Shown here: positions 1 through 51,237 of the stretch, one piece after another
How positions within the stretch are numbered: the stretch's first letter is position 1
How the letters are laid out: the number at the start of each line of letters is the position of its first letter
Source: Blastopirellula marina
Lineage (GTDB): Bacteria > Planctomycetota > Planctomycetia > Pirellulales > Thermoguttaceae
Assembly: GCA_020721965.1 (NCBI GenBank)
Contig: DYLS01000020.1
Location: 1 to 51,237 of the forward strand
DNA: 51,237 nucleotides
Direction of reading: 5' to 3'
Program-made: the position numbers and the translations under genes
The notes under the pieces: model-generated
What the model was told of the DNA's origin: nothing
Databases searched by the model: none
The model's input: only the letters and a program-made list of their open reading frames with translations

Positions 1-58
1 GCGTAATGTTACGTCACCACACGCTGTTGAGCTAAGCACTCAATCCCGCGCGGTAATG
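1..58. repeat. R1a, partial copy of inverted-repeat family R1
   Basis: The first bases carry the outer end of an R1 element, cut by the window edge. The reverse complement reads GCTTAGCTCAACAGCGTG followed by TGGTGACGTAAC, which lines up with the copies at 31731, 38918, 45240, 48795 and 48898. The terminal CTACAGCGC is degenerate here (read as ttaccgcgc). It lies upstream of infA. No ORF in it looks real. Confidence 0.6.
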
Positions 59-299
59 CCAAGAACACGTTTCCCCCCTTTTCCCCCTTGCAGCTCCGGC
101 GTGGGGGAAGCAACAACCACGGCGGATCATAGCGGTTCATGGGACTAACCGCGAAAAGCCCCCCCCAGCCCTCACGGTGCTGCCGTCCGACTGCGATTGC
201 GCGACTCTTGGATTGCCGATCTCTGGGTGCTACGATAAAGGTTTGCCCGGCTGTCGAACATCCGCGGCGGGCGAGTCCCAAGTCCCCCGGGAGAGCTTT

Positions 300-524
300 A
301 TGGCCAAGGAAAAAGAGTCTGGTTTTGAAGTATCGGGCACGGTTCTGGAGGCCCTTGCCAACACCAATTTCCGTGTTCAGCTCGAAAACGGCCATATCTT
401 GACGGCCTATGTCGCCGGGAAAATGCGAAAAAACTTTATTCGCATCGTCCCTGGAGATAAGGTTCGCGTCGAAATATCTCCGTACGATTTGACAAAGGGA
501 CGCATCACCTACCGGGAACGGTGA
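300..524 (+). CDS. infA: Translation initiation factor IF-1
   Basis: A 74-residue protein starting [19 protein letters not shown], the standard length and sequence of bacterial IF-1, a single OB-fold (S1-like) domain that binds the 30S A site during initiation. The core motifs [27 protein letters not shown] and the C-terminal [11 protein letters not shown] are all present. The ATG at 300 is chosen because family members begin here; the open frame extends upstream to 177 without family similarity. A GGGAGAGC stretch just upstream can act as ribosome binding site. It stands alone on the plus strand, with a hairpin about 85 bases after the stop. Confidence 0.98.
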
Positions 525-930
525 TAGCCGTGAGCGGCCCCCATCAGCCCATAATGGATTGGTCGATTTCACCTCGGCACCAATCCCGCTTGGTCATTCC
601 CCTCCATAAAGGGAAAGTGCTTTCCCTAGCTATTGCATTCTGAACTATGATCTGGAAATTTCCGGACGGCAATTTGCGGGGCTACCTTCGGACGCGGGCA
701 CTCTCATTTTCAAGGGAAATTCAAGGATCGGACTCCGCACACTCAGGTTTTCCGGTGGGATGCGACGAGATCGGCATGGCGACCTTGCCGCGAGACGTCT
801 AGAATTAGCAAGAAGAGATCGGATGGGGGCGGCAGAGGGGGGGTAGCATTTGACGCAATCCGGAGCCAGCTTGATTTTAAGCCAGCCGACGTACCCGGTC
901 GGTAAGGCGTGTCCAGCAAAGGATCCCATC
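525..930. other. Intergenic region between infA and the TraB-family gene
   Basis: About 400 bases with no convincing gene. It holds one short perfect hairpin (610-627) and an overlapping weaker one (ACCAA/TTGGT near 580-595). Open frames across it, such as a minus-strand one at 645-932, have no recognisable protein character. The promoter for the secreted protein downstream is expected here, but I cannot name a clear -35/-10 pair. Confidence 0.5.
610..627 (+). terminator. Hairpin downstream of infA, possible terminator
   Basis: AGGGAAAG-TG-CTTTCCCT is a perfect 8-base inverted repeat with a very tight loop, 85 bases after the infA stop. There is no uridine tract after it, so it is not a textbook rho-independent terminator. 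It could be an RNA 3'-end stabiliser or a protein site. Confidence 0.35.
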
Positions 931-2058
931 ATGTCCCGGCAATCTCATCCCGCGATTTCACGCCGCAGTCAATCGGGCAACTTCTGGGTTGTCGCTTGCT
1001 GTATCACCACGGCCCTTGGGTTCTTGCCCGATAACCGACTACTTGCCACCGAGGCCCAGGCCCCGCCAGTGGCGACCACCTTGGCGGAATGGTCGGCTCC
1101 TACAGCCATCACCACGTTAGGACAGCGGCGATTTCGGCGGCGGGTTCAACCCCACAGATCGATAGATCGTCCAACCTCGCCGGCGGGGCGAAAAGACGCA
1201 ACTTCCTCGCCAGCTTCATCAGATGGGACTCCATCGGCTGAGGCGCCTCCCCCTAAGTTCATGCGCCTGTTAGAAGAGAACGAACAACCCCGCTTCCTGC
1301 AAACGGCGATCGTCTCTTATCGGCCAAGCCCCGGCATCGAGGAAGTTCCGCCCAATATTCAGGTCGATTTGTTGGGGGTCATTCATATCGGTGAAGAGAG
1401 CTACTACGAGAAGTTGAACGAGATTCTCGCGAAGTACGACGTGGTCTTGTACGAACTGGTGGCCCCGGAAGGTACCCGCGTGCCGGCCGAGGGCGGAAAC
1501 TCCAATCATCCCATCTCGCTTCTGCAACGCGGCATGACATCGGTCCTGGGGTTGACCTACCAGTTGAGCGTTATCGACTATCATCAGGCGAATTTCGTTC
1601 ACGCTGATCTGTCGCCCGACGAGTTAGCCAAAAACATGGAAGAGCGAGGGGAGAGCCTCTGGGCGATGATGCTGCGTTCGATGGGTTACCAAATGGCCAA
1701 GAACGCTTCTGGTACAGCTAAGGTTAGCGATGCGGATCTGCTGGCTGCCTTTTTCAGCAAGAACCGGAATCTGGAGCTGAAACGGGTATTTGCAAGGCAA
1801 TTGGCATCGGATCCCGAAGGGATGATCCAAGCGATGGAGGGGCCGCAGGGTTCCACGCTGATTGCAGGGCGAAACGAACGGGTCGTCGAGGTCCTGCGTC
1901 GCGAGATCGACACCGGCCACCTGAAAATCGCGATCTTTTACGGCGCCGGACACATGCCGAACTTTCATCTACGATTAACCGACCTTGGATTGCAGCCGGT
2001 TCGAACAAGGTGGTTGAATGCCTGGGATCTGCGCGATCCCTCCAATGACACTCCATGA
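931..2058 (+). CDS. Secreted TraB/GumN-like family protein
   Basis: A protein of about 375 residues. Residues 1-45 look like a long signal peptide (basic start, hydrophobic NFWVVACCITTALGFL, then Ala-rich), followed by a low-complexity Ser/Pro/Arg stretch. The folded part has the paired motifs of the TraB/PrgY/GumN/TIKI fold: an early LLGVIHIGEESYY with a G-x-x-H core followed by DVVLYELV, and a late IAIFYGAGHMPNF. In TIKI relatives these histidines and glutamates bind a metal and support proteolysis; whether this one is an enzyme is unknown. ATG 931 is preferred over the upstream TTG at 850 because AAAGGA sits 7 bases before it and the signal peptide then starts near the N-terminus. No operon partners are evident. 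Confidence 0.75.
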   Translation: MSRQSHPAISRRSQSGNFWVVACCITTALGFLPDNRLLATEAQAPPVATTLAEWSAPTAITTLGQRRFRRRVQPHRSIDRPTSPAGRKDATSSPASSDGTPSAEAPPPKFMRLLEENEQPRFLQTAIVSYRPSPGIEEVPPNIQVDLLGVIHIGEESYYEKLNEILAKYDVVLYELVAPEGTRVPAEGGNSNHPISLLQRGMTSVLGLTYQLSVIDYHQANFVHADLSPDELAKNMEERGESLWAMMLRSMGYQMAKNASGTAKVSDADLLAAFFSKNRNLELKRVFARQLASDPEGMIQAMEGPQGSTLIAGRNERVVEVLRREIDTGHLKIAIFYGAGHMPNFHLRLTDLGLQPVRTRWLNAWDLRDPSNDTP

Positions 2059-2246
2059 TTGATGCCCCCCCGGAAGACTCGCTTCGTGCCCCCAAAAACA
2101 ACCGCCACGCAGCCCCGGGGCAAGTGGCTCTTTACGCAAACCGCCCAATGCGGCATACTCTTTGCTCTCGAGCAGAGCGATGCGTGGGACATCCCGCTGG
2201 ATTGAGGCGATGTCCCGCACGATGGACTTGACGGAGCTAGACACGG

Positions 2247-3053
2247 ATGGCGTTACTCTCGGTCTGCGAAACCACGACTTTCCGCTGGTCGTTCGAAGAA
2301 GACGTGGAGAATTATCAACGCTTGGGAATTCCCGCCATCGGCGTGTGGCGCCACAAGTTGTCTGACTTCGGTGAGGAAAAGGGGATCGAACTTTTGGCCG
2401 AGTGCGGCCTCCGCGTGTCGAGTTTGTCTTGGGCTGGCGGATTCACCGGCAGTGACGGCCGTTCGTACAAGGCGGCACTCGAAGATGCCTTACGAGCCAT
2501 CCGATTGGCCGGGAAGTTGAAAGCGGAGAGTCTCGTGGTTTACAGCGGCTCTCGAGGCGGCCATACCTACAACCACGCCCGGCGGCTGTTTCGCGATGCC
2601 ATCAATCATCTGGCTCCAGCGGCCGAAGAAAGCCGTGTCAACCTTGTCATCGAGCCGATGCACCCCGCCTGTGCGGAGGGATTCACATTCGTCACCAACT
2701 GGGATGAGTGCTCGCAGATATTTTCTGGCGTTGCTTCTCCCCGAGTGAAGTTGCTACTCGATACCTACCACCTCGGGTTTTCGCACGACCTCTTGGAGAA
2801 ACTGCCCGGCTTAATGCCGCAACTCGGGCTGGTACAGCTCGGCGATGGGCGTGCCGCTCCTGCCGGAGAGCAAAATCGCTGTTTGCTGGGAACGGGCACT
2901 GTGCCGCTGCGAGAGATCATCGGCTGCCTGCAAGCCCACGGCTACGACGGTTTCTTCGAGATCGAGTTGATCGGCGAGGACTTGGAGTCCTTGGAGTACG
3001 AAGAGATTCTACACGAATCCATCCAATTTGCGCAGCAATCGCAGATTCTCTAA
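2247..3053 (+). CDS. Sugar phosphate isomerase/epimerase-like TIM barrel protein
   Basis: A 268-residue protein of the AP endonuclease family 2 / xylose isomerase-like TIM barrel superfamily. Successive barrel strands are visible: IPAIGVWRHK, LRVSSLSWAGGF, AESLVVYSGSRGGH, VNLVIEPMHP, VKLLLDTYHLG, LGLVQLGDGR and YDGFFEIELIGE. The acidic and histidine residues at strand ends (the E of IEPMHP, D and H of DTYHLG, the late EIE) match the divalent-metal site of sugar isomerases and epimerases in this family. The substrate cannot be named. It lies 188 bases after the TraB-like gene on the same strand; the start has a GACGGAG ribosome binding site about 10 bases upstream. Confidence 0.85.
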   Translation: MALLSVCETTTFRWSFEEDVENYQRLGIPAIGVWRHKLSDFGEEKGIELLAECGLRVSSLSWAGGFTGSDGRSYKAALEDALRAIRLAGKLKAESLVVYSGSRGGHTYNHARRLFRDAINHLAPAAEESRVNLVIEPMHPACAEGFTFVTNWDECSQIFSGVASPRVKLLLDTYHLGFSHDLLEKLPGLMPQLGLVQLGDGRAAPAGEQNRCLLGTGTVPLREIIGCLQAHGYDGFFEIELIGEDLESLEYEEILHESIQFAQQSQIL

Positions 3054-3311
3054 TCACCCCACACGATTATATTCCTCGCCAATCATCCTCCAGCATCGGC
3101 TGGGCACTTTAAACTGATCTGGACCATCTGACCTACGATTGTTATCTTTCTCCTACCCTGTGGCCCATCGGAAGGTGCCACGCTGGTGGATCAGGGCGAC
3201 TATCGCGAGGCTTTGCTGCCACGTGTTTGCGGGATTTCGCCCGTGCGTGGCGAGACTGACGCCCAAACGCGTCGGCTCGATCCCGACACTTAAGCAAGGA
3301 GGACAAAACCA

Positions 3312-3569
3312 ATGAATTTCTTTTCCTGGATTCGGGAGGGAGTGCGGCAGGCGGTACTCCTCGGCGTTGCGGATGCCGTGGACAATTTGGGCACCACGCC
3401 CGACGGCGGAGATTATCGTGAACGGATTGGAGAATCGCTCCGTGCGATGCCACAAGCCGAACAGTGGAAGCAGTTGACAAGCTCTTCTGGTCGCTTGCCG
3501 CGTCGCAAACTCGGAAGAAGCTTGGAAGACATCCAGGCCGTGGCGCAAAACAAGCAACCACTCAAATGA
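3312..3569 (+). CDS. Small hypothetical protein, 85 residues
   Basis: I do not recognise a family. The protein begins MNFFSWIREGVRQAVLLGV, an amphipathic N-terminal helix, then an acidic middle and a basic, Gln-rich tail (RLPRRKLGRSLEDIQ). There is no signal peptide or clear membrane segment. The case for a real gene is good: AAGGAGGA lies 8 bases before the ATG, one of the best ribosome binding sites in the window, and a strong terminator hairpin follows 80 bases after the stop. It appears monocistronic. Confidence 0.65.
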   Translation: MNFFSWIREGVRQAVLLGVADAVDNLGTTPDGGDYRERIGESLRAMPQAEQWKQLTSSSGRLPRRKLGRSLEDIQAVAQNKQPLK

Positions 3570-4007
3570 GAATGTGCCCTACGGCGTCATGCGGCAGCCG
3601 TCTCTTGGTGGCGGCGAATCACTTCCACTTCAACGTCCATGATGGTTACGCAAAGGCTCGGCCCTCCAAGGTCGAGCCTTTTCCCTTGTGCGTTCTCGAT
3701 TGTCAACGTCAGTCGATCCAAATCAGCTCGCCCTACCCGCAAAACCCTCGCGTTGGAACCAACCGGTAAAGCCGTAACTTGCACCACCTTTCTTGGCTTG
3801 GCCAGGCCACCGGGTAGTCCATTGCTATCGCCCTTTGCGAAAGCCCCCCTCTTGGCTTTACCGTGCTGACCGGGCAAGGTGGCCCCCCACCGGTGTCCCC
3901 GTTACGAGCTATAGTTTCTCTTGAGATGGGGTTTCGCCCGTTCATTGGTGCACCACCTGCGTTTCCTCTTGAAACGAATGGCAGAAGGTCTTTCCGGCAT
4001 ACTCGAA
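3570..4007. other. Intergenic region before the secretion locus
   Basis: About 440 bases holding the terminator at 3652-3682 and presumably the promoter of the pseudopilin/secretion operon. A minus-strand 96-residue frame (3587-3877, TTG start) has slightly protein-like composition, but the terminator stem lies inside it and no ribosome binding site is obvious, so I do not call it. Confidence 0.5.
3652..3682 (+). terminator. Rho-independent terminator after the 85-residue protein gene
   Basis: AAAGGCTCG, a 12-base loop, then CGAGCCTTTT forms a nine-pair stem running into a T-rich stretch (TTTTCCCTT). It is placed 80 bases after the stop of the small orphan gene and reads correctly for plus-strand termination. 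Confidence 0.75.
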
Positions 4008-4646
4008 ATGTACTCCAGCGGATCGAGTCTCATAAACCATCCAGATTGCCTCGTGCGCCGGAGTACCTGTCGGCGGGTCGCTTTTACGTTGATCGAAGTG
4101 ATGGTGGCCTTAGCCGTTTTCAGTATCACCGCCGCGGCGATCACCCTCTCTATAACAGCCAGTCTAAGCACTTCTCAAGACGCCCGGGATCGCTTGATCG
4201 CGGAGGGGCTTGCCTGCCAATTGTTAGACGAGATCCTATCTTGCCGCTACAGTGAGAACAATGCAGTTCCCTATGACATATACCTCCGACCCGGTACGAC
4301 AGAGACCGCCACAGGGAATCGCTCTCTGTTCGACGACATCGACGATTTCAATGGTTGGGCTGAAGAGCCGCCGAAAGACCCCTGGGGAATACCGCTCGGT
4401 CAGGAGGACGGTTCCGGCGGCTATCGACCGGTGGAAGCGAGAACCGCCTCTTTAGCTCGCTTTCGGCGTGAGGTAACCATCGCTTACGTAGCACCTCCGA
4501 ATTATTCCATTCCCCTCCCCTTCGGCCAGGTAACAGACTTTCGCCTGGTCGAGGTTCGAGTCTATCGACGAAACCCTAATGGCGGTCTGGTATTGTTAAG
4601 TCGGCTTTCTCAGGTCGTGGCCCATATCCCAAGCGAGACTTGGTAA
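4008..4646 (+). CDS. Prepilin-like protein, GspI/PilV type minor pseudopilin
   Basis: The N-terminus carries a class III signal: a basic leader ending CRRVA, then FTLIEVMVALAVFSITAAA, with Glu at +5 of the mature protein and a roughly 20-residue hydrophobic helix. The residue before the cleavage site is Ala, not the usual Gly. The early hydrophobic signature and the globular domain with a LACQLLDEIL helix fit the GspI/PilV group, which forms part of the pseudopilus tip. From ATG 4008 the leader is 25 residues; ATG 3978 and TTG 3921 are alternatives, none with a good ribosome binding site. It is the first gene of the secretion locus; the next gene starts 25 bases after its stop. Confidence 0.8.
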   Translation: MYSSGSSLINHPDCLVRRSTCRRVAFTLIEVMVALAVFSITAAAITLSITASLSTSQDARDRLIAEGLACQLLDEILSCRYSENNAVPYDIYLRPGTTETATGNRSLFDDIDDFNGWAEEPPKDPWGIPLGQEDGSGGYRPVEARTASLARFRREVTIAYVAPPNYSIPLPFGQVTDFRLVEVRVYRRNPNGGLVLLSRLSQVVAHIPSETW

Positions 4647-4671
4647 GCATATTTCAAGCGGTAGCAACGGT

Positions 4672-5505
4672 ATGCGATCCGGCATTCACGCACGATCCCA
4701 GATACAGCCGACGCGAACGGCGAGCAGCCCCCGGCGATTGCCACGTCGGGCACTCACGCTGTTGGAAATTTTGATCGCAATGGGCATCGCTGCCATGATC
4801 ATGGCAGCCACGGCAACCTTGGTGAAAACCTCGCAGGACGCATTTGTTGCGAACACGAGCCAGGCCCGGATACTGCAATCAGGCCGCTTATTCCTGACAC
4901 GTGTGCGCCGGCTGTTTGCGGAGAGCTTCGCCAACGAGCTTTTTCCCGGCGCGCGCGTCATTGCGCAAGCATCGCCCTCTGGCGTATTCCCGGATTGCCT
5001 GGTCATCTGGCATCCCGGCGGGCCGCCGGAGTCCCCGGATAGCCTACCGCGGCTGAAGGAGCTGATTTTTTTCTACCCGAACCCCCGGCGGCCGAATGAG
5101 ATTCTCGAAGTGACGGTACCGCATCTCGGCAACCCTGCCCCGGCGTATGAAGACGACACCGCCTGGCAGTCCGTACTGGCCTCCGTAAAACTGGACCCCT
5201 TGCGCAAGTCGATAACGTGGTGTGATCAATTGCGGTCGGTCGCCATCGATGGGTCGCGGCGTGGCATGCTACGTTTCGCGATTCGGATGCGTCCCACATC
5301 ACAGGAGTGGCTAGATACTGCTGCATCCTGGGAATCCTTGGCCTGGCCGCAAGGAATGTTCAGTCCCCAGACGGGAATTCGGTATGTTCGTCTCGGAATC
5401 GAGCTTCAGATTCAAACCGACGAGAAAGACACTTCTGCGAATGGGGCGGTACCACTATTGGCTTCGGCGAGTCGGAAGTACGTCTTGAGAGCCGAGCGGA
5501 GATAA
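4672..5505 (+). CDS. Prepilin-like protein, GspJ/PilW type minor pseudopilin
   Basis: A 277-residue protein with a basic 27-residue leader ending RRLPRRA, then LTLLEILIAMGIAAMIMAA. Processing would occur after Ala and leave a Leu-initial mature protein with Glu at +5. The remainder is a single globular domain consistent with GspJ/PilW minor pseudopilins: an extended helix (QARILQSGRLFLTRVRRLF) leads into a beta-rich part. It follows the GspI-like gene after 25 bases and precedes the GspK-like gene by 5 bases, the usual I-J-K order of type II secretion operons. The start ATG has only a weak AGCGGTAG upstream. Confidence 0.8.
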   Translation: MRSGIHARSQIQPTRTASSPRRLPRRALTLLEILIAMGIAAMIMAATATLVKTSQDAFVANTSQARILQSGRLFLTRVRRLFAESFANELFPGARVIAQASPSGVFPDCLVIWHPGGPPESPDSLPRLKELIFFYPNPRRPNEILEVTVPHLGNPAPAYEDDTAWQSVLASVKLDPLRKSITWCDQLRSVAIDGSRRGMLRFAIRMRPTSQEWLDTAASWESLAWPQGMFSPQTGIRYVRLGIELQIQTDEKDTSANGAVPLLASASRKYVLRAERR

Positions 5506-5510
5506 TTCAA

Positions 5511-7085
5511 ATGCGTTCCCGTTCGCCCACAGTGCCTTTGCGAAGATATCTTCTGGCGGCAATTGATGGGCGCCCCAGGGGACCTCGCCGATCCGCTGTG
5601 GTGACAATCACCGTGTTGTTCGCAGTCATGGCAGCCCTCGCCATCTCATACGCCGCTTCCTATCTGTTGACACGGCGTATGGAGATCGACGGAAACGCCA
5701 TTCTGGCGTTGAAGGCCAGTCTCGCCGCGGAGACCGGCCTGTCGATTGGGATTCAAAAGGCATTCTCTTCCCAATGGCCCGGCGTGGACAGCGTGGTGGC
5801 CGGTGGATGCGGGAAGAATCAATCCTTCGAAGTCCGCTATCTGAGCGGAGACTCGGAGCTGACGCCGGGGAATCCCGACTATGCCCGATTGCCCCTGCGG
5901 ATCACCGTAGTGGCCGTCGGTAAGGCCTGGCGCTCCGGTCAACCCGACTATCCCGCAATCAGCGAGAGACGAGTAACCTTAGAACTCGTACCGCGGGCTC
6001 TATCACCGGAACCCAACGACTGGAACACGATCACGTCGTACACGGTTTATCAAACGGAATCCATCCCCTGCCATTTGAACATCCCCTATCGCTTTGGGGG
6101 CAAGGTCCGCTTTCAATCCGCCCTGTCCTTGGCCGACAGCTACCCCAACGACGCGTCTGCCTGGAATCGCTATTTGGATGATCTTCACAAGATGCGGCTG
6201 GCCGGACTTCCAGATTATCGACCTTTCGAGGGAACGGTCCGACTCCCCTTCACATCGCAGCCGATAGAGACGCTCTATGCGTTGCTGATACTCTTGGGCG
6301 TACCGACTCAACCCCTCGCCAGCACGAGCACCCAGGCCGACCTGGCGATGCAAAGCAACCTGGAACACTACCGCCTGTATCCCGGCGGACCGACCTACTC
6401 GATCCCCACCCTTTCTGGAACCCTGGAGAACATATCCCTGGCTGCGGATCCAGCCTCCAACCCCCTCGGTCTTTTTCTCCGCGACGGCAACCTCACAATC
6501 CTCGACAATGTTGCGTTGCAGGGGAGCCTCTATACCACCGGTGATATTAGTGTGACGGGAAGCAATATCTCGTTTCGGCCCGTTGATCTCGCGTCACCCA
6601 ATCCGGGCGAGGAGCGATTGCGAATTCCAACGCTCAGTGGTCGGAAATTGCATGTGGATACTCTGGGAACATCACGGACGATCTATGGATTAGTCGGCTT
6701 ATTCGGGCATTTTCACGTCCGAGAAAATCCGGATGCCACCGAGTTCGCGGTAAAAGGTAAGATGTTCGCGCCAGAGTTTCGCATCGATCACCGGACGCCG
6801 TGGGGTTGGCAAGATTGGACTATGTTGTGGACCGAGTTTCTCGCTCAATCCGCCACGGCCACAGGCGAGAATCAGTATTTCCCGATCTGGCTGCGGAATA
6901 CCTACGGCCTTGATCCCGCGACTCGCCTGCGTATCGAACCCGAAGGAGACGAAACGGCTACCCGCTATCACTGGATGAAGGCAGAAGAGCCGATTTATGT
7001 ACCTGCCTCAAGAGATATCACCTTGCTAGACCCAACGCCAGCGCTGCGTTGGTCGTTTATACGCTGGGATTCTGCCAGTAAGTAA
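5511..7085 (+). CDS. GspK/PilX-like large pseudopilin
   Basis: A 524-residue protein. The N-terminus has a basic leader (RGPRRSA) followed by VVTITVLFAVMAALAISY, a degenerate prepilin signal like that of GspK and PilX, without the canonical Glu at +5. The large soluble part is longer than typical GspK (about 320 residues) and contains beta-rich stretches such as LRDGNLTILDNVALQGSLYTTGDISVTG. That repetitive strand pattern is reminiscent of a beta-helix and is common in planctomycete prepilin-like proteins. The ATG at 5511 lies 5 bases after the GspJ-like stop; the frame is open further upstream, but that part overlaps the previous gene. The role inferred is the pseudopilus tip. I cannot see a clear metal site. 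Confidence 0.65.
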   Translation: MRSRSPTVPLRRYLLAAIDGRPRGPRRSAVVTITVLFAVMAALAISYAASYLLTRRMEIDGNAILALKASLAAETGLSIGIQKAFSSQWPGVDSVVAGGCGKNQSFEVRYLSGDSELTPGNPDYARLPLRITVVAVGKAWRSGQPDYPAISERRVTLELVPRALSPEPNDWNTITSYTVYQTESIPCHLNIPYRFGGKVRFQSALSLADSYPNDASAWNRYLDDLHKMRLAGLPDYRPFEGTVRLPFTSQPIETLYALLILLGVPTQPLASTSTQADLAMQSNLEHYRLYPGGPTYSIPTLSGTLENISLAADPASNPLGLFLRDGNLTILDNVALQGSLYTTGDISVTGSNISFRPVDLASPNPGEERLRIPTLSGRKLHVDTLGTSRTIYGLVGLFGHFHVRENPDATEFAVKGKMFAPEFRIDHRTPWGWQDWTMLWTEFLAQSATATGENQYFPIWLRNTYGLDPATRLRIEPEGDETATRYHWMKAEEPIYVPASRDITLLDPTPALRWSFIRWDSASK

Positions 7086-7172
7086 ATCTGGACATTCGTC
7101 AGCATGCGCCGCGTGCCAAGACGGCATGGTATTCGTATTCATGCACCGCGGCTCTTCTAAAAGGAGAATAAC

Positions 7173-7481
7173 ATGAGGACATTGCCGATCTTAACGATTC
7201 TATCGATTGCCGTTCTCGCCGCCGTAACAATGCTAGAATTTCCTGGCCAGCGATTCAAGGCGCGGGGCGAGGCCTCCAATCAACCCTTTGCCAACGCCGT
7301 GGAGCAGCGGTTGGAGATCATCGCTCAACTCCGGTCGATTCATGAGACATTGAAGGAACAAAACCGGCTGCTCACGGAACAGAGTAAACTCCTTCGCGAA
7401 CACATGCAAGCGCTGACGCGGCTCGCTCCGGTGCCTGGGCGAGCTGCGGAAAAGAGTAAAGATCATGGCGAGAACCCCTGA
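7173..7481 (+). CDS. Membrane-anchored coiled-coil protein, 102 residues
   Basis: A short protein with one N-terminal hydrophobic segment (residues 4-22, LPILTILSIAVLAAVTMLE), then a helical, Gln/Glu/Leu-rich region (residues 42-80) with heptad spacing suggesting a coiled coil, and a charged tail. No family is recognised. AAAAGGAG sits 6 bases before the ATG. Its 3' end overlaps the next pseudopilin gene by 17 bases, so the two are probably translated together. In this context it could be an inner-membrane scaffold part of the secretion apparatus, by analogy with small coiled-coil platform subunits; that is inference. Confidence 0.65.
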   Translation: MRTLPILTILSIAVLAAVTMLEFPGQRFKARGEASNQPFANAVEQRLEIIAQLRSIHETLKEQNRLLTEQSKLLREHMQALTRLAPVPGRAAEKSKDHGENP

Positions 7482-8076
7482 TACCGCACGTTCAAGGAAA
7501 GGAATGCCACGATGGGCATTTACGCTCATCGAAATCTTACTCGTAATTCTGATTCTGGCTGTAGTTTTGGCGGTGGCCTGGCCTTCCTTCCAACCTACCA
7601 GCCACGAACAACTCCGCGCGGCAGCCGAGATGGTGGCCGCCGAAATATGGCTGGCGCAAAACTTGGCAATCACATTCAACAGCAAGTATCAATTGAGGTT
7701 TGACGTGCCCGGCAACCGCTTCATTTTAAAACATAGCGGGAACAACCCGGCACTGGATCGCCTGCCACCGGATGCGATTGTGGTGAGCAGCGATGATCCG
7801 ACAAGCCGCATCGTGGACCTCGACGACAAGGCTGCTTTGATCGGTCGAGTTCGCCTGGTGGGCGCAGCCACCTACGGCGCTTCGGCGGTACCGGCTGACT
7901 TCCTGGAGTTTGGTCCGACGGGCGCATTGGAAGGCGGTGGGCAGGCCCTGATTTGGCTTTCCAACGACCTGAAACCCTCGCCGCGCTACGTTACCATCAT
8001 CGTCGATGGCGTGACCGGATCGGTTCAAATCGGCCCGGTCGACGCTCTGGGACCACCCAATTGGCTGTTCGAATAG
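7465..8076 (+). CDS. Prepilin-like protein, GspH/FimT type
   Basis: A 203-residue protein with a perfect class III signal core: MPRWA then FTLIEILLVILILAVVLAV, Glu at +5 and a long hydrophobic helix, followed by a GspH-like domain (EMVAAEIWLAQNLAITFNSKYQLRF is the typical second helix leading into the beta sheet). ATG 7465 gives an 18-residue leader. ATG 7504, with AAGG six bases upstream, would give a five-residue leader; both are plausible. It is a minor pseudopilin of the secretion locus, separated from the I-J-K set by the coiled-coil protein. Confidence 0.85.
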   Translation: MARTPDTARSRKGMPRWAFTLIEILLVILILAVVLAVAWPSFQPTSHEQLRAAAEMVAAEIWLAQNLAITFNSKYQLRFDVPGNRFILKHSGNNPALDRLPPDAIVVSSDDPTSRIVDLDDKAALIGRVRLVGAATYGASAVPADFLEFGPTGALEGGGQALIWLSNDLKPSPRYVTIIVDGVTGSVQIGPVDALGPPNWLFE

Positions 8077-8150
8077 TCCACATCCTCACCGACCAAAAAA
8101 AGCCCCTCCGAAATAGAACCAGATAATCAAGCAGACTGGATGGTCAAGCC

Positions 8151-9263
8151 ATGTGGCACTTTTGGAAACACGGCTACAGCCCCATCGGCGTAGATCTCGA
8201 CACTCGCTCGATCAAATTGGTTCAGCTCACAGCCGATGGTCGTACCCTAACTGAGGCAGTACGATCGGATCGAGCCAGCGATTCCGAGACCGAGGATACC
8301 GATGCCGTGGAACAGACTGCCCAGCGGCTTCGGAAAGCCTTATCCAAGGGGCACTTTCACGGTCGGAACGCCGTCTTCTGCATTCCCACTGCCGAGCTGG
8401 TAACGCAGAACGTGCGAGTACCTGACGGGGACCTCGCCGGGCTGAGGAGCCTGGTGGCCGACGAATGCGCAAGGCGGCTGGGGCTGACTCCAGAAACCAT
8501 GGAATTGCGTTACCTGGATGTGGGGACAGTACGTCAGGGAGAATCCGTTCGGCGTGAAGTCATCCTCCTGGGGGCACACAGCGAATCCCCAGAGCGATTG
8601 GCACAAATCGCCACGGCGGCTGGCCTGGAGTTGTGTGGGATCGATGCCGAGCCAATGGCCCTTTTGCGTTGCCGCTTGAGGCAGTTCCGGCGCGAAGAGG
8701 ACCAACTTGAACCGAAGATGTTCGTCACTATTGGGTACCGCATAACACAAATGATGATTGTACGGGATCAGCAACCCTCGTTCCTCAAGAGCGTTCCCGT
8801 AGGTGGCAAAGAGCTTGATGCGGCAGTCTGTCAAAGCCTCCAGCTTCGGCCCGAGGCCGCTCATGCCTTGCGGCGCAATTACGGTGATCGCCGGAAAAGT
8901 CATCGCGATCCTGAGGTCATGCGGAGCGTACAACAGGCGGTTGGTCCGCTTTTAGAACGCCTTGCCGCCGAAATCGGCATGGCCGTGCGTTACTTCAGTG
9001 TGACTTTTCGAGGGGAACCGCCGACAAGGGTTATCGTCGGGGGATCTGAAGCGGACGACTTGATTCGGGATTTTCTGCAACAACGAATCCACGCCACGGT
9101 CGAACTGAGTGATCCAGTTCGGGCGTTCGAGCTACGGTCGCGAGTACCACAGCCCCTGGAGTGGGAAACGGCGATCGGGCTGGCTTTGTTCGGGGTTGGA
9201 GAAAATCCTTGCAGCAGCAAACACGGTGTTTTCACAGAAACCTTGCAGGGCGCGACCCCTTGA
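8151..9263 (+). CDS. pilM: PilM-like actin-fold ATPase of pilus/secretion platform
   Basis: A 370-residue protein with the PilM signature at the N-terminus: SPIGVDLDTRSIKLVQL (phosphate-binding strand of the actin/FtsA fold). Later come FCIPTAELVTQNVRVPDGD, a region of the SHS2 type that is present in PilM, and CGIDAEPMALLRC, plus KMFVTIGYRITQMMIV and RVIVGGSEADDLI for the second nucleotide-binding half. PilM sits on the cytoplasmic face and recruits PilN. Gene order PilM-N-O-P-secretin matches type IV pilus loci, while the neighbours upstream are type II-like pseudopilins. The start ATG at 8151 has no strong ribosome binding site (GGATGGTCAAGCC). Confidence 0.88.
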   Translation: MWHFWKHGYSPIGVDLDTRSIKLVQLTADGRTLTEAVRSDRASDSETEDTDAVEQTAQRLRKALSKGHFHGRNAVFCIPTAELVTQNVRVPDGDLAGLRSLVADECARRLGLTPETMELRYLDVGTVRQGESVRREVILLGAHSESPERLAQIATAAGLELCGIDAEPMALLRCRLRQFRREEDQLEPKMFVTIGYRITQMMIVRDQQPSFLKSVPVGGKELDAAVCQSLQLRPEAAHALRRNYGDRRKSHRDPEVMRSVQQAVGPLLERLAAEIGMAVRYFSVTFRGEPPTRVIVGGSEADDLIRDFLQQRIHATVELSDPVRAFELRSRVPQPLEWETAIGLALFGVGENPCSSKHGVFTETLQGATP

Positions 9264-9316
9264 CCGGCACGATATCGCCCGTCCCGATGCACATCACTTC
9301 GGGCTGAGAGATCACG

Positions 9317-10081
9317 ATGAGTATCTATTCATACGCCGAAAGAGACTTTTTGCCCGCCGCCTATCTCGCCCAACGAAGGCGGCGACGGTCGCTGAAATTG
9401 TCGGTGCTCGCCTCGTTGGCGATCTTGATTGCCGTGATCCTGTTGAGCGGCTATCAATATCGCACGCTGCTGGCGATCCGCGCGCAAGCTGCCCGCCTCT
9501 CCGCCGAATTCATCCGTCGCACTGCCACGGCTCAAAGCCTCGAAGCCGTGACCCGGCAACTCGATGAAAAAGAGGATCGTGCCAACTGGATGGCGAGAGT
9601 AAGCTATCAGATACTGGCTTCCCTCACCCTATTCAACCTCATCACTCTCCTCCCTGATGAAATCGTCTTGGATAACATCGAATGGGAACGCATCCCTCCC
9701 AAGGAGCGACCTCCGGCCCGCCAGGCGTTGAATATGACCTCACAAGAGAACGGCCAAGAGGCTGATCAATCCGCCCTGGAACAACTTAGGCAGGATTTGG
9801 AGGAGGCCGAAATACAAATCACGCTCCACGGTCGGGCGACGAATCTTGGCACTATCCACCAGTATGTGATGGTCCTATCTCAAAGCGGCCGATTCGGCGA
9901 CGTACGACTCGACTCCGTGGAGAATGAAGACGAGCAACAAGGCCATGACGACAATGTCTTTCGAATCTCACTGCGGATGCAAGCCAGCCCTCTAGCCACG
10001 AACAATTCCAGCGAAAAGTCCTCTGCACTGCCCGTAGCTACTATTCCGCAAACATCTCTCAGACACTCCCCTGCCGAATAA
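9317..10081 (+). CDS. pilN: PilN-like inner-membrane platform protein
   Basis: A 254-residue bitopic protein: a short cytoplasmic N-terminus (MSIYSYAERDFLPAAYLAQR) that would bind PilM, a basic stop, then LSVLASLAILIAVILLSGY as the single membrane span (about residues 31-50), a coiled-coil (ALEAVTRQLDEKEDRANWM region) and a C-terminal ferredoxin-like PilN domain. The motif ASLTLFNLITLLPDEIVLDNIEW is typical of PilN. It follows PilM by 53 bases. The C-terminus after about residue 230 is low-complexity and looks non-conserved. Confidence 0.82.
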   Translation: MSIYSYAERDFLPAAYLAQRRRRRSLKLSVLASLAILIAVILLSGYQYRTLLAIRAQAARLSAEFIRRTATAQSLEAVTRQLDEKEDRANWMARVSYQILASLTLFNLITLLPDEIVLDNIEWERIPPKERPPARQALNMTSQENGQEADQSALEQLRQDLEEAEIQITLHGRATNLGTIHQYVMVLSQSGRFGDVRLDSVENEDEQQGHDDNVFRISLRMQASPLATNNSSEKSSALPVATIPQTSLRHSPAE

Positions 10082-10090
10082 AGTAGATTT

Positions 10091-10120
10091 GAATGGAACG
10101 CAAATGAATGGAACGCAAAC
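10091..10120. repeat. 15-bp tandem duplication
   Basis: GAATGGAACGCAAAT is followed directly by GAATGGAACGCAAAC, one mismatch, between the PilN-like and PilO-like genes. It is one of the set of short duplications described in the findings. Confidence 0.9.
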
Positions 10121-10196
10121 GCAGCCCCGGCCGGAGTCCGCGCGGACCCGCTGCTTTGTTCAGAATCCATTTGGCTAGCCTCTATTGGTTAAGAGT

Positions 10197-10742
10197 ATGG
10201 GCAAGCATCTGCCATCGATAAAAAAAAGAGGACTCTTTGTGCTAGCCGCATTGCTGGCGGCTTATGTAGCACTTTGGCTAGTGCCAACAATCCGCGAGAC
10301 AAACGCCACGCGGGACCGTCTTTTCAAACTACAGGGGCAATCAGGCGGCGGATCCACCGTAGACGAAAAGATTCGGTTGGTCACAGCGCATTTGCACGCC
10401 GTCGACGAATTCTTGGCGCCATTTCATACCGATAACTCGCCGGAAGTAGCGCTTTCCGCATTTTTGCGAGATGCGACGCTGGCTGGCGAGCAGGCGGGCA
10501 TCAGCTTTTCTCGACTCGCCCCACGCTCCATGCGCAAAGTGGCTTGGATGACTGTAAACGAGGTCGAATTTGAGTTTTCCGGCAAGACCCAGAATATCCT
10601 CCAATTCCTCCGAACGTTGGAAAACCGTAACCGAAAGGCCGTGGTCAAAACGCTACGGTTGACGCGAGAAACGGACGAAGAGGAGATCACGTGCCAGGCT
10701 GAGTTGATGGTGTTTTCCGATAATTCTGGATATTCCGATTAG
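10197..10742 (+). CDS. pilO: PilO/GspM-like inner-membrane platform protein
   Basis: About 181 residues from ATG 10197 (TTG 10185 would add four). One membrane segment, GLFVLAALLAAYVALWLV, is followed by a coiled-coil linker and a small alpha/beta domain (VEFEFSGKTQNILQFLRTLEN, KTLRLTRE) matching the ferredoxin-like fold of PilO/GspM. The motif FSGKTQNILQFLRTLE is the usual helix of this domain. It is expected to heterodimerise with the PilN-like protein in the periplasm. Identification relies on position and fold pattern more than on sequence identity. Confidence 0.7.
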   Translation: MGKHLPSIKKRGLFVLAALLAAYVALWLVPTIRETNATRDRLFKLQGQSGGGSTVDEKIRLVTAHLHAVDEFLAPFHTDNSPEVALSAFLRDATLAGEQAGISFSRLAPRSMRKVAWMTVNEVEFEFSGKTQNILQFLRTLENRNRKAVVKTLRLTRETDEEEITCQAELMVFSDNSGYSD

Positions 10743-10810
10743 CGAAATCAGGTGAAATTTTCCGATATGAAGATGAGGAGGCCGCCACCAAGCACGGCCT
10801 TGTGTAGCTA

Positions 10811-11557
10811 ATGGCAAAAAAGAAAAATTGGGTAACCGTACTGGTCAAGGAGGCAAGACGCAACCCCGCCAAGGCGGCACTGCTTGCAGCGCTAGCAATT
10901 GTGGCCTGCTACTTGTGGGGGGGACGCATTCTTCATGTGGCCGGGAGCGCGGACGGTTCGCCTGCAACAGCCAGCCTTGCAAATGGGGTGGCTGCGAGCT
11001 CTGCGTCAACGAATGAGGTTGTGGAAACGAGCGTTGGTCAGGTCAATCCCATGATGCCCGAAGCAAACGCCAGCAGGATTGGCCAGGATGCATCGACGAG
11101 GAAGCCGATTTGGATCCGATTCCAAGAGTGGTCATCTCAGCAACAGGGCCAGGATGCGATTACGACCTCATTATGGCGAGATCCGTTCCAGGCCCCGGTC
11201 GCTCCTCCGTCGATAACCGCCTCTCAAGAACCGCCCGAAGCGACCGCGCAGGTTGATGTAGACCAGACTGTACGCCCCGACGACTTGGGCCTCCAATTGC
11301 GAGCCGTGATCGCGGGGCCGCGTTGTCGTCTCGCCATTTTGGGGGAACAGGTAGTCGGCGAAGGCGAGCAAATCGTTTTGCATCACAAAGGGCACGCCAT
11401 CACCATTCGCATCGCGAAGATTGGTAAGGATAACATGTCGATCATCATCGGCCAGGAAGCGTACGAATTGCGGCTCCCCCCCGTCACGGACATCGATGCT
11501 CCTCGTGCTGATACCACGGCGACGCAATCGCGGGACCAATTCAGCGACCGGCTTTAA
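10811..11557 (+). CDS. PilP/GspC-like periplasmic linker protein
   Basis: A 248-residue protein with a basic N-terminus (MAKKKNWVTVLVKEARR), a membrane span (AALLAALAIVACYLWGG), a low-complexity periplasmic linker and a C-terminal small beta domain: LGLQLRAVIAGPRCRLAIL, GEQVVGEGEQIV, then ITIRIAKIGKDNMSIII. This is the homology-region fold shared by GspC and PilP, which touches the secretin N0 domain. Unlike PilP of Pseudomonas it has no lipobox and is membrane-anchored like GspC. It precedes the secretin by 62 bases, as expected for a PilP/GspC role. Confidence 0.7.
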   Translation: MAKKKNWVTVLVKEARRNPAKAALLAALAIVACYLWGGRILHVAGSADGSPATASLANGVAASSASTNEVVETSVGQVNPMMPEANASRIGQDASTRKPIWIRFQEWSSQQQGQDAITTSLWRDPFQAPVAPPSITASQEPPEATAQVDVDQTVRPDDLGLQLRAVIAGPRCRLAILGEQVVGEGEQIVLHHKGHAITIRIAKIGKDNMSIIIGQEAYELRLPPVTDIDAPRADTTATQSRDQFSDRL

Positions 11558-11619
11558 CGATTTGGCAACGGTGGGAATCCTTACGATGGGGCAGGAGGAT
11601 ATCCCGGTCAAGGACGACC

Positions 11620-13938
11620 ATGAAAGCTCTACTCCCAATCATTAGTATGGCGGTCTTCGTCGCGGCGGGTGTCGCCTTGGCTGCCTGGTTATCTTTCGGG
11701 AAGGCGCCGCTGCCCTTTGGCCTATCAGGCTCCGCGATTCCCGATTCGATCCTTGGCCCGGCCGAGGCACCCAGCAACCGGACGCAAGCCAGCTCATCCC
11801 TCGGCTCTGCCCGCCAGCCCCTGGACCGACTCTCCGCCTCACCATCACGGGGCCTCACGACGGAGCAAAACGCGGCAATTGATTATCAGGCCGATGATTA
11901 TCAGGCCAACGCGGCTATCCACCAGAAACGGCCCCCTGGCCACCCAGCGAGCTTGAACCTTCCCGGCGTTGCTTCAGTCCCAGCCCGTGGCCTCAACGTT
12001 GTGGGAAAGCCGAGCGGTCCGTCCCCGACAAGTATCGCGGACTCCATGTCCCCGCCAAGTGGAAATGCTCGCTCGTCCGCGGAGCTCTCGGCAGCACGCA
12101 TCGCAGCAACGCATCGGTCCCCCAACCTTGCCGCAGGCACGGTAGCCCCGGCCGAGTGGGCGAGCACGAAGGCTCAAGGCTCCCTCGTCGTTCCTTGCGA
12201 TACGTCGTTTGGTGCTTCGGCCGACATGGGTGGCAAGGTGGAGGTCGCATCGCTCCAGGAGGAGCTGCCCCCGCCAAAAGCATCGTCTCTCCCGTCGCCA
12301 GTCGGATCCGCACAAATCGAAGTCCCGCAAAACGATGGCCTGGTCCTGCAATTCCGGGAAACGGACCTCCGCGACGCCTTGCACGCCTTGGCTCGACAAC
12401 TGAACCTCAACGTGCTGATGTCGAACAATGTGCAAGGCAAGGTCACAGCCTCGCTGAACGGATTGTCTCCGGAAGACGCCCTGTCCGCCGTCGTCGCGGC
12501 TCATGGCTTGGCCCTTCACCGCCAAGGAGACCTCGTCTATGTGGGAACACCCGCCGACATCCAGACCATGTTGCAGACCAAGGACGTGATCACCACACGC
12601 GTTTACCGACCCAATTACGTGACGGCGAAAGAAATCAAAACGCTCGTGGAGCCGCTGTTGACGCCGGAAATCGGCAAGGTCACGTTGTCCACGGCGGCCG
12701 AGGTCGGTATTGCCCCCGATCCAACCCAGGCGGGCGGAAACGCCTTCGCCGGCGTGGATATCGTTCTGGTGCGTGATTACGAGACCGTTCTCAAACAGGT
12801 GGGTCGCATCGTGGCAGAGGTCGACGTCCGTCCCGCGCAGGTCGCCATCGAGGCCATGATCGTCAGCGTGAATCTGGACGACAAGGACCAATTCGGTGTC
12901 AGCTTCGAGTTATTGCGGAACAAGGGGCACATTCGGCTCGGCTGGGGATTTCCTCCCACCGACCTGGACCAGATCGCTTTCGACAGTGGTCTCAAGGTCG
13001 CCTACCTGGACGCCAGCGTTTCCAGCTTCATCACGGCCTTGGAATCGATCGGAGATACCAACGTCATCGCCAGCCCGCGTCTGTTGGTGCTAAACAAGCA
13101 CCGCGCGGAAATCTTGATCGGTAAGGAATTGGGGTATGTCAGCACTACGATTACAGAAACAAGCGCCTCGCAAACCGTGGACTTTTTGAAGGTGGGTGCT
13201 CAGCTCATCATTCGGCCCTTCATCTCGAATGACGGTTTGATCCGCATGGAGGTGCATCCCGAACTTTCCACCGGATCGGTACAGATTACCAACAACTTTA
13301 CGGTTCCCAACAAAGATACGACCCAGGTCACGACCAATATCATGGTCCCCGACGGGGCTACGGTCATCATCGGCGGGTTGATGCGAGAAGACCTTCAGAC
13401 GAGTAGTTCGCAGCTCCCCTTTCTGGGGAATCTGCCGCTCGTCGGTGCGGTATTCCGAAACAAAACCGAAACGACGGGAAAGCAAGAGATCATCGTGCTG
13501 ATTACGCCGCACATCATGGGCGACTATCCGTTGGCGATGGAAGGCAGCCGCAGCGCCATGCAAAATCTGAGGCGGCAAGAAACCTACGCGGACACCATGA
13601 GCCCGCTCGGCAAACGATCCGCCGCGCGTCATTACCTACAACGTGCACGAGAGGCTGCCGCCGCCGGAAGAGTCCTCATTGCGATGCGTTTCGCCAATCT
13701 TGCTGTACGATTCGACCCGACCAATCTCGAAGCCATTGCGTTTCGCGACTCGCTACGGGGTGTCTGTCCACCCGACGCAGTGGAAGCAGCGATCCCACTC
13801 TCTTCTGCCGAGTTGGATCGCGAAGAACTGTCGCCCGAGCTTCTGGATGCGTTGGAAGCGACACCCCCAACAGGGTCCATGCCTCCGCCGCCGCCACCCG
13901 CCCGCGATGATTCTGCCGAGGAGGTTCCCCACTCGTGA
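11620..13938 (+). CDS. Secretin (GspD/PilQ family outer-membrane pore)
   Basis: A 772-residue protein. Residues 1-27 form an N-terminal hydrophobic signal; about residues 30-240 are low-complexity Ser/Pro/Ala. An N0/STN-type domain follows (VLQFRETDLRDALHALARQ, LSPEDALSAVVAAHGL), then an N1/NolW-like domain (TRVYRPNYVTAKEIKTLV), then the secretin beta barrel: NVIASPRLLVLNKHRAEI, VGAQLIIRPFISNDG, VPDGATVIIGGLMRED and LPFLGNLPLVGAVFRN. After the barrel there is an unusual tail of about 120 residues with a TPR-like helix pair (YLQRAREAAAAGRVLIAMRF) and a polyproline run. An in-frame 15-bp duplication (11881-11910, DYQAD/DYQAN) lies in the linker. The stop overlaps the TPR lipoprotein start. Confidence 0.92.
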   Translation: MKALLPIISMAVFVAAGVALAAWLSFGKAPLPFGLSGSAIPDSILGPAEAPSNRTQASSSLGSARQPLDRLSASPSRGLTTEQNAAIDYQADDYQANAAIHQKRPPGHPASLNLPGVASVPARGLNVVGKPSGPSPTSIADSMSPPSGNARSSAELSAARIAATHRSPNLAAGTVAPAEWASTKAQGSLVVPCDTSFGASADMGGKVEVASLQEELPPPKASSLPSPVGSAQIEVPQNDGLVLQFRETDLRDALHALARQLNLNVLMSNNVQGKVTASLNGLSPEDALSAVVAAHGLALHRQGDLVYVGTPADIQTMLQTKDVITTRVYRPNYVTAKEIKTLVEPLLTPEIGKVTLSTAAEVGIAPDPTQAGGNAFAGVDIVLVRDYETVLKQVGRIVAEVDVRPAQVAIEAMIVSVNLDDKDQFGVSFELLRNKGHIRLGWGFPPTDLDQIAFDSGLKVAYLDASVSSFITALESIGDTNVIASPRLLVLNKHRAEILIGKELGYVSTTITETSASQTVDFLKVGAQLIIRPFISNDGLIRMEVHPELSTGSVQITNNFTVPNKDTTQVTTNIMVPDGATVIIGGLMREDLQTSSSQLPFLGNLPLVGAVFRNKTETTGKQEIIVLITPHIMGDYPLAMEGSRSAMQNLRRQETYADTMSPLGKRSAARHYLQRAREAAAAGRVLIAMRFANLAVRFDPTNLEAIAFRDSLRGVCPPDAVEAAIPLSSAELDREELSPELLDALEATPPTGSMPPPPPPARDDSAEEVPHS
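11881..11910. repeat. 15-bp in-frame tandem duplication in the secretin linker
   Basis: GATTATCAGGCCGAT is followed by GATTATCAGGCCAAC, giving DYQAD then DYQAN in the disordered N-terminal linker. Confidence 0.9.
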
Positions 13939-14708
13939 CGCGTGCCGCTCTGTCGCCACATCGAGGACACCGCTTCGCCCAACCCGCTGGGTTAGCGACG
14001 GCTTGCGCGCTATGCGTGCTGCTCGGCTGCCAGACAACGGCATCGCGGATCGAAAACCCTCGCATTACCCATGAATCGCCCACTTCTCTCACCGATATCC
14101 GTGCTTTGCGTCAAGAACGCCGTGAGCAAGTACGTCAAGATATACAGCAGGCGTACGGGCAAGCCGTATTGGCCCAAGCCGAAAGCCCCCCTTTCACTGC
14201 CAGAAATGATTCCACTGCCGACCGCAGTACTATCGTAAGGGCATCAGCCGAATTCACCTTCAGCGAATCCAACGATGACCGGCCGCCGGACGACCCCGCC
14301 GCATGGGAGAAAGCCCTTGCCGAAGCCATCGCAGAGGTTGCCGCCGGCGACGAACCAGCGGGCTTGGTGCGACTCCAAGATTTAATCGAACGGCATGACC
14401 GTGCCCCCATGGTGGTCCATGCCGCAGCTATCCGATTGTTGCGTATCAACCGTGCGGATTTGATCGTGGAAAGGCTTATGCCGGTTATTCAAGATTTGCC
14501 GGCAGACGCGCGTCTCTATCAGGTGCTCGGCCTGGCCTTGTACCGAACAAAGCGATACCCGGAGGCAGAAACTGTTCTGCTCAAGTCCTTGGAATTGGAC
14601 AACTCCCTCGCTCTAACCTACCTTTTCTTGGGGAGTACTGCGGAAAAGCTGCAAAAGCCGCAAGATGCGAGACGCTATTTCGAGAAGGCATCGAAACTCG
14701 GCCTTTGA
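13935..14708 (+). CDS. TPR lipoprotein, pilotin-like
   Basis: A 257-residue protein with a GTG start that overlaps the secretin stop in a four-base GTGA arrangement. The signal ends with the lipobox LLGC (Cys at about residue 32), so a lipid-anchored envelope protein is predicted. The C-terminal half has at least two TPR units: LYQVLGLALYRTKRYPEAET and LALTYLFLGSTAEKLQKPQ. Outer-membrane TPR lipoproteins such as PilF/PilW assist secretin assembly, and translational coupling to the secretin supports a similar job here; that assignment is inference. The central region is acidic and not recognised. Confidence 0.8.
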   Translation: MTRAALSPHRGHRFAQPAGLATACALCVLLGCQTTASRIENPRITHESPTSLTDIRALRQERREQVRQDIQQAYGQAVLAQAESPPFTARNDSTADRSTIVRASAEFTFSESNDDRPPDDPAAWEKALAEAIAEVAAGDEPAGLVRLQDLIERHDRAPMVVHAAAIRLLRINRADLIVERLMPVIQDLPADARLYQVLGLALYRTKRYPEAETVLLKSLELDNSLALTYLFLGSTAEKLQKPQDARRYFEKASKLGL

Positions 14709-14954
14709 AGGGATGGTGTCTCCAACGCTCAGGTAGTGGCTGCCTTGCGGTCAAACCGAGGGCGGCCCAGGCCCCCCTCGCTGGCGGTCGGCGGTTCGCC
14801 TCCTTCACGTGAGCAGAATGGAAGGACCGGCCGTGACGGCACGCTTCGTGGCGCATCCGCCGCGACTCGCGGCAGTTTTCTCGGTCGGAAACACCCCCGC
14901 AAGCGAAATCCTTTGGAGTTGTGATCTAAAAGGGAATAGAAGGACGTCGTCCCT

Positions 14955-16436
14955 ATGTCGGCTATCGAGGGAGCATCACGGTTGCTGCACCACGCGTTAC
15001 CCGTTCGGGATGCCATAGAGGCCCTACCCGTGGCTCAGTTCCCGAACCTCGGGATGGGGTGGCTGATCGTGTTGATGTCGGCGATCCTCCCGACGGCAAT
15101 CGTTGCGGCGGTCATGTACACCTACATGCGCCGTCGCGACCAGCGGTTTCTTACGCAGCTCGAAGATCTTGCCCAGACAGCACTAACGTCCGCTGATCAC
15201 TGGGAAAGTGCGGCCGGGCTAACAATCCCCAAGCCGTTTGCCGCGGTCTTGGAACCGCTTTTCCACCGCGTTTCGGCAACCGCAGAGCAGATCGCAGCAT
15301 CGGAGCAACTTCAGACGGCCTCGGAAATCAAGAACCGGCGATTGATCGCGGAGGTAGCTCGGCTCAAAGCCGTGATCGATTGGCTTCCCGATCCGATCTT
15401 GATTTGCGACGCGGCGGAGAATCTCAGCTTCGCCAACAGCGCTGCCCGAACCCTCTTCGCAATGGATTCCGACACTGTGGAAACGCATGCTTTGGGTACG
15501 CTGATGCGGGCACAATCGCTGTGGGAACTGCTCTCCACAATGCTTCGTCGTCAGAGTACTTCGGGACAATGCGCCACGTGGGAGGGCGAATGGCCCGATG
15601 GCACGCGTCGCCGCTATCAGATTCACGTCTATCACGCCACGCCGCAGTCGGAAGGTACAGCCCCTGTTGGCGACAAATCCATCACCGTTATCGTGTTTCG
15701 CGACACGGCGGCATTGGACGATCTGCGCCGGCGTCACGCCGAATTCGTTTCGTCCGTCAGCCATGAGATGAAAACGCCGCTGGCCGCGATTCGAGCGTAC
15801 GTGGAACTGCTCGTGGACGGTGACGCCAGTGACGAGCAGACACGCGACGAATTTCTCGCGATCATCGACTCGCAAACAACACGCCTCCAGAGATTGATCG
15901 AGAACCTGCTCAATTTGGCCCGAATCGAAGCTGGGATCATCAAAGTGAATAAAGAGCCGCGGTCGCTCAACGAACTCTTGCAAGAGGCAGCCAGCGTGGT
16001 AGAACCGCAGGCCACAATGAAACGCATCGAACTGCGTCAAGAGTTGAGTCCGCTTTACTTGCCCGTGCTGGCCGACAAGGACCTGCTTTTGCAAGCGGCG
16101 ATCAACCTGCTCTCCAACGCTGTGAAATACACGCCCGAGGGAGGCACGGTAACGCTGCGAAGCCGCCTCGCTGACGAGGGAGTGATCTTTGAGGTTGCCG
16201 ACACGGGCGTCGGTCTCTCGCCCGAGGACTGTGAGCGTATCTTCGAACGCTTCTATCGCGTGGAAAAGAACAAGGAGATGGCTCCCGGCACGGGGCTGGG
16301 ACTGCCCTTGGCCAAGCATATCGTGGAGGACGTTCATCGCGGCAAACTGAGTGTGACCAGCCGGTTAGGCGAGGGGAGCACATTCCGTGTCTTGCTGCCG
16401 CGCGCATCGCAACAGACCGTGGGAGCTGCAAGCTGA
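14955..16436 (+). CDS. Membrane sensor histidine kinase (PhoR-like)
   Basis: A 493-residue kinase. A hydrophobic segment (about residues 34-58, MGWLIVLMSAILPTAIVAAV) anchors it; a helical linker leads to a PAS-like domain (VIDWLPDPILICDAAENLSF). The phosphoacceptor region is FVSSVSHEMKTPLAAIRAYV, with His at about residue 270. Downstream boxes are intact: AAINLLSNAVKYTPEGG (N), EVADTGVGLS (G1), FERFYRV (F) and GTGLGLPLAKHIVED (G2). There is only a tiny periplasmic part, so the signal is probably cytoplasmic or membrane-derived. The receiver gene follows after 26 bases. Position inside the secretion locus suggests it controls, or is controlled by, that machine. Confidence 0.92.
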   Translation: MSAIEGASRLLHHALPVRDAIEALPVAQFPNLGMGWLIVLMSAILPTAIVAAVMYTYMRRRDQRFLTQLEDLAQTALTSADHWESAAGLTIPKPFAAVLEPLFHRVSATAEQIAASEQLQTASEIKNRRLIAEVARLKAVIDWLPDPILICDAAENLSFANSAARTLFAMDSDTVETHALGTLMRAQSLWELLSTMLRRQSTSGQCATWEGEWPDGTRRRYQIHVYHATPQSEGTAPVGDKSITVIVFRDTAALDDLRRRHAEFVSSVSHEMKTPLAAIRAYVELLVDGDASDEQTRDEFLAIIDSQTTRLQRLIENLLNLARIEAGIIKVNKEPRSLNELLQEAASVVEPQATMKRIELRQELSPLYLPVLADKDLLLQAAINLLSNAVKYTPEGGTVTLRSRLADEGVIFEVADTGVGLSPEDCERIFERFYRVEKNKEMAPGTGLGLPLAKHIVEDVHRGKLSVTSRLGEGSTFRVLLPRASQQTVGAAS

Positions 16437-16462
16437 TACCGAAGCCAGTTCAGGAAAAGGTC

Positions 16463-16861
16463 ATGGATTTGCAAAAGACGATACTTCTTTGCGACGACGA
16501 ACCAGCCATTTTGAAGGCCGCGGAGTTCAAGTTGTGTAGCGCAGGTCTCCGCGTGCTGACTGCCAACGACGGAGAGGCAGCTTGGGAGATCGTCTGCCGC
16601 GATTACCCCGACCTGGTCATCAGCGACTGCCAAATGCCGCGTTTGGACGGCATCGGGCTGCTGCGACGGCTTCGCGGCGACGCGCGATTTGCCGCCCTGC
16701 CCGTCATCTTGCTCACAGCCAAAGGCTTTGAACTGGACAAATCGCAACTACAAGATGAGCTGAACGTCATGGATGTCCTGCCAAAGCCCTTCAGCCCACG
16801 CGAGATTTTGGCGCGGGCCACGGCGATCCTCGAAAAACAGGCCCTATCCCAACAACAATAA
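16463..16861 (+). CDS. Stand-alone response regulator receiver protein
   Basis: A 132-residue CheY-like protein without an output domain. The acidic pocket (CDDE, residues 10-13), phospho-acceptor Asp55 in LVISDCQMPRLDG, the LLTAKG threonine and the LPKPFSP lysine are all present. It is almost certainly phosphorylated by the histidine kinase 26 bases upstream. With no DNA-binding domain it must act by binding a protein. The nearest candidates are the STAS protein and the GspE-like ATPase encoded next; that is inference. Confidence 0.93.
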   Translation: MDLQKTILLCDDEPAILKAAEFKLCSAGLRVLTANDGEAAWEIVCRDYPDLVISDCQMPRLDGIGLLRRLRGDARFAALPVILLTAKGFELDKSQLQDELNVMDVLPKPFSPREILARATAILEKQALSQQQ

Positions 16862-16945
16862 CAACCGTTGCCAAGACGGCGGCCGTCGCGGAGGCGATGG
16901 ACGCATTGGGCCACGGAATCAAGTCCAACGTCCGAGGCAACAACG

Positions 16946-17281
16946 ATGAATATCCAAACCGAGGTTTTTGGCGATGTCTTGGTCGTGCACACCCCTGAGG
17001 AATTCAACGAGGAGACCGCCGATGCGGTCCAAAAGTGCATCGAGGGTCTGGGGTACAACCGCGTCGTCGCCGATTTGGATGGGACGGAAAGCATCGACAG
17101 TCAGGGGCTGACAATGCTTCTCAGCCTCCACGAGCTTATGCAGGCTCGTGGGGGAGATCTGAAAATCGCTACGACCAACACCGTCAATCGCAAAATCCTG
17201 GAAATCACGCGGCTGGACCGAGACCTAGAGATTTTCTCCGGCCTTGTGGATGCCGTGAAAAGCTATCGGCCGAGCTTATAG
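16946..17281 (+). CDS. STAS-domain protein, anti-sigma factor antagonist type
   Basis: A 111-residue single STAS domain. The sequence VVADLDGTESIDSQGLTML matches the SpoIIAA/RsbV family; Ser52 in DSQG is at the position phosphorylated by RsbW-type kinases. Next comes LMQARGGDLKIATTNTVNRK, also typical. ATG 16946 is chosen because the domain begins at MNIQTEVFG; the upstream open frame is non-homologous. It lies 84 bases after the receiver gene and 67 before the GspE-like ATPase. No anti-sigma kinase or sigma factor is adjacent, so its partner is encoded elsewhere; a receiver-HATPase fusion at 37233 is one candidate. Confidence 0.9.
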   Translation: MNIQTEVFGDVLVVHTPEEFNEETADAVQKCIEGLGYNRVVADLDGTESIDSQGLTMLLSLHELMQARGGDLKIATTNTVNRKILEITRLDRDLEIFSGLVDAVKSYRPSL

Positions 17282-17348
17282 AAAGGCGCCTGCCTCTGCT
17301 TCAACCCGCGAGCGTGGACGGTAACCTGAATCTTCGAGGCGAAAACGG

Positions 17349-19124
17349 ATGCATTCGGAATCGGCCTTCTTCCCCGTGTCGAAGTCTGCGGATGCGGTGG
17401 CCCCGCGTCGTCGGCTGGGCGACCTGTTGGTGGACCGCGGCTACTTGCGGGAGGAGCAACTCCGCGAAGCCTTGGAGAAGCAGCATCAGACCGGAAGGAC
17501 CAAGCTCCTGGGTGAAATCCTCGTGGAGCTGGGATTCTGTTCGGAAGAGCAGGTCGCGGAATGCCTGGCGGAAGAATATGGCCTGCCTTTCGCACGCTTG
17601 GAGCCGCGTCTTTTCGATCCCAAGATCGTGGACGTTTTACCTCGCGAGTACATCGAGAACAATTTGGTCCTGCCTCTGTTTCAAGTCCGCGAAACGCTGA
17701 CCGTGGCGGTGGCTGAACCCTCCAATCTCTTTTTGATTCAGGAGATCGAATCGCTGACGAAGCTGCGGGTGCAACCGGTCGTCTCGACCGTGCGGGACAT
17801 CCGACGGATGATCGGTTCTCTCCCGAATTCTGCCGTATTCGTCATCGAAGACATCATCGAAGATTCGGAAAACGCCGATGTCACTTTGATCGAAGAAGCG
17901 ATAGAGGACATTGGAGACGTGGCGGATGTAGCCGGGCAATCTCCTGTCATTCGCCTCGTCAACTACATCATCTACAACGCGGTAAAGGAAGGGGCCAGCG
18001 ACATCCACATCGAACCGGCCGAACGCTGCGTGCGGATTCGCTACCGAGTAGACGGGCGATTGTACAAGGCCCTGGAAGTGCCGGCGCATCTCATCAACGC
18101 CATCACCAGCCGCATCAAAATCATGGCCTCGCTCGACATCAGCGAACGCCGCCTACCGCAAGATGGCCGCGTCAACGTCCTCTTGGATAGCCGCAAGATC
18201 GATTTGCGTGTCAACACCTTCCCTTCGCAGCGCGGGGAAAAAACGGTGATTCGCGTTCTGGACACCCGCCTTGTGTCCCTCAATCTCGAAGACCTCGGTT
18301 TCGCTCAGGACATCTTGACCCCTCTCAAAGCGCTCATCAAGGCACCAAATGGCATTGTGTTGGCGACCGGTCCCACGGGCAGCGGCAAGTCGACCACGTT
18401 ATATGGCTGCCTGAATGCCATTTCGACCATGGAAACAAACATTTGCACGGTGGAAGATCCCGTCGAATATCACTTGCCCCTGGTGAATCAGTTCCAGGTA
18501 CAGGAACGGATTGGCCTGACTTTCTCCAAGGCCCTGCGGACGCTGTTGCGTCAAGACCCCGACGTGATCATGGTTGGCGAGATTCGCGACGAAGAGACCG
18601 CGCGGACAGCGATTCAGGCGGCGCTGACGGGTCATTTGGTATTCAGCACGCTGCACACCAACGATGCCGCGTCCGCCATCACGCGCCTGGCAAACATGGG
18701 GATCGAAACGTACTTGATCGCTGCTGCGCTCAACGCCGTTTTGGCCCAACGATTGGTGCGACGCATCTGCCCCAAATGCAGGCACCCCTACGAGCCACCC
18801 CGTCCCTTGCAAAAGGCCTTGCAAAGGATGGGTTATCAGGCCGACACATTCTTCAAAGGCGTTGGCTGCCGTCACTGCCGCAATACGGGTTACCGCGGCC
18901 GCGTGGGCATCCACGAATTGTTGATCCTCGATGATGAAATTCGCGACATGATCGTGGCCGGCGCCAGCGCCCATCAAGTTCGAAAAATCGCCGAATCGCG
19001 AGGAATGGTCAATCTAAGACAGGACGGCTTCAGAAAAGTCCAGGAGGGGCTAACCACCGTGGAGGAAGTATTGCACGCTGTCGGACACGTCGGCGATTGG
19101 GCCAGTTTGACCAGCCTGGAGTGA
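17349..19124 (+). CDS. GspE/PilB-type secretion/pilus assembly ATPase
   Basis: A 591-residue AAA+-like traffic ATPase. Two N-terminal GspE_N/MshE-type modules are visible (RLGDLLVDRGYLREEQLREA and LGEILVELGFCSEEQVAECL), which in some relatives bind c-di-GMP; whether the ligand residues are conserved here I cannot judge. The core has Walker A GPTGSGKSTTLYG (about residue 340), the Asp box region VEDPVEYHL, Walker B DPDVIMVGEIRDEETA and the His box TGHLVFSTLHTNDA. A four-cysteine metal site is intact (CPKC at about 473, CRHC at about 507). The stop lies inside a 28-bp tandem duplication. It powers pseudopilus or pilus polymerisation. Confidence 0.95.
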   Translation: MHSESAFFPVSKSADAVAPRRRLGDLLVDRGYLREEQLREALEKQHQTGRTKLLGEILVELGFCSEEQVAECLAEEYGLPFARLEPRLFDPKIVDVLPREYIENNLVLPLFQVRETLTVAVAEPSNLFLIQEIESLTKLRVQPVVSTVRDIRRMIGSLPNSAVFVIEDIIEDSENADVTLIEEAIEDIGDVADVAGQSPVIRLVNYIIYNAVKEGASDIHIEPAERCVRIRYRVDGRLYKALEVPAHLINAITSRIKIMASLDISERRLPQDGRVNVLLDSRKIDLRVNTFPSQRGEKTVIRVLDTRLVSLNLEDLGFAQDILTPLKALIKAPNGIVLATGPTGSGKSTTLYGCLNAISTMETNICTVEDPVEYHLPLVNQFQVQERIGLTFSKALRTLLRQDPDVIMVGEIRDEETARTAIQAALTGHLVFSTLHTNDAASAITRLANMGIETYLIAAALNAVLAQRLVRRICPKCRHPYEPPRPLQKALQRMGYQADTFFKGVGCRHCRNTGYRGRVGIHELLILDDEIRDMIVAGASAHQVRKIAESRGMVNLRQDGFRKVQEGLTTVEEVLHAVGHVGDWASLTSLE

Positions 19125-19159
19125 ATGGCGAAGTTTAACCAACCTGGAGTGAACCGGAA
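19104..19159. repeat. 28-bp tandem duplication across the GspE-like stop codon
   Basis: The unit starting AGTTTGACCAGCCTGGAGTG at 19104 repeats at 19132 as AGTTTAACCAACCTGGAGTG. The first copy holds the stop codon. The 211 bases before the next gene hold nothing else I recognise; a 64-residue plus-strand frame there (19125-19319) is not convincing. Confidence 0.85.
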
Positions 19160-19335
19160 GAGACACGCAACCCGAACAAATCCATCTCGCGAAACGATGC
19201 GGCCGGATGCATTCGTTCCGGCGCTGTCCCGCAGATCTGCCCCCGCTCGAATCAGCTCCCGGCGTCGGGCCGCATTTGGTCCGGAAGACGGCGTGACGAG
19301 CACACAACCGCAAGCCTGATTCGGAATATCCGACC

Positions 19336-20541
19336 ATGTCCGTCGCTTTTACATACCGCGCAAAGTCGCCATTGGGAAAGATCATCGAAGGCTCCATACA
19401 GGGTGAGTCGGAAGCCGAGGTCGTCGCGCGGTTGAAGCGGGACGGGCTACTGCCATTGGAGGTGCAGGCCGAGGAAGAAGAGGAAAGCGAAGGAATTTCG
19501 CTCTTTCGTCGGGTACGCCGCAGTGAGCTGATCTACGCGACGAATCAATTGGCTATTTTGACCGAGGCTGGCATCTCGCTGGCCCCGGCTCTGGCGGCCG
19601 CGATCGAAGAAGAACGTAATAGCCACTTGAAAAGCATCCTGGAAGAGGTCAAGACAAGAGTCGAAGGGGGCGAGGACCTTTCCGCAGCCCTGGCTCGCCA
19701 TGACGATGTCTTCGATCAAGTCTATGTGGCACTGGTGAGAGCCGGTGAGAAGACGGGTGCCTTGGGAGAGATGCTGGTACGCGTCGCGGCAAGCCTGCAA
19801 GCCGAACACGAGACTCGCGGGAAAATCCGGGCAGCCATGATCTATCCCTGCGTGATGCTGGCTGTGGCCATCGGCGTCACGATTTTCCTGCTCACCTTTG
19901 TGCTGCCGAAATTTGTGCCGGTTTTTGAGACCCGTCACATGGAGTTGCCCACGATCACCAAGGTCGTCCTGCGCGTCTCCGATGTTGTAACGCACAATTA
20001 TCCGTATCTCTTGGGGGCGGTGGGGGCCTTTGTGGCGACCTGGTGGGCACTCAAGCAGAGTGAGGCAGGGCGGGCTGGGCTGGACCGCCTTCGACTTGCA
20101 CTCCCCGTCATCGGCGCCATCTACCGAAAAATCATCCTTTGCCGCTGCGTCCGCATCCTAGGCACCATGCTGGGAGCAGGCGTACCGCTGTTGGAGGCAG
20201 TGGAATTGACGGGGGACGCCGCCGCCAACAGCCTTCACAAGCAGGCTTGGGAAGCGGTGAAACGCGATTTGGTCGAGGGGAAGAGCCTTGGCGACGCGAT
20301 GCGCCGGCAGAATGTGTTCCCCCGCATTCTGATACAAATGGTCGCCGCTGGTGAAGCCACCGGGAAACTGGACCAAGTGCTTGTCAAAATGGCCACCTTT
20401 TACGACCGCGAGCTGGAAACCGCCGTGAAAACGGCTGTCAGCCTGATTGAACCGGCGATGATCATCGTCATGGGCGGCGTGGTAGGGACGATAGGGCTTG
20501 CCCTGTTACTCCCTATCTTCAGTCTCAGTCGCCCGGGCTGA
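19336..20541 (+). CDS. GspF/PilC-type inner-membrane platform protein
   Basis: A 401-residue polytopic protein with two T2SSF domains. The first shows YATNQLAILTEAGISLAPAL and later VYVALVRAGEKTGAL. A membrane segment (YPCVMLAVAIGVTIFLLTFVL) and a second one (YPYLLGAVGAFVATWWAL) follow. The second domain shows CVRILGTMLGAGVPLLEAVE and LIQMVAAGEATGKLDQVL, and a last membrane segment is near the C-terminus. Length and order are standard. It closes the plus-strand secretion locus; the next gene is convergent. Confidence 0.95.
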   Translation: MSVAFTYRAKSPLGKIIEGSIQGESEAEVVARLKRDGLLPLEVQAEEEEESEGISLFRRVRRSELIYATNQLAILTEAGISLAPALAAAIEEERNSHLKSILEEVKTRVEGGEDLSAALARHDDVFDQVYVALVRAGEKTGALGEMLVRVAASLQAEHETRGKIRAAMIYPCVMLAVAIGVTIFLLTFVLPKFVPVFETRHMELPTITKVVLRVSDVVTHNYPYLLGAVGAFVATWWALKQSEAGRAGLDRLRLALPVIGAIYRKIILCRCVRILGTMLGAGVPLLEAVELTGDAAANSLHKQAWEAVKRDLVEGKSLGDAMRRQNVFPRILIQMVAAGEATGKLDQVLVKMATFYDRELETAVKTAVSLIEPAMIIVMGGVVGTIGLALLLPIFSLSRPG

Positions 20542-20801
20542 AATCGCTGGTCTTCCATCATCGCGGATCCGTTCACGGGTGGAGCAATGCGGGAAAACGC
20601 GGAGTTGTGGCAAGCCGCGTGGCAATAGCGATCTGCTCGTAACCGCCCATGGCTTAGCACCACGAGACGTTGTGGTCGACGCGGCGCGACGCCCCCCAAT
20701 GTTTCGTGACCGGTTATCCCTCATTGCATGATGGGTGCCGGTCCAGCCCGAAACGTCCGCCGGAGGCTATAACCGTAACCGTTCACGGGGGGTGTTCGCT
20801 C

Positions 20802-20942
20802 GCAGGGATTCTCCTCACTGCACAACGGCTTGCCCTCCTATCTTCGCCCTACTGTCTTCGCCCTACTGTCATTTTGAGCGAAGCGAGAAATCTTCTCGGC
20901 AGGGGATGAAGGTTTCTCCTCGCTGACGCTCGTCGAAATGAA
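20802..20942. repeat. R3 repeat, copy 1
   Basis: GATTCTCCTCACTGCACAAC and, further on, GTCATTTTGAGCGAAGCGAG are both found again at 51176-51236 in nearly the same words. The right half (TTTCTCCTCGCTGACGCTCG then TCGAAATGA) is an imperfect reverse complement of TCATTTTGAGCGAAGCGAGA, so the unit can fold into a long hairpin. Strings of the type CGAGCGAAGCGAGAAATCT are known as dispersed repeats in unrelated bacteria. Confidence 0.75.
20841..20868. repeat. 14-bp perfect tandem duplication
   Basis: TCTTCGCCCTACTG occurs twice in direct succession inside the R3 element; the copy at the right window edge lacks this insertion. Confidence 0.92.
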
Positions 20943-20969
20943 ACCATTGGTGCCGGTGCCAGCACAGCC

Positions 20970-21755
20970 CTAGAACCAAGCTGCCGTAAAACCACCATCT
21001 ACGTAAAAGGCAGATCCGGTGATGTAACTGCCTGCCGTGGGTGAAAGCAAGAGCAGGGCGGCACCGACCAGCTCGCGCGGTTCACCGAAGCGATGCATGG
21101 GAGTCCCGTCGATGATATTTCGCACGCGTTCTTCGTCCAACAGCCGTCGATTCTGCTCGGCGGGGAAGAAACCTGGGCAAATCGCGTTCACTCGAATCCC
21201 CTTGTCGCCGAACTCTTGGGCGATATTCTTGGTCAGATTCACCACACCGGCTTTGGAAGCGGCGTAGGCGAAGACCCGGGACAGCGGCAAGTGCGACGTC
21301 ACGGATCCAATGTTCAGGATGGCCCCGCCGCCCGCCGTCAGCATGTGCTTGATGAATACCTGACAGGCCTCAAACACCCCTTTGAGATTGACAGCCATGA
21401 TCTTATCCCAAAGGCGGGGATCTGCATCCAAAAACGAAGTCCCAGCGTTGATTCCCGCGCAATTCACGAGGATTTCCACACGCCCCTTCACCTTGAGGGC
21501 CTCTTCCAGCAGACGCTCCAGGGATCCGCGATTCGTAACGTCCACCAAGGCATAGCTGACCCGATCGCCGAACTTTTGCAGGATATCGACCCGCCGCTTG
21601 CACGCTTCCTCGCCGACGTCGGCGACAACGACATGGGCACCGGCTCGCAAAATCCCCTCACACAGCGCACCGCCCAGCTCGCCTGCTCCGCCGATCACCA
21701 CGGCGACCTGACCTTCCAGGTTGAAAAGCTCATACAGATACTCTTTGCTCGTCAT
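20970..21755 (-). CDS. SDR-family NAD(P)-dependent oxidoreductase
   Basis: A 261-residue classical short-chain dehydrogenase. The nucleotide loop is VVIGGAGELGGAL, with Gly where most relatives have Thr (TGxxxGxG). The NCAGIN strand, catalytic Ser in LNIGSVTSHLPLS, and the YAASK Tyr/Lys pair are intact; the C-terminal YITGSAFYVDGGFT is typical. Overall pattern resembles gluconate/mannonate-type sugar acid dehydrogenases, but the substrate is not determined. It lies 45 bases after gnd on the same strand, so a role in sugar-acid metabolism feeding 6-phosphogluconate is a reasonable inference. Confidence 0.88.
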   Translation of the reverse strand: MTSKEYLYELFNLEGQVAVVIGGAGELGGALCEGILRAGAHVVVADVGEEACKRRVDILQKFGDRVSYALVDVTNRGSLERLLEEALKVKGRVEILVNCAGINAGTSFLDADPRLWDKIMAVNLKGVFEACQVFIKHMLTAGGGAILNIGSVTSHLPLSRVFAYAASKAGVVNLTKNIAQEFGDKGIRVNAICPGFFPAEQNRRLLDEERVRNIIDGTPMHRFGEPRELVGAALLLLSPTAGSYITGSAFYVDGGFTAAWF

Positions 21756-21800
21756 GAATGCATCCTATTGCGAGAGGATTGAGTGTAATGATCCTTGCGA

Positions 21801-23258
21801 CTAACGTGCGTCCCGAGGCGGTCGCCGCACGGAGAGCCAGTCTGTATGAAACGGCCCCTGTCCCGGCTTGTCGAGGCGATCGTACGTGTGAGCGCCGAAG
21901 TAATCCCGCTGTGCTTGAAGTAGGTTGGCAGGCAACACGGCAGACCGGTATCCGTCGAAATAGGCGATGGCCGTGGAAAATGCCGGCGTCGGTATTCCCA
22001 TTTCAACGGCCGTGCACACGACGCGCCGCCACGGTTCTTGTGCCCGCGCGACCGCCTGCCGGAAATAGTCGGCCACCAGCAGATTCTCCAGGTCGGGCTT
22101 CTGGTCATAGGCCTCTTTGATTCGTTCCAGGAAAACGGCGCGAATAATGCAGCCACCTCGCCAAAGCATGGCGATGGCGCCAAAATTCAGCGGCCAATTG
22201 TGCTCCCTGGCGGCCTCTCTGAGTTGAACAAATCCTTGGGCATAGCTGACGATCTTGGAAGCGTAGAGCGCCTGCCGCACATCCTCGATGAACTGCGTGC
22301 GATCGCCGCGAGACGTTACCTGTTTGGGTCCCGCCAATACCGCCGAGGCCCGGACACGCTCCTCCTTCAGGGCCGAAAGATTTCGAGCATGAACGGCCTC
22401 GGTGACCAACGTGCTTGGCACGCCCAGATCCAAGGCCAACTGGCTCATCCATTTGCCGGTCCCTTTAGCCCCGGCCTTGTCCAGAATCTTGTCCACCAGG
22501 AAACCGCTGCCTTCCGGGTCGCGAACGCTGAAAATGTCGCGTGTAATCTCGATCAGATAACTGTTCAGCTCACCCTGATACCATTGATCGAAAACATCGT
22601 ACAGCTCATCGTTGCTCAGGCCGATGGAGTGTTTCAGCAGCCAATAGGCCTCGCAAATGAGTTGCATGTCACCGTATTCGATGCCGTTATGGACCATCTT
22701 GACATAATGCCCGGCACCGCGGGGACCTACCCATTCGCAGCAAGGGATGTCATGATTGGGCCCAACCTTCGCCGCAATGGCCTGAAAGATCGGCTTCACC
22801 AACGGCCAAGCCTTCTCACTCCCGCCAGGCATCATACTGGGGCCTTTCAGTGCCCCTTCCTCGCCGCCGGATACGCCCGTCCCGATGAACAGCAGCCCCT
22901 TGCTTTCCACATAAGACGTGCGGCGCTCTGTATCCGTATAGTGAGTATTCCCGCCGTCGATGAGGACATCGCCTGGCGACAGCAGCGGCACCAACGCATC
23001 GATTAAGGCATCCACCGCGGGGCCGGCTTTGACCATCATCATCACCTTCCGCGGCGATTTCATAGCGGCCACGAGTTCGTCGAGCGTGCGGCAGGCCACG
23101 AAGCGTTTGCCCTTGCCCGGCCCTTCCATGAACTTTTCCGTCTTCTCCGTGGTGCGATTATAGACGGCCACGGTATACCCACGACTTTCCATATTCAGGG
23201 CCAGATTCCGGCCCATGACCTCCAAGCCGATTACAGCGATGTCGCACGTTACCGTCAT
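21801..23258 (-). CDS. gnd: 6-phosphogluconate dehydrogenase, decarboxylating
   Basis: A 485-residue enzyme that oxidises and decarboxylates 6-phosphogluconate to ribulose 5-phosphate in the oxidative pentose phosphate pathway. The cofactor fold shows [18 protein letters not shown], with NRTTEK after the second strand, which favours NADP. The substrate site is complete: [17 protein letters not shown], and [20 protein letters not shown] with Lys187, Asn191 and Glu194. Length matches the long (about 470-485) form found in most bacteria. It is 56 bases after lptB and 45 before the SDR gene; the grouping with lptB looks incidental. Confidence 0.97.
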
Positions 23259-23314
23259 GATTGCGAACTCCTGTCAATTCCTGGAAGCGAAAAGACTTAA
23301 GCTGCACGCTACAG

Positions 23315-24112
23315 CTAAGTCAGTTGCATGTCTTCGCCGAAATAGTATTTGCGTGCCTCGGGGTTTTCCAGCACCTCTTGCGGGGAGCCGTGGCACAATA
23401 CCCGCCCCGCCCGGATGACGTAACTCCGATCCGTAACTTGAAGCGTTTCACGAACTTGGTGATCGGTGATGAGAATCGATATGCCACGTGAGCGCAGGTC
23501 GCGGATGATCCCTTGAATGGCGTCGATGGTCACCGGATCGATCCCTGTGAACGGCTCATCCAGCAAAATGATCTTGGGATTGGAGACCAAAGCCCGGGCG
23601 ATTTCCAGGCGTCGGCGTTCTCCACCGGACAGCGAACTCGCCCGTGATCTCCGAAGCGGCGTCAAACTGAACTGATCGAGGAGTTCGCGGCATCGCAGGG
23701 TCCGTTTTTTTCGGTCGAAACCCAGCAGCTCCATAATTCCCAACAAGTTTTCTTCGACCGTCAACTTTCGAAAAACACTGGACTCTTGCGCCAAATAGCC
23801 CATCCCGCCCTCACGGGCACGGCGATGCATGGGCCACTGCGTCACGTCTTGGCCGGAGAGGTAAACGGTCCCCTCATCGGGGCGAATCAGCCCGCACGTC
23901 ATGCGAAAACTGGTCGTCTTCCCCGCTCCGTTCGGCCCCAAGAGTCCGACGATCTCTCCGGGCCAGACCTCGAAGCTGACGCCGTCCACCACCTTTCGCG
24001 TGCCGTAGCTCTTGACGAGCCCACAAACTGCGAGGATCGCCCCCGGAATGGCGCGAATGTGGGGGGAGGATTCGGCCTGCTCCGTGCCCCAGAATGCGTG
24101 TAGCAAACTCAT
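23315..24112 (-). CDS. lptB: LPS export ABC transporter ATP-binding protein
   Basis: A 265-residue ATPase of the LptB type, which energises lipopolysaccharide transport to the outer membrane with LptFG. Walker A LLGPNGAGKTTSF, Q-loop YLAQESSVFRKLTVEENL (a hallmark of LptB), signature LSGGERRRLEIARAL, Walker B IILLDEPFTGIDP and switch LITDHQVRETL are all intact. The first about 25 residues (up to AIPGAILAV) are an extension not seen in most LptB, so a later start is possible. It lies downstream of lepB on the same strand. Presence implies a diderm envelope with LPS or a similar glycolipid. Confidence 0.93.
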   Translation of the reverse strand: MSLLHAFWGTEQAESSPHIRAIPGAILAVCGLVKSYGTRKVVDGVSFEVWPGEIVGLLGPNGAGKTTSFRMTCGLIRPDEGTVYLSGQDVTQWPMHRRAREGGMGYLAQESSVFRKLTVEENLLGIMELLGFDRKKRTLRCRELLDQFSLTPLRRSRASSLSGGERRRLEIARALVSNPKIILLDEPFTGIDPVTIDAIQGIIRDLRSRGISILITDHQVRETLQVTDRSYVIRAGRVLCHGSPQEVLENPEARKYYFGEDMQLT

Positions 24113-24228
24113 GAGTTCCGTCTCGCCGCCGGTAGTTCCTGAGAAACCTTTAGGTCAAACATTCACTCGTGATTCGTAAGCAGTCTTCGCCGGCGACTCC
24201 CGCCTGCACTCTGCATTTACCCGCCAGA

Positions 24229-26139
24229 TCACCGCACGATGCGCATGTCACCGAAATTTGGAATGATAGGCAACGGGAGGGTGATTCCAAAGGCCCAGTT
24301 CCATGTGTGAGGCCAGATCACCGCCAAGGCCTTGCCCACCAGCAGCTCCCGCCGAACGAAGTGCTCCTTGGTCCAAAACCTCCCGTCCTCGCTCTGCGCG
24401 CTGTTGTCGCCGAGCACGAAAAATTGATCGTCTTGCATACGAAATTCCAGCGGTTGTCCCGTCCCCAAGAAGGCCCACTGGCTGGGATCGGACATGACTT
24501 CACCGACCATTTTTCGGAAGCGTTCCAGGGCATTACCGTTCCAGATGACTCGCGAATAAGGCGATTCACTCCAATCGAAATCGTGCATGAAGGTGCGGAA
24601 GCGTGCATCGTGCGCAATGTAGTACACGTCCCGCATCACTTTGAGGTGACGAACCCTGGCGTCCACTCCACGAAGGCCGATACGTATCGGCCTTTCCAGA
24701 TCGGCCCCCGTCGGCCCGTGCCAGCCATCGGTTCGATACGGAAACACAGCGACTTTCCCGTTCGTCCACAAGGCCAGTTGATTGTCCACGTTGGCCAATC
24801 GAATCTGATAGCGACCGGTTCCATGGAGTGCCGTAGAGAAAGTCTCCGGGCCGTTTTGATCCTCCGGCCATATGCCGTCTCCAACAAGTCGGAAGCTAGC
24901 CTTGCCATCCAGAGCTTGGATCACCGCGCGGCAGACCCGCCCTCCCTTCACCAATTCCACCACCACTTGGCCGTTGCTCTCGGCATTCGAGACTTCCAAC
25001 TCAAACTCGACTGCGATGTCCCCCACCCAGTGCAGCCCCAATTGATCACCGCGTGGCGGGAACAGGGGGGCAAACGGCGTATCCTCGGATTCGTTCGTAT
25101 TGTAGGACACGAAGTCGCTGATAAGCTGCGGTCGAGCCGATCCCGTCGCGAGCCTCTCGCCTGCCGCAATCGCCTGCCACGCATCCCAATCCGGAACAAC
25201 GTGGCGATAGCGAAGCCAGTCGATGCCCTGCCCTCCGGCTCGGCATTCCCATTCCCGCTTCAGGGCATCCAATCGCCACACAGACGCTCGGTTGGTCGCA
25301 GCCTCGGAATCCAAGTTTGGCGAATCCAGATCTGGGGAATCCAGGTCTGGGGACCACCGCTCGGGCCAACCGGCGTTCAAAAGAGCTTGCCCCGGATGGT
25401 CGTCATCGTAAACCGGCTGGAGCATGGCCAATATCTTCTTGGGAGGCTTCCGCGCGATCGAAAAGGCATGGTCATCCGGCCCCTTGACGAATATATCGCC
25501 GTGAGATATCCGGATGGTCTCGTTGGGCAGCCCGATCAGCCGTTTGATGAAATTCGTCGTCGCCGCGCCTGGATACTTGAAAACAACTACATCCCAGCGT
25601 TCCGGCTCCCACAAATGATACGCATACTTGGAGACGAGGATTCGGTCTCCCTTGAACGAGGGCGTGGGCGGTGCCCCGTCCCGATTGCTAGCCAGCGGCA
25701 GGGTACGCCGGCAATTGGGACAGGTACCCCCGATCACCCAACGACCGGTCGGCCGATTGGTGATCTTATCCACTTCTTCGCTCGCCCCGACCTGGAAGCG
25801 AAATCCGCACGAATCGCAGACAACGTCCTTGTGTCGGCCCATCAAAGTCGGAGCCATAGATCCTGTGGGGATGACGAAAGCCTCGGCCTCGAATGTGCGG
25901 AAGAGAAATGCCAAAACCAGGGCAATTGCAATCGCCTCGGCGACCTCTCGCAGCCAGCCGATTTGCTGCCCGCTTCCGTGCCCTGGCCCCTGTGGCGAGG
26001 AGACGTTCTCTGACTGCAACGGCTTCTTGGTCTTCCGGGGGGGCCGTGATCGACCTCCCTGCGCGACCTGCTCCGCGGCCCACATCTGGGACAGAAATCG
26101 AACGAAACGTGAGAAGGCACTCTTAACCAGTTCGCTCAT
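24229..26139 (-). CDS. lepB: Signal peptidase I, enlarged with zinc-ribbon-like insert
   Basis: About 636 residues, against roughly 180-330 in most bacteria. A cytoplasmic basic N-terminus precedes one membrane span (EAIAIALVLAFLF, about 69-81). The catalytic Ser94 lies in VIPTGSMAPTLMG and the Lys199 in NFIKRLIGLPNE; the terminal box FVLGDNSAQSEDGRFW is present. Between Ser and Lys sits a CDSC...CPNC pair (Cys108, 111, 140, 143), a likely zinc ribbon. Between Lys and the final box is a 300-residue insert that begins with a stretch holding a 5-residue tandem repeat (SPDLD) and continues with a lectin/LamG-like beta region (EFELEVSNAESNGQVVVELV). ATG 26139 is preferred to the 43-codon upstream extension, which has no family resemblance. 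Confidence 0.9.
   Translation of the reverse strand: MSELVKSAFSRFVRFLSQMWAAEQVAQGGRSRPPRKTKKPLQSENVSSPQGPGHGSGQQIGWLREVAEAIAIALVLAFLFRTFEAEAFVIPTGSMAPTLMGRHKDVVCDSCGFRFQVGASEEVDKITNRPTGRWVIGGTCPNCRRTLPLASNRDGAPPTPSFKGDRILVSKYAYHLWEPERWDVVVFKYPGAATTNFIKRLIGLPNETIRISHGDIFVKGPDDHAFSIARKPPKKILAMLQPVYDDDHPGQALLNAGWPERWSPDLDSPDLDSPNLDSEAATNRASVWRLDALKREWECRAGGQGIDWLRYRHVVPDWDAWQAIAAGERLATGSARPQLISDFVSYNTNESEDTPFAPLFPPRGDQLGLHWVGDIAVEFELEVSNAESNGQVVVELVKGGRVCRAVIQALDGKASFRLVGDGIWPEDQNGPETFSTALHGTGRYQIRLANVDNQLALWTNGKVAVFPYRTDGWHGPTGADLERPIRIGLRGVDARVRHLKVMRDVYYIAHDARFRTFMHDFDWSESPYSRVIWNGNALERFRKMVGEVMSDPSQWAFLGTGQPLEFRMQDDQFFVLGDNSAQSEDGRFWTKEHFVRRELLVGKALAVIWPHTWNWAFGITLPLPIIPNFGDMRIVR
25307..25351. 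repeat. Three 15-bp tandem units inside lepB
   Basis: GAATCCAAGTTTGGC, GAATCCAGATCTGGG and GAATCCAGGTCTGGG follow one another; on the coding strand they make a repeated Ser-Pro-Asp-Leu-Asp. They lie in the insert of signal peptidase I, away from catalytic residues. Confidence 0.9.
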
Positions 26140-26577
26140 AATCGCCCAATGAACAATAAACGGAGTTCGCTTCCCGCAGAAACGCCGCCCGGCTTCTTTT
26201 GAGCAGGCGTTCACCCACCCTCGTTGATCGCCAAGGCGCGTTCCCCCCAGCAGCGCGCTAGGCTCCATCGCGGCAGGTGTCGCTTAAGATATGTTTCCAC
26301 CGTGCCGTTGGCCGATGCAACGCACGGCCTCTGTTGCTAATATATCCAATCCAGGCGAACTGGGAAACGGTAAACCGTATCCCACGGCAAATCTGTTGGA
26401 ACGAGGCTCAGTAGTTCCAAGTTGCGCGCCTTGCGAACAGCATAAAACCGGCCATTTTTCGGACGGGCTATGTCGGCACTTGTAGGGTAGGGTACTTGCC
26501 AGCGGCTACCACGGCCCTAAGACTCCAATGGAAATCGATCCGTGAGCCGAGGACGCTCTGTTACTTCGCCTCTTCCG
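26140..26577. other. Intergenic region between lepB and the HAD gene
   Basis: About 440 bases upstream of lepB. It holds the near-perfect palindrome at 26361-26384, a second hairpin TTGGAAC/GTTCCAA (26396-26420), and the 17-bp duplication at 26563-26596. No gene is supported; a 64-residue plus-strand frame (26291-26485) has no protein-like pattern. The lepB promoter should lie here. Confidence 0.5.
26361..26384. promoter_or_regulatory. Near-perfect 24-base palindrome upstream of lepB
   Basis: TGGGAAACGGT-AA-ACCGTATCCCA is an 11-base inverted repeat with a single mismatch and a two-base centre. No T-run follows on either strand, so an operator is likelier than a terminator. It lies 222 bases upstream of the lepB start and about 194 after the HAD gene stop. 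Confidence 0.5.
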
Positions 26578-26596
26578 CTACTCCGCCTCTTCCGCC
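26563..26596. repeat. 17-bp tandem duplication at the HAD gene 3' end
   Basis: ACTTCGCCTCTTCCGCT and ACTCCGCCTCTTCCGCC are adjacent and overlap the stop codon of the HAD gene, so part of one unit encodes its C-terminal AEEAE. Confidence 0.85.
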
Positions 26597-27447
26597 CACG
26601 GCGGATTGATCGGCAAGAACCGATCAAACTCTTGCAACAACGCTTCTTGATAGTCTCCGGCGAATGTACCTTGCAAAAACCGTTGCAGTCCCTCGTTGAG
26701 AAATCGTTGCCAACTGGCTTCTTCTGCTCCAGGATTGATCGGGAAAAACAGGGCGTGATTGGCCACGGCGGCTTGATAATCCCCGGGGGCATCTCCGACC
26801 ATCAGGGCATGTCCCGCCGGATACTTGGTCGCCAACGCCAGGAACTCTTTCTTCGTTCCACTTTCTTGCCCCAAGATGGCCCGCACGTACGAGTCGAGAC
26901 CATGCTCTTGCCACTCCCGCCGCAAAGCTTCCTCTGGCGTCGCGGAAACCACAAGGATATCGGCTTTGTCGGCCAGGGCTTGCAGGGACTCGCGAACGCA
27001 GGGGAAGGGCGGCACCCCGTGGACCATCCACTCGACACTGCGGTTGACGGCCTTTGACCATTCCAAGGCCAGCGTCAATTCGCGATCGCCGGACTCCTCT
27101 ACCGCTTTCTCCAAAGCGGGGTTGCCCAATTTCTTTTCCCGTTTCATCCAACGCACGAGCGCATCAGGGACCGAAATTGGGACCCCACGAGCCTTGACCT
27201 CCGGCCTCCGCCGCAATCGCTGGAGCGTCTCGATCAGGGCGGGAAAGCGATTGATACCCCGGCTCTTGGAATATAGATTGACGAACTCGGCCACCTCGCG
27301 GGCGTATTTACTCACGCCTTGGAGGTTGTAGTAGTAAATAATGTTCGGGATGAAGCATTCCTTGTGCTTCAGCTCCATCGTATCGAAGGCGCAGCCGTCG
27401 GAATCGATCCCGACCAGGAAATCGTGTTTGGGCGTCAATTCGATCAT
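26578..27447 (-). CDS. HAD-superfamily hydrolase
   Basis: A 289-residue haloacid dehalogenase-like protein. Motif I is VGIDSDGCAFD with the nucleophile/acid pair Asp15 and Asp17; motif II is LVVSATPEEAL; motif III is the Lys in GTKKEFLAL; motif IV is LMVGDAPGDYQAA with the acidic pair. A long helical cap (about residues 25-150, with FIPNIIYYYNLQGVSKY) separates motifs I and II. A phosphatase acting on a small metabolite is likely; the substrate is unknown. It lies upstream of lepB and downstream of pfk on the same strand, but with 438 and 141-base gaps, so it is probably transcribed on its own. Confidence 0.85.
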   Translation of the reverse strand: MIELTPKHDFLVGIDSDGCAFDTMELKHKECFIPNIIYYYNLQGVSKYAREVAEFVNLYSKSRGINRFPALIETLQRLRRRPEVKARGVPISVPDALVRWMKREKKLGNPALEKAVEESGDRELTLALEWSKAVNRSVEWMVHGVPPFPCVRESLQALADKADILVVSATPEEALRREWQEHGLDSYVRAILGQESGTKKEFLALATKYPAGHALMVGDAPGDYQAAVANHALFFPINPGAEEASWQRFLNEGLQRFLQGTFAGDYQEALLQEFDRFLPINPPWAEEAE

Positions 27448-27474
27448 TTCACCCTCTTACGTTCACGGACAATA

Positions 27475-27540
27475 GTGAACCGTGGTCTATCGTCGTTGAA
27501 TCGGTACGGTCTTTCATCGTGGAATAGGTACGCTATACCG
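27475..27540. repeat. Three diverged 20-24-bp tandem units
   Basis: Units begin GTGAACCGTGGTCTATCGTC (27475), GTTGAATCGGTACGGTCTTT (27495) and GTGGAATAGGTACGCTATAC (27519). They are recognisably the same unit with gaps, in the gap between the HAD and phosphofructokinase genes. Confidence 0.6.
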
Positions 27541-27588
27541 GGCCGGGCTTAGCGCCACGTACCACGAAACGCCCATGCCAGAGGCGAT

Positions 27589-28878
27589 CTACTGCTTGCT
27601 ATCCATCTGTGGTGTGTACGGCGGGAGTTTCGGTTCGGCGAAGATCGGCTGCAAACGGGTCATGCGTTGCCGTCCGTCGCACATGGGCAGCGTCAACATA
27701 TCCTCGCCGATCAACGGACGAGCATAGCGGATGAAATCGTCCGTTACGTCGTTGCCGCTGGGAGCGATCCATTGGGCGGGGAATTTCCGCTCACTATTGG
27801 CAACCTCCGGCAGCGGAACCTTCTCGTAGCGGACCGTGTAGGCCGGCCCGAGGTTCCGCAGGAGGGTGGCCATATAACCCGAGGTTCCTTCCGCGGCCAA
27901 CGCGGCGGCGACGCGGCCCACGTTGTAGGCCTCGTCCAAATCCACGGTGGATGCGTATGCCATAGAGTGCCGCTGATCCGTGCCCGGTACGTTGCCTCGC
28001 GCGGCACCTTTGACGGCCAGCCCCTTTTCGTTCAAGTAGTTGACGAGGATTTGAGCCACCGTCAATTTGCTGGAGCTGAAGGAGGTGTGACCGAAAGCGT
28101 CTCTCACTTCCCCCAACTCGCCCACATGAAAACCTTCGCTGACGACGATCATACAACGTCCGCGTTTGCGCAACATATCGTTGACTTCGTCAGCAATCTG
28201 TGCCAATGGGCAGGGTCGTTCCGCCAGGTAGATGAGTAGCGGCATCTCGCGATATGGATCGGCTAACCGGGCCGCCGCTGGTATGAAGCCGATCTTTCGC
28301 CCCATCGCCTGCATCACCAAGACAGGGTCGGCCGGGCAGGACCCGCCGTTCTCTTCGTTGGCGTATTGGATCATGTGCGTCCAGTACTTCGCCGCCGATC
28401 CGTAGCCCGGCGTGTGATCTACCGATCGGAACTCCGAATCGCCGACATCGTTGTCAATCGTCTTAGGAACTCCCACGGCCACCAAATCCAGACCGCGATC
28501 GTGCGCCAATTGGGCGATCTTGTTCGCCGTATCCATAGAATCATTGCCGCCGATGTACAAGAAGTATCCCACGTTGTGGGCGCGGAATACGTCGATCACG
28601 CGATCGAAGTCCCTGGTTTGAGATGGTTTCAGCTTATAGCGGCACGTCCCGATCGACCCCGCCACGGGGGTGTAACGCAGCAGGACGATTTCCTCCGGTG
28701 GCTGCGAGGAAAGGTTGATCAGCTCTTCTTTGAGCACGCCTTCGATACCATGCCTGGCCCCGTACACGGTTCCTATGGCGTCAAAATCTCGGGCGGCCTC
28801 GACGATCCCGCGTAGGCTGTTATTGATGACCGGGGTCGGTCCCCCGCTTTGGGCCACCACCAAGTTCCGTTTGGCCAT
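27589..28878 (-). CDS. pfp: 6-phosphofructokinase, probably pyrophosphate-dependent
   Basis: A 429-residue PFKA-family enzyme phosphorylating fructose 6-phosphate. The phosphoryl donor residues point to pyrophosphate: YIGGNDSMDTA has Asp113 where ATP enzymes have Gly (E. coli Gly104), and VPKTIDNDVGDSE has Lys139 where they have Gly124. The catalytic TIDND Asp pair is intact, and VMQAMGRKIGFIP and VSEGFHVGE are typical. Asn112 replaces the more common Asp of GGD. PPi enzymes work in both glycolytic and gluconeogenic directions. It is divergent from the nucleoside transporter gene across a 400-base gap. Confidence 0.9.
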   Translation of the reverse strand: MAKRNLVVAQSGGPTPVINNSLRGIVEAARDFDAIGTVYGARHGIEGVLKEELINLSSQPPEEIVLLRYTPVAGSIGTCRYKLKPSQTRDFDRVIDVFRAHNVGYFLYIGGNDSMDTANKIAQLAHDRGLDLVAVGVPKTIDNDVGDSEFRSVDHTPGYGSAAKYWTHMIQYANEENGGSCPADPVLVMQAMGRKIGFIPAAARLADPYREMPLLIYLAERPCPLAQIADEVNDMLRKRGRCMIVVSEGFHVGELGEVRDAFGHTSFSSSKLTVAQILVNYLNEKGLAVKGAARGNVPGTDQRHSMAYASTVDLDEAYNVGRVAAALAAEGTSGYMATLLRNLGPAYTVRYEKVPLPEVANSERKFPAQWIAPSGNDVTDDFIRYARPLIGEDMLTLPMCDGRQRMTRLQPIFAEPKLPPYTPQMDSKQ

Positions 28879-28990
28879 TGCCTCGTCCCTTTGTCCATTC
28901 GCTTACCGCAGCAATGCGCGACGGAGTGCGACCGCACTTGAAGGCCACGCCCCGGATCGCTAGGCAAATGCCGGCCTAAAGGTACGCACT

Positions 28991-29028
28991 GTGTGAGATG
29001 GCTAACCGCGTGTGAGATGGCTGACCGA
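28991..29028. repeat. 19-bp tandem duplication
   Basis: GTGTGAGATGGCTAACCGC is followed directly by GTGTGAGATGGCTGACCGA, upstream of pfp. Confidence 0.92.
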
Positions 29029-29063
29029 ACGTGCAGCGATTCTGCCGCGGCAACATGCACTGA

Positions 29064-29093
29064 CACCGTTTCAACTGCCGCCGTTTCAAATGA
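29064..29093. repeat. 15-bp tandem duplication
   Basis: CACCGTTTCAACTGC then CGCCGTTTCAAATGA, in the pfp/CNT divergent region. Confidence 0.8.
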
Positions 29094-29282
29094 AATAAGC
29101 CCCTATTCTATCGGCGCCAAAATCGGTTCACAATGGGTTGGCAGCAGCACCCAGCGACGTTACCAGCAACGTCAATTTTTTCCAAGCTGGCTCGCTTCCA
29201 AACTGGGAGGAGGCATACGCCTTTTCGAGACCCTTTCCCATCAACACTGAGATAGGACCTCCGCCTATCGGGAGACATGCGA

Positions 29283-30482
29283 ATGGAAAGATGGATTCCT
29301 TCCCTCGGCCTGATCGCGATGCTGGCTTTGGCTTGGCTGTTTTCTGAGAACCGGCGTCGCATGAATTGGCGTCTGATTCTAAGCGGGCTGTCGCTACAAA
29401 TTCTGCTAGCGGTGGTGCTCTTGCGTACCGCGCTGGGGCATGTGGCGTTTTTGGCTGCCCGAGCCATCATCGAGCGATTACAATCCTTCGTCGATCAAGG
29501 ATCGAGTTTCGTCTTCGGGCCAGAATGGGAACACCATCAGGTGGCGTTCAAGGTGCTGCCGGTCATCATCTTCGTTTCGTCGCTGACGACCGTGCTGTTT
29601 CACTTGGGGATACTCCAATGGTTGGTCCGGATCATGGCTCGCCTGATGGTATGGGTCATGGATGTGTCAGGCAGCGAGTCTCTGGCGGCATCGGCCAACA
29701 TCTATGTCGGCATGACCGAGGCTCCCCTGGTGATTCGCCCTTATTTGGAGACGATGACGCGATCGGAGCTAATGGCGATGATGACGGCGGGCATGGCGAC
29801 GATCGCCGGAACAGTCATGGCTGCCTACGTGACCATGGGTGTCGATGCAGGCCACATCATGACCGCGTCCCTGATCTCGGCCCCCGCCGCACTGGTTATC
29901 GCCAAGATCATGGTTCCTGAGACAGAAATCTCGCCAACGAAAGGAGTCGTGACGATAGACGTGGAGCGACGGGACGCCAATATCCTGGATGCCGCCTGCC
30001 GCGGGGCATCCGACGGCATGAAACTGGCGATTAACGTTGCCGCAATGTTAATCGCGTTTATCGCCTTAGTCGCAATGGCGAATTGGTTGCTGAATATCGC
30101 AGGCAAACCTGGCGGTGAACCGCTTACCCTGGAACGCATTCTCAGTTGGATTTTCCGCCCCCTCGCATGGCTGATGGGCGTTCCATGGAAAGACGCTGGA
30201 ACCATTGGCACCCTTCTGGGTACGCGCCTTGTGTTGAACGAGTTCATCGCTTACCAACAATTGGTTGCCGTCCGCCAGACCATCTCTCCAAGGTCTTTTA
30301 CGATTGGGACTTATGCGCTCTGCGGATTCGCCAATCTGGGGTCGATCGGAGTCATGATCGGCGGTATCGGGGGCTTGGTGCCAAGTCGTAGGAGGGAGCT
30401 GGCCCAGCTCGGGCTACGATCCATGATCGCGGGGACTTTAGCCTGCTACATGACTGCCTGCATTGCGGCAATCCTTGTTTGA
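29283..30482 (+). CDS. Concentrative nucleoside transporter (NupC/CNT family)
   Basis: About 400 residues and highly hydrophobic, standard for bacterial CNT permeases that import nucleosides with Na+ or H+. Family motifs are present: SASANIYVGMTEAPLVIRPY is close to the conserved helix-hairpin sequence, then MTAGMATIAGTVMAAYV, GTRLVLNEFIAYQQL and YALCGFANLGSIGVMIGG. Nucleobase- and ribose-contacting acidic and Asn residues in these segments are retained. ATG 29283 is preferred to ATG 29277 because GGAG then lies 8 bases upstream. It stands alone. An R2 repeat begins 127 bases after its stop. Confidence 0.93.
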   Translation: MERWIPSLGLIAMLALAWLFSENRRRMNWRLILSGLSLQILLAVVLLRTALGHVAFLAARAIIERLQSFVDQGSSFVFGPEWEHHQVAFKVLPVIIFVSSLTTVLFHLGILQWLVRIMARLMVWVMDVSGSESLAASANIYVGMTEAPLVIRPYLETMTRSELMAMMTAGMATIAGTVMAAYVTMGVDAGHIMTASLISAPAALVIAKIMVPETEISPTKGVVTIDVERRDANILDAACRGASDGMKLAINVAAMLIAFIALVAMANWLLNIAGKPGGEPLTLERILSWIFRPLAWLMGVPWKDAGTIGTLLGTRLVLNEFIAYQQLVAVRQTISPRSFTIGTYALCGFANLGSIGVMIGGIGGLVPSRRRELAQLGLRSMIAGTLACYMTACIAAILV

Positions 30483-30609
30483 TCGATACCTCTCTGTACA
30501 TGACTCATCTTTTTTACTCTTTCCGGATGACTACCCCTTTCCATACGACTGGCCGAACGGCCGGAGGGAGAGCATTGTGTCATTTGTGATCACAATCTTT
30601 ATCATTGTA

Positions 30610-30774
30610 CTGGACTTTTGAAAACAGCTCGCTCCCCCTCTGAGAAAGGGCGACAAGCTGGAGTGCTGGGCAATTCGTGGGAACAAGGAGAGCTATTTTG
30701 ATGGGAAATAACCGTTCCTGTATCATCTCCCCTGGAAAGTGGGGAGCTTGTGACCTCAAATTGCAAAAGTCCAG
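30610..30774 (-). repeat. R2a, inverted-repeat element of family R2
   Basis: Ends are CTGGACTTTT on the left and GCAAAAGTCCAG on the right, a terminal inverted repeat, 165 bp long. In reverse complement it matches the copies at 38975 and 45231, especially the outer CTGGACTTTTGCAA, the stretch ATTGCCCAGC and TCAGAGGGGGAGCGAGC near the other end. No ORF inside it looks real. Confidence 0.75.
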
Positions 30775-30798
30775 ATTGTAATAATGTTCTGAGCTGGC

Positions 30799-30843
30799 AT
30801 GATTTAGCTCAATATGATTTAGCTCAACGGAGTATAGCTCAGA
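30799..30843. repeat. 15-bp tandem units upstream of the TetR gene
   Basis: ATGATTTAGCTCAAT and ATGATTTAGCTCAAC are adjacent, followed by a diverged third unit GGAGTATAGCTCAGA. They lie just left of the palindrome at 30851 and might be regulatory, but also fit the genome-wide pattern of short duplications. Confidence 0.9.
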
Positions 30844-30850
30844 TTGTGGT

Positions 30851-30864
30851 GTAACCCAGGTTAC
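30851..30864. promoter_or_regulatory. Palindrome GTAACC-CA-GGTTAC upstream of the TetR gene
   Basis: A perfect 6-base inverted repeat with a two-base centre, 32 bases left of the first operator half at 30896. Sequence is unrelated to the other two palindromes, so it may bind a different regulator. Confidence 0.45.
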
Positions 30865-30895
30865 CGTGCCGAGACAGCTACTAAAAATCGAGGCC

Positions 30896-30945
30896 AACGA
30901 TTGCCTTTCAATCGTTTGTTTCATACAATCATTTTAGTTGATTGT
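30896..30945 (+). promoter_or_regulatory. Promoter with two operator palindromes for the TetR gene
   Basis: A sigma70-like promoter TTGCCT (30901-30906), 17-base spacer, TACAAT (30924-30929). Palindrome 1, AACGATTG-CCTTT-CAATCGTT (30896-30916), covers the -35. Palindrome 2, ACAATCA-TTTTAGT-TGATTGT (30925-30945), covers the -10. Both share CAATC half-site elements and are centred 29 bp apart. The arrangement is what autorepression by the TetR protein encoded 30 bases downstream would need. Confidence 0.7.
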
Positions 30946-30974
30946 CTGCCCCAGGCGGAAGATGGAGGCTATTG

Positions 30975-31679
30975 GTGGAAGATACCCGCACTCGAATCCT
31001 TCTGGCAGCAGGTGAACTCTTTGCGGAACGGGGCTTCGATGGGGCAAGCGCTCGCGAGATCTGCGAGCGTGCTGGAGTGAACATTGCGGCCATCAACTAC
31101 TACTTCGGCACGAAGGAGGCGCTGTACGTCGAGGCGGTGAAGGCTGCGGCCCCCCTTTTCCGCGCGGAGGCTCTCTTTGAAGGCCGAGAGATGGAGGCGG
31201 ATACACGATCTCCTGCACAACTGTTGGCCGACTACATTCGGCTGATGTTGGAACACATGATCGGGCAAGAGACCCCAGCCTGGAAAATGAAGCTGATCAT
31301 GCGCGAAATGCTGGAGCCAACGCCGGCGTGCGAAGCCTTTTTCCATCAACATGTGCTTACCAACTTTCGGCACCTCCTCCGGATATTGGAAGGACTGTTG
31401 CCCGGTGGAATACCGGAGTATCGCAAGTATCAAATCGCCCTCAGCATCGTTAGCCAATGCACGCATTATCGCGCGGCCGGCAAGTTATTGGAAAAGATCA
31501 TCCCCCCAGAATTGAGGCCACAATTTTCCGTGGACCATCTGGCTCGACACATCACGGAATTCGTGTTCTCCGCACTCGGTCTACGAAGTTCGTTTGTGGA
31601 CCAGTGGCGGGCGGGCAAATTGGACTGCGGCGGATATGCCGACGCATTGGCGCTGGATCGGAATGTGAAATCGGAGTAG
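30975..31679 (+). CDS. TetR-family transcriptional regulator (CecR/YbiH-like)
   Basis: About 234 residues from GTG 30975, which has GGAGG six bases upstream; a TTG at 30942 lies within the operator and is less likely. The N-terminal helix-turn-helix is TRILLAAGELFAERGFDGA, then REICERAGVNIAAINYYFG and TKEALYVEAV, a clear TetR DNA-binding domain with the recognition helix. The C-terminal part resembles the ligand domain of the CecR/YbiH group (WKMKLIMREMLEPTPACEAF), which in Escherichia coli controls a neighbouring efflux system. Here an RND adaptor and pump lie downstream, so control of efflux is inferred. An R1 element separates it from them. Confidence 0.92.
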   Translation: MEDTRTRILLAAGELFAERGFDGASAREICERAGVNIAAINYYFGTKEALYVEAVKAAAPLFRAEALFEGREMEADTRSPAQLLADYIRLMLEHMIGQETPAWKMKLIMREMLEPTPACEAFFHQHVLTNFRHLLRILEGLLPGGIPEYRKYQIALSIVSQCTHYRAAGKLLEKIIPPELRPQFSVDHLARHITEFVFSALGLRSSFVDQWRAGKLDCGGYADALALDRNVKSE

Positions 31680-31730
31680 GGGCGTTTGGATGCACGCTTG
31701 GCACCTTTAGGTTTAGATTGGGGTTACCTC

Positions 31731-31845
31731 CTACTACAGCGCGGGGTAGATTGCTTAGTTCAACATCTTGTGATGATCGGACGTAACGCATCGCATCATA
31801 GGCGGGGGGCATCATGCAATCAGGCGGACTTTGTGCTGTAGCACC
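31731..31845 (+). repeat. R1b, full-length inverted-repeat element of family R1
   Basis: Left end CTACTACAGCGC, right end TTGTGCTGTAGCACC, about 115 bp. The inner part GCTTAGTTCAACATCTTGTG matches other R1 copies; it aligns along nearly its whole length with the reverse complement of the copy at 45240. It lies between the TetR gene and the efflux adaptor. Confidence 0.8.
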
Positions 31846-31963
31846 AGATTGGAGTCCTCAGCCTGCTTGGCGATGCAAGCAAAGAACCAGCCTCTCAGGC
31901 AAGCCTTAAAGTGTAGGCACTTGTTTCCGACTCACGTTTTTATCCTTTTCAAGATGAGGTTCC

Positions 31964-33391
31964 ATGAACACCGTGACCGCCTATCGGCCACCCTTTTGGG
32001 AAGCTCTTATCCAATACGCCACTCCGCCCGTCATCTTGGTCTTGGGTGTGGTTGGATTTTTTGCTCTGGCCAGTTTACGAAAACCTCCTGTTCGGGAAGA
32101 GCAGCCAGCGACTCTCCCCGTCGTCGAAACGGCGATCGCCAGGCGGCATGAAGGCGGGCTGGAGATTTCCGGCGATGGCGTCGTCGTTCCCTATCGTGAG
32201 ATTCAAGTCGCGGCGGAGGTGGACGGGCGCGTGGTGCGTAAAACACCGCAATGCGAGGCCGGCACCTACGTCAAAAAAGGGACTCTGCTGCTATCCATCG
32301 AGAAACGCGACTTTGAGATCGAAGTTGAGCGGCTGAGGGAGCAAGTGGAGCAGGCCGAAAGCTCGCTCAAGGAACTGGATGTCGAAATCGAGAACACCCG
32401 GCGGCTGATCGAGCTTTCGCAGAGCGAGCTTCAGATCGCCGAGCGGGATTACCAACGGGCGGAGTCGCTTTTCGCCAAAAATGCGATGACCCAAGCCGAC
32501 TTGGATAATGCCAAACGGAATTATATCTCCGCCCAATCGGCACTCATGAATTTGGAGAATCAACTCCGTCTGAAACAGGCCACAAAGGAACGTATCACAT
32601 CGGCCCGGGATCAGGCCACCGTGCTTTTGCACAAGGCGGAGCTGGATTTGGCACGGACGGACATTGTTGCGCCAGCCGACGGCGTGGTCGTTAATGATCT
32701 TGTCGAAGCGGACAGCTACGTCCGCAAAGGCACGGCTGTATTGGTATTCGAGGATACTTCCAAGGCTCAAGTGAAGACCAACCTTCGGGTCGACCAGTTG
32801 GCCTGGTTATGGGCAGCGTTGCGGCACAGCGGTAATCAACGCGAGATACCGTCACAAACCACCGCTTATGACGTGCCCCGTGTTCCTGCCACCGTCGTTT
32901 ACGAGTCGCAAGGAGTGCAGTATGCGTGGACTGGGACTCTCGACGGATATGAAGGGCTGGGAATGAACGAGGAAACGCGAATGGTGCCCTGCCGCGTTCT
33001 GGTGGATGTTCCCACGGCTGTCCGCGTGCTGAGTGCCGCGCCGAGTGGAGATGCCCCAGAGAAGGCGATGTCCGATCGGGCGCCACCGGCCTTGATGCGC
33101 GGGATGTACGTGAGCGTTCGGATTCAAGTCGTCCCGAACTACCCCGTTATCCGGTTGCCGGCGCGCAGCATTGAGCCGGGGAGCAAGGTGGCCCGGGTTC
33201 GCGACGGGCGGCTACGGTTGGTGCCCGTGGAGGTCGTGCAGTCACGGGACGATGATGCGATGGTCTTGGCGTCCGAACGAGACCTGCGAGTGGGAGACCA
33301 TGTGGCGGTTTCCCCCACGCCGTTTTTAGAAAACACTCCGATTGCGAGGATGGGCGAGGGTATTCCGGTTCAGGAGCAGTTGATTCCATGA
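31964..33391 (+). CDS. RND efflux periplasmic adaptor (HlyD/AcrA type)
   Basis: A 475-residue membrane fusion protein. One N-terminal membrane segment (about 16-36, TPPVILVLGVVGFFALASL) anchors it. A lipoyl-like half (VVPYREIQVAAEVDGRVV and later DIVAPADGVVVNDLVEADSY) flanks a long coiled-coil hairpin (ERLREQVEQAESSLKELDV through ARDQATVLLHKAEL). A beta-barrel and membrane-proximal part (YPVIRLPARSIEPGSKVARV) follow. It bridges the pump and an outer-membrane channel, but no TolC-like gene is in the window. The pump gene starts within its stop codon (ATGA). Confidence 0.93.
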   Translation: MNTVTAYRPPFWEALIQYATPPVILVLGVVGFFALASLRKPPVREEQPATLPVVETAIARRHEGGLEISGDGVVVPYREIQVAAEVDGRVVRKTPQCEAGTYVKKGTLLLSIEKRDFEIEVERLREQVEQAESSLKELDVEIENTRRLIELSQSELQIAERDYQRAESLFAKNAMTQADLDNAKRNYISAQSALMNLENQLRLKQATKERITSARDQATVLLHKAELDLARTDIVAPADGVVVNDLVEADSYVRKGTAVLVFEDTSKAQVKTNLRVDQLAWLWAALRHSGNQREIPSQTTAYDVPRVPATVVYESQGVQYAWTGTLDGYEGLGMNEETRMVPCRVLVDVPTAVRVLSAAPSGDAPEKAMSDRAPPALMRGMYVSVRIQVVPNYPVIRLPARSIEPGSKVARVRDGRLRLVPVEVVQSRDDDAMVLASERDLRVGDHVAVSPTPFLENTPIARMGEGIPVQEQLIP

Positions 33392-36300
33392 AGTCGCTCC
33401 TTTCTTGGTCGATTCGCAACGCCCCTGCGATGAACACGCTCTTGATCGCCGTTTTGGTGTTGGGAGCGTATTCTCTCTTCAATCTCCGCCGTGAGCTCTT
33501 TCCCGATTTCAGCCTCGAAATCATCTTGGTGTCGGTGCCCTATCCAGGCACCAGCCCAACAGAGGTTGAGGAAGGCATTTGCCAGAAGATTGAAGAGGCC
33601 GTGAGGTCGGTCGATGGGATCAAAAAGATCAACTCGGTCGCCCGCGAGGGATTGGGGTCCGTCATTCTGGAACTGTATTCCGACGTTAGCGATCCGCAGC
33701 GGGTGCTGAATGAGGTCACGGCCGAGGTCGACCGCATTCCCAGCTTCCCACTTCTCGCGGAAGACCCGGAGATCAAGCAAATCACCATTCGCCAGGCGGC
33801 GATCACAATTGGATTGATTGGACCGGACGACGGCAGCCCCTCCGCAGAAATCGCGCTGCGCGAATTGGCCGAGCAGATTCGGGACGAGCTGATCGCTCTG
33901 CCGAACGTAAACCAGGCCGAACTCCTAGGGGTTCGCCCGTATGAGATTTCGGTCGAGATCCCAGAAGCCACTCTTCGCAAGTACGGGCTGACGCTGCAAG
34001 AGGTCGCGCAAATCATTCGTCGAGAGAACGTCGAGTTGCCCGGTGGTACGCTGCGCGGAGATTCTCAAGAGGTTTTGTTGCGTGGGAAGAACAAGGGGCT
34101 AACGGGGAAAGAAATCGCGGCCCTGCCCTTGATCACCCGACCGGACGGCACAGTCCTGACAGTAGGGGAAGTCGGGCAGGTCGTCGATGGGTTCTCGGAT
34201 GCCTCGGCGATCAGTCGCATCAACGGTCGGCCGGGCATCGCCATCGTGGTGACCAGCACTACCAAAGACGACGTGCTGCTGACCACGCAGGATGTCCGGC
34301 AGTATCTGGCACGCAAGAAGTTGCCTCCCGGCTACGAGCTGACAACGTGGGACGACATCTCGGTTTACGTCCGCGATCGATTGAACCTGCTGGCCGAGAA
34401 TGGTTTGCAAGGCCTGCTCATCGTGTTCGTTTTGCTGGCGATCTTTTTGGAACTGCATCTGGCGTTTTGGGTGGCATTAGGCATTCCTATTGCCTTGTTA
34501 GGTACTTGCATCGTCTTTCTCGGCACGGATCAGACCTTGAACATGATATCCATGTTCGCCTTCCTGATGGTGCTCGGAATGCTCGTCGACGATGCCATCG
34601 TCATCGGCGAAAACGTGTACGTTCATCGCAACATGGGCAAGGGCCTGATTCAGGCCGCCGTGGACGGGACCTACGAAGTCACCCCATCCGTCGTGGCAGC
34701 CGTGCTGACAACAGTGATTGCTTTCAGCCCTTTGTTCTTCGTGCCCGGTATCATAGGGAAGTTCATTTGGCTGTTGCCTTTCGGCGTTGTAACCGCTCTA
34801 CTCGTCTCCCTCACAGAAGGGTTGTTTATCCTGCCTTGCCATTTGGCGCATGGATCCGCCAATGAAGCGCACCGCAACAACGGGAAAGACGGTGCCTCTT
34901 CTCGCGGATGGCAAGGTAAGGATGACACCCCCACTGGGTTCCAGCGAAGAAACCGCTGGCTTGTGCTGATTTGGCGCGTGGCAGCTATCACGTTACTCTT
35001 GGGGGGGTTCGCCCTCTTGATGGGCATGCCGGTCCCGTATGAGCTTTCGTTCCAGCTCTGGATAGGTTTGGCCGTTTTGCTTTTCCTAACGGTGGCGGGT
35101 GCCTATCTGCCCTGGATTAAACAGTTTACCAACGCGGTCAACGCAAGTGCCGAGTCGGCATTGAATTGGATCATCGATCACATTTATACGCCGATCCTGC
35201 GGACCGTGCTCCACTACGCTCTCGTGTCGGTCAGCGTCGCCATCGCCTTTCTGATCACATCACTGGGCTTGGTTGTTTCGGGGATCATTCCCTTTGTGAC
35301 ATTTCCAAAGACGGATGCCAATGTGATGGAGGCCATGGTTTATTTTCCCGCCGGTACGCCGGAGGTCGTCACCGATCAGGCCACGCTCACCATCGAGAAA
35401 GCGATTCGGCAAATCGACGCCGAGTACCGTCGCTCTCACCCCGGGCACCCCAAGGGACTCGTCGAGACAACCTACCGCCTGGTGGGAGATGTCACGGTGG
35501 ATGCCTTACGGATCGGCAACGAATTGCCGACCGGAAGCCACTCCGGCAAAGTTCAGGTTCAACTCGTCGATGTGACGGAACGCGATATCGACAGCCTTAC
35601 GCTCCTCAAGATGTGGCGCGAAAAGGCCAACGAATTGGGTCGCAAATTCCCCGGCGCGGAGAGTGTGACCTTTTCGGGCGAGCAGGAAGGTCCGGGCGGC
35701 TCGCCCATCGAATTTCGCCTCTTGGCGCCGGTCAGTCAAATGAGCGCTTTGGAAGAAGCGGTCGAACGGTGTGAGCAAAAGCTCGCCGAATACGACGGCG
35801 TCATCGATATTCAAGATGACTCCCGGCCCGGAAAATGGGAGTTCCAGATCAAGACCCTGGATAAAGCCAAGGCCCTGGGGATATCGCTCACGGATTTGGC
35901 GGGCGCTGTTCGCGCTGCCTACTATGGCGAAGAGGCGATGCGACTACAGCGGGGGCGGCATGAAGTCAAGCTTATGGTGCGCTATCCGGAACCGGAACGC
36001 CGCTCGCTCGCTCAATTCAGGGAGATGCGAATCCGTGGCAACGGCGTGGAGAGACCGATTCGCGAACTAGCGGATGTCCAAGTCCAGCGCGGCTACTCTC
36101 AAATCCACCGCCTCGACCAGATGCGGTCCATCACCATCACCGCAGATGTCGACGAGAACCGGGCCAATGCCCAGAAAGTTGTGCAAGAGCTTAAAACGCA
36201 ATTCTTGCCGCAACTCTTGTCCGATCCCAAATTCGCCGGCATTCAAGTCCGCTGGGAGGGGGCGCAAGAGCAGACGAACGAGTCGGTCACTGCGATGATC

Positions 36301-36945
36301 CAAGGAATGATCATTTCGATGATTGGGATTTTCGCCCTCCTGACGTTTCAGTTCCGGTCCTATTCCCAACCGATGATGATCTTGGCGATCGTTCCCTTCG
36401 GTTTGGTAGGGGCCATCGTCGGCCACCTCGTCATGGGGCTTTCCCTCACCATTATGTCCCTCTTCGCTTTAGTGGCTTTGATGGGCGTTGTCGTCAACGA
36501 TTCGATTGTGCTTATCGACTTCATCAATCCCCGCGTGCGCGGCGGGATGCCGATCCGGCGAGCACTTCTGGAGGCCGGGAGGCGGCGGTTACGACCGGTC
36601 CTGTTGACCTCCATCACGACCATCGGAGGGCTAGCCCCCATCACGTTCGAGAAGTCGGTTCAAGCTCAATTTCTGATCCCCATGGCTGTCACGCTCTCCT
36701 TTGGATTGGCCTTTTCCACCGCCTTGGTACTTTTCCTCGTTCCGGTCCTGTACCTGATCTATTCGTGGTTCATGCCAATTCCGCGCGAGAGCGATGAATA
36801 CGCTGCCGAGGAAGACTGGGAAGACCTGCCGCCGCGCGGCGGTCCGGAAGCTATGGGCAGCCCTGGCGGCGAGGAACCGTTTGAGGAGAAGCTCCAAGAA
36901 CCTGCCGAGATCGGCTATTCGATGCCTTCGCTGGAAGGCCGTTGA
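33388..36945 (+). CDS. RND-family efflux pump (AcrB/MdtB-like superfamily)
   Basis: A 1185-residue inner-membrane proton-driven pump, a little longer than AcrB (1049). The duplicated RND architecture is clear: a membrane helix, periplasmic loop with VPYPGTSPTEVEEGICQKIE, a helix bundle, second periplasmic loop, second bundle. TM4 carries the paired Asp of the proton path in MLVDDAIVIGENV (about residues 401-402). The position of the AcrB TM10 Lys (about 1036) reads VVVNDSIVLIDFI, with Asn, a pattern known in a distinct subgroup of RND proteins. A non-conserved soluble loop (about 490-520) and an acidic C-tail are extra. It overlaps the adaptor by four bases. Substrate unknown. Confidence 0.93.
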   Translation: MKSLLSWSIRNAPAMNTLLIAVLVLGAYSLFNLRRELFPDFSLEIILVSVPYPGTSPTEVEEGICQKIEEAVRSVDGIKKINSVAREGLGSVILELYSDVSDPQRVLNEVTAEVDRIPSFPLLAEDPEIKQITIRQAAITIGLIGPDDGSPSAEIALRELAEQIRDELIALPNVNQAELLGVRPYEISVEIPEATLRKYGLTLQEVAQIIRRENVELPGGTLRGDSQEVLLRGKNKGLTGKEIAALPLITRPDGTVLTVGEVGQVVDGFSDASAISRINGRPGIAIVVTSTTKDDVLLTTQDVRQYLARKKLPPGYELTTWDDISVYVRDRLNLLAENGLQGLLIVFVLLAIFLELHLAFWVALGIPIALLGTCIVFLGTDQTLNMISMFAFLMVLGMLVDDAIVIGENVYVHRNMGKGLIQAAVDGTYEVTPSVVAAVLTTVIAFSPLFFVPGIIGKFIWLLPFGVVTALLVSLTEGLFILPCHLAHGSANEAHRNNGKDGASSRGWQGKDDTPTGFQRRNRWLVLIWRVAAITLLLGGFALLMGMPVPYELSFQLWIGLAVLLFLTVAGAYLPWIKQFTNAVNASAESALNWIIDHIYTPILRTVLHYALVSVSVAIAFLITSLGLVVSGIIPFVTFPKTDANVMEAMVYFPAGTPEVVTDQATLTIEKAIRQIDAEYRRSHPGHPKGLVETTYRLVGDVTVDALRIGNELPTGSHSGKVQVQLVDVTERDIDSLTLLKMWREKANELGRKFPGAESVTFSGEQEGPGGSPIEFRLLAPVSQMSALEEAVERCEQKLAEYDGVIDIQDDSRPGKWEFQIKTLDKAKALGISLTDLAGAVRAAYYGEEAMRLQRGRHEVKLMVRYPEPERRSLAQFREMRIRGNGVERPIRELADVQVQRGYSQIHRLDQMRSITITADVDENRANAQKVVQELKTQFLPQLLSDPKFAGIQVRWEGAQEQTNESVTAMIQGMIISMIGIFALLTFQFRSYSQPMMILAIVPFGLVGAIVGHLVMGLSLTIMSLFALVALMGVVVNDSIVLIDFINPRVRGGMPIRRALLEAGRRRLRPVLLTSITTIGGLAPITFEKSVQAQFLIPMAVTLSFGLAFSTALVLFLVPVLYLIYSWFMPIPRESDEYAAEEDWEDLPPRGGPEAMGSPGGEEPFEEKLQEPAEIGYSMPSLEGR

Positions 36946-37064
36946 TCATGATTCTTGGCCGCCATTGTCATTGTCGTTGGCTTACTCTGGAAATCAGCGG
37001 ACTTCGATGCTATAAAAATGGCGTAATCGTTCACAGAAGATTCGAGCTGCCGGGCCAAGGCCAC

Positions 37065-37081
37065 CACAACATCTTGTTGTG
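37065..37081. promoter_or_regulatory. Palindrome CACAACA-TCT-TGTTGTG
   Basis: A perfect 7-base inverted repeat with a 3-base loop in the 287-base gap before the receiver-HATPase gene. It could be an operator. It shares CAACATCTTGT with R1 elements, so it may instead be a worn R1 remnant. Confidence 0.4.
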
Positions 37082-37232
37082 CGCGGGAACAATTTGTCGT
37101 TCGCTTGAGCAATCGGCGGTTCCAAGCAGAGCTTTTGTGCCACACGGCTCGTGAAAGGACCGCGTTTTCCACGCGATCACACCCGTGAACGGTGACAAAA
37201 CGGCCGATGATCTTGCGAGGAGGTATCAAGCC

Positions 37233-38153
37233 GTGACCACAATCCTGGTAGTCGATGATTCCCCCGTGGATCGCAAACTGGTGGGAACCTTGTTGGAACG
37301 TCGATTTCCCTGGAAGACCGAGTACGCTGCTACCGGGACCGAGGCGCTCGCCAAGATGAAGTTGGTGCTTCCGGATCTGGTGGTCACCGACTTGACGATG
37401 CCGGAAATGGATGGTCTGGAATTGGTTCGTGCCGTTCGACAGCACTACCCCGAGGTGCCGGTCATTCTGATGACGGCGTACGGAAGCGATACGTTGGCTT
37501 TGGAAGCATTGGAACTTGGAGCAGCCAGCTACGTCCCAAAATCGCAGCTTGCGTCCCGCCTGCCCGAAACGGTGGACAGTGTGCTACGCATTGCGGAACA
37601 AAACAAGGAACGTGAACGGCTTTTGCAACGATTGGATCGCATCGAATTCGATTTCACATTGGAAAACGAACCAGATTTGATCCAGCCGCTGGTGTCGTTG
37701 GTGCAACAAACCCTGGCCGGCATGGAGTTCGCCGATTTCGCAGGGCGATTGCAGATGGGAGTGGCGCTCAAGGAAGCAGTGCTCAACGCGCTCTTCCACG
37801 GCAATCTGCAAATCACACGCGACGAAATCGCTGCCGTCTCCGATCGGCTGTTGGCCGACAACGAGGTAAGCTTGGTCGATCAGAGACGATCTCAGCCGGA
37901 GTTCCGCGACAAAAGAATTTATGTACACGTGGAAATCGACCGCCAGCAAGCGAAATTCGTAGTACGCGACGACGGACCTGGTTTCGATGTGTCTCGCTAT
38001 ATAGCGGCGACTGGGGAGGCACCGGAGCTAGAAGAACACCGAGGCTTTCCTCTGATCCGCACTTTTATGGACGAGGTACGGTTCAACGACCGCGGCAACG
38101 AGGTCACCCTGATCAAGCTTCGCGAACAGGGGCGGCCGTCCGACCAGCCATGA
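37233..38153 (+). CDS. Response regulator fused to an RsbW-like HATPase domain
   Basis: About 306 residues from GTG 37233, chosen because GAGGAGGT lies 8 bases upstream and the receiver starts at once (TTILVVDDSPVDRKLV). The receiver is complete: Asp8/9 pocket, Asp53 in VVTDLTMPEMDG, LMTAYG and YVPKS. A helical linker joins it to a GHKL ATPase of the anti-sigma kinase type: GVALKEAVLNALFHGN (N box), FVVRDDGPGFDVSRYI (G1) and HRGFPLIRTFMDEVRF. No HisKA domain is present, so it is not a histidine kinase; it should phosphorylate a STAS protein or bind a sigma factor, under receiver control. Its stop overlaps the next start (ATGA). Confidence 0.88.
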   Translation: MTTILVVDDSPVDRKLVGTLLERRFPWKTEYAATGTEALAKMKLVLPDLVVTDLTMPEMDGLELVRAVRQHYPEVPVILMTAYGSDTLALEALELGAASYVPKSQLASRLPETVDSVLRIAEQNKERERLLQRLDRIEFDFTLENEPDLIQPLVSLVQQTLAGMEFADFAGRLQMGVALKEAVLNALFHGNLQITRDEIAAVSDRLLADNEVSLVDQRRSQPEFRDKRIYVHVEIDRQQAKFVVRDDGPGFDVSRYIAATGEAPELEEHRGFPLIRTFMDEVRFNDRGNEVTLIKLREQGRPSDQP

Positions 38154-38974
38154 GCTCCCGCAATACGGTCACCGCCGCAGCCCCTTGCGTCGGCGGGGCT
38201 ATTCGCGAAAGGGGCGTTCCCTGCGGCTTGCCCGACCCGAGCCACACATCTCTTCCCAATTGCGACTGGCACTGCGATGTGCTGGTCGTGGACCACCAGG
38301 ACAGCTTTGTCTACAACCTAGCGCGCTACTTCATCTTGGCCGGCTGCAACGTGACGGTACACCGGAGCTACGCGTTGGACCCAAAGCATGTCATCGAGAA
38401 AGGCTTTCAGGCGATTGTGCTCTCACCAGGCCCACGCCATCCCAGGGATGAACCCGACAGTGTTGCAATGGTCCGCAATTTAGCGGGCTGTGTTCCCATC
38501 TTGGGGGTCTGCCTCGGCCATCAGATCATTGCGGAGGCGTTCGGGGCCGAAGTCGTGGAGACACGAGAGCCTTGCCACGGCCGTGGGAGTTGGATCCGAT
38601 ACGTTCCCCACCCATGCTTTGCCAGCCTGCCGAATCCCTTTTTCACGGGCCGCTATCACTCGCTCGAGGTGGCGCCGACGTCGCTCCCGGATGACCTGTC
38701 CCCCATTGCCTGGACCACCACGGGGAGCATCATGGCCATCTGCCATAAACGCTTTCCCATTGTGGGATGGCAATTCCATCCCGAGTCGATCCTCACGCCG
38801 ATGGGATCTCGGATGATTGGCTCTTTCATTCGATACGCTCAAGCTCGCGTATGGGCCGCGCCAGACGCTCCACTGCCGCAGCATCTTGCCATAGCAAGCT
38901 CGACCGAACAAATCTCTGGTACTACAGCGCAGGGTTGCTTGCTTGGCCCAACCTCTTGTGGTGATAAGTCATAA
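38150..38974 (+). CDS. Glutamine amidotransferase, PabA/TrpG type
   Basis: A 274-residue class I amidotransferase supplying ammonia to aminodeoxychorismate or anthranilate synthase. The start DVLVVDHQDSFVYNLARYF, LSPGPRHPRD, the catalytic Cys in GVCLGHQIIAEAFGAEVV, and the His-Glu pair in GWQFHPESILTP are all present. An N-terminal extension of about 40 residues precedes the usual start, and a non-conserved tail of about 37 residues follows RYAQARVW. The last 18 codons and stop are contributed by an R1 repeat (38918 onward). No pabB/trpE partner lies in the window. It overlaps the receiver-HATPase gene by four bases. Confidence 0.9.
   Translation: MSSRNTVTAAAPCVGGAIRERGVPCGLPDPSHTSLPNCDWHCDVLVVDHQDSFVYNLARYFILAGCNVTVHRSYALDPKHVIEKGFQAIVLSPGPRHPRDEPDSVAMVRNLAGCVPILGVCLGHQIIAEAFGAEVVETREPCHGRGSWIRYVPHPCFASLPNPFFTGRYHSLEVAPTSLPDDLSPIAWTTTGSIMAICHKRFPIVGWQFHPESILTPMGSRMIGSFIRYAQARVWAAPDAPLPQHLAIASSTEQISGTTAQGCLLGPTSCGDKS
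38918..38974 (+). repeat. R1c, partial R1 element forming the pabA-like 3' end
   Basis: ACTACAGCGCAGGGTTGCTT followed by GCTTGGCCCAACCTCTTGTG and GTGATAAG is the outer half of R1 in the same orientation as 31731. The R2b element starts at the next base, so the inner half is missing. It encodes the C-terminus and stop of the PabA/TrpG-like protein. Confidence 0.7.
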
Positions 38975-39142
38975 CTGGACTTTTGCAAATTGGGTTTACG
39001 GGTTTCCTCTCCCTTCTCCTCTCGCGGGATTGAAGGACGGCAGTTTGCTGCGAAAACGACCTTCCTCGGTCTCCTGAATTACCCAGAGTTTCAGTTTATC
39101 GCACTCTCTTAGAGGGAGAACGAACCGTTTGCAAAAGTCTAG
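38975..39142 (+). repeat. R2b, inverted-repeat element of family R2
   Basis: Left end CTGGACTTTTGCAAAT, right end TTTGCAAAAGTCTAG, a 15-base near-perfect terminal inverted repeat; 168 bp. Internal CAGTTTGCTGCGAAAACG and CTGAATTACCCAGAG match CAGCTTGCTGCGAGAAGC and CTGAATTTCCCAGGA of the copy at 45231. It separates the converging pabA-like and dapA genes. Confidence 0.82.
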
Positions 39143-39205
39143 TCATGACGCTTCGCAACAAATCGGGGGCACGTCAGGCGATCAGGCGAGTTTTGCACTA
39201 TTGGC

Positions 39206-40096
39206 CTAACTAAGCAAGCCAAACGTCCGCAGCGTTTGACGCAATCGCGCTTCCTGGGTCTCGGACAGAGGCGTTAGTGGTAATCGCAGTTCCCCCGAAT
39301 CCCGGCCTAAAAGCCGCATTGCCGCCTTGATGGGGATGGGATTCGTCGCCAGGCCCAGCATATCCTTTGCCAGTGGAAACAACTTTTGGTGAAGAGACTG
39401 AGCCGTGGGAATCTCGCCGCGATCCCATGCCGCGACAAGCTGGACCATCTCGCGAGGCACGATGTTTCCGATAACGGATATCACACCTCGCCCGCCTACC
39501 GATAGAATGGGCAGCGTCAAGCTGTCATCTCCGCTCAGAATGGTCAGGTCTGTGCCCGATGTGAGCTGCGAGACCTGATCGAGCGATCCTGATGCCTCTT
39601 TGACCATCGCGATGTTCGGGATCTCGGCCAAACGCAGGATGGTCTCCGGCTCGATGTTCTTTCCCGTTCGTCCGGGGATGTTATAAATGCAAATGGGGAT
39701 GTCCACCGCCTCGGCCAAGAGCTTGAAGTGTTGGTAGAACCCCTCTTGGGTCGGCTTGTTGTAATAAGGCGCTACGACCAGCGCCGCGTCAGCACCCACT
39801 TGAGCGGCCCAGCGTGTCAGTTCCAGGGCCTCTTCCGTGCTGTTCGAACCCGTACCCGGCATGACCTTGATTCGTCCAGCCGCCGCCTTGATGACGGCCG
39901 CGATGACCTCGCGATGCTCCGGATGCGACAATGTTGGAGATTCCCCGGTCGTGCCCACCGGACACAAACACGTGGTTCCAGCCTGGATTTGGAACTCCAC
40001 ATATTCTTCCAGACGAGCATAATCCACCTTTCCCTCACGGAAAGGAGTGATCATCGCGACGGACAAACCTGCGAATTGCTCTGCGCGTGTGGCCAT
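39206..40096 (-). CDS. dapA: 4-hydroxy-tetrahydrodipicolinate synthase
   Basis: A 296-residue TIM barrel that condenses pyruvate with aspartate semialdehyde in the lysine and meso-diaminopimelate pathway. The Schiff-base Lys166 lies in [10 protein letters not shown], catalytic Tyr138 in [11 protein letters not shown], and the Thr pair in [27 protein letters not shown] is characteristic of true DapA. Length is standard. pdxJ lies upstream on the same strand with 116 bases between, holding a 20-bp tandem repeat. Presence of dapA agrees with a diaminopimelate peptidoglycan or with lysine synthesis alone. Confidence 0.96.
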
Positions 40097-40107
40097 TGGT
40101 GTCTCTA

Positions 40108-40147
40108 CGGCTGGATTGAGATCAAAAGGGCTGGAGTGAAATCAAAA
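40108..40147. repeat. 20-bp tandem duplication
   Basis: CGGCTGGATTGAGATCAAAA then GGGCTGGAGTGAAATCAAAA, between dapA and pdxJ, just upstream of the dapA start. Three mismatches. Confidence 0.88.
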
Positions 40148-40212
40148 CGAAAACGACCCTCGGCGGAGTGGAATGCAGCTCGGCATTCGCAAAGGCATGG
40201 GGCAAAACGGCG

Positions 40213-40953
40213 CTACTTGGCTGGTACCATCGAGGCTGCCGCCGACACCATCAACTGCTTCATTTCGCGGACGGATTGAGTCATGCCCACCAAGACCGCC
40301 CTCGCAACGATGCTGTGCCCGATATTCAGCTCGTGCATGTGCGGAATGGCTGCTACCGCCTGAACATTGCGATACGTCAAACCGTGGCCAGCATGCAAGA
40401 TCAAACCGCATTGGTGAACCAAAGCCGATGCGGTGTGCAAGCCCTTAAGCTCTTCCTCCACTGCATTGCCTTTGGCATTCGCATACTTGCCGGTATGCAA
40501 CTCCACGGCTTCGACGCCCATTCTAGCCGCGGCCTCGATCTGCCGCGGCTCCGGATCGATAAAAAGGCTCACGGCGATACCGGCCTCTTGCAATTTATCG
40601 ACGACCAGACGTACTCGCGACTCTTGCCCCGCCACATCCAGCCCGCCTTCGGTCGTGATCTCCTCTCTCTTTTCCGGGACCAGCGTGGCCTGATCGGGCC
40701 TTACGTCCAGCGCGATGCGCAAGATTTCCGGCTCGCAGGCCATCTCTAAATTCAGTTTGACCACGACTGTACTTCGCAAGATTCGCAAATCACGGTCCTG
40801 AATATGGCGGCGATCCTCCCGCAAATGGAGTGTGATCCCATCCGCTCCGCCCAACTCCGCGAGCACGGCAGCCGCCACGGGGTCGGGCTCGTAGGTTCTT
40901 CGGGCTTGGCGGAGCGTGGCCACGTGGTCAATGTTGACGCCAAGTTGAATCAT
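40213..40953 (-). CDS. pdxJ: Pyridoxine 5'-phosphate synthase
   Basis: A 246-residue TIM barrel of the DXP-dependent vitamin B6 pathway, condensing 1-deoxyxylulose 5-phosphate with 3-amino-2-oxopropyl phosphate. The signature [40 protein letters not shown] and the phosphate loop region [12 protein letters not shown] are all present; this set is highly specific to PdxJ. Length is typical (about 240). It precedes dapA on the same strand, and may share a transcript with it. Confidence 0.97.
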
Positions 40954-41102
40954 GATTTCACTGTCAGCCGAGCTTTTCGAAGCCTAGGTCGCATCGCAAC
41001 CCGCGAGGGCATTCCCAAACTTAACGACTCCCGCAGCGCCAATCCTAAGCCTGTGTTTTCGCCCGCACTCCCATGACATAAAGTGCTGGCTGGTCGCGTC
41101 TG

Positions 41103-41146
41103 CAAAGGCGTCCCATCCTCTTGACAAAGGCGTTCCATCCTCCTGA
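41103..41146. repeat. 22-bp tandem duplication
   Basis: CAAAGGCGTCCCATCCTCTT (41103) and CAAAGGCGTTCCATCCTCCT (41125) begin two adjacent 22-bp units, two mismatches in all. Confidence 0.92.
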
Positions 41147-41285
41147 GAAACGATTTCGCTTGCCTGCCGAATCGCTGCGTTCCGAACAGGCGTGCCAACC
41201 GCCGCCCTATGCGCGCTCCCGCCCCACGCACGCCCTTCGGCGATTATATATGCCCCGTCTTTTTCTGGAAAGAAGCCCGTCGGAC

Positions 41286-41354
41286 GGCGTGTATCTGGCA
41301 CAGTAATTGGCGTGTTTCTGGTACGGTGATCGACGCGTATCTGGTACGGCGAGC
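41286..41354. repeat. Three 23-bp tandem units
   Basis: Units start GGCGTGTATCTGGCACAGTA (41286), GGCGTGTTTCTGGTACGGTG (41309) and GACGCGTATCTGGTACGGCG (41332). The regular 23-bp spacing, close to two helical turns, could present repeated protein sites upstream of the peptidase gene. Confidence 0.92.
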
Positions 41355-41495
41355 AGCGATGGATTGAGCCGCGGTCTCGGGCGTGGGCGTCCCCGTGCCT
41401 CCCGCAAAGGTCCGCGAGAGCGTATGCTATTAACATGGTTGGACTGTTGTCGTGTTCAGGGCTGTCTCGCCTAGTATCCAGACGCCGGACTCGGT

Positions 41496-42602
41496 ATGAG
41501 AACCACCAACGACATTTTCACGCAACGCCGGGATCGCCTGCGCCGCATTCTGAAGAAGCGTTCGCTGCCCGGGCTGCTGGTCACGAAGCCGCAGAATGTG
41601 ACCTACCTCACTGGGTTCAGCGGAGAGGATTCTTTTCTGCTGGTTTGGCATCAAGGCGAGCTATTGATCAGTGACTCGCGATTCACCTTACAGATTGCCG
41701 AGGAATGCCCCGGTGTCGATGTTATGATTCGTCCCCGCGGAGTCGGCTTGGTAAAGGCCGCGGCCAAAGCCGTGCGGGAAAGCAAGCTACGCAACGTGGG
41801 GTTCGAGGCCGCCCAGTTGACCGTGGCCGTTCGAGACGCCCTGGGCCAGGAAAACGAAAATGCAGAGTGGGTACCCACGACAAACTGGGTAGAAGAACTC
41901 CGAATCGTGAAAGACGTTGATGAAATTGGGCGCATCCGCAAGGCGGCCGGTCAGGCGATGCGGGCATTTGCGGCAGTTCGGGCAGGCTTGAGACGCGATC
42001 ACGAGGAAAAGCAGATCGCCGACCTCTTGGAGCATCAAATGCGATTGTTAGGCGCCCGGTGCGCGGCTTTCCCCACAATCGTCGCGGTCGGCCCCCGCGC
42101 CGCACTACCCCACGCCATTCCTGGATCAAGTCGCGTGGCAGAACATCCGATCCTGCTGATCGATTGGGGCGCCGACGAGGGCTGGTACAAGAGCGACTTG
42201 ACCCGAGTTCTGGTGACCGGTAAAATCGGTCCCAAATTCGAACGCCTTTATGCGCTGGTGTTGCGCGCCCAGGAGGCTGGTATCGCAGCGATTCGTCCCG
42301 GAGCCACTGCCGCAGAAGTAGATGCCGCGGCGAGAAAGGTAATCGAGGAGGGGGGATTCGGGCGGGCGTTCGGCCACGGTTTAGGGCACGGTGTGGGGCT
42401 AGAGATTCACGAGGCACCCAGTCTGGCTGGGGGATGTAAAACTGTTTTGAAGCCGGGGATGGTAGTTACCGTTGAGCCGGGCGTGTACGTGCCCGGCTGG
42501 GGAGGTATCCGCATCGAAGATGACGTCTTGGTCACCCGCTCTGGAAGAGAGGTTCTCACCTCCGTCCCAAAATCGCTGGAAGACGTTTACATGAATCTCT
42601 AA
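41496..42602 (+). CDS. M24-family Xaa-Pro peptidase
   Basis: A 368-residue metallopeptidase with a creatinase N-terminal domain (GLLVTKPQNVTYLTGFSG, LISDSRFTLQI) and a pita-bread catalytic domain. The five metal ligands are visible: LIDWGADEGWYKSDLTRVL (two Asp), GHGLGHGVGLEIHEAP (His), TVEPGVYVPG (Glu) and RIEDDVLVT (Glu). It should cleave Xaa-Pro dipeptides or release N-terminal residues before Pro. accB and accC follow on the same strand; a pepQ-accB-accC (with efp) order is common in bacteria, though efp itself is absent here. Confidence 0.93.
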   Translation: MRTTNDIFTQRRDRLRRILKKRSLPGLLVTKPQNVTYLTGFSGEDSFLLVWHQGELLISDSRFTLQIAEECPGVDVMIRPRGVGLVKAAAKAVRESKLRNVGFEAAQLTVAVRDALGQENENAEWVPTTNWVEELRIVKDVDEIGRIRKAAGQAMRAFAAVRAGLRRDHEEKQIADLLEHQMRLLGARCAAFPTIVAVGPRAALPHAIPGSSRVAEHPILLIDWGADEGWYKSDLTRVLVTGKIGPKFERLYALVLRAQEAGIAAIRPGATAAEVDAAARKVIEEGGFGRAFGHGLGHGVGLEIHEAPSLAGGCKTVLKPGMVVTVEPGVYVPGWGGIRIEDDVLVTRSGREVLTSVPKSLEDVYMNL

Positions 42603-42660
42603 CAAACCCACCCCTGAAGAAAAGGCTTTCGCGGCCCCCCGTTGTAGACTGGACTGAACT

Positions 42661-42690
42661 AGATTCGAAGCAACTACATTCGAAGCAATC
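42661..42690. repeat. 15-bp tandem duplication before accB
   Basis: AGATTCGAAGCAACT then ACATTCGAAGCAATC, immediately upstream of the accB start; it may include its ribosome-binding region, which lacks a good AGGAGG. Confidence 0.85.
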
Positions 42691-42698
42691 CGCCAATC

Positions 42699-43274
42699 AT
42701 GCATTCCGAGCCAACCGAAGACTCTGCCGTTCGCCCGCAAGGAAGCGGCCAGGACGTATTTGACGTGAGGCGTGTCCGCAAGCTTGTGGAGTTGATGGAA
42801 CGCCACGAATTATCCGAAATCGACCTGCGTGATGGAGACGTCCGCATCCGTCTGCGCAAGGGAAGACAAGCCAGTCCTCCTGCGGCGACGCAAACCGTCC
42901 CCATGCCCTACATGTTTCCATTCGCTGCGTCGGGAACGGCCGCCGCAAGCACACCGGCACCAACTTCACCGCCTGCCAAAGAACCAGCGGAGAAGCAGCC
43001 TGAAGTTCCCTCCCCCCCTCCTGCCGACAATCTCTTGCTAATCCGCAGCCCCATGGTGGGAACGTTTTACGCGGCCCCCGATCCGGATTCGCCCCCGTAT
43101 GTAAAAGTCGGTGACCATGTAGGCCCCGAAACAGTGGTCGGTATCGTCGAAGCCATGAAGGTTTTCAATGAACTGCCCGCCGAGGTTTCCGGCAAGATCG
43201 TGGCCGTGCTCGTAGAGAATGGACAGCCGGTCGAGTACGGCCAACCTTTGTTCAAGGTCGATCCGGCAATCTAA
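42699..43274 (+). CDS. accB: Biotin carboxyl carrier protein of acetyl-CoA carboxylase
   Basis: A 191-residue protein with the usual three parts: an N-terminal helix region ([20 protein letters not shown]), a Pro/Ala-rich linker, and a biotinyl domain of about 80 residues starting [19 protein letters not shown]. Biotin attaches to Lys154 in [16 protein letters not shown]; the EAMK motif and the thumb ([14 protein letters not shown]) are intact. It carries carboxyl-biotin between AccC and the carboxyltransferase in fatty-acid synthesis. The accC start is 83 bases downstream, the usual accBC pairing. accA/accD are not in the window. Confidence 0.96.
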
Positions 43275-43357
43275 CCCGTTGGATATACGGGTTCCCTCGG
43301 AGAATGGATTAGGACGGCGTGATAGTATCAGCCTCGACGGGTTCAGCGTGAGCCGGC

Positions 43358-44701
43358 ATGTTCAAGCGAATTCTAATTGCCAATCGTGGAGAAATCGCCC
43401 TGCGGATCATCCGTGCTTGTCGCGATATGGGCATCGAAACGGTGGTGGTGTATAGCGAGGCGGATCGCGGCTCCGCTTACCTGGAGTTGGCAGACGAGGC
43501 CTACTGCATCGGTCCGGCTAAGGGGGCGGATAGTTACCTCCGATTCGATCGCGTAATCAGCGCGGCAGAAGTGGGGAATGCGCAGGCCATTCATCCGGGC
43601 TACGGATTTCTCGCTGAAAACGCCCACTTTGCCGAGGTTTGTCGGAGTTGCCAGATCGAGTTCATCGGCCCGCCACACGAGGCCATGGCCATGCTGGGCG
43701 ACAAGAATCGCGCACGGGTATTGGCCAAAGAAGCCGGAGTGCCGATCGTTCCCGGCAGTGACGGAGCCATCGAGAACGAGACCCAGGCGTTACGGGTAGC
43801 CAAGGAGATTGGCTACCCTGTGCTGATCAAAGCGGCGGCTGGCGGCGGCGGCAAGGGGATGCGCGTCGCCGTGAACGAAGGTGTCCTCAAGACCGCGATT
43901 CAACAGGCCCAGCAAGAGGCCCAGGCCGCATTTGGCAACGGAGCGGTGTATCTGGAAAAATACATCGACCATCCGCGGCACGTCGAAGTGCAAGCAGTCG
44001 CCGACCAGTTTGGAAACGTGGTGCATTTATGGGAGCGGGATTGCACGACGCAGCGGCGTCATCAAAAGCTGATCGAGGAAAGCCCTGCCCCCAATTTGCC
44101 CGAGGAAGTCCGCCGGGCGATTTGCGGGTCCGCAGTCCGCATCCTCAAGGCGGCGCATTATACGAATGCAGGCACCGTCGAATTTCTCGTCGATCGGCAC
44201 TTCAACTTCTATTTCATCGAGGTCAATGCCCGCATCCAGGTCGAGCATCCGGTTACCGAGATGGTAACAGGAATCGACCTGATCCAGACGCAAATTCGCG
44301 TCGCGGCCGGAGAACCGCTGCCCTTCCGCCAAGAGGACATTGAGCACCGCGGCTGCGCGATCGAGTGCCGCATTAATGCAGAAGACCCGGCCAACAAGTT
44401 TCGCCCCTCCGCCGGCAGAATCGACCGTATGTTTGTTCCCGGCGGCCCGGGGGTGCGATTCGATTCGCATGCCTATCCCGGCTACGTCGTATCACCGCAT
44501 TACGACTCCATGATCGGCAAGTTGATTGTGCATCGCCCAACCCGCGCCGAGGCGATCGCCTGCATGAAGCGGGCGCTGTCCGAGCTACGCATCGAGGGCA
44601 TCAAGACGACCGTGCCGTTTCATTTGGAGATACTCTCTCATCCGGTGTTCACCGAGGCTCGCGGCGACACCACCTTTGTTGAGCGTACCTGGACGGGCTA
44701 G
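43358..44701 (+). CDS. accC: Biotin carboxylase subunit of acetyl-CoA carboxylase
   Basis: A 447-residue ATP-grasp enzyme that carboxylates biotin on AccB. It starts [20 protein letters not shown] and contains the Gly-rich lid [56 protein letters not shown], and the catalytic region [20 protein letters not shown]. Active-site Arg/Glu residues in these blocks are conserved (the usual [13 protein letters not shown] reads [13 protein letters not shown] here). Length is standard for the bacterial two-subunit form. It closes the peptidase-accB-accC run and converges on yidD. Confidence 0.97.
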
Positions 44702-44891
44702 TCTCTACGGCTCGCCCTGGGGGATTGCTTCACGGGCCAGCCACCGCGCCACGGCTAGTTTTCCAGGTTTACAAGGCCTCGCCCGCGGCAGCAACTCGCC
44801 CTTGTGAAATGCTTCCGCCCAGCCGTTATGAAGCATCTGACACCTTGACCGAGCGTGGCTGAGATATTGGGCATGGCGGTCGTGCCGAAGA

Positions 44892-45188
44892 TCATGGCGG
44901 ATCGAACCCGCCGCAACACAACGGTTGGCAACGGCAGATGCGAAACGCGCCCAAGAGACAGCCAATCAGCACGCCGTACCGCATCACTGCGGAAAACGTG
45001 TAGACCGAACAGGTCGGGTGAAATCGGCAGGCACCGCCCAACACGGGACTGAGAACGATTTGATAGACCTTGATCGCGGTCAGAATTGGCACTGCCAACA
45101 CGCGGTCCACCGCCCAGAAAAAGAATAGCACCGCGGCAAGAGCGATCGTCGCGGCCCACAACAGCAACTGACTGACGATGAGAACCAA
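44892..45188 (-). CDS. yidD: Membrane protein insertion efficiency factor
   Basis: A 98-residue protein; the C-terminal two-thirds is unmistakable YidD: AIKVYQIVLSPVLGGACRFH, PTCSVYTFSAVMRYG and CRCQPLCCGGFDPP with its conserved cysteines. YidD is an amphipathic membrane-associated protein aiding YidC-dependent insertion. The N-terminal 35 residues form an extra hydrophobic segment (LLLWAATIALAAVLFFFWAV); a TTG start at 45188 is needed, so the true start is uncertain. It normally follows rnpA directly; here 400 bases of repeat elements separate them. Confidence 0.9.
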   Translation of the reverse strand: MVLIVSQLLLWAATIALAAVLFFFWAVDRVLAVPILTAIKVYQIVLSPVLGGACRFHPTCSVYTFSAVMRYGVLIGCLLGAFRICRCQPLCCGGFDPP

Positions 45189-45230
45189 GCTAACCGTCCG
45201 TTCGTCTAAAAGCCGTCTAGAAAGCTACAT

Positions 45231-45504
45231 CTGGACTTTTAGTCCTACAGCGCCAAGCCCGTATGCCTGCATCATGCGCCCACCATACGTCGCAATGCGT
45301 TGTTTCATATCACGACAAAATGTTGAGAACAACCCAGCGCTGTAGCACTAAGAAGTGGGGGCACACGCTCCCCTCTCCCCTCAGTCGATGGTGGGGTAAA
45401 CGCAGCTTGCTGCGAGAAGCGGTTTCCCTCCATACCTGAATTTCCCAGGATACCGGTTTGACGTCCTCTCTCAGAGGGGGAGCGAGCAAATTGCAATAGT
45501 CCGA
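45231..45504 (+). repeat. R2c, element of family R2 interrupted by R1d
   Basis: Left end CTGGACTTTT (45231-45240) and right end AAATTGCAATAGTCCG (to about 45504). After removing the nested R1 copy about 160 bp remain, the family length. Internal CAGCTTGCTGCGAGAAGC and CTCTCTCAGAGGGGGAGCGA match R2b and, in reverse, R2a. It lies between rnpA and yidD. Confidence 0.78.
45240..45353 (-). repeat. R1d, R1 element nested inside R2c
   Basis: Left TTAGTCCTACAGCGC and right GCGCTGTAGCACTAA are a 15-base near-perfect inverted repeat bounding about 112 bp. The reverse complement matches R1b end to end (TACAGCGCTGGG, CTCAACATTTTGTCGTGAT, AACGCATTGCG, GCATGATGCAGG). It interrupts the left end of R2c ten bases in. 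Confidence 0.82.
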
Positions 45505-45590
45505 TCACATGTTGCCCTACGGCACTACTTTTCACGTGTATATAGGACGGCCTCGCTCGATGACCGACTCCTGCGGTTCACTGTTGGACT

Positions 45591-46022
45591 CTACGATCGG
45601 CGGAGTTTTCCGACCAGTCGGCGAACCAATTCCCGAAAATCTTGCGTCATAAGGGCGAAATCTGGCTGAGAGCCGCGGCGAGGGACGAGAACCAAATCGA
45701 CCCCGCCTCGAATTCGCCCGCGATTGCGTCTAAAGACCTCGCGCATCAGACGCTTCCAGCGATTGCGGTGCACGCTTTTGCCGCATTTCTTGGATACAGA
45801 TACTCCCAAGCGGGGAAACCCGTAGTCATTTTCGCAGGCATACACGATAATGCACCAGCCTGCCACGGAGCACTTTCGCGCGAAGACTCGCTCGAACTCC
45901 CGCCGCTTGCGGAGCCGCAGGCACTTGGGAAATCGTTCCCCCTTAGGAACCTGGGGCCGGGATCTCGTCGCCGAATCCCTCACGCAACGATTGCGGCAGT
46001 CGGGATCGCTGTCTTTCACCAT
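45591..46022 (-). CDS. rnpA: Ribonuclease P protein component
   Basis: A 143-residue basic protein; the core from [20 protein letters not shown] onward is RnpA, including the RNR-type signature [20 protein letters not shown] with the RNA-binding arginines, then [14 protein letters not shown]. It assists RNase P RNA in 5' tRNA processing. The first 32 residues (to KGERFPK) are an Arg-rich extension; ATG 46022 overlaps the stop of the DnaJ-like gene by 7 bases, which supports this start. The usual upstream neighbour rpmH is not present in the window. Confidence 0.94.
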
Positions 46023-46990
46023 CGCAAATCGGCCCGCGGATTTCGGCTGTATCGTTTCGCCATGTTTCCAAAGGTCTGACGCTCCGTTTCGGTCAAGGAC
46101 GCCAGGGTATCGGGGACGATGATCTGAACCTCTGCGTATAAATCGCCCGCTTCTCCCGCTGTGGTGCGGACGCCGTGCCGCGGAATTCGGAGGCGTTTTC
46201 CCGATGAAGTCCCGGGCGGAATGGTGACACTTAGCATCCCATAGGGGGTGGAAATATCCGCTTTCCCTCCCAGCACTGCCTCGGAAATGGTGATTGGCAA
46301 CTTAACGAACAGGTCCTTGCCCTTGCGCAGGTAGTGCGGATGCGGTTTGACATGGACGGTGAGGAATAGATCCCCCGGAGGCCCACCCGGCGTTGCGGTG
46401 GCCCCTTGGCCGCGTAACCGGATACGCTTCCCGTCCTCGATTCCCGCTGGAATCTTGACGGTAATGGAATCGCGGCGACCGTCTGGTCGTGCAACAACCA
46501 GCGGCATCTCGCCGCCCAGCACGGCGGTTTGGAATGGAATGGTGATTTCCTGCGAGAGATCGATTCCCTTTGTGGCAGTGGCCTGAGATCGCCGAGACGC
46601 GGTTCTGCTGCTGCGGGATCGGCCCAAACCCGAGAATATCCCGCCAAATCCCCCGATGCCGGCTTCCTCCGAGAATTGGCCAGCTCCAAAAATATTCACC
46701 AAATCGTCCAAGTCGTCAGAGGTGAAGGTGGCACCTTGGTCGGGCCGGAACTGCGACCTATCTCGCTCCGTCCCTTGAAAGGAACTCCCATAACGGTCAT
46801 ACATCTCCCGTTTTTTGGGATCGTTCAACACCTCGAACGCCTCTTGAACCTCTTGAAATTTCCGTTTCGCGTCTTTGTCGTCGGGGTTGAGGTCGGGGTG
46901 ATATTTCCTCGCCAGCTCTCGGTAAGCCTTTTGAATCTCGGCCTGAGATGCGTTGCGAGGGACACCCAAGAGTTGGTAGTAATCGCGTGC
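46016..46990 (-). CDS. DnaJ-class co-chaperone, CbpA type
   Basis: About 324 residues. The J domain is at the N-terminus ([20 protein letters not shown], with the HPD triad at 32-34 in [10 protein letters not shown]) and stimulates DnaK ATPase. A Gly/Phe/Ser-rich linker ([18 protein letters not shown]) follows, then two beta-barrel substrate domains ([51 protein letters not shown]). No Cys-rich zinc finger is present, so it is the CbpA/type II form. ATG 46990 starts at the J domain; ten upstream codons are unlikely. The gene overlaps rnpA by 7 bases, an uncommon pairing. Confidence 0.93.
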
Positions 46991-47643
46991 CATTCGCGTA
47001 TTCTCGAAGACTCCTACCATCGCGCGTTAAGGGACTCCCTGACTGTTTCTGTCTTAAATTATGACTACTTGTTAGAGGAACAAGAATCCCAGCACCAAAA
47101 CTGCTATCTGCCAAAATGGCATCCCTCGGGGCACTGGCACTTCGTCAGCGTCCGAATTGCAAGTATTATTCCACAGTTGATCGTGCCAGGGGGCAACAGA
47201 GATCAACACAAGAGTCCACAATAATCTTGCGAAGTAATTACCGTGCGGTCGGCCAATCTCAGCCTGCCGCAGGGGTGTACGTCCCGTCCCAGTATCGGAG
47301 CACCATCGGAAACGATGCGTCATGATCCGGCGGTCGCGTGCCTGGGGTCGGGTTCAGCCCCCGCCCGCGAAGGACAGCCAATCGTTACCTTTGGCAGAAG
47401 TGGTCGTTTAGCCATACCACACGAGGGTCTGGTAGCTTTCATCGCTAGACAAGCCGACGGGTGTAGTATTTGTCCCAAGCCATGTGACGACAACAACTTA
47501 CGCAACCAGCAAGAGGGAACCTTGGTTCGGATCACCAAAGTCAGCATCATCCAGCAAGACGAACGGCAGAAGATGAGCAAAAACAGCGTGACGCCCCGCT
47601 GGCCGTCTGAGAGCGGCTGGGTGATTTGTGGGCCAGGGGCGCG
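46991..47643. other. Long gap between the DUF1559 and DnaJ-like genes
   Basis: About 650 bases, the longest gap in the window. Minus-strand frames at 47072-47323 (ending with a hydrophobic MPFWQIAVLVLGFLFL) and 47320-47580, and a plus-strand frame at 47243-47656, are open but show no family pattern. Short protein-like stretches in different minus frames could mean a decayed gene. A promoter for dnaJ-rnpA is expected at the left end. Confidence 0.45.
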
Positions 47644-48600
47644 TCAAAACCCCTGAACCACCTTTCCATCAGCCACGGCACTGAGATACACGAACGTGTC
47701 GCGATCGATTGTTTGACTAATTGCGCGGCACGATCCGTCACCGAGGGCAAACTGTACCACGCCAGGGTGCCGGCTGGTAAATTGGAACCAGCCCGTCCTA
47801 CCCTGGTCATCGGCGGCCAAGCCCCAAGCGGAGGCCATGACGCCACAGCCGAGCCATCCGAATGACCGCTGCGGCTCGTGAGTGCCGCCCATGACCTCGC
47901 CAAACAGGAGGGTATTACTGGAGCCGTCTCTGAGCGTGGCGAACGATTCCCCGGAGCGATTCCAGAAAACGCCGCGGAACGCATCAGAGCTGTCGACGCC
48001 GGTCACCCCCATGTATCCGCCGCAACCCAGGTAGTTTGTGCGTCCCAAGGAAGCCCCCGTACCGTTTGAGAAAGAGGCCCCCACCAACGACACGTACGGC
48101 GATACGAAGTGGAAGTGCAACAATGCGATGGCATCCGGTGCGGATCGGGCGGAGTCAGACGGACATAGGAGCAGTGGCAACTGGACTTTTGCCGCGTTCC
48201 AGCCGGCGGAACGCTGCCAGTAGGCGGCTCCAGTCTTGGTGTCATCGTAGAGAGAGACTCCTCCGAAGTCGGCCGTATCCGAGTCGCTGGACCTTCGCAG
48301 GTTCTCTTGTTCCGTAAAGGCCAGCAAAAAGCCGTGCACCGACGTCCATTGACCTGGATACGGCGGCACCGCGGCCTGTGGCAAAGGCCCCAAATAGCCC
48401 GGGGGAAAGCTCTTGTTCACCTCGTGAAAATTGTGCGCGGCGAGGGCTAACTGTTTGAGATGGTTCAAACACTGGCCCCGACGCGCCGACTCCCGGGCCA
48501 TCTGTACGGCGGGTAGGAGCAAAGCCACCAGCAAACCGATGATCGCGATGACCACCAGCAGTTCGACAATGGTGAACGCAGGTCGCCGGGCACGGAGCAT
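47644..48600 (-). CDS. DUF1559-family prepilin-like protein
   Basis: A 318-residue protein of the family expanded massively in planctomycetes. The class III signal is canonical: MLRARRPA then FTIVELLVVIAIIGLLVALL, followed by LPAVQMARESARRGQC and NHLKQLALAAHNFHEVNKSF, the DUF1559 hallmark. The C-terminal box (VQFALGDGSCRAISQTIDRD, then a late Leu/Ser-rich stretch) is present. It is exported and presumably processed by the same prepilin peptidase as the pseudopilins at 4-8 kb; its function is unknown. It stands alone, with no ribosome binding site of note and an R1 pair 110 bases beyond its start. Confidence 0.93.
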   Translation of the reverse strand: MLRARRPAFTIVELLVVIAIIGLLVALLLPAVQMARESARRGQCLNHLKQLALAAHNFHEVNKSFPPGYLGPLPQAAVPPYPGQWTSVHGFLLAFTEQENLRRSSDSDTADFGGVSLYDDTKTGAAYWQRSAGWNAAKVQLPLLLCPSDSARSAPDAIALLHFHFVSPYVSLVGASFSNGTGASLGRTNYLGCGGYMGVTGVDSSDAFRGVFWNRSGESFATLRDGSSNTLLFGEVMGGTHEPQRSFGWLGCGVMASAWGLAADDQGRTGWFQFTSRHPGVVQFALGDGSCRAISQTIDRDTFVYLSAVADGKVVQGF

Positions 48601-48794
48601 GGGCTTTGCCAGCCGTTTTCGTGAAAACCAGCAGTCTCTATATGAGGAATTGCCGACGCACGTATCGCAAAGGGAGCCTCGCCGGCGACTACCGGCAAAA
48701 TCATCTCTCCGAATACCATCTTAGAATGCGGAGCTGCCCAGAAACAAGTTCAGACCTGAAATCAGCACGGCAACGCAGCGTCCGCCGGATTGCA

Positions 48795-48886
48795 GGATGT
48801 ACGGGGCATTTGCTGCGAGGCATTTTGTCGCAATACCCCATGACCTCAAGATGTTGAGCCGAGCAAACAATCTTGCGATGCCGTAC
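48795..48886 (-). repeat. R1e, element of family R1
   Basis: ATGTTGAGCCGAGCAAACAA then TCTTGCGATGCCGTAC is the outer end. The inner part (GGCATTTGCTGCGAGGCATT) aligns with R1f next to it. Both ends are worn. Confidence 0.6.
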
Positions 48887-48897
48887 CCATCGCATGA

Positions 48898-48990
48898 TGC
48901 CCGCATGATGTGCGCGGCATGGGTTGCGAAGTGTTGTGACCTACCACCACACGACGATGTTGAGCCAGGCAAACAACCTTGGGCTGTGGC
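48898..48990 (-). repeat. R1f, element of family R1, tandem with R1e
   Basis: GCATGATGTGCGCGGCATGG ... ATGTTGAGCCAGGCAAACAA, then CCTTGGGCTGTGGC. It repeats R1e at about 103-bp spacing and aligns in reverse with R1b (GCCTGGCTCAACATCGTCGT versus GCTTAGTTCAACATCTTGTG). It ends two bases before the stop of the PfkB-family gene. Confidence 0.65.
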
Positions 48991-48991
48991 C

Positions 48992-49918
48992 TTAGGCGAT
49001 TCGGATGACGGCAATCCGATCCGCGTGCTCTTCCACCCAGGATGGGTCCAATCGGCACGGCAATAATGACCGGAGGTTGTCTTGCGCGGCGGCAATGCCA
49101 AGGCGAACGGCATCCGGCACAGAACATCCGTTAGCGACCGCCCAAGCTACTGCCCCTGCCAGGGCGTCCCCGCAACCAATGGGATTGACGATCGTCTCAG
49201 GGGCGGGAGGCTCGAACCGATAGACCTCGCCCTCTGACACCAACCAAACGGGGGCAGCCCCTTGGGACACCAAGGTCCAAACAGCTCCCCTGCGACACAG
49301 CTCCCGCATCCCTTCGAGCAACTCGCGATCGTCACGAAACGACTTCCCCAAGGTGGCCTGTAGCTCGGCGCGATTTGGCTTAACCAGGAGCGGCCGGAGC
49401 GGCAATACCCGCAGGAGTCCCGGCCCGCGAAAGTCCGCGACAATTGGCACGCGGCATTCGCAGAGCAAGTCCCGATACGTCTCCTGGGGCATGCCGCGGG
49501 GGAGTGACCCGCTGAACACAACGATCTCGGCATTTTGCGAAGAGCGGCAAAGGCGGCCTGCGAAATCGGCTAATTCAGCTTCCGAGATTCGCGTCGCGTC
49601 CTCCACCAATTCCGTGATGCGTGCCGCCTGTTGCTCAATGACGGTCACGCACGTCCTGGTCGGCTCGGTGATCGGCACGAAGTCGCACGTGATGCCCAGT
49701 TCGCCCAATTCGCGCTGCGTGATTTCCGCGACGTTTGGTCCAATAGGCAAGATGGCCGTCACGTCGCCGCCCATACACCTCGCCGCAACAGCCGCGTTGG
49801 TGACTTTGCCGGAAATGCATTCCGCCACATCCCTGGCACGCTGGACCTCGCCCAACGTCAGGCGGTCGAAGATCATGATGCGCTGCCAGGCCGGTGTTAA
49901 ACCCGCCGCTACGATCAC
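48992..49918 (-). CDS. PfkB-family sugar kinase, 1-phosphofructokinase-like
   Basis: About 308 residues from GTG 49918, chosen because it overlaps the upstream stop in a GTGA pattern and has GGAGG eight bases before it. It begins VIVAAGLTPAWQRIMIFDRL, matching the LacC/FruK group. ISGKVTNAAVAARCMGGDV is the substrate/fold motif (the family usually has GGKGINVA). LLVKPNRAELQATLGK and the catalytic loop ETIVNPIGCGDALAGAVAWA follow, with GCGD in place of GAGD and catalytic Asp retained. The substrate is probably a phosphorylated or free ketohexose; not certain. It is coupled to an iron-type alcohol dehydrogenase. Confidence 0.85.
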   Translation of the reverse strand: MIVAAGLTPAWQRIMIFDRLTLGEVQRARDVAECISGKVTNAAVAARCMGGDVTAILPIGPNVAEITQRELGELGITCDFVPITEPTRTCVTVIEQQAARITELVEDATRISEAELADFAGRLCRSSQNAEIVVFSGSLPRGMPQETYRDLLCECRVPIVADFRGPGLLRVLPLRPLLVKPNRAELQATLGKSFRDDRELLEGMRELCRRGAVWTLVSQGAAPVWLVSEGEVYRFEPPAPETIVNPIGCGDALAGAVAWAVANGCSVPDAVRLGIAAAQDNLRSLLPCRLDPSWVEEHADRIAVIRIA

Positions 49919-51105
49919 AACACGGCCTCCAGTACAGAGCACACATCATTTTGCGAGGCCTGGCGGGGATTGCCGCTCATGCTGCTGCCAAATGATCCGG
50001 CGGCAATCGTTGGCAAGTCCTCGGCCTTGACGCCCAATTCCGACAGTCTCCGCGGAATACCCAGCGCGGTCAACAAATCAGCAATCGCATCGAGGAATCG
50101 ATCCACGCGCTGCTCTGCCGGCATCGCGGCGGGCAAGTCGAGCACCCGCTCGGCAAGTCGTGCCAATCTCTCGGACTCCGTGACGCGGTTGAACTCCAAG
50201 GTGGGCAACAGCATGACGGCGCAGGCCAGGCCGTGAGGTACACCCTGGTGTACCCCGAGCGAAGCGGCAACCCCGTGCGCCATCCCGAGTCCGGAGTTGG
50301 CTAGACAAATCCCCGACACCAGGGCCGCGTAGGACATCGCCTCTCGCGCCTGTCGATCCGTCAGATCTCGAGCCAGCGTGTGCAGATCCGGAATGGCCAA
50401 CCGCAGTGCCGACTCCGCCAGGGCCGCGGGAATGGGAGCGCGGCGTCGCGTCAAGTAACTCTCCACGAGCTGGGTGATGGCATCCATCCCCGAGTGGGCT
50501 GTCACCTGCCGCGACGTGGAGGCCGCCAATTCGGGATCGACAATCGCCAGCGCCGGGAGGAGACGATCATCACGAAGGCTCTTCTTGAACGGCGGATCGA
50601 GATTGGAGATGACCGCGTTTTTCGTAGCCTCTGTGCCGGTCCCCGCCGTGGTGGGCAGAACCACAACGGGGATACAGGGACGGCCAAGCCGCAGCCCTCG
50701 CCCCACGCCCTCCAGGTAATCGCGAATCGAATCACCCTCTGGGTGGCCAAGTCGGGCGGACACCGCCTTGGCCAGGTCAATCGCCGAGCCGCCACCCAAG
50801 GCCACAATCACGGCTTTTTCCGAATTGGCCGCCCAGCGCCACCGCTTGGCCAGTTCGTCCACATCCGAAACCAGCGGCTCCCTGTGAATCTCGGCAACAT
50901 CAGCGATCGCACAGTCACCCTCTCGGATCAGACCCAAGATTTCATTCGCCATACCCGATTGCAACAATGTCCTCGAACCCACAACGACCAGGCATTTCCG
51001 ACCCAAGGTCGGAAGATAGCGTGATAGCTCGCCACGCCGCCCCCAGCCGAAGACGATTTTCCGAACGGTGGCGAAGTCGAAAGACAACGGCACGTCTAGC
51101 ACCAA
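49915..51105 (-). CDS. Iron-containing alcohol dehydrogenase family protein
   Basis: A 396-residue group III dehydrogenase. The NAD(P) region VIVALGGGSAIDLAKAVSAR and PTTAGTGTEATKNAVISN are typical; the metal ligands lie in TAHSGMDAITQLVESYL (Asp), LGMAHGVAASLG (His) and HQGVPHGLACAVML (His). Members reduce or oxidise a range of alcohols, glycols and aldehydes; the substrate cannot be deduced. It overlaps the PfkB-family kinase start by four bases, so they form an operon that may act on one sugar-derived pathway. ATG 51105 is the first Met (MVLDVPLSFDFATVRKIVFG). Confidence 0.92.
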   Translation of the reverse strand: MVLDVPLSFDFATVRKIVFGWGRRGELSRYLPTLGRKCLVVVGSRTLLQSGMANEILGLIREGDCAIADVAEIHREPLVSDVDELAKRWRWAANSEKAVIVALGGGSAIDLAKAVSARLGHPEGDSIRDYLEGVGRGLRLGRPCIPVVVLPTTAGTGTEATKNAVISNLDPPFKKSLRDDRLLPALAIVDPELAASTSRQVTAHSGMDAITQLVESYLTRRRAPIPAALAESALRLAIPDLHTLARDLTDRQAREAMSYAALVSGICLANSGLGMAHGVAASLGVHQGVPHGLACAVMLLPTLEFNRVTESERLARLAERVLDLPAAMPAEQRVDRFLDAIADLLTALGIPRRLSELGVKAEDLPTIAAGSFGSSMSGNPRQASQNDVCSVLEAVL

Positions 51106-51175
51106 GTTTTGATCCCTGTCGTGTGATTATCTTGTGATTGGCGATCCCACTCGCAATCGAGGTAGTCGTTCATAG

Positions 51176-51237
51176 GGGTTCTCGTCACTGCGAAACGGCT
51201 CGTCCTCTTGTCATTTCGAGCGAAGCGAGAAATCTTT
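51176..51237. repeat. R3 repeat, copy 2, cut by the window edge
   Basis: GGTTCTCGTCACTGCGAAAC followed by GGCTCGTCCTCTTGTCATTT and CGAGCGAAGCGAGAAATCTT. It matches the left half of the element at 20802 without its 14-bp duplication. It lies upstream of the alcohol dehydrogenase gene. Confidence 0.8.

Follow-up and report, generated by a model that had tools for sequence, protein, structure and literature searches.

The window, a stretch of 51,237 nucleotides of Blastopirellula marina (contig DYLS01000020.1), carries a secretion/pilus assembly locus whose genes are listed in Table 1. Genes for a histidine kinase, a receiver and a STAS protein lie in this order between the genes for the secretin and TPR lipoprotein and that for the GspE ATPase; the genes are real and their order is as given in an earlier note on this DNA, which had proposed that they form a phosphorelay feeding a STAS partner switch. 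As that note had also claimed, DNA-binding domains are absent from all three products, none being detected by Pfam.

Table 1. Features of the secretion/pilus locus, with coordinates in the window.
Feature	Coordinates	Strand	Basis
PilM	8151-9263	+	Pfam PilM_2
PilN	9317-10081	+	Pfam PilN
PilO-like	10185-10742	+	Gene order alone; no significant Pfam match
PilP-like	10811-11557	+	Gene order alone; no significant Pfam match
Secretin GspD/PilQ	11620-13938	+	Pfam
TPR protein with lipobox-like VLLGC, possible pilotin	13935-14708	+	Pfam TPR; sequence; overlaps secretin stop
Gap of 246 nt before HK	14709-14954	+	Gene spacing
PAS-HisKA-HATPase_c histidine kinase (HK), predicted membrane-anchored, first cassette gene	14955-16436	+	Pfam
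Single-domain receiver (REC), CheY-like	16463-16861	+	Pfam
STAS-domain-only protein, 111 aa	16946-17281	+	Pfam; start set by relatives
GspE/PilB-type assembly ATPase, N-terminal MshEN (GSPII) domain	17349-19124	+	Pfam
GspF/PilC platform protein	19336-20541	+	Pfam; follows GspE in relatives too

Based on its lipobox-like sequence, the TPR protein is a plausible pilotin. The spacing upstream of HK makes it likely that an HK-REC-STAS-GspE-GspF sub-operon begins there. Transcriptional linkage of the cassette was judged from gene spacing, which gives no sign that the three genes are transcribed separately from the secretion genes. A promoter and terminator scan of the locus gave no signals above those of shuffled sequence, a terminator-like stem at 14859-14873 being given no weight, and zero Rfam matches (c-di-GMP riboswitch or other RNA) were obtained in positions 7000-21000.

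The histidine kinase contains PAS, HisKA (7.9e-20) and HATPase_c (2.7e-27) domains and a single strong hydrophobic segment near its N-terminus (residues 36-54); no periplasmic sensor domain is visible in its sequence. REC consists of a Response_reg domain (Pfam, 4.7e-23) after which the protein ends, and its description in the earlier note as a receiver without output domain was borne out, no further sequence domain being found behind it. The residues expected of a two-component pair, namely the HisKA histidine with N and G boxes and the receiver acid pocket, phospho-acceptor Asp and Lys, are present. Among 98 aligned loci the phospho-acceptor His is invariant (98/98) and the N and G boxes are conserved, while the acid-pocket Asp, the phospho-acceptor Asp and the Lys of REC are each found in 98/98.

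The start of the STAS gene was assigned to ATG 16946 because the relatives (107-116 aa) begin at the equivalent ATG; the listed open reading frame, starting at TTG 16868, is over-extended at its 5' end. The product matches Pfam STAS (2e-12), and its AF2 model has the STAS fold (pLDDT 93.6) with TM1081 and SpoIIAA as the nearest solved folds (Foldseek). In a profile alignment Ser52 corresponds to the phospho-Ser58 of SpoIIAA, so that in fold and serine position this is an RsbV/SpoIIAA-type, STAS-only protein with a phosphorylatable-type serine. The serine is kept in 97/98 aligned loci. Helix 2 of the model begins at this residue, which may therefore be conserved for structural reasons. Judged by residue conservation, HK, REC and STAS all look functional. 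The closest named relative by STAS is a Thermogutta sp. MAG (82% identical).

The conservation of this arrangement was investigated in 60 relatives, in which clade A was defined as orthologous GspE at >600 bits. STAS lies directly upstream of clade-A GspE in 27/27 genomes, whereas other GspE/PilB-type genes adjoin a STAS gene in only 8/123 cases listed. Two of the remaining relatives have STAS at a contig edge and 31 have neither STAS nor clade-A GspE; co-occurrence of the two gave a Fisher P of 5e-15, relatedness being ignored. The GspE paralogues of the source genome, on contigs C98 and C107, have no cassette. In a wider sample of the order, STAS was found in 72/346 genomes. Of 72 order-level loci that were read, 64 have the order HK-REC-STAS-GspE; six others are cut off by the end of a contig, and L120 and L133 have no HK directly upstream. 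These counts refer to related genomes and not to independent events. The arrangement is far from chance, and the synteny in relatives on which the earlier note had made its proposal depend was found in the relatives and the order and also across the phylum.

The phylum search was carried out with STAS over 392 genomes and with a second profile, in Planctomycetota only; L158, L161 and L164 were left out as STAS matches with no GspE nearby. STAS was found directly upstream of GspE on the same strand at 113 loci across the phylum, a few genomes contributing two paralogous loci. Loci of other families and classes have a GspE at 54-65% identity, and most loci in other classes carry a gene for an HD-GYP or GGDEF enzyme between REC and STAS. 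This additional gene is TM-GAF-GGDEF in L147, L148, L151 and L152 (none in the related L149 and L150) and GAF-HD-GYP in L153-L157, L159, L160, L162, L163 and many of L171-L189, while L188 has both enzymes (HK-REC-HD-GYP-GGDEF). The enzymes carry GG(D/E)EF or HHExxDGxGYP motifs; a PP2C phosphatase was considered for the extra gene and rejected on this identification. An adjoining HK or REC is absent in a minority of loci. REC is the only input in L173 (secretin-TPR-REC-STAS-GspE), L133 and L120, and L184 reads secretin-TPR-HD-GYP-STAS-GspE with neither HK nor REC.

In 25/113 loci GspE has a possible start codon that would overlap the stop of STAS (-4/-1), consistent with coupled synthesis of the two proteins; in 63 further loci of the 113 a possible start lies within 60 nt. 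In a second GspE clade (clade B, about 47% identical) the order is REC-HK-STAS-GspE. Clade B is monophyletic in both the STAS and the GspE tree (support 0.94 and 0.999; distance r = 0.93), as expected of co-inherited partners, although shared ancestry of neighbouring genes would give the same agreement. In the clade-B-like loci L174, L186, L077, L078, L082 and L083 a divergent HD-GYP gene, sometimes with REC, was observed beside HK-STAS-GspE, so that the link to c-di-GMP recurs in the second clade.

GspE of the window was identified as a GspE/PilB-type assembly ATPase by its matches to T2SSE (2.9e-138) and MshEN (1.9e-18), and its N-domain matches those of MshE, PilB and PilF in the PDB. The c-di-GMP site described for MshEN is a pair of 24-residue motifs in tandem that contain R and Q (Wang 2016; PMC5013675). 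The first motif is intact in the window protein and the second is degenerate (R to L, Q lost), and the tandem motif occurs in 1/104 clade-A-type GspE. Canonical c-di-GMP binding by the window GspE failed this motif test, and binding is considered doubtful because the second half-motif is degenerate. The altered half-motif (residues about 53-76; LLGEILV..C[ST]E[DE]Q..ECLA) is itself strongly conserved, which suggests a new role rather than decay.

These results bear on the possibility that the main output of the cassette is a local pool of c-di-GMP that acts on the GspE MshEN domain, with STAS and REC only tuning the cyclase or phosphodiesterase. The motif-bearing HD-GYP and GGDEF enzymes of other-class cassettes, the resemblance of the N-domain to those of MshE, PilB and PilF, four GGDEF proteins in the source genome and the precedent of the STAS protein HsbA, which binds the diguanylate cyclase HsbD in dependence on Ser56 (PMC5085249), would all fit such a gate. 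The near absence of the tandem motif from clade-A-type GspE and the lack of any HD-GYP or GGDEF enzyme in the window cassette speak against it, and it is regarded as improbable.

In a textbook partner switch the STAS protein works with a serine kinase and with a phosphatase. Neither an RsbW-like kinase nor a PP2C enzyme was recognised in the cassettes inspected, a part of whose ORFs was scanned with Pfam, and no sigma or anti-sigma gene was seen in the cassette or locus. The source genome has HATPase_c_2 proteins, and two SpoIIE phosphatase genes on other contigs. A protein joining a receiver to an RsbW-like HATPase_c_2 domain is encoded at 37185-38153 (+), about 20 kb from the cassette, and is a candidate serine kinase; together with a paralogue at G000:C107:38857-39762 it gives the two strongest HATPase_c_2 matches of the genome. 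The gene at 37185-38153 is present in 16/29 cassette genomes vs 11/31 others (P = 0.19). The product of 37185-38153 was rejected as the STAS kinase on this non-significant co-occurrence, and since the gene is not co-inherited it is not an obligate partner. With neither kinase nor PP2C found in the cassette, the strict STAS antagonist and partner switch of the earlier note is unsupported. It would survive in a transcriptional form if STAS antagonised an unlinked RsbW-like anti-sigma kinase, HK and REC feeding STAS and secretion-gene expression being controlled. The SpoIIAA/RsbV-type fold, the retained phospho-Ser and the HATPase_c_2 and SpoIIE proteins of the genome agree with that scheme, but no sigma, anti-sigma or PP2C gene was seen in the cassette, which has no DNA-binding domain, its candidate kinase is not co-inherited, and its linkage is to GspE and not to a regulator. 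We attach a low probability to it. At L161 (6527-7702, reverse complement) an unrelated STAS gene and a REC-PP2C-like gene, with no GspE, resemble a classical partner switch.

In four loci (L034, L035, L036, L069) the secretin gene gspD is inverted or lies beyond the fetched sequence and HK-REC-STAS-GspE-GspF is intact. That the cassette stays with GspE-GspF when the secretin is displaced favours action on the machine, as the earlier note had proposed, rather than on its transcription; the trio is tied to GspE and not to the secretin, and direct contact of STAS with GspE is inferred. We lean towards post-translational control of a dedicated secretion/pilus machine with STAS as the output facing GspE. 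HK-REC-STAS would then supply one such machine with both its signal input and its switch. The membrane-anchored HK would sense a signal, probably cytosolic and through PAS, and would phosphorylate the lone REC, a step proposed because the catalytic residues are intact. The signal would end at STAS as an adaptor on GspE, acting most likely at the N-terminal MshEN-type domain and altering either the ATPase activity or the docking of GspE to GspF. The STAS-GspE pair is constant and the genes upstream of it vary, as would be expected with STAS as the output towards the ATPase and with HK/REC and c-di-GMP enzymes as inputs. Since most other-class cassettes carry HD-GYP or GGDEF, the ancestral cassette probably joined a STAS switch to local c-di-GMP turnover, of which the Pirellulales form would be the reduced HK-REC-STAS version. 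A coevolution analysis by mean-field DCA (98 concatenated loci, Neff 76) lacked power: its signal was unusable, and even the HK-REC positive control was not separated.

HK and REC might instead act directly on GspE/GspF or on their localisation in a CheY-like manner, STAS being a non-switching structural or stability factor for GspE. In favour of this, a lone receiver adjoins in nearly all loci, STAS stands beside GspE even where HK and REC are missing (L184), and in Xanthomonas the N-domain of PilB may be made more stable by PilZ (PMC11656802). The retention of STAS where HK is absent (L120, L133, L173) and of the phospho-acceptor Ser in nearly every locus, a residue that a passive chaperone could do without, make this quite improbable. 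The preferred reading, STAS as GspE-facing output, can be extended to the phylum: STAS would be a dedicated switchable adaptor of GspE/PilB, doing the job of PilZ in proteobacteria, with interchangeable HK-REC, HD-GYP and GGDEF inputs and with an MshEN half-site given up for STAS docking. This extension is put forward tentatively, as a possibility that we do not expect to hold in full.

Several known systems are comparable, and among them each proposed step has a precedent. In Xanthomonas and Pseudomonas, PdeK-PdeR-FimX-PilZ act on PilB, and PilZ binds the PilB N-terminal domain (PMC11656802); common ground is the use of a kinase, a protein of receiver type, turnover of c-di-GMP and a small adaptor on the N-domain of a pilus ATPase, whereas the planctomycete cassette would have STAS in the adaptor position, has a receiver with no enzymatic output and gathers all genes with GspE in one operon-like cassette. 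In HptB-HsbR-HsbA-HsbD of Pseudomonas aeruginosa a two-component signal likewise reaches a STAS-type protein that can be phosphorylated and that binds a diguanylate cyclase (PMC5085249), but HsbR has its own kinase and phosphatase activities, none of which is fused in the planctomycete cassette, and the endpoint there is FlgM and motility/biofilm while the partner gene here is GspE. BtrU-BtrV-BtrW, a STAS-based switch reported to act on Bordetella type III secretion after transcription (PMC8256260), is a full set of Rsb homologues, unlike the planctomycete cassette, which shows no serine kinase or phosphatase. The Bacillus RsbV/RsbW/RsbU and SpoIIAA/AB/E systems share the STAS fold and phospho-Ser position, but in the planctomycete cassette a cognate kinase, phosphatase and sigma factor are missing and the linkage is to an assembly ATPase. 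The cassette GspE has an MshEN (GSPII) N-domain and ATPase homologous to those of MshE, PilB and PilF, and differs from them across its family in the degenerate second half-motif.

The components are of known kinds, and the STAS-GspE-linked design may be undescribed; no description of a STAS-GspE/PilB cassette, or of planctomycete T2SS/T4P regulation of such design, was found in the open-licence literature, which is weak evidence of novelty. Post-assembly switching of secretion and T4P motors has few models, all proteobacterial and working via PilZ, FimX and c-di-GMP, and few secretion systems of Planctomycetota are characterised. If the preferred reading is true, the cassette would be a separate solution to motor switching and would give STAS proteins a further role outside the control of sigma factors. 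It supplies concrete protein pairs for testing and a handle on the regulation of envelope machines in Planctomycetota.

Further ATPase genes were observed. In the Planctomycetaceae-type loci L147, L148 and L152 the genes for GspE and GspF are separated by a second, partial GspE-like open reading frame (about 350 aa). Two GspE/PilB-type ATPase genes with no STAS cassette are located close together in the source genome (G000:C98:4059-9067, L084), and close pairs of such genes also occur in many relatives.
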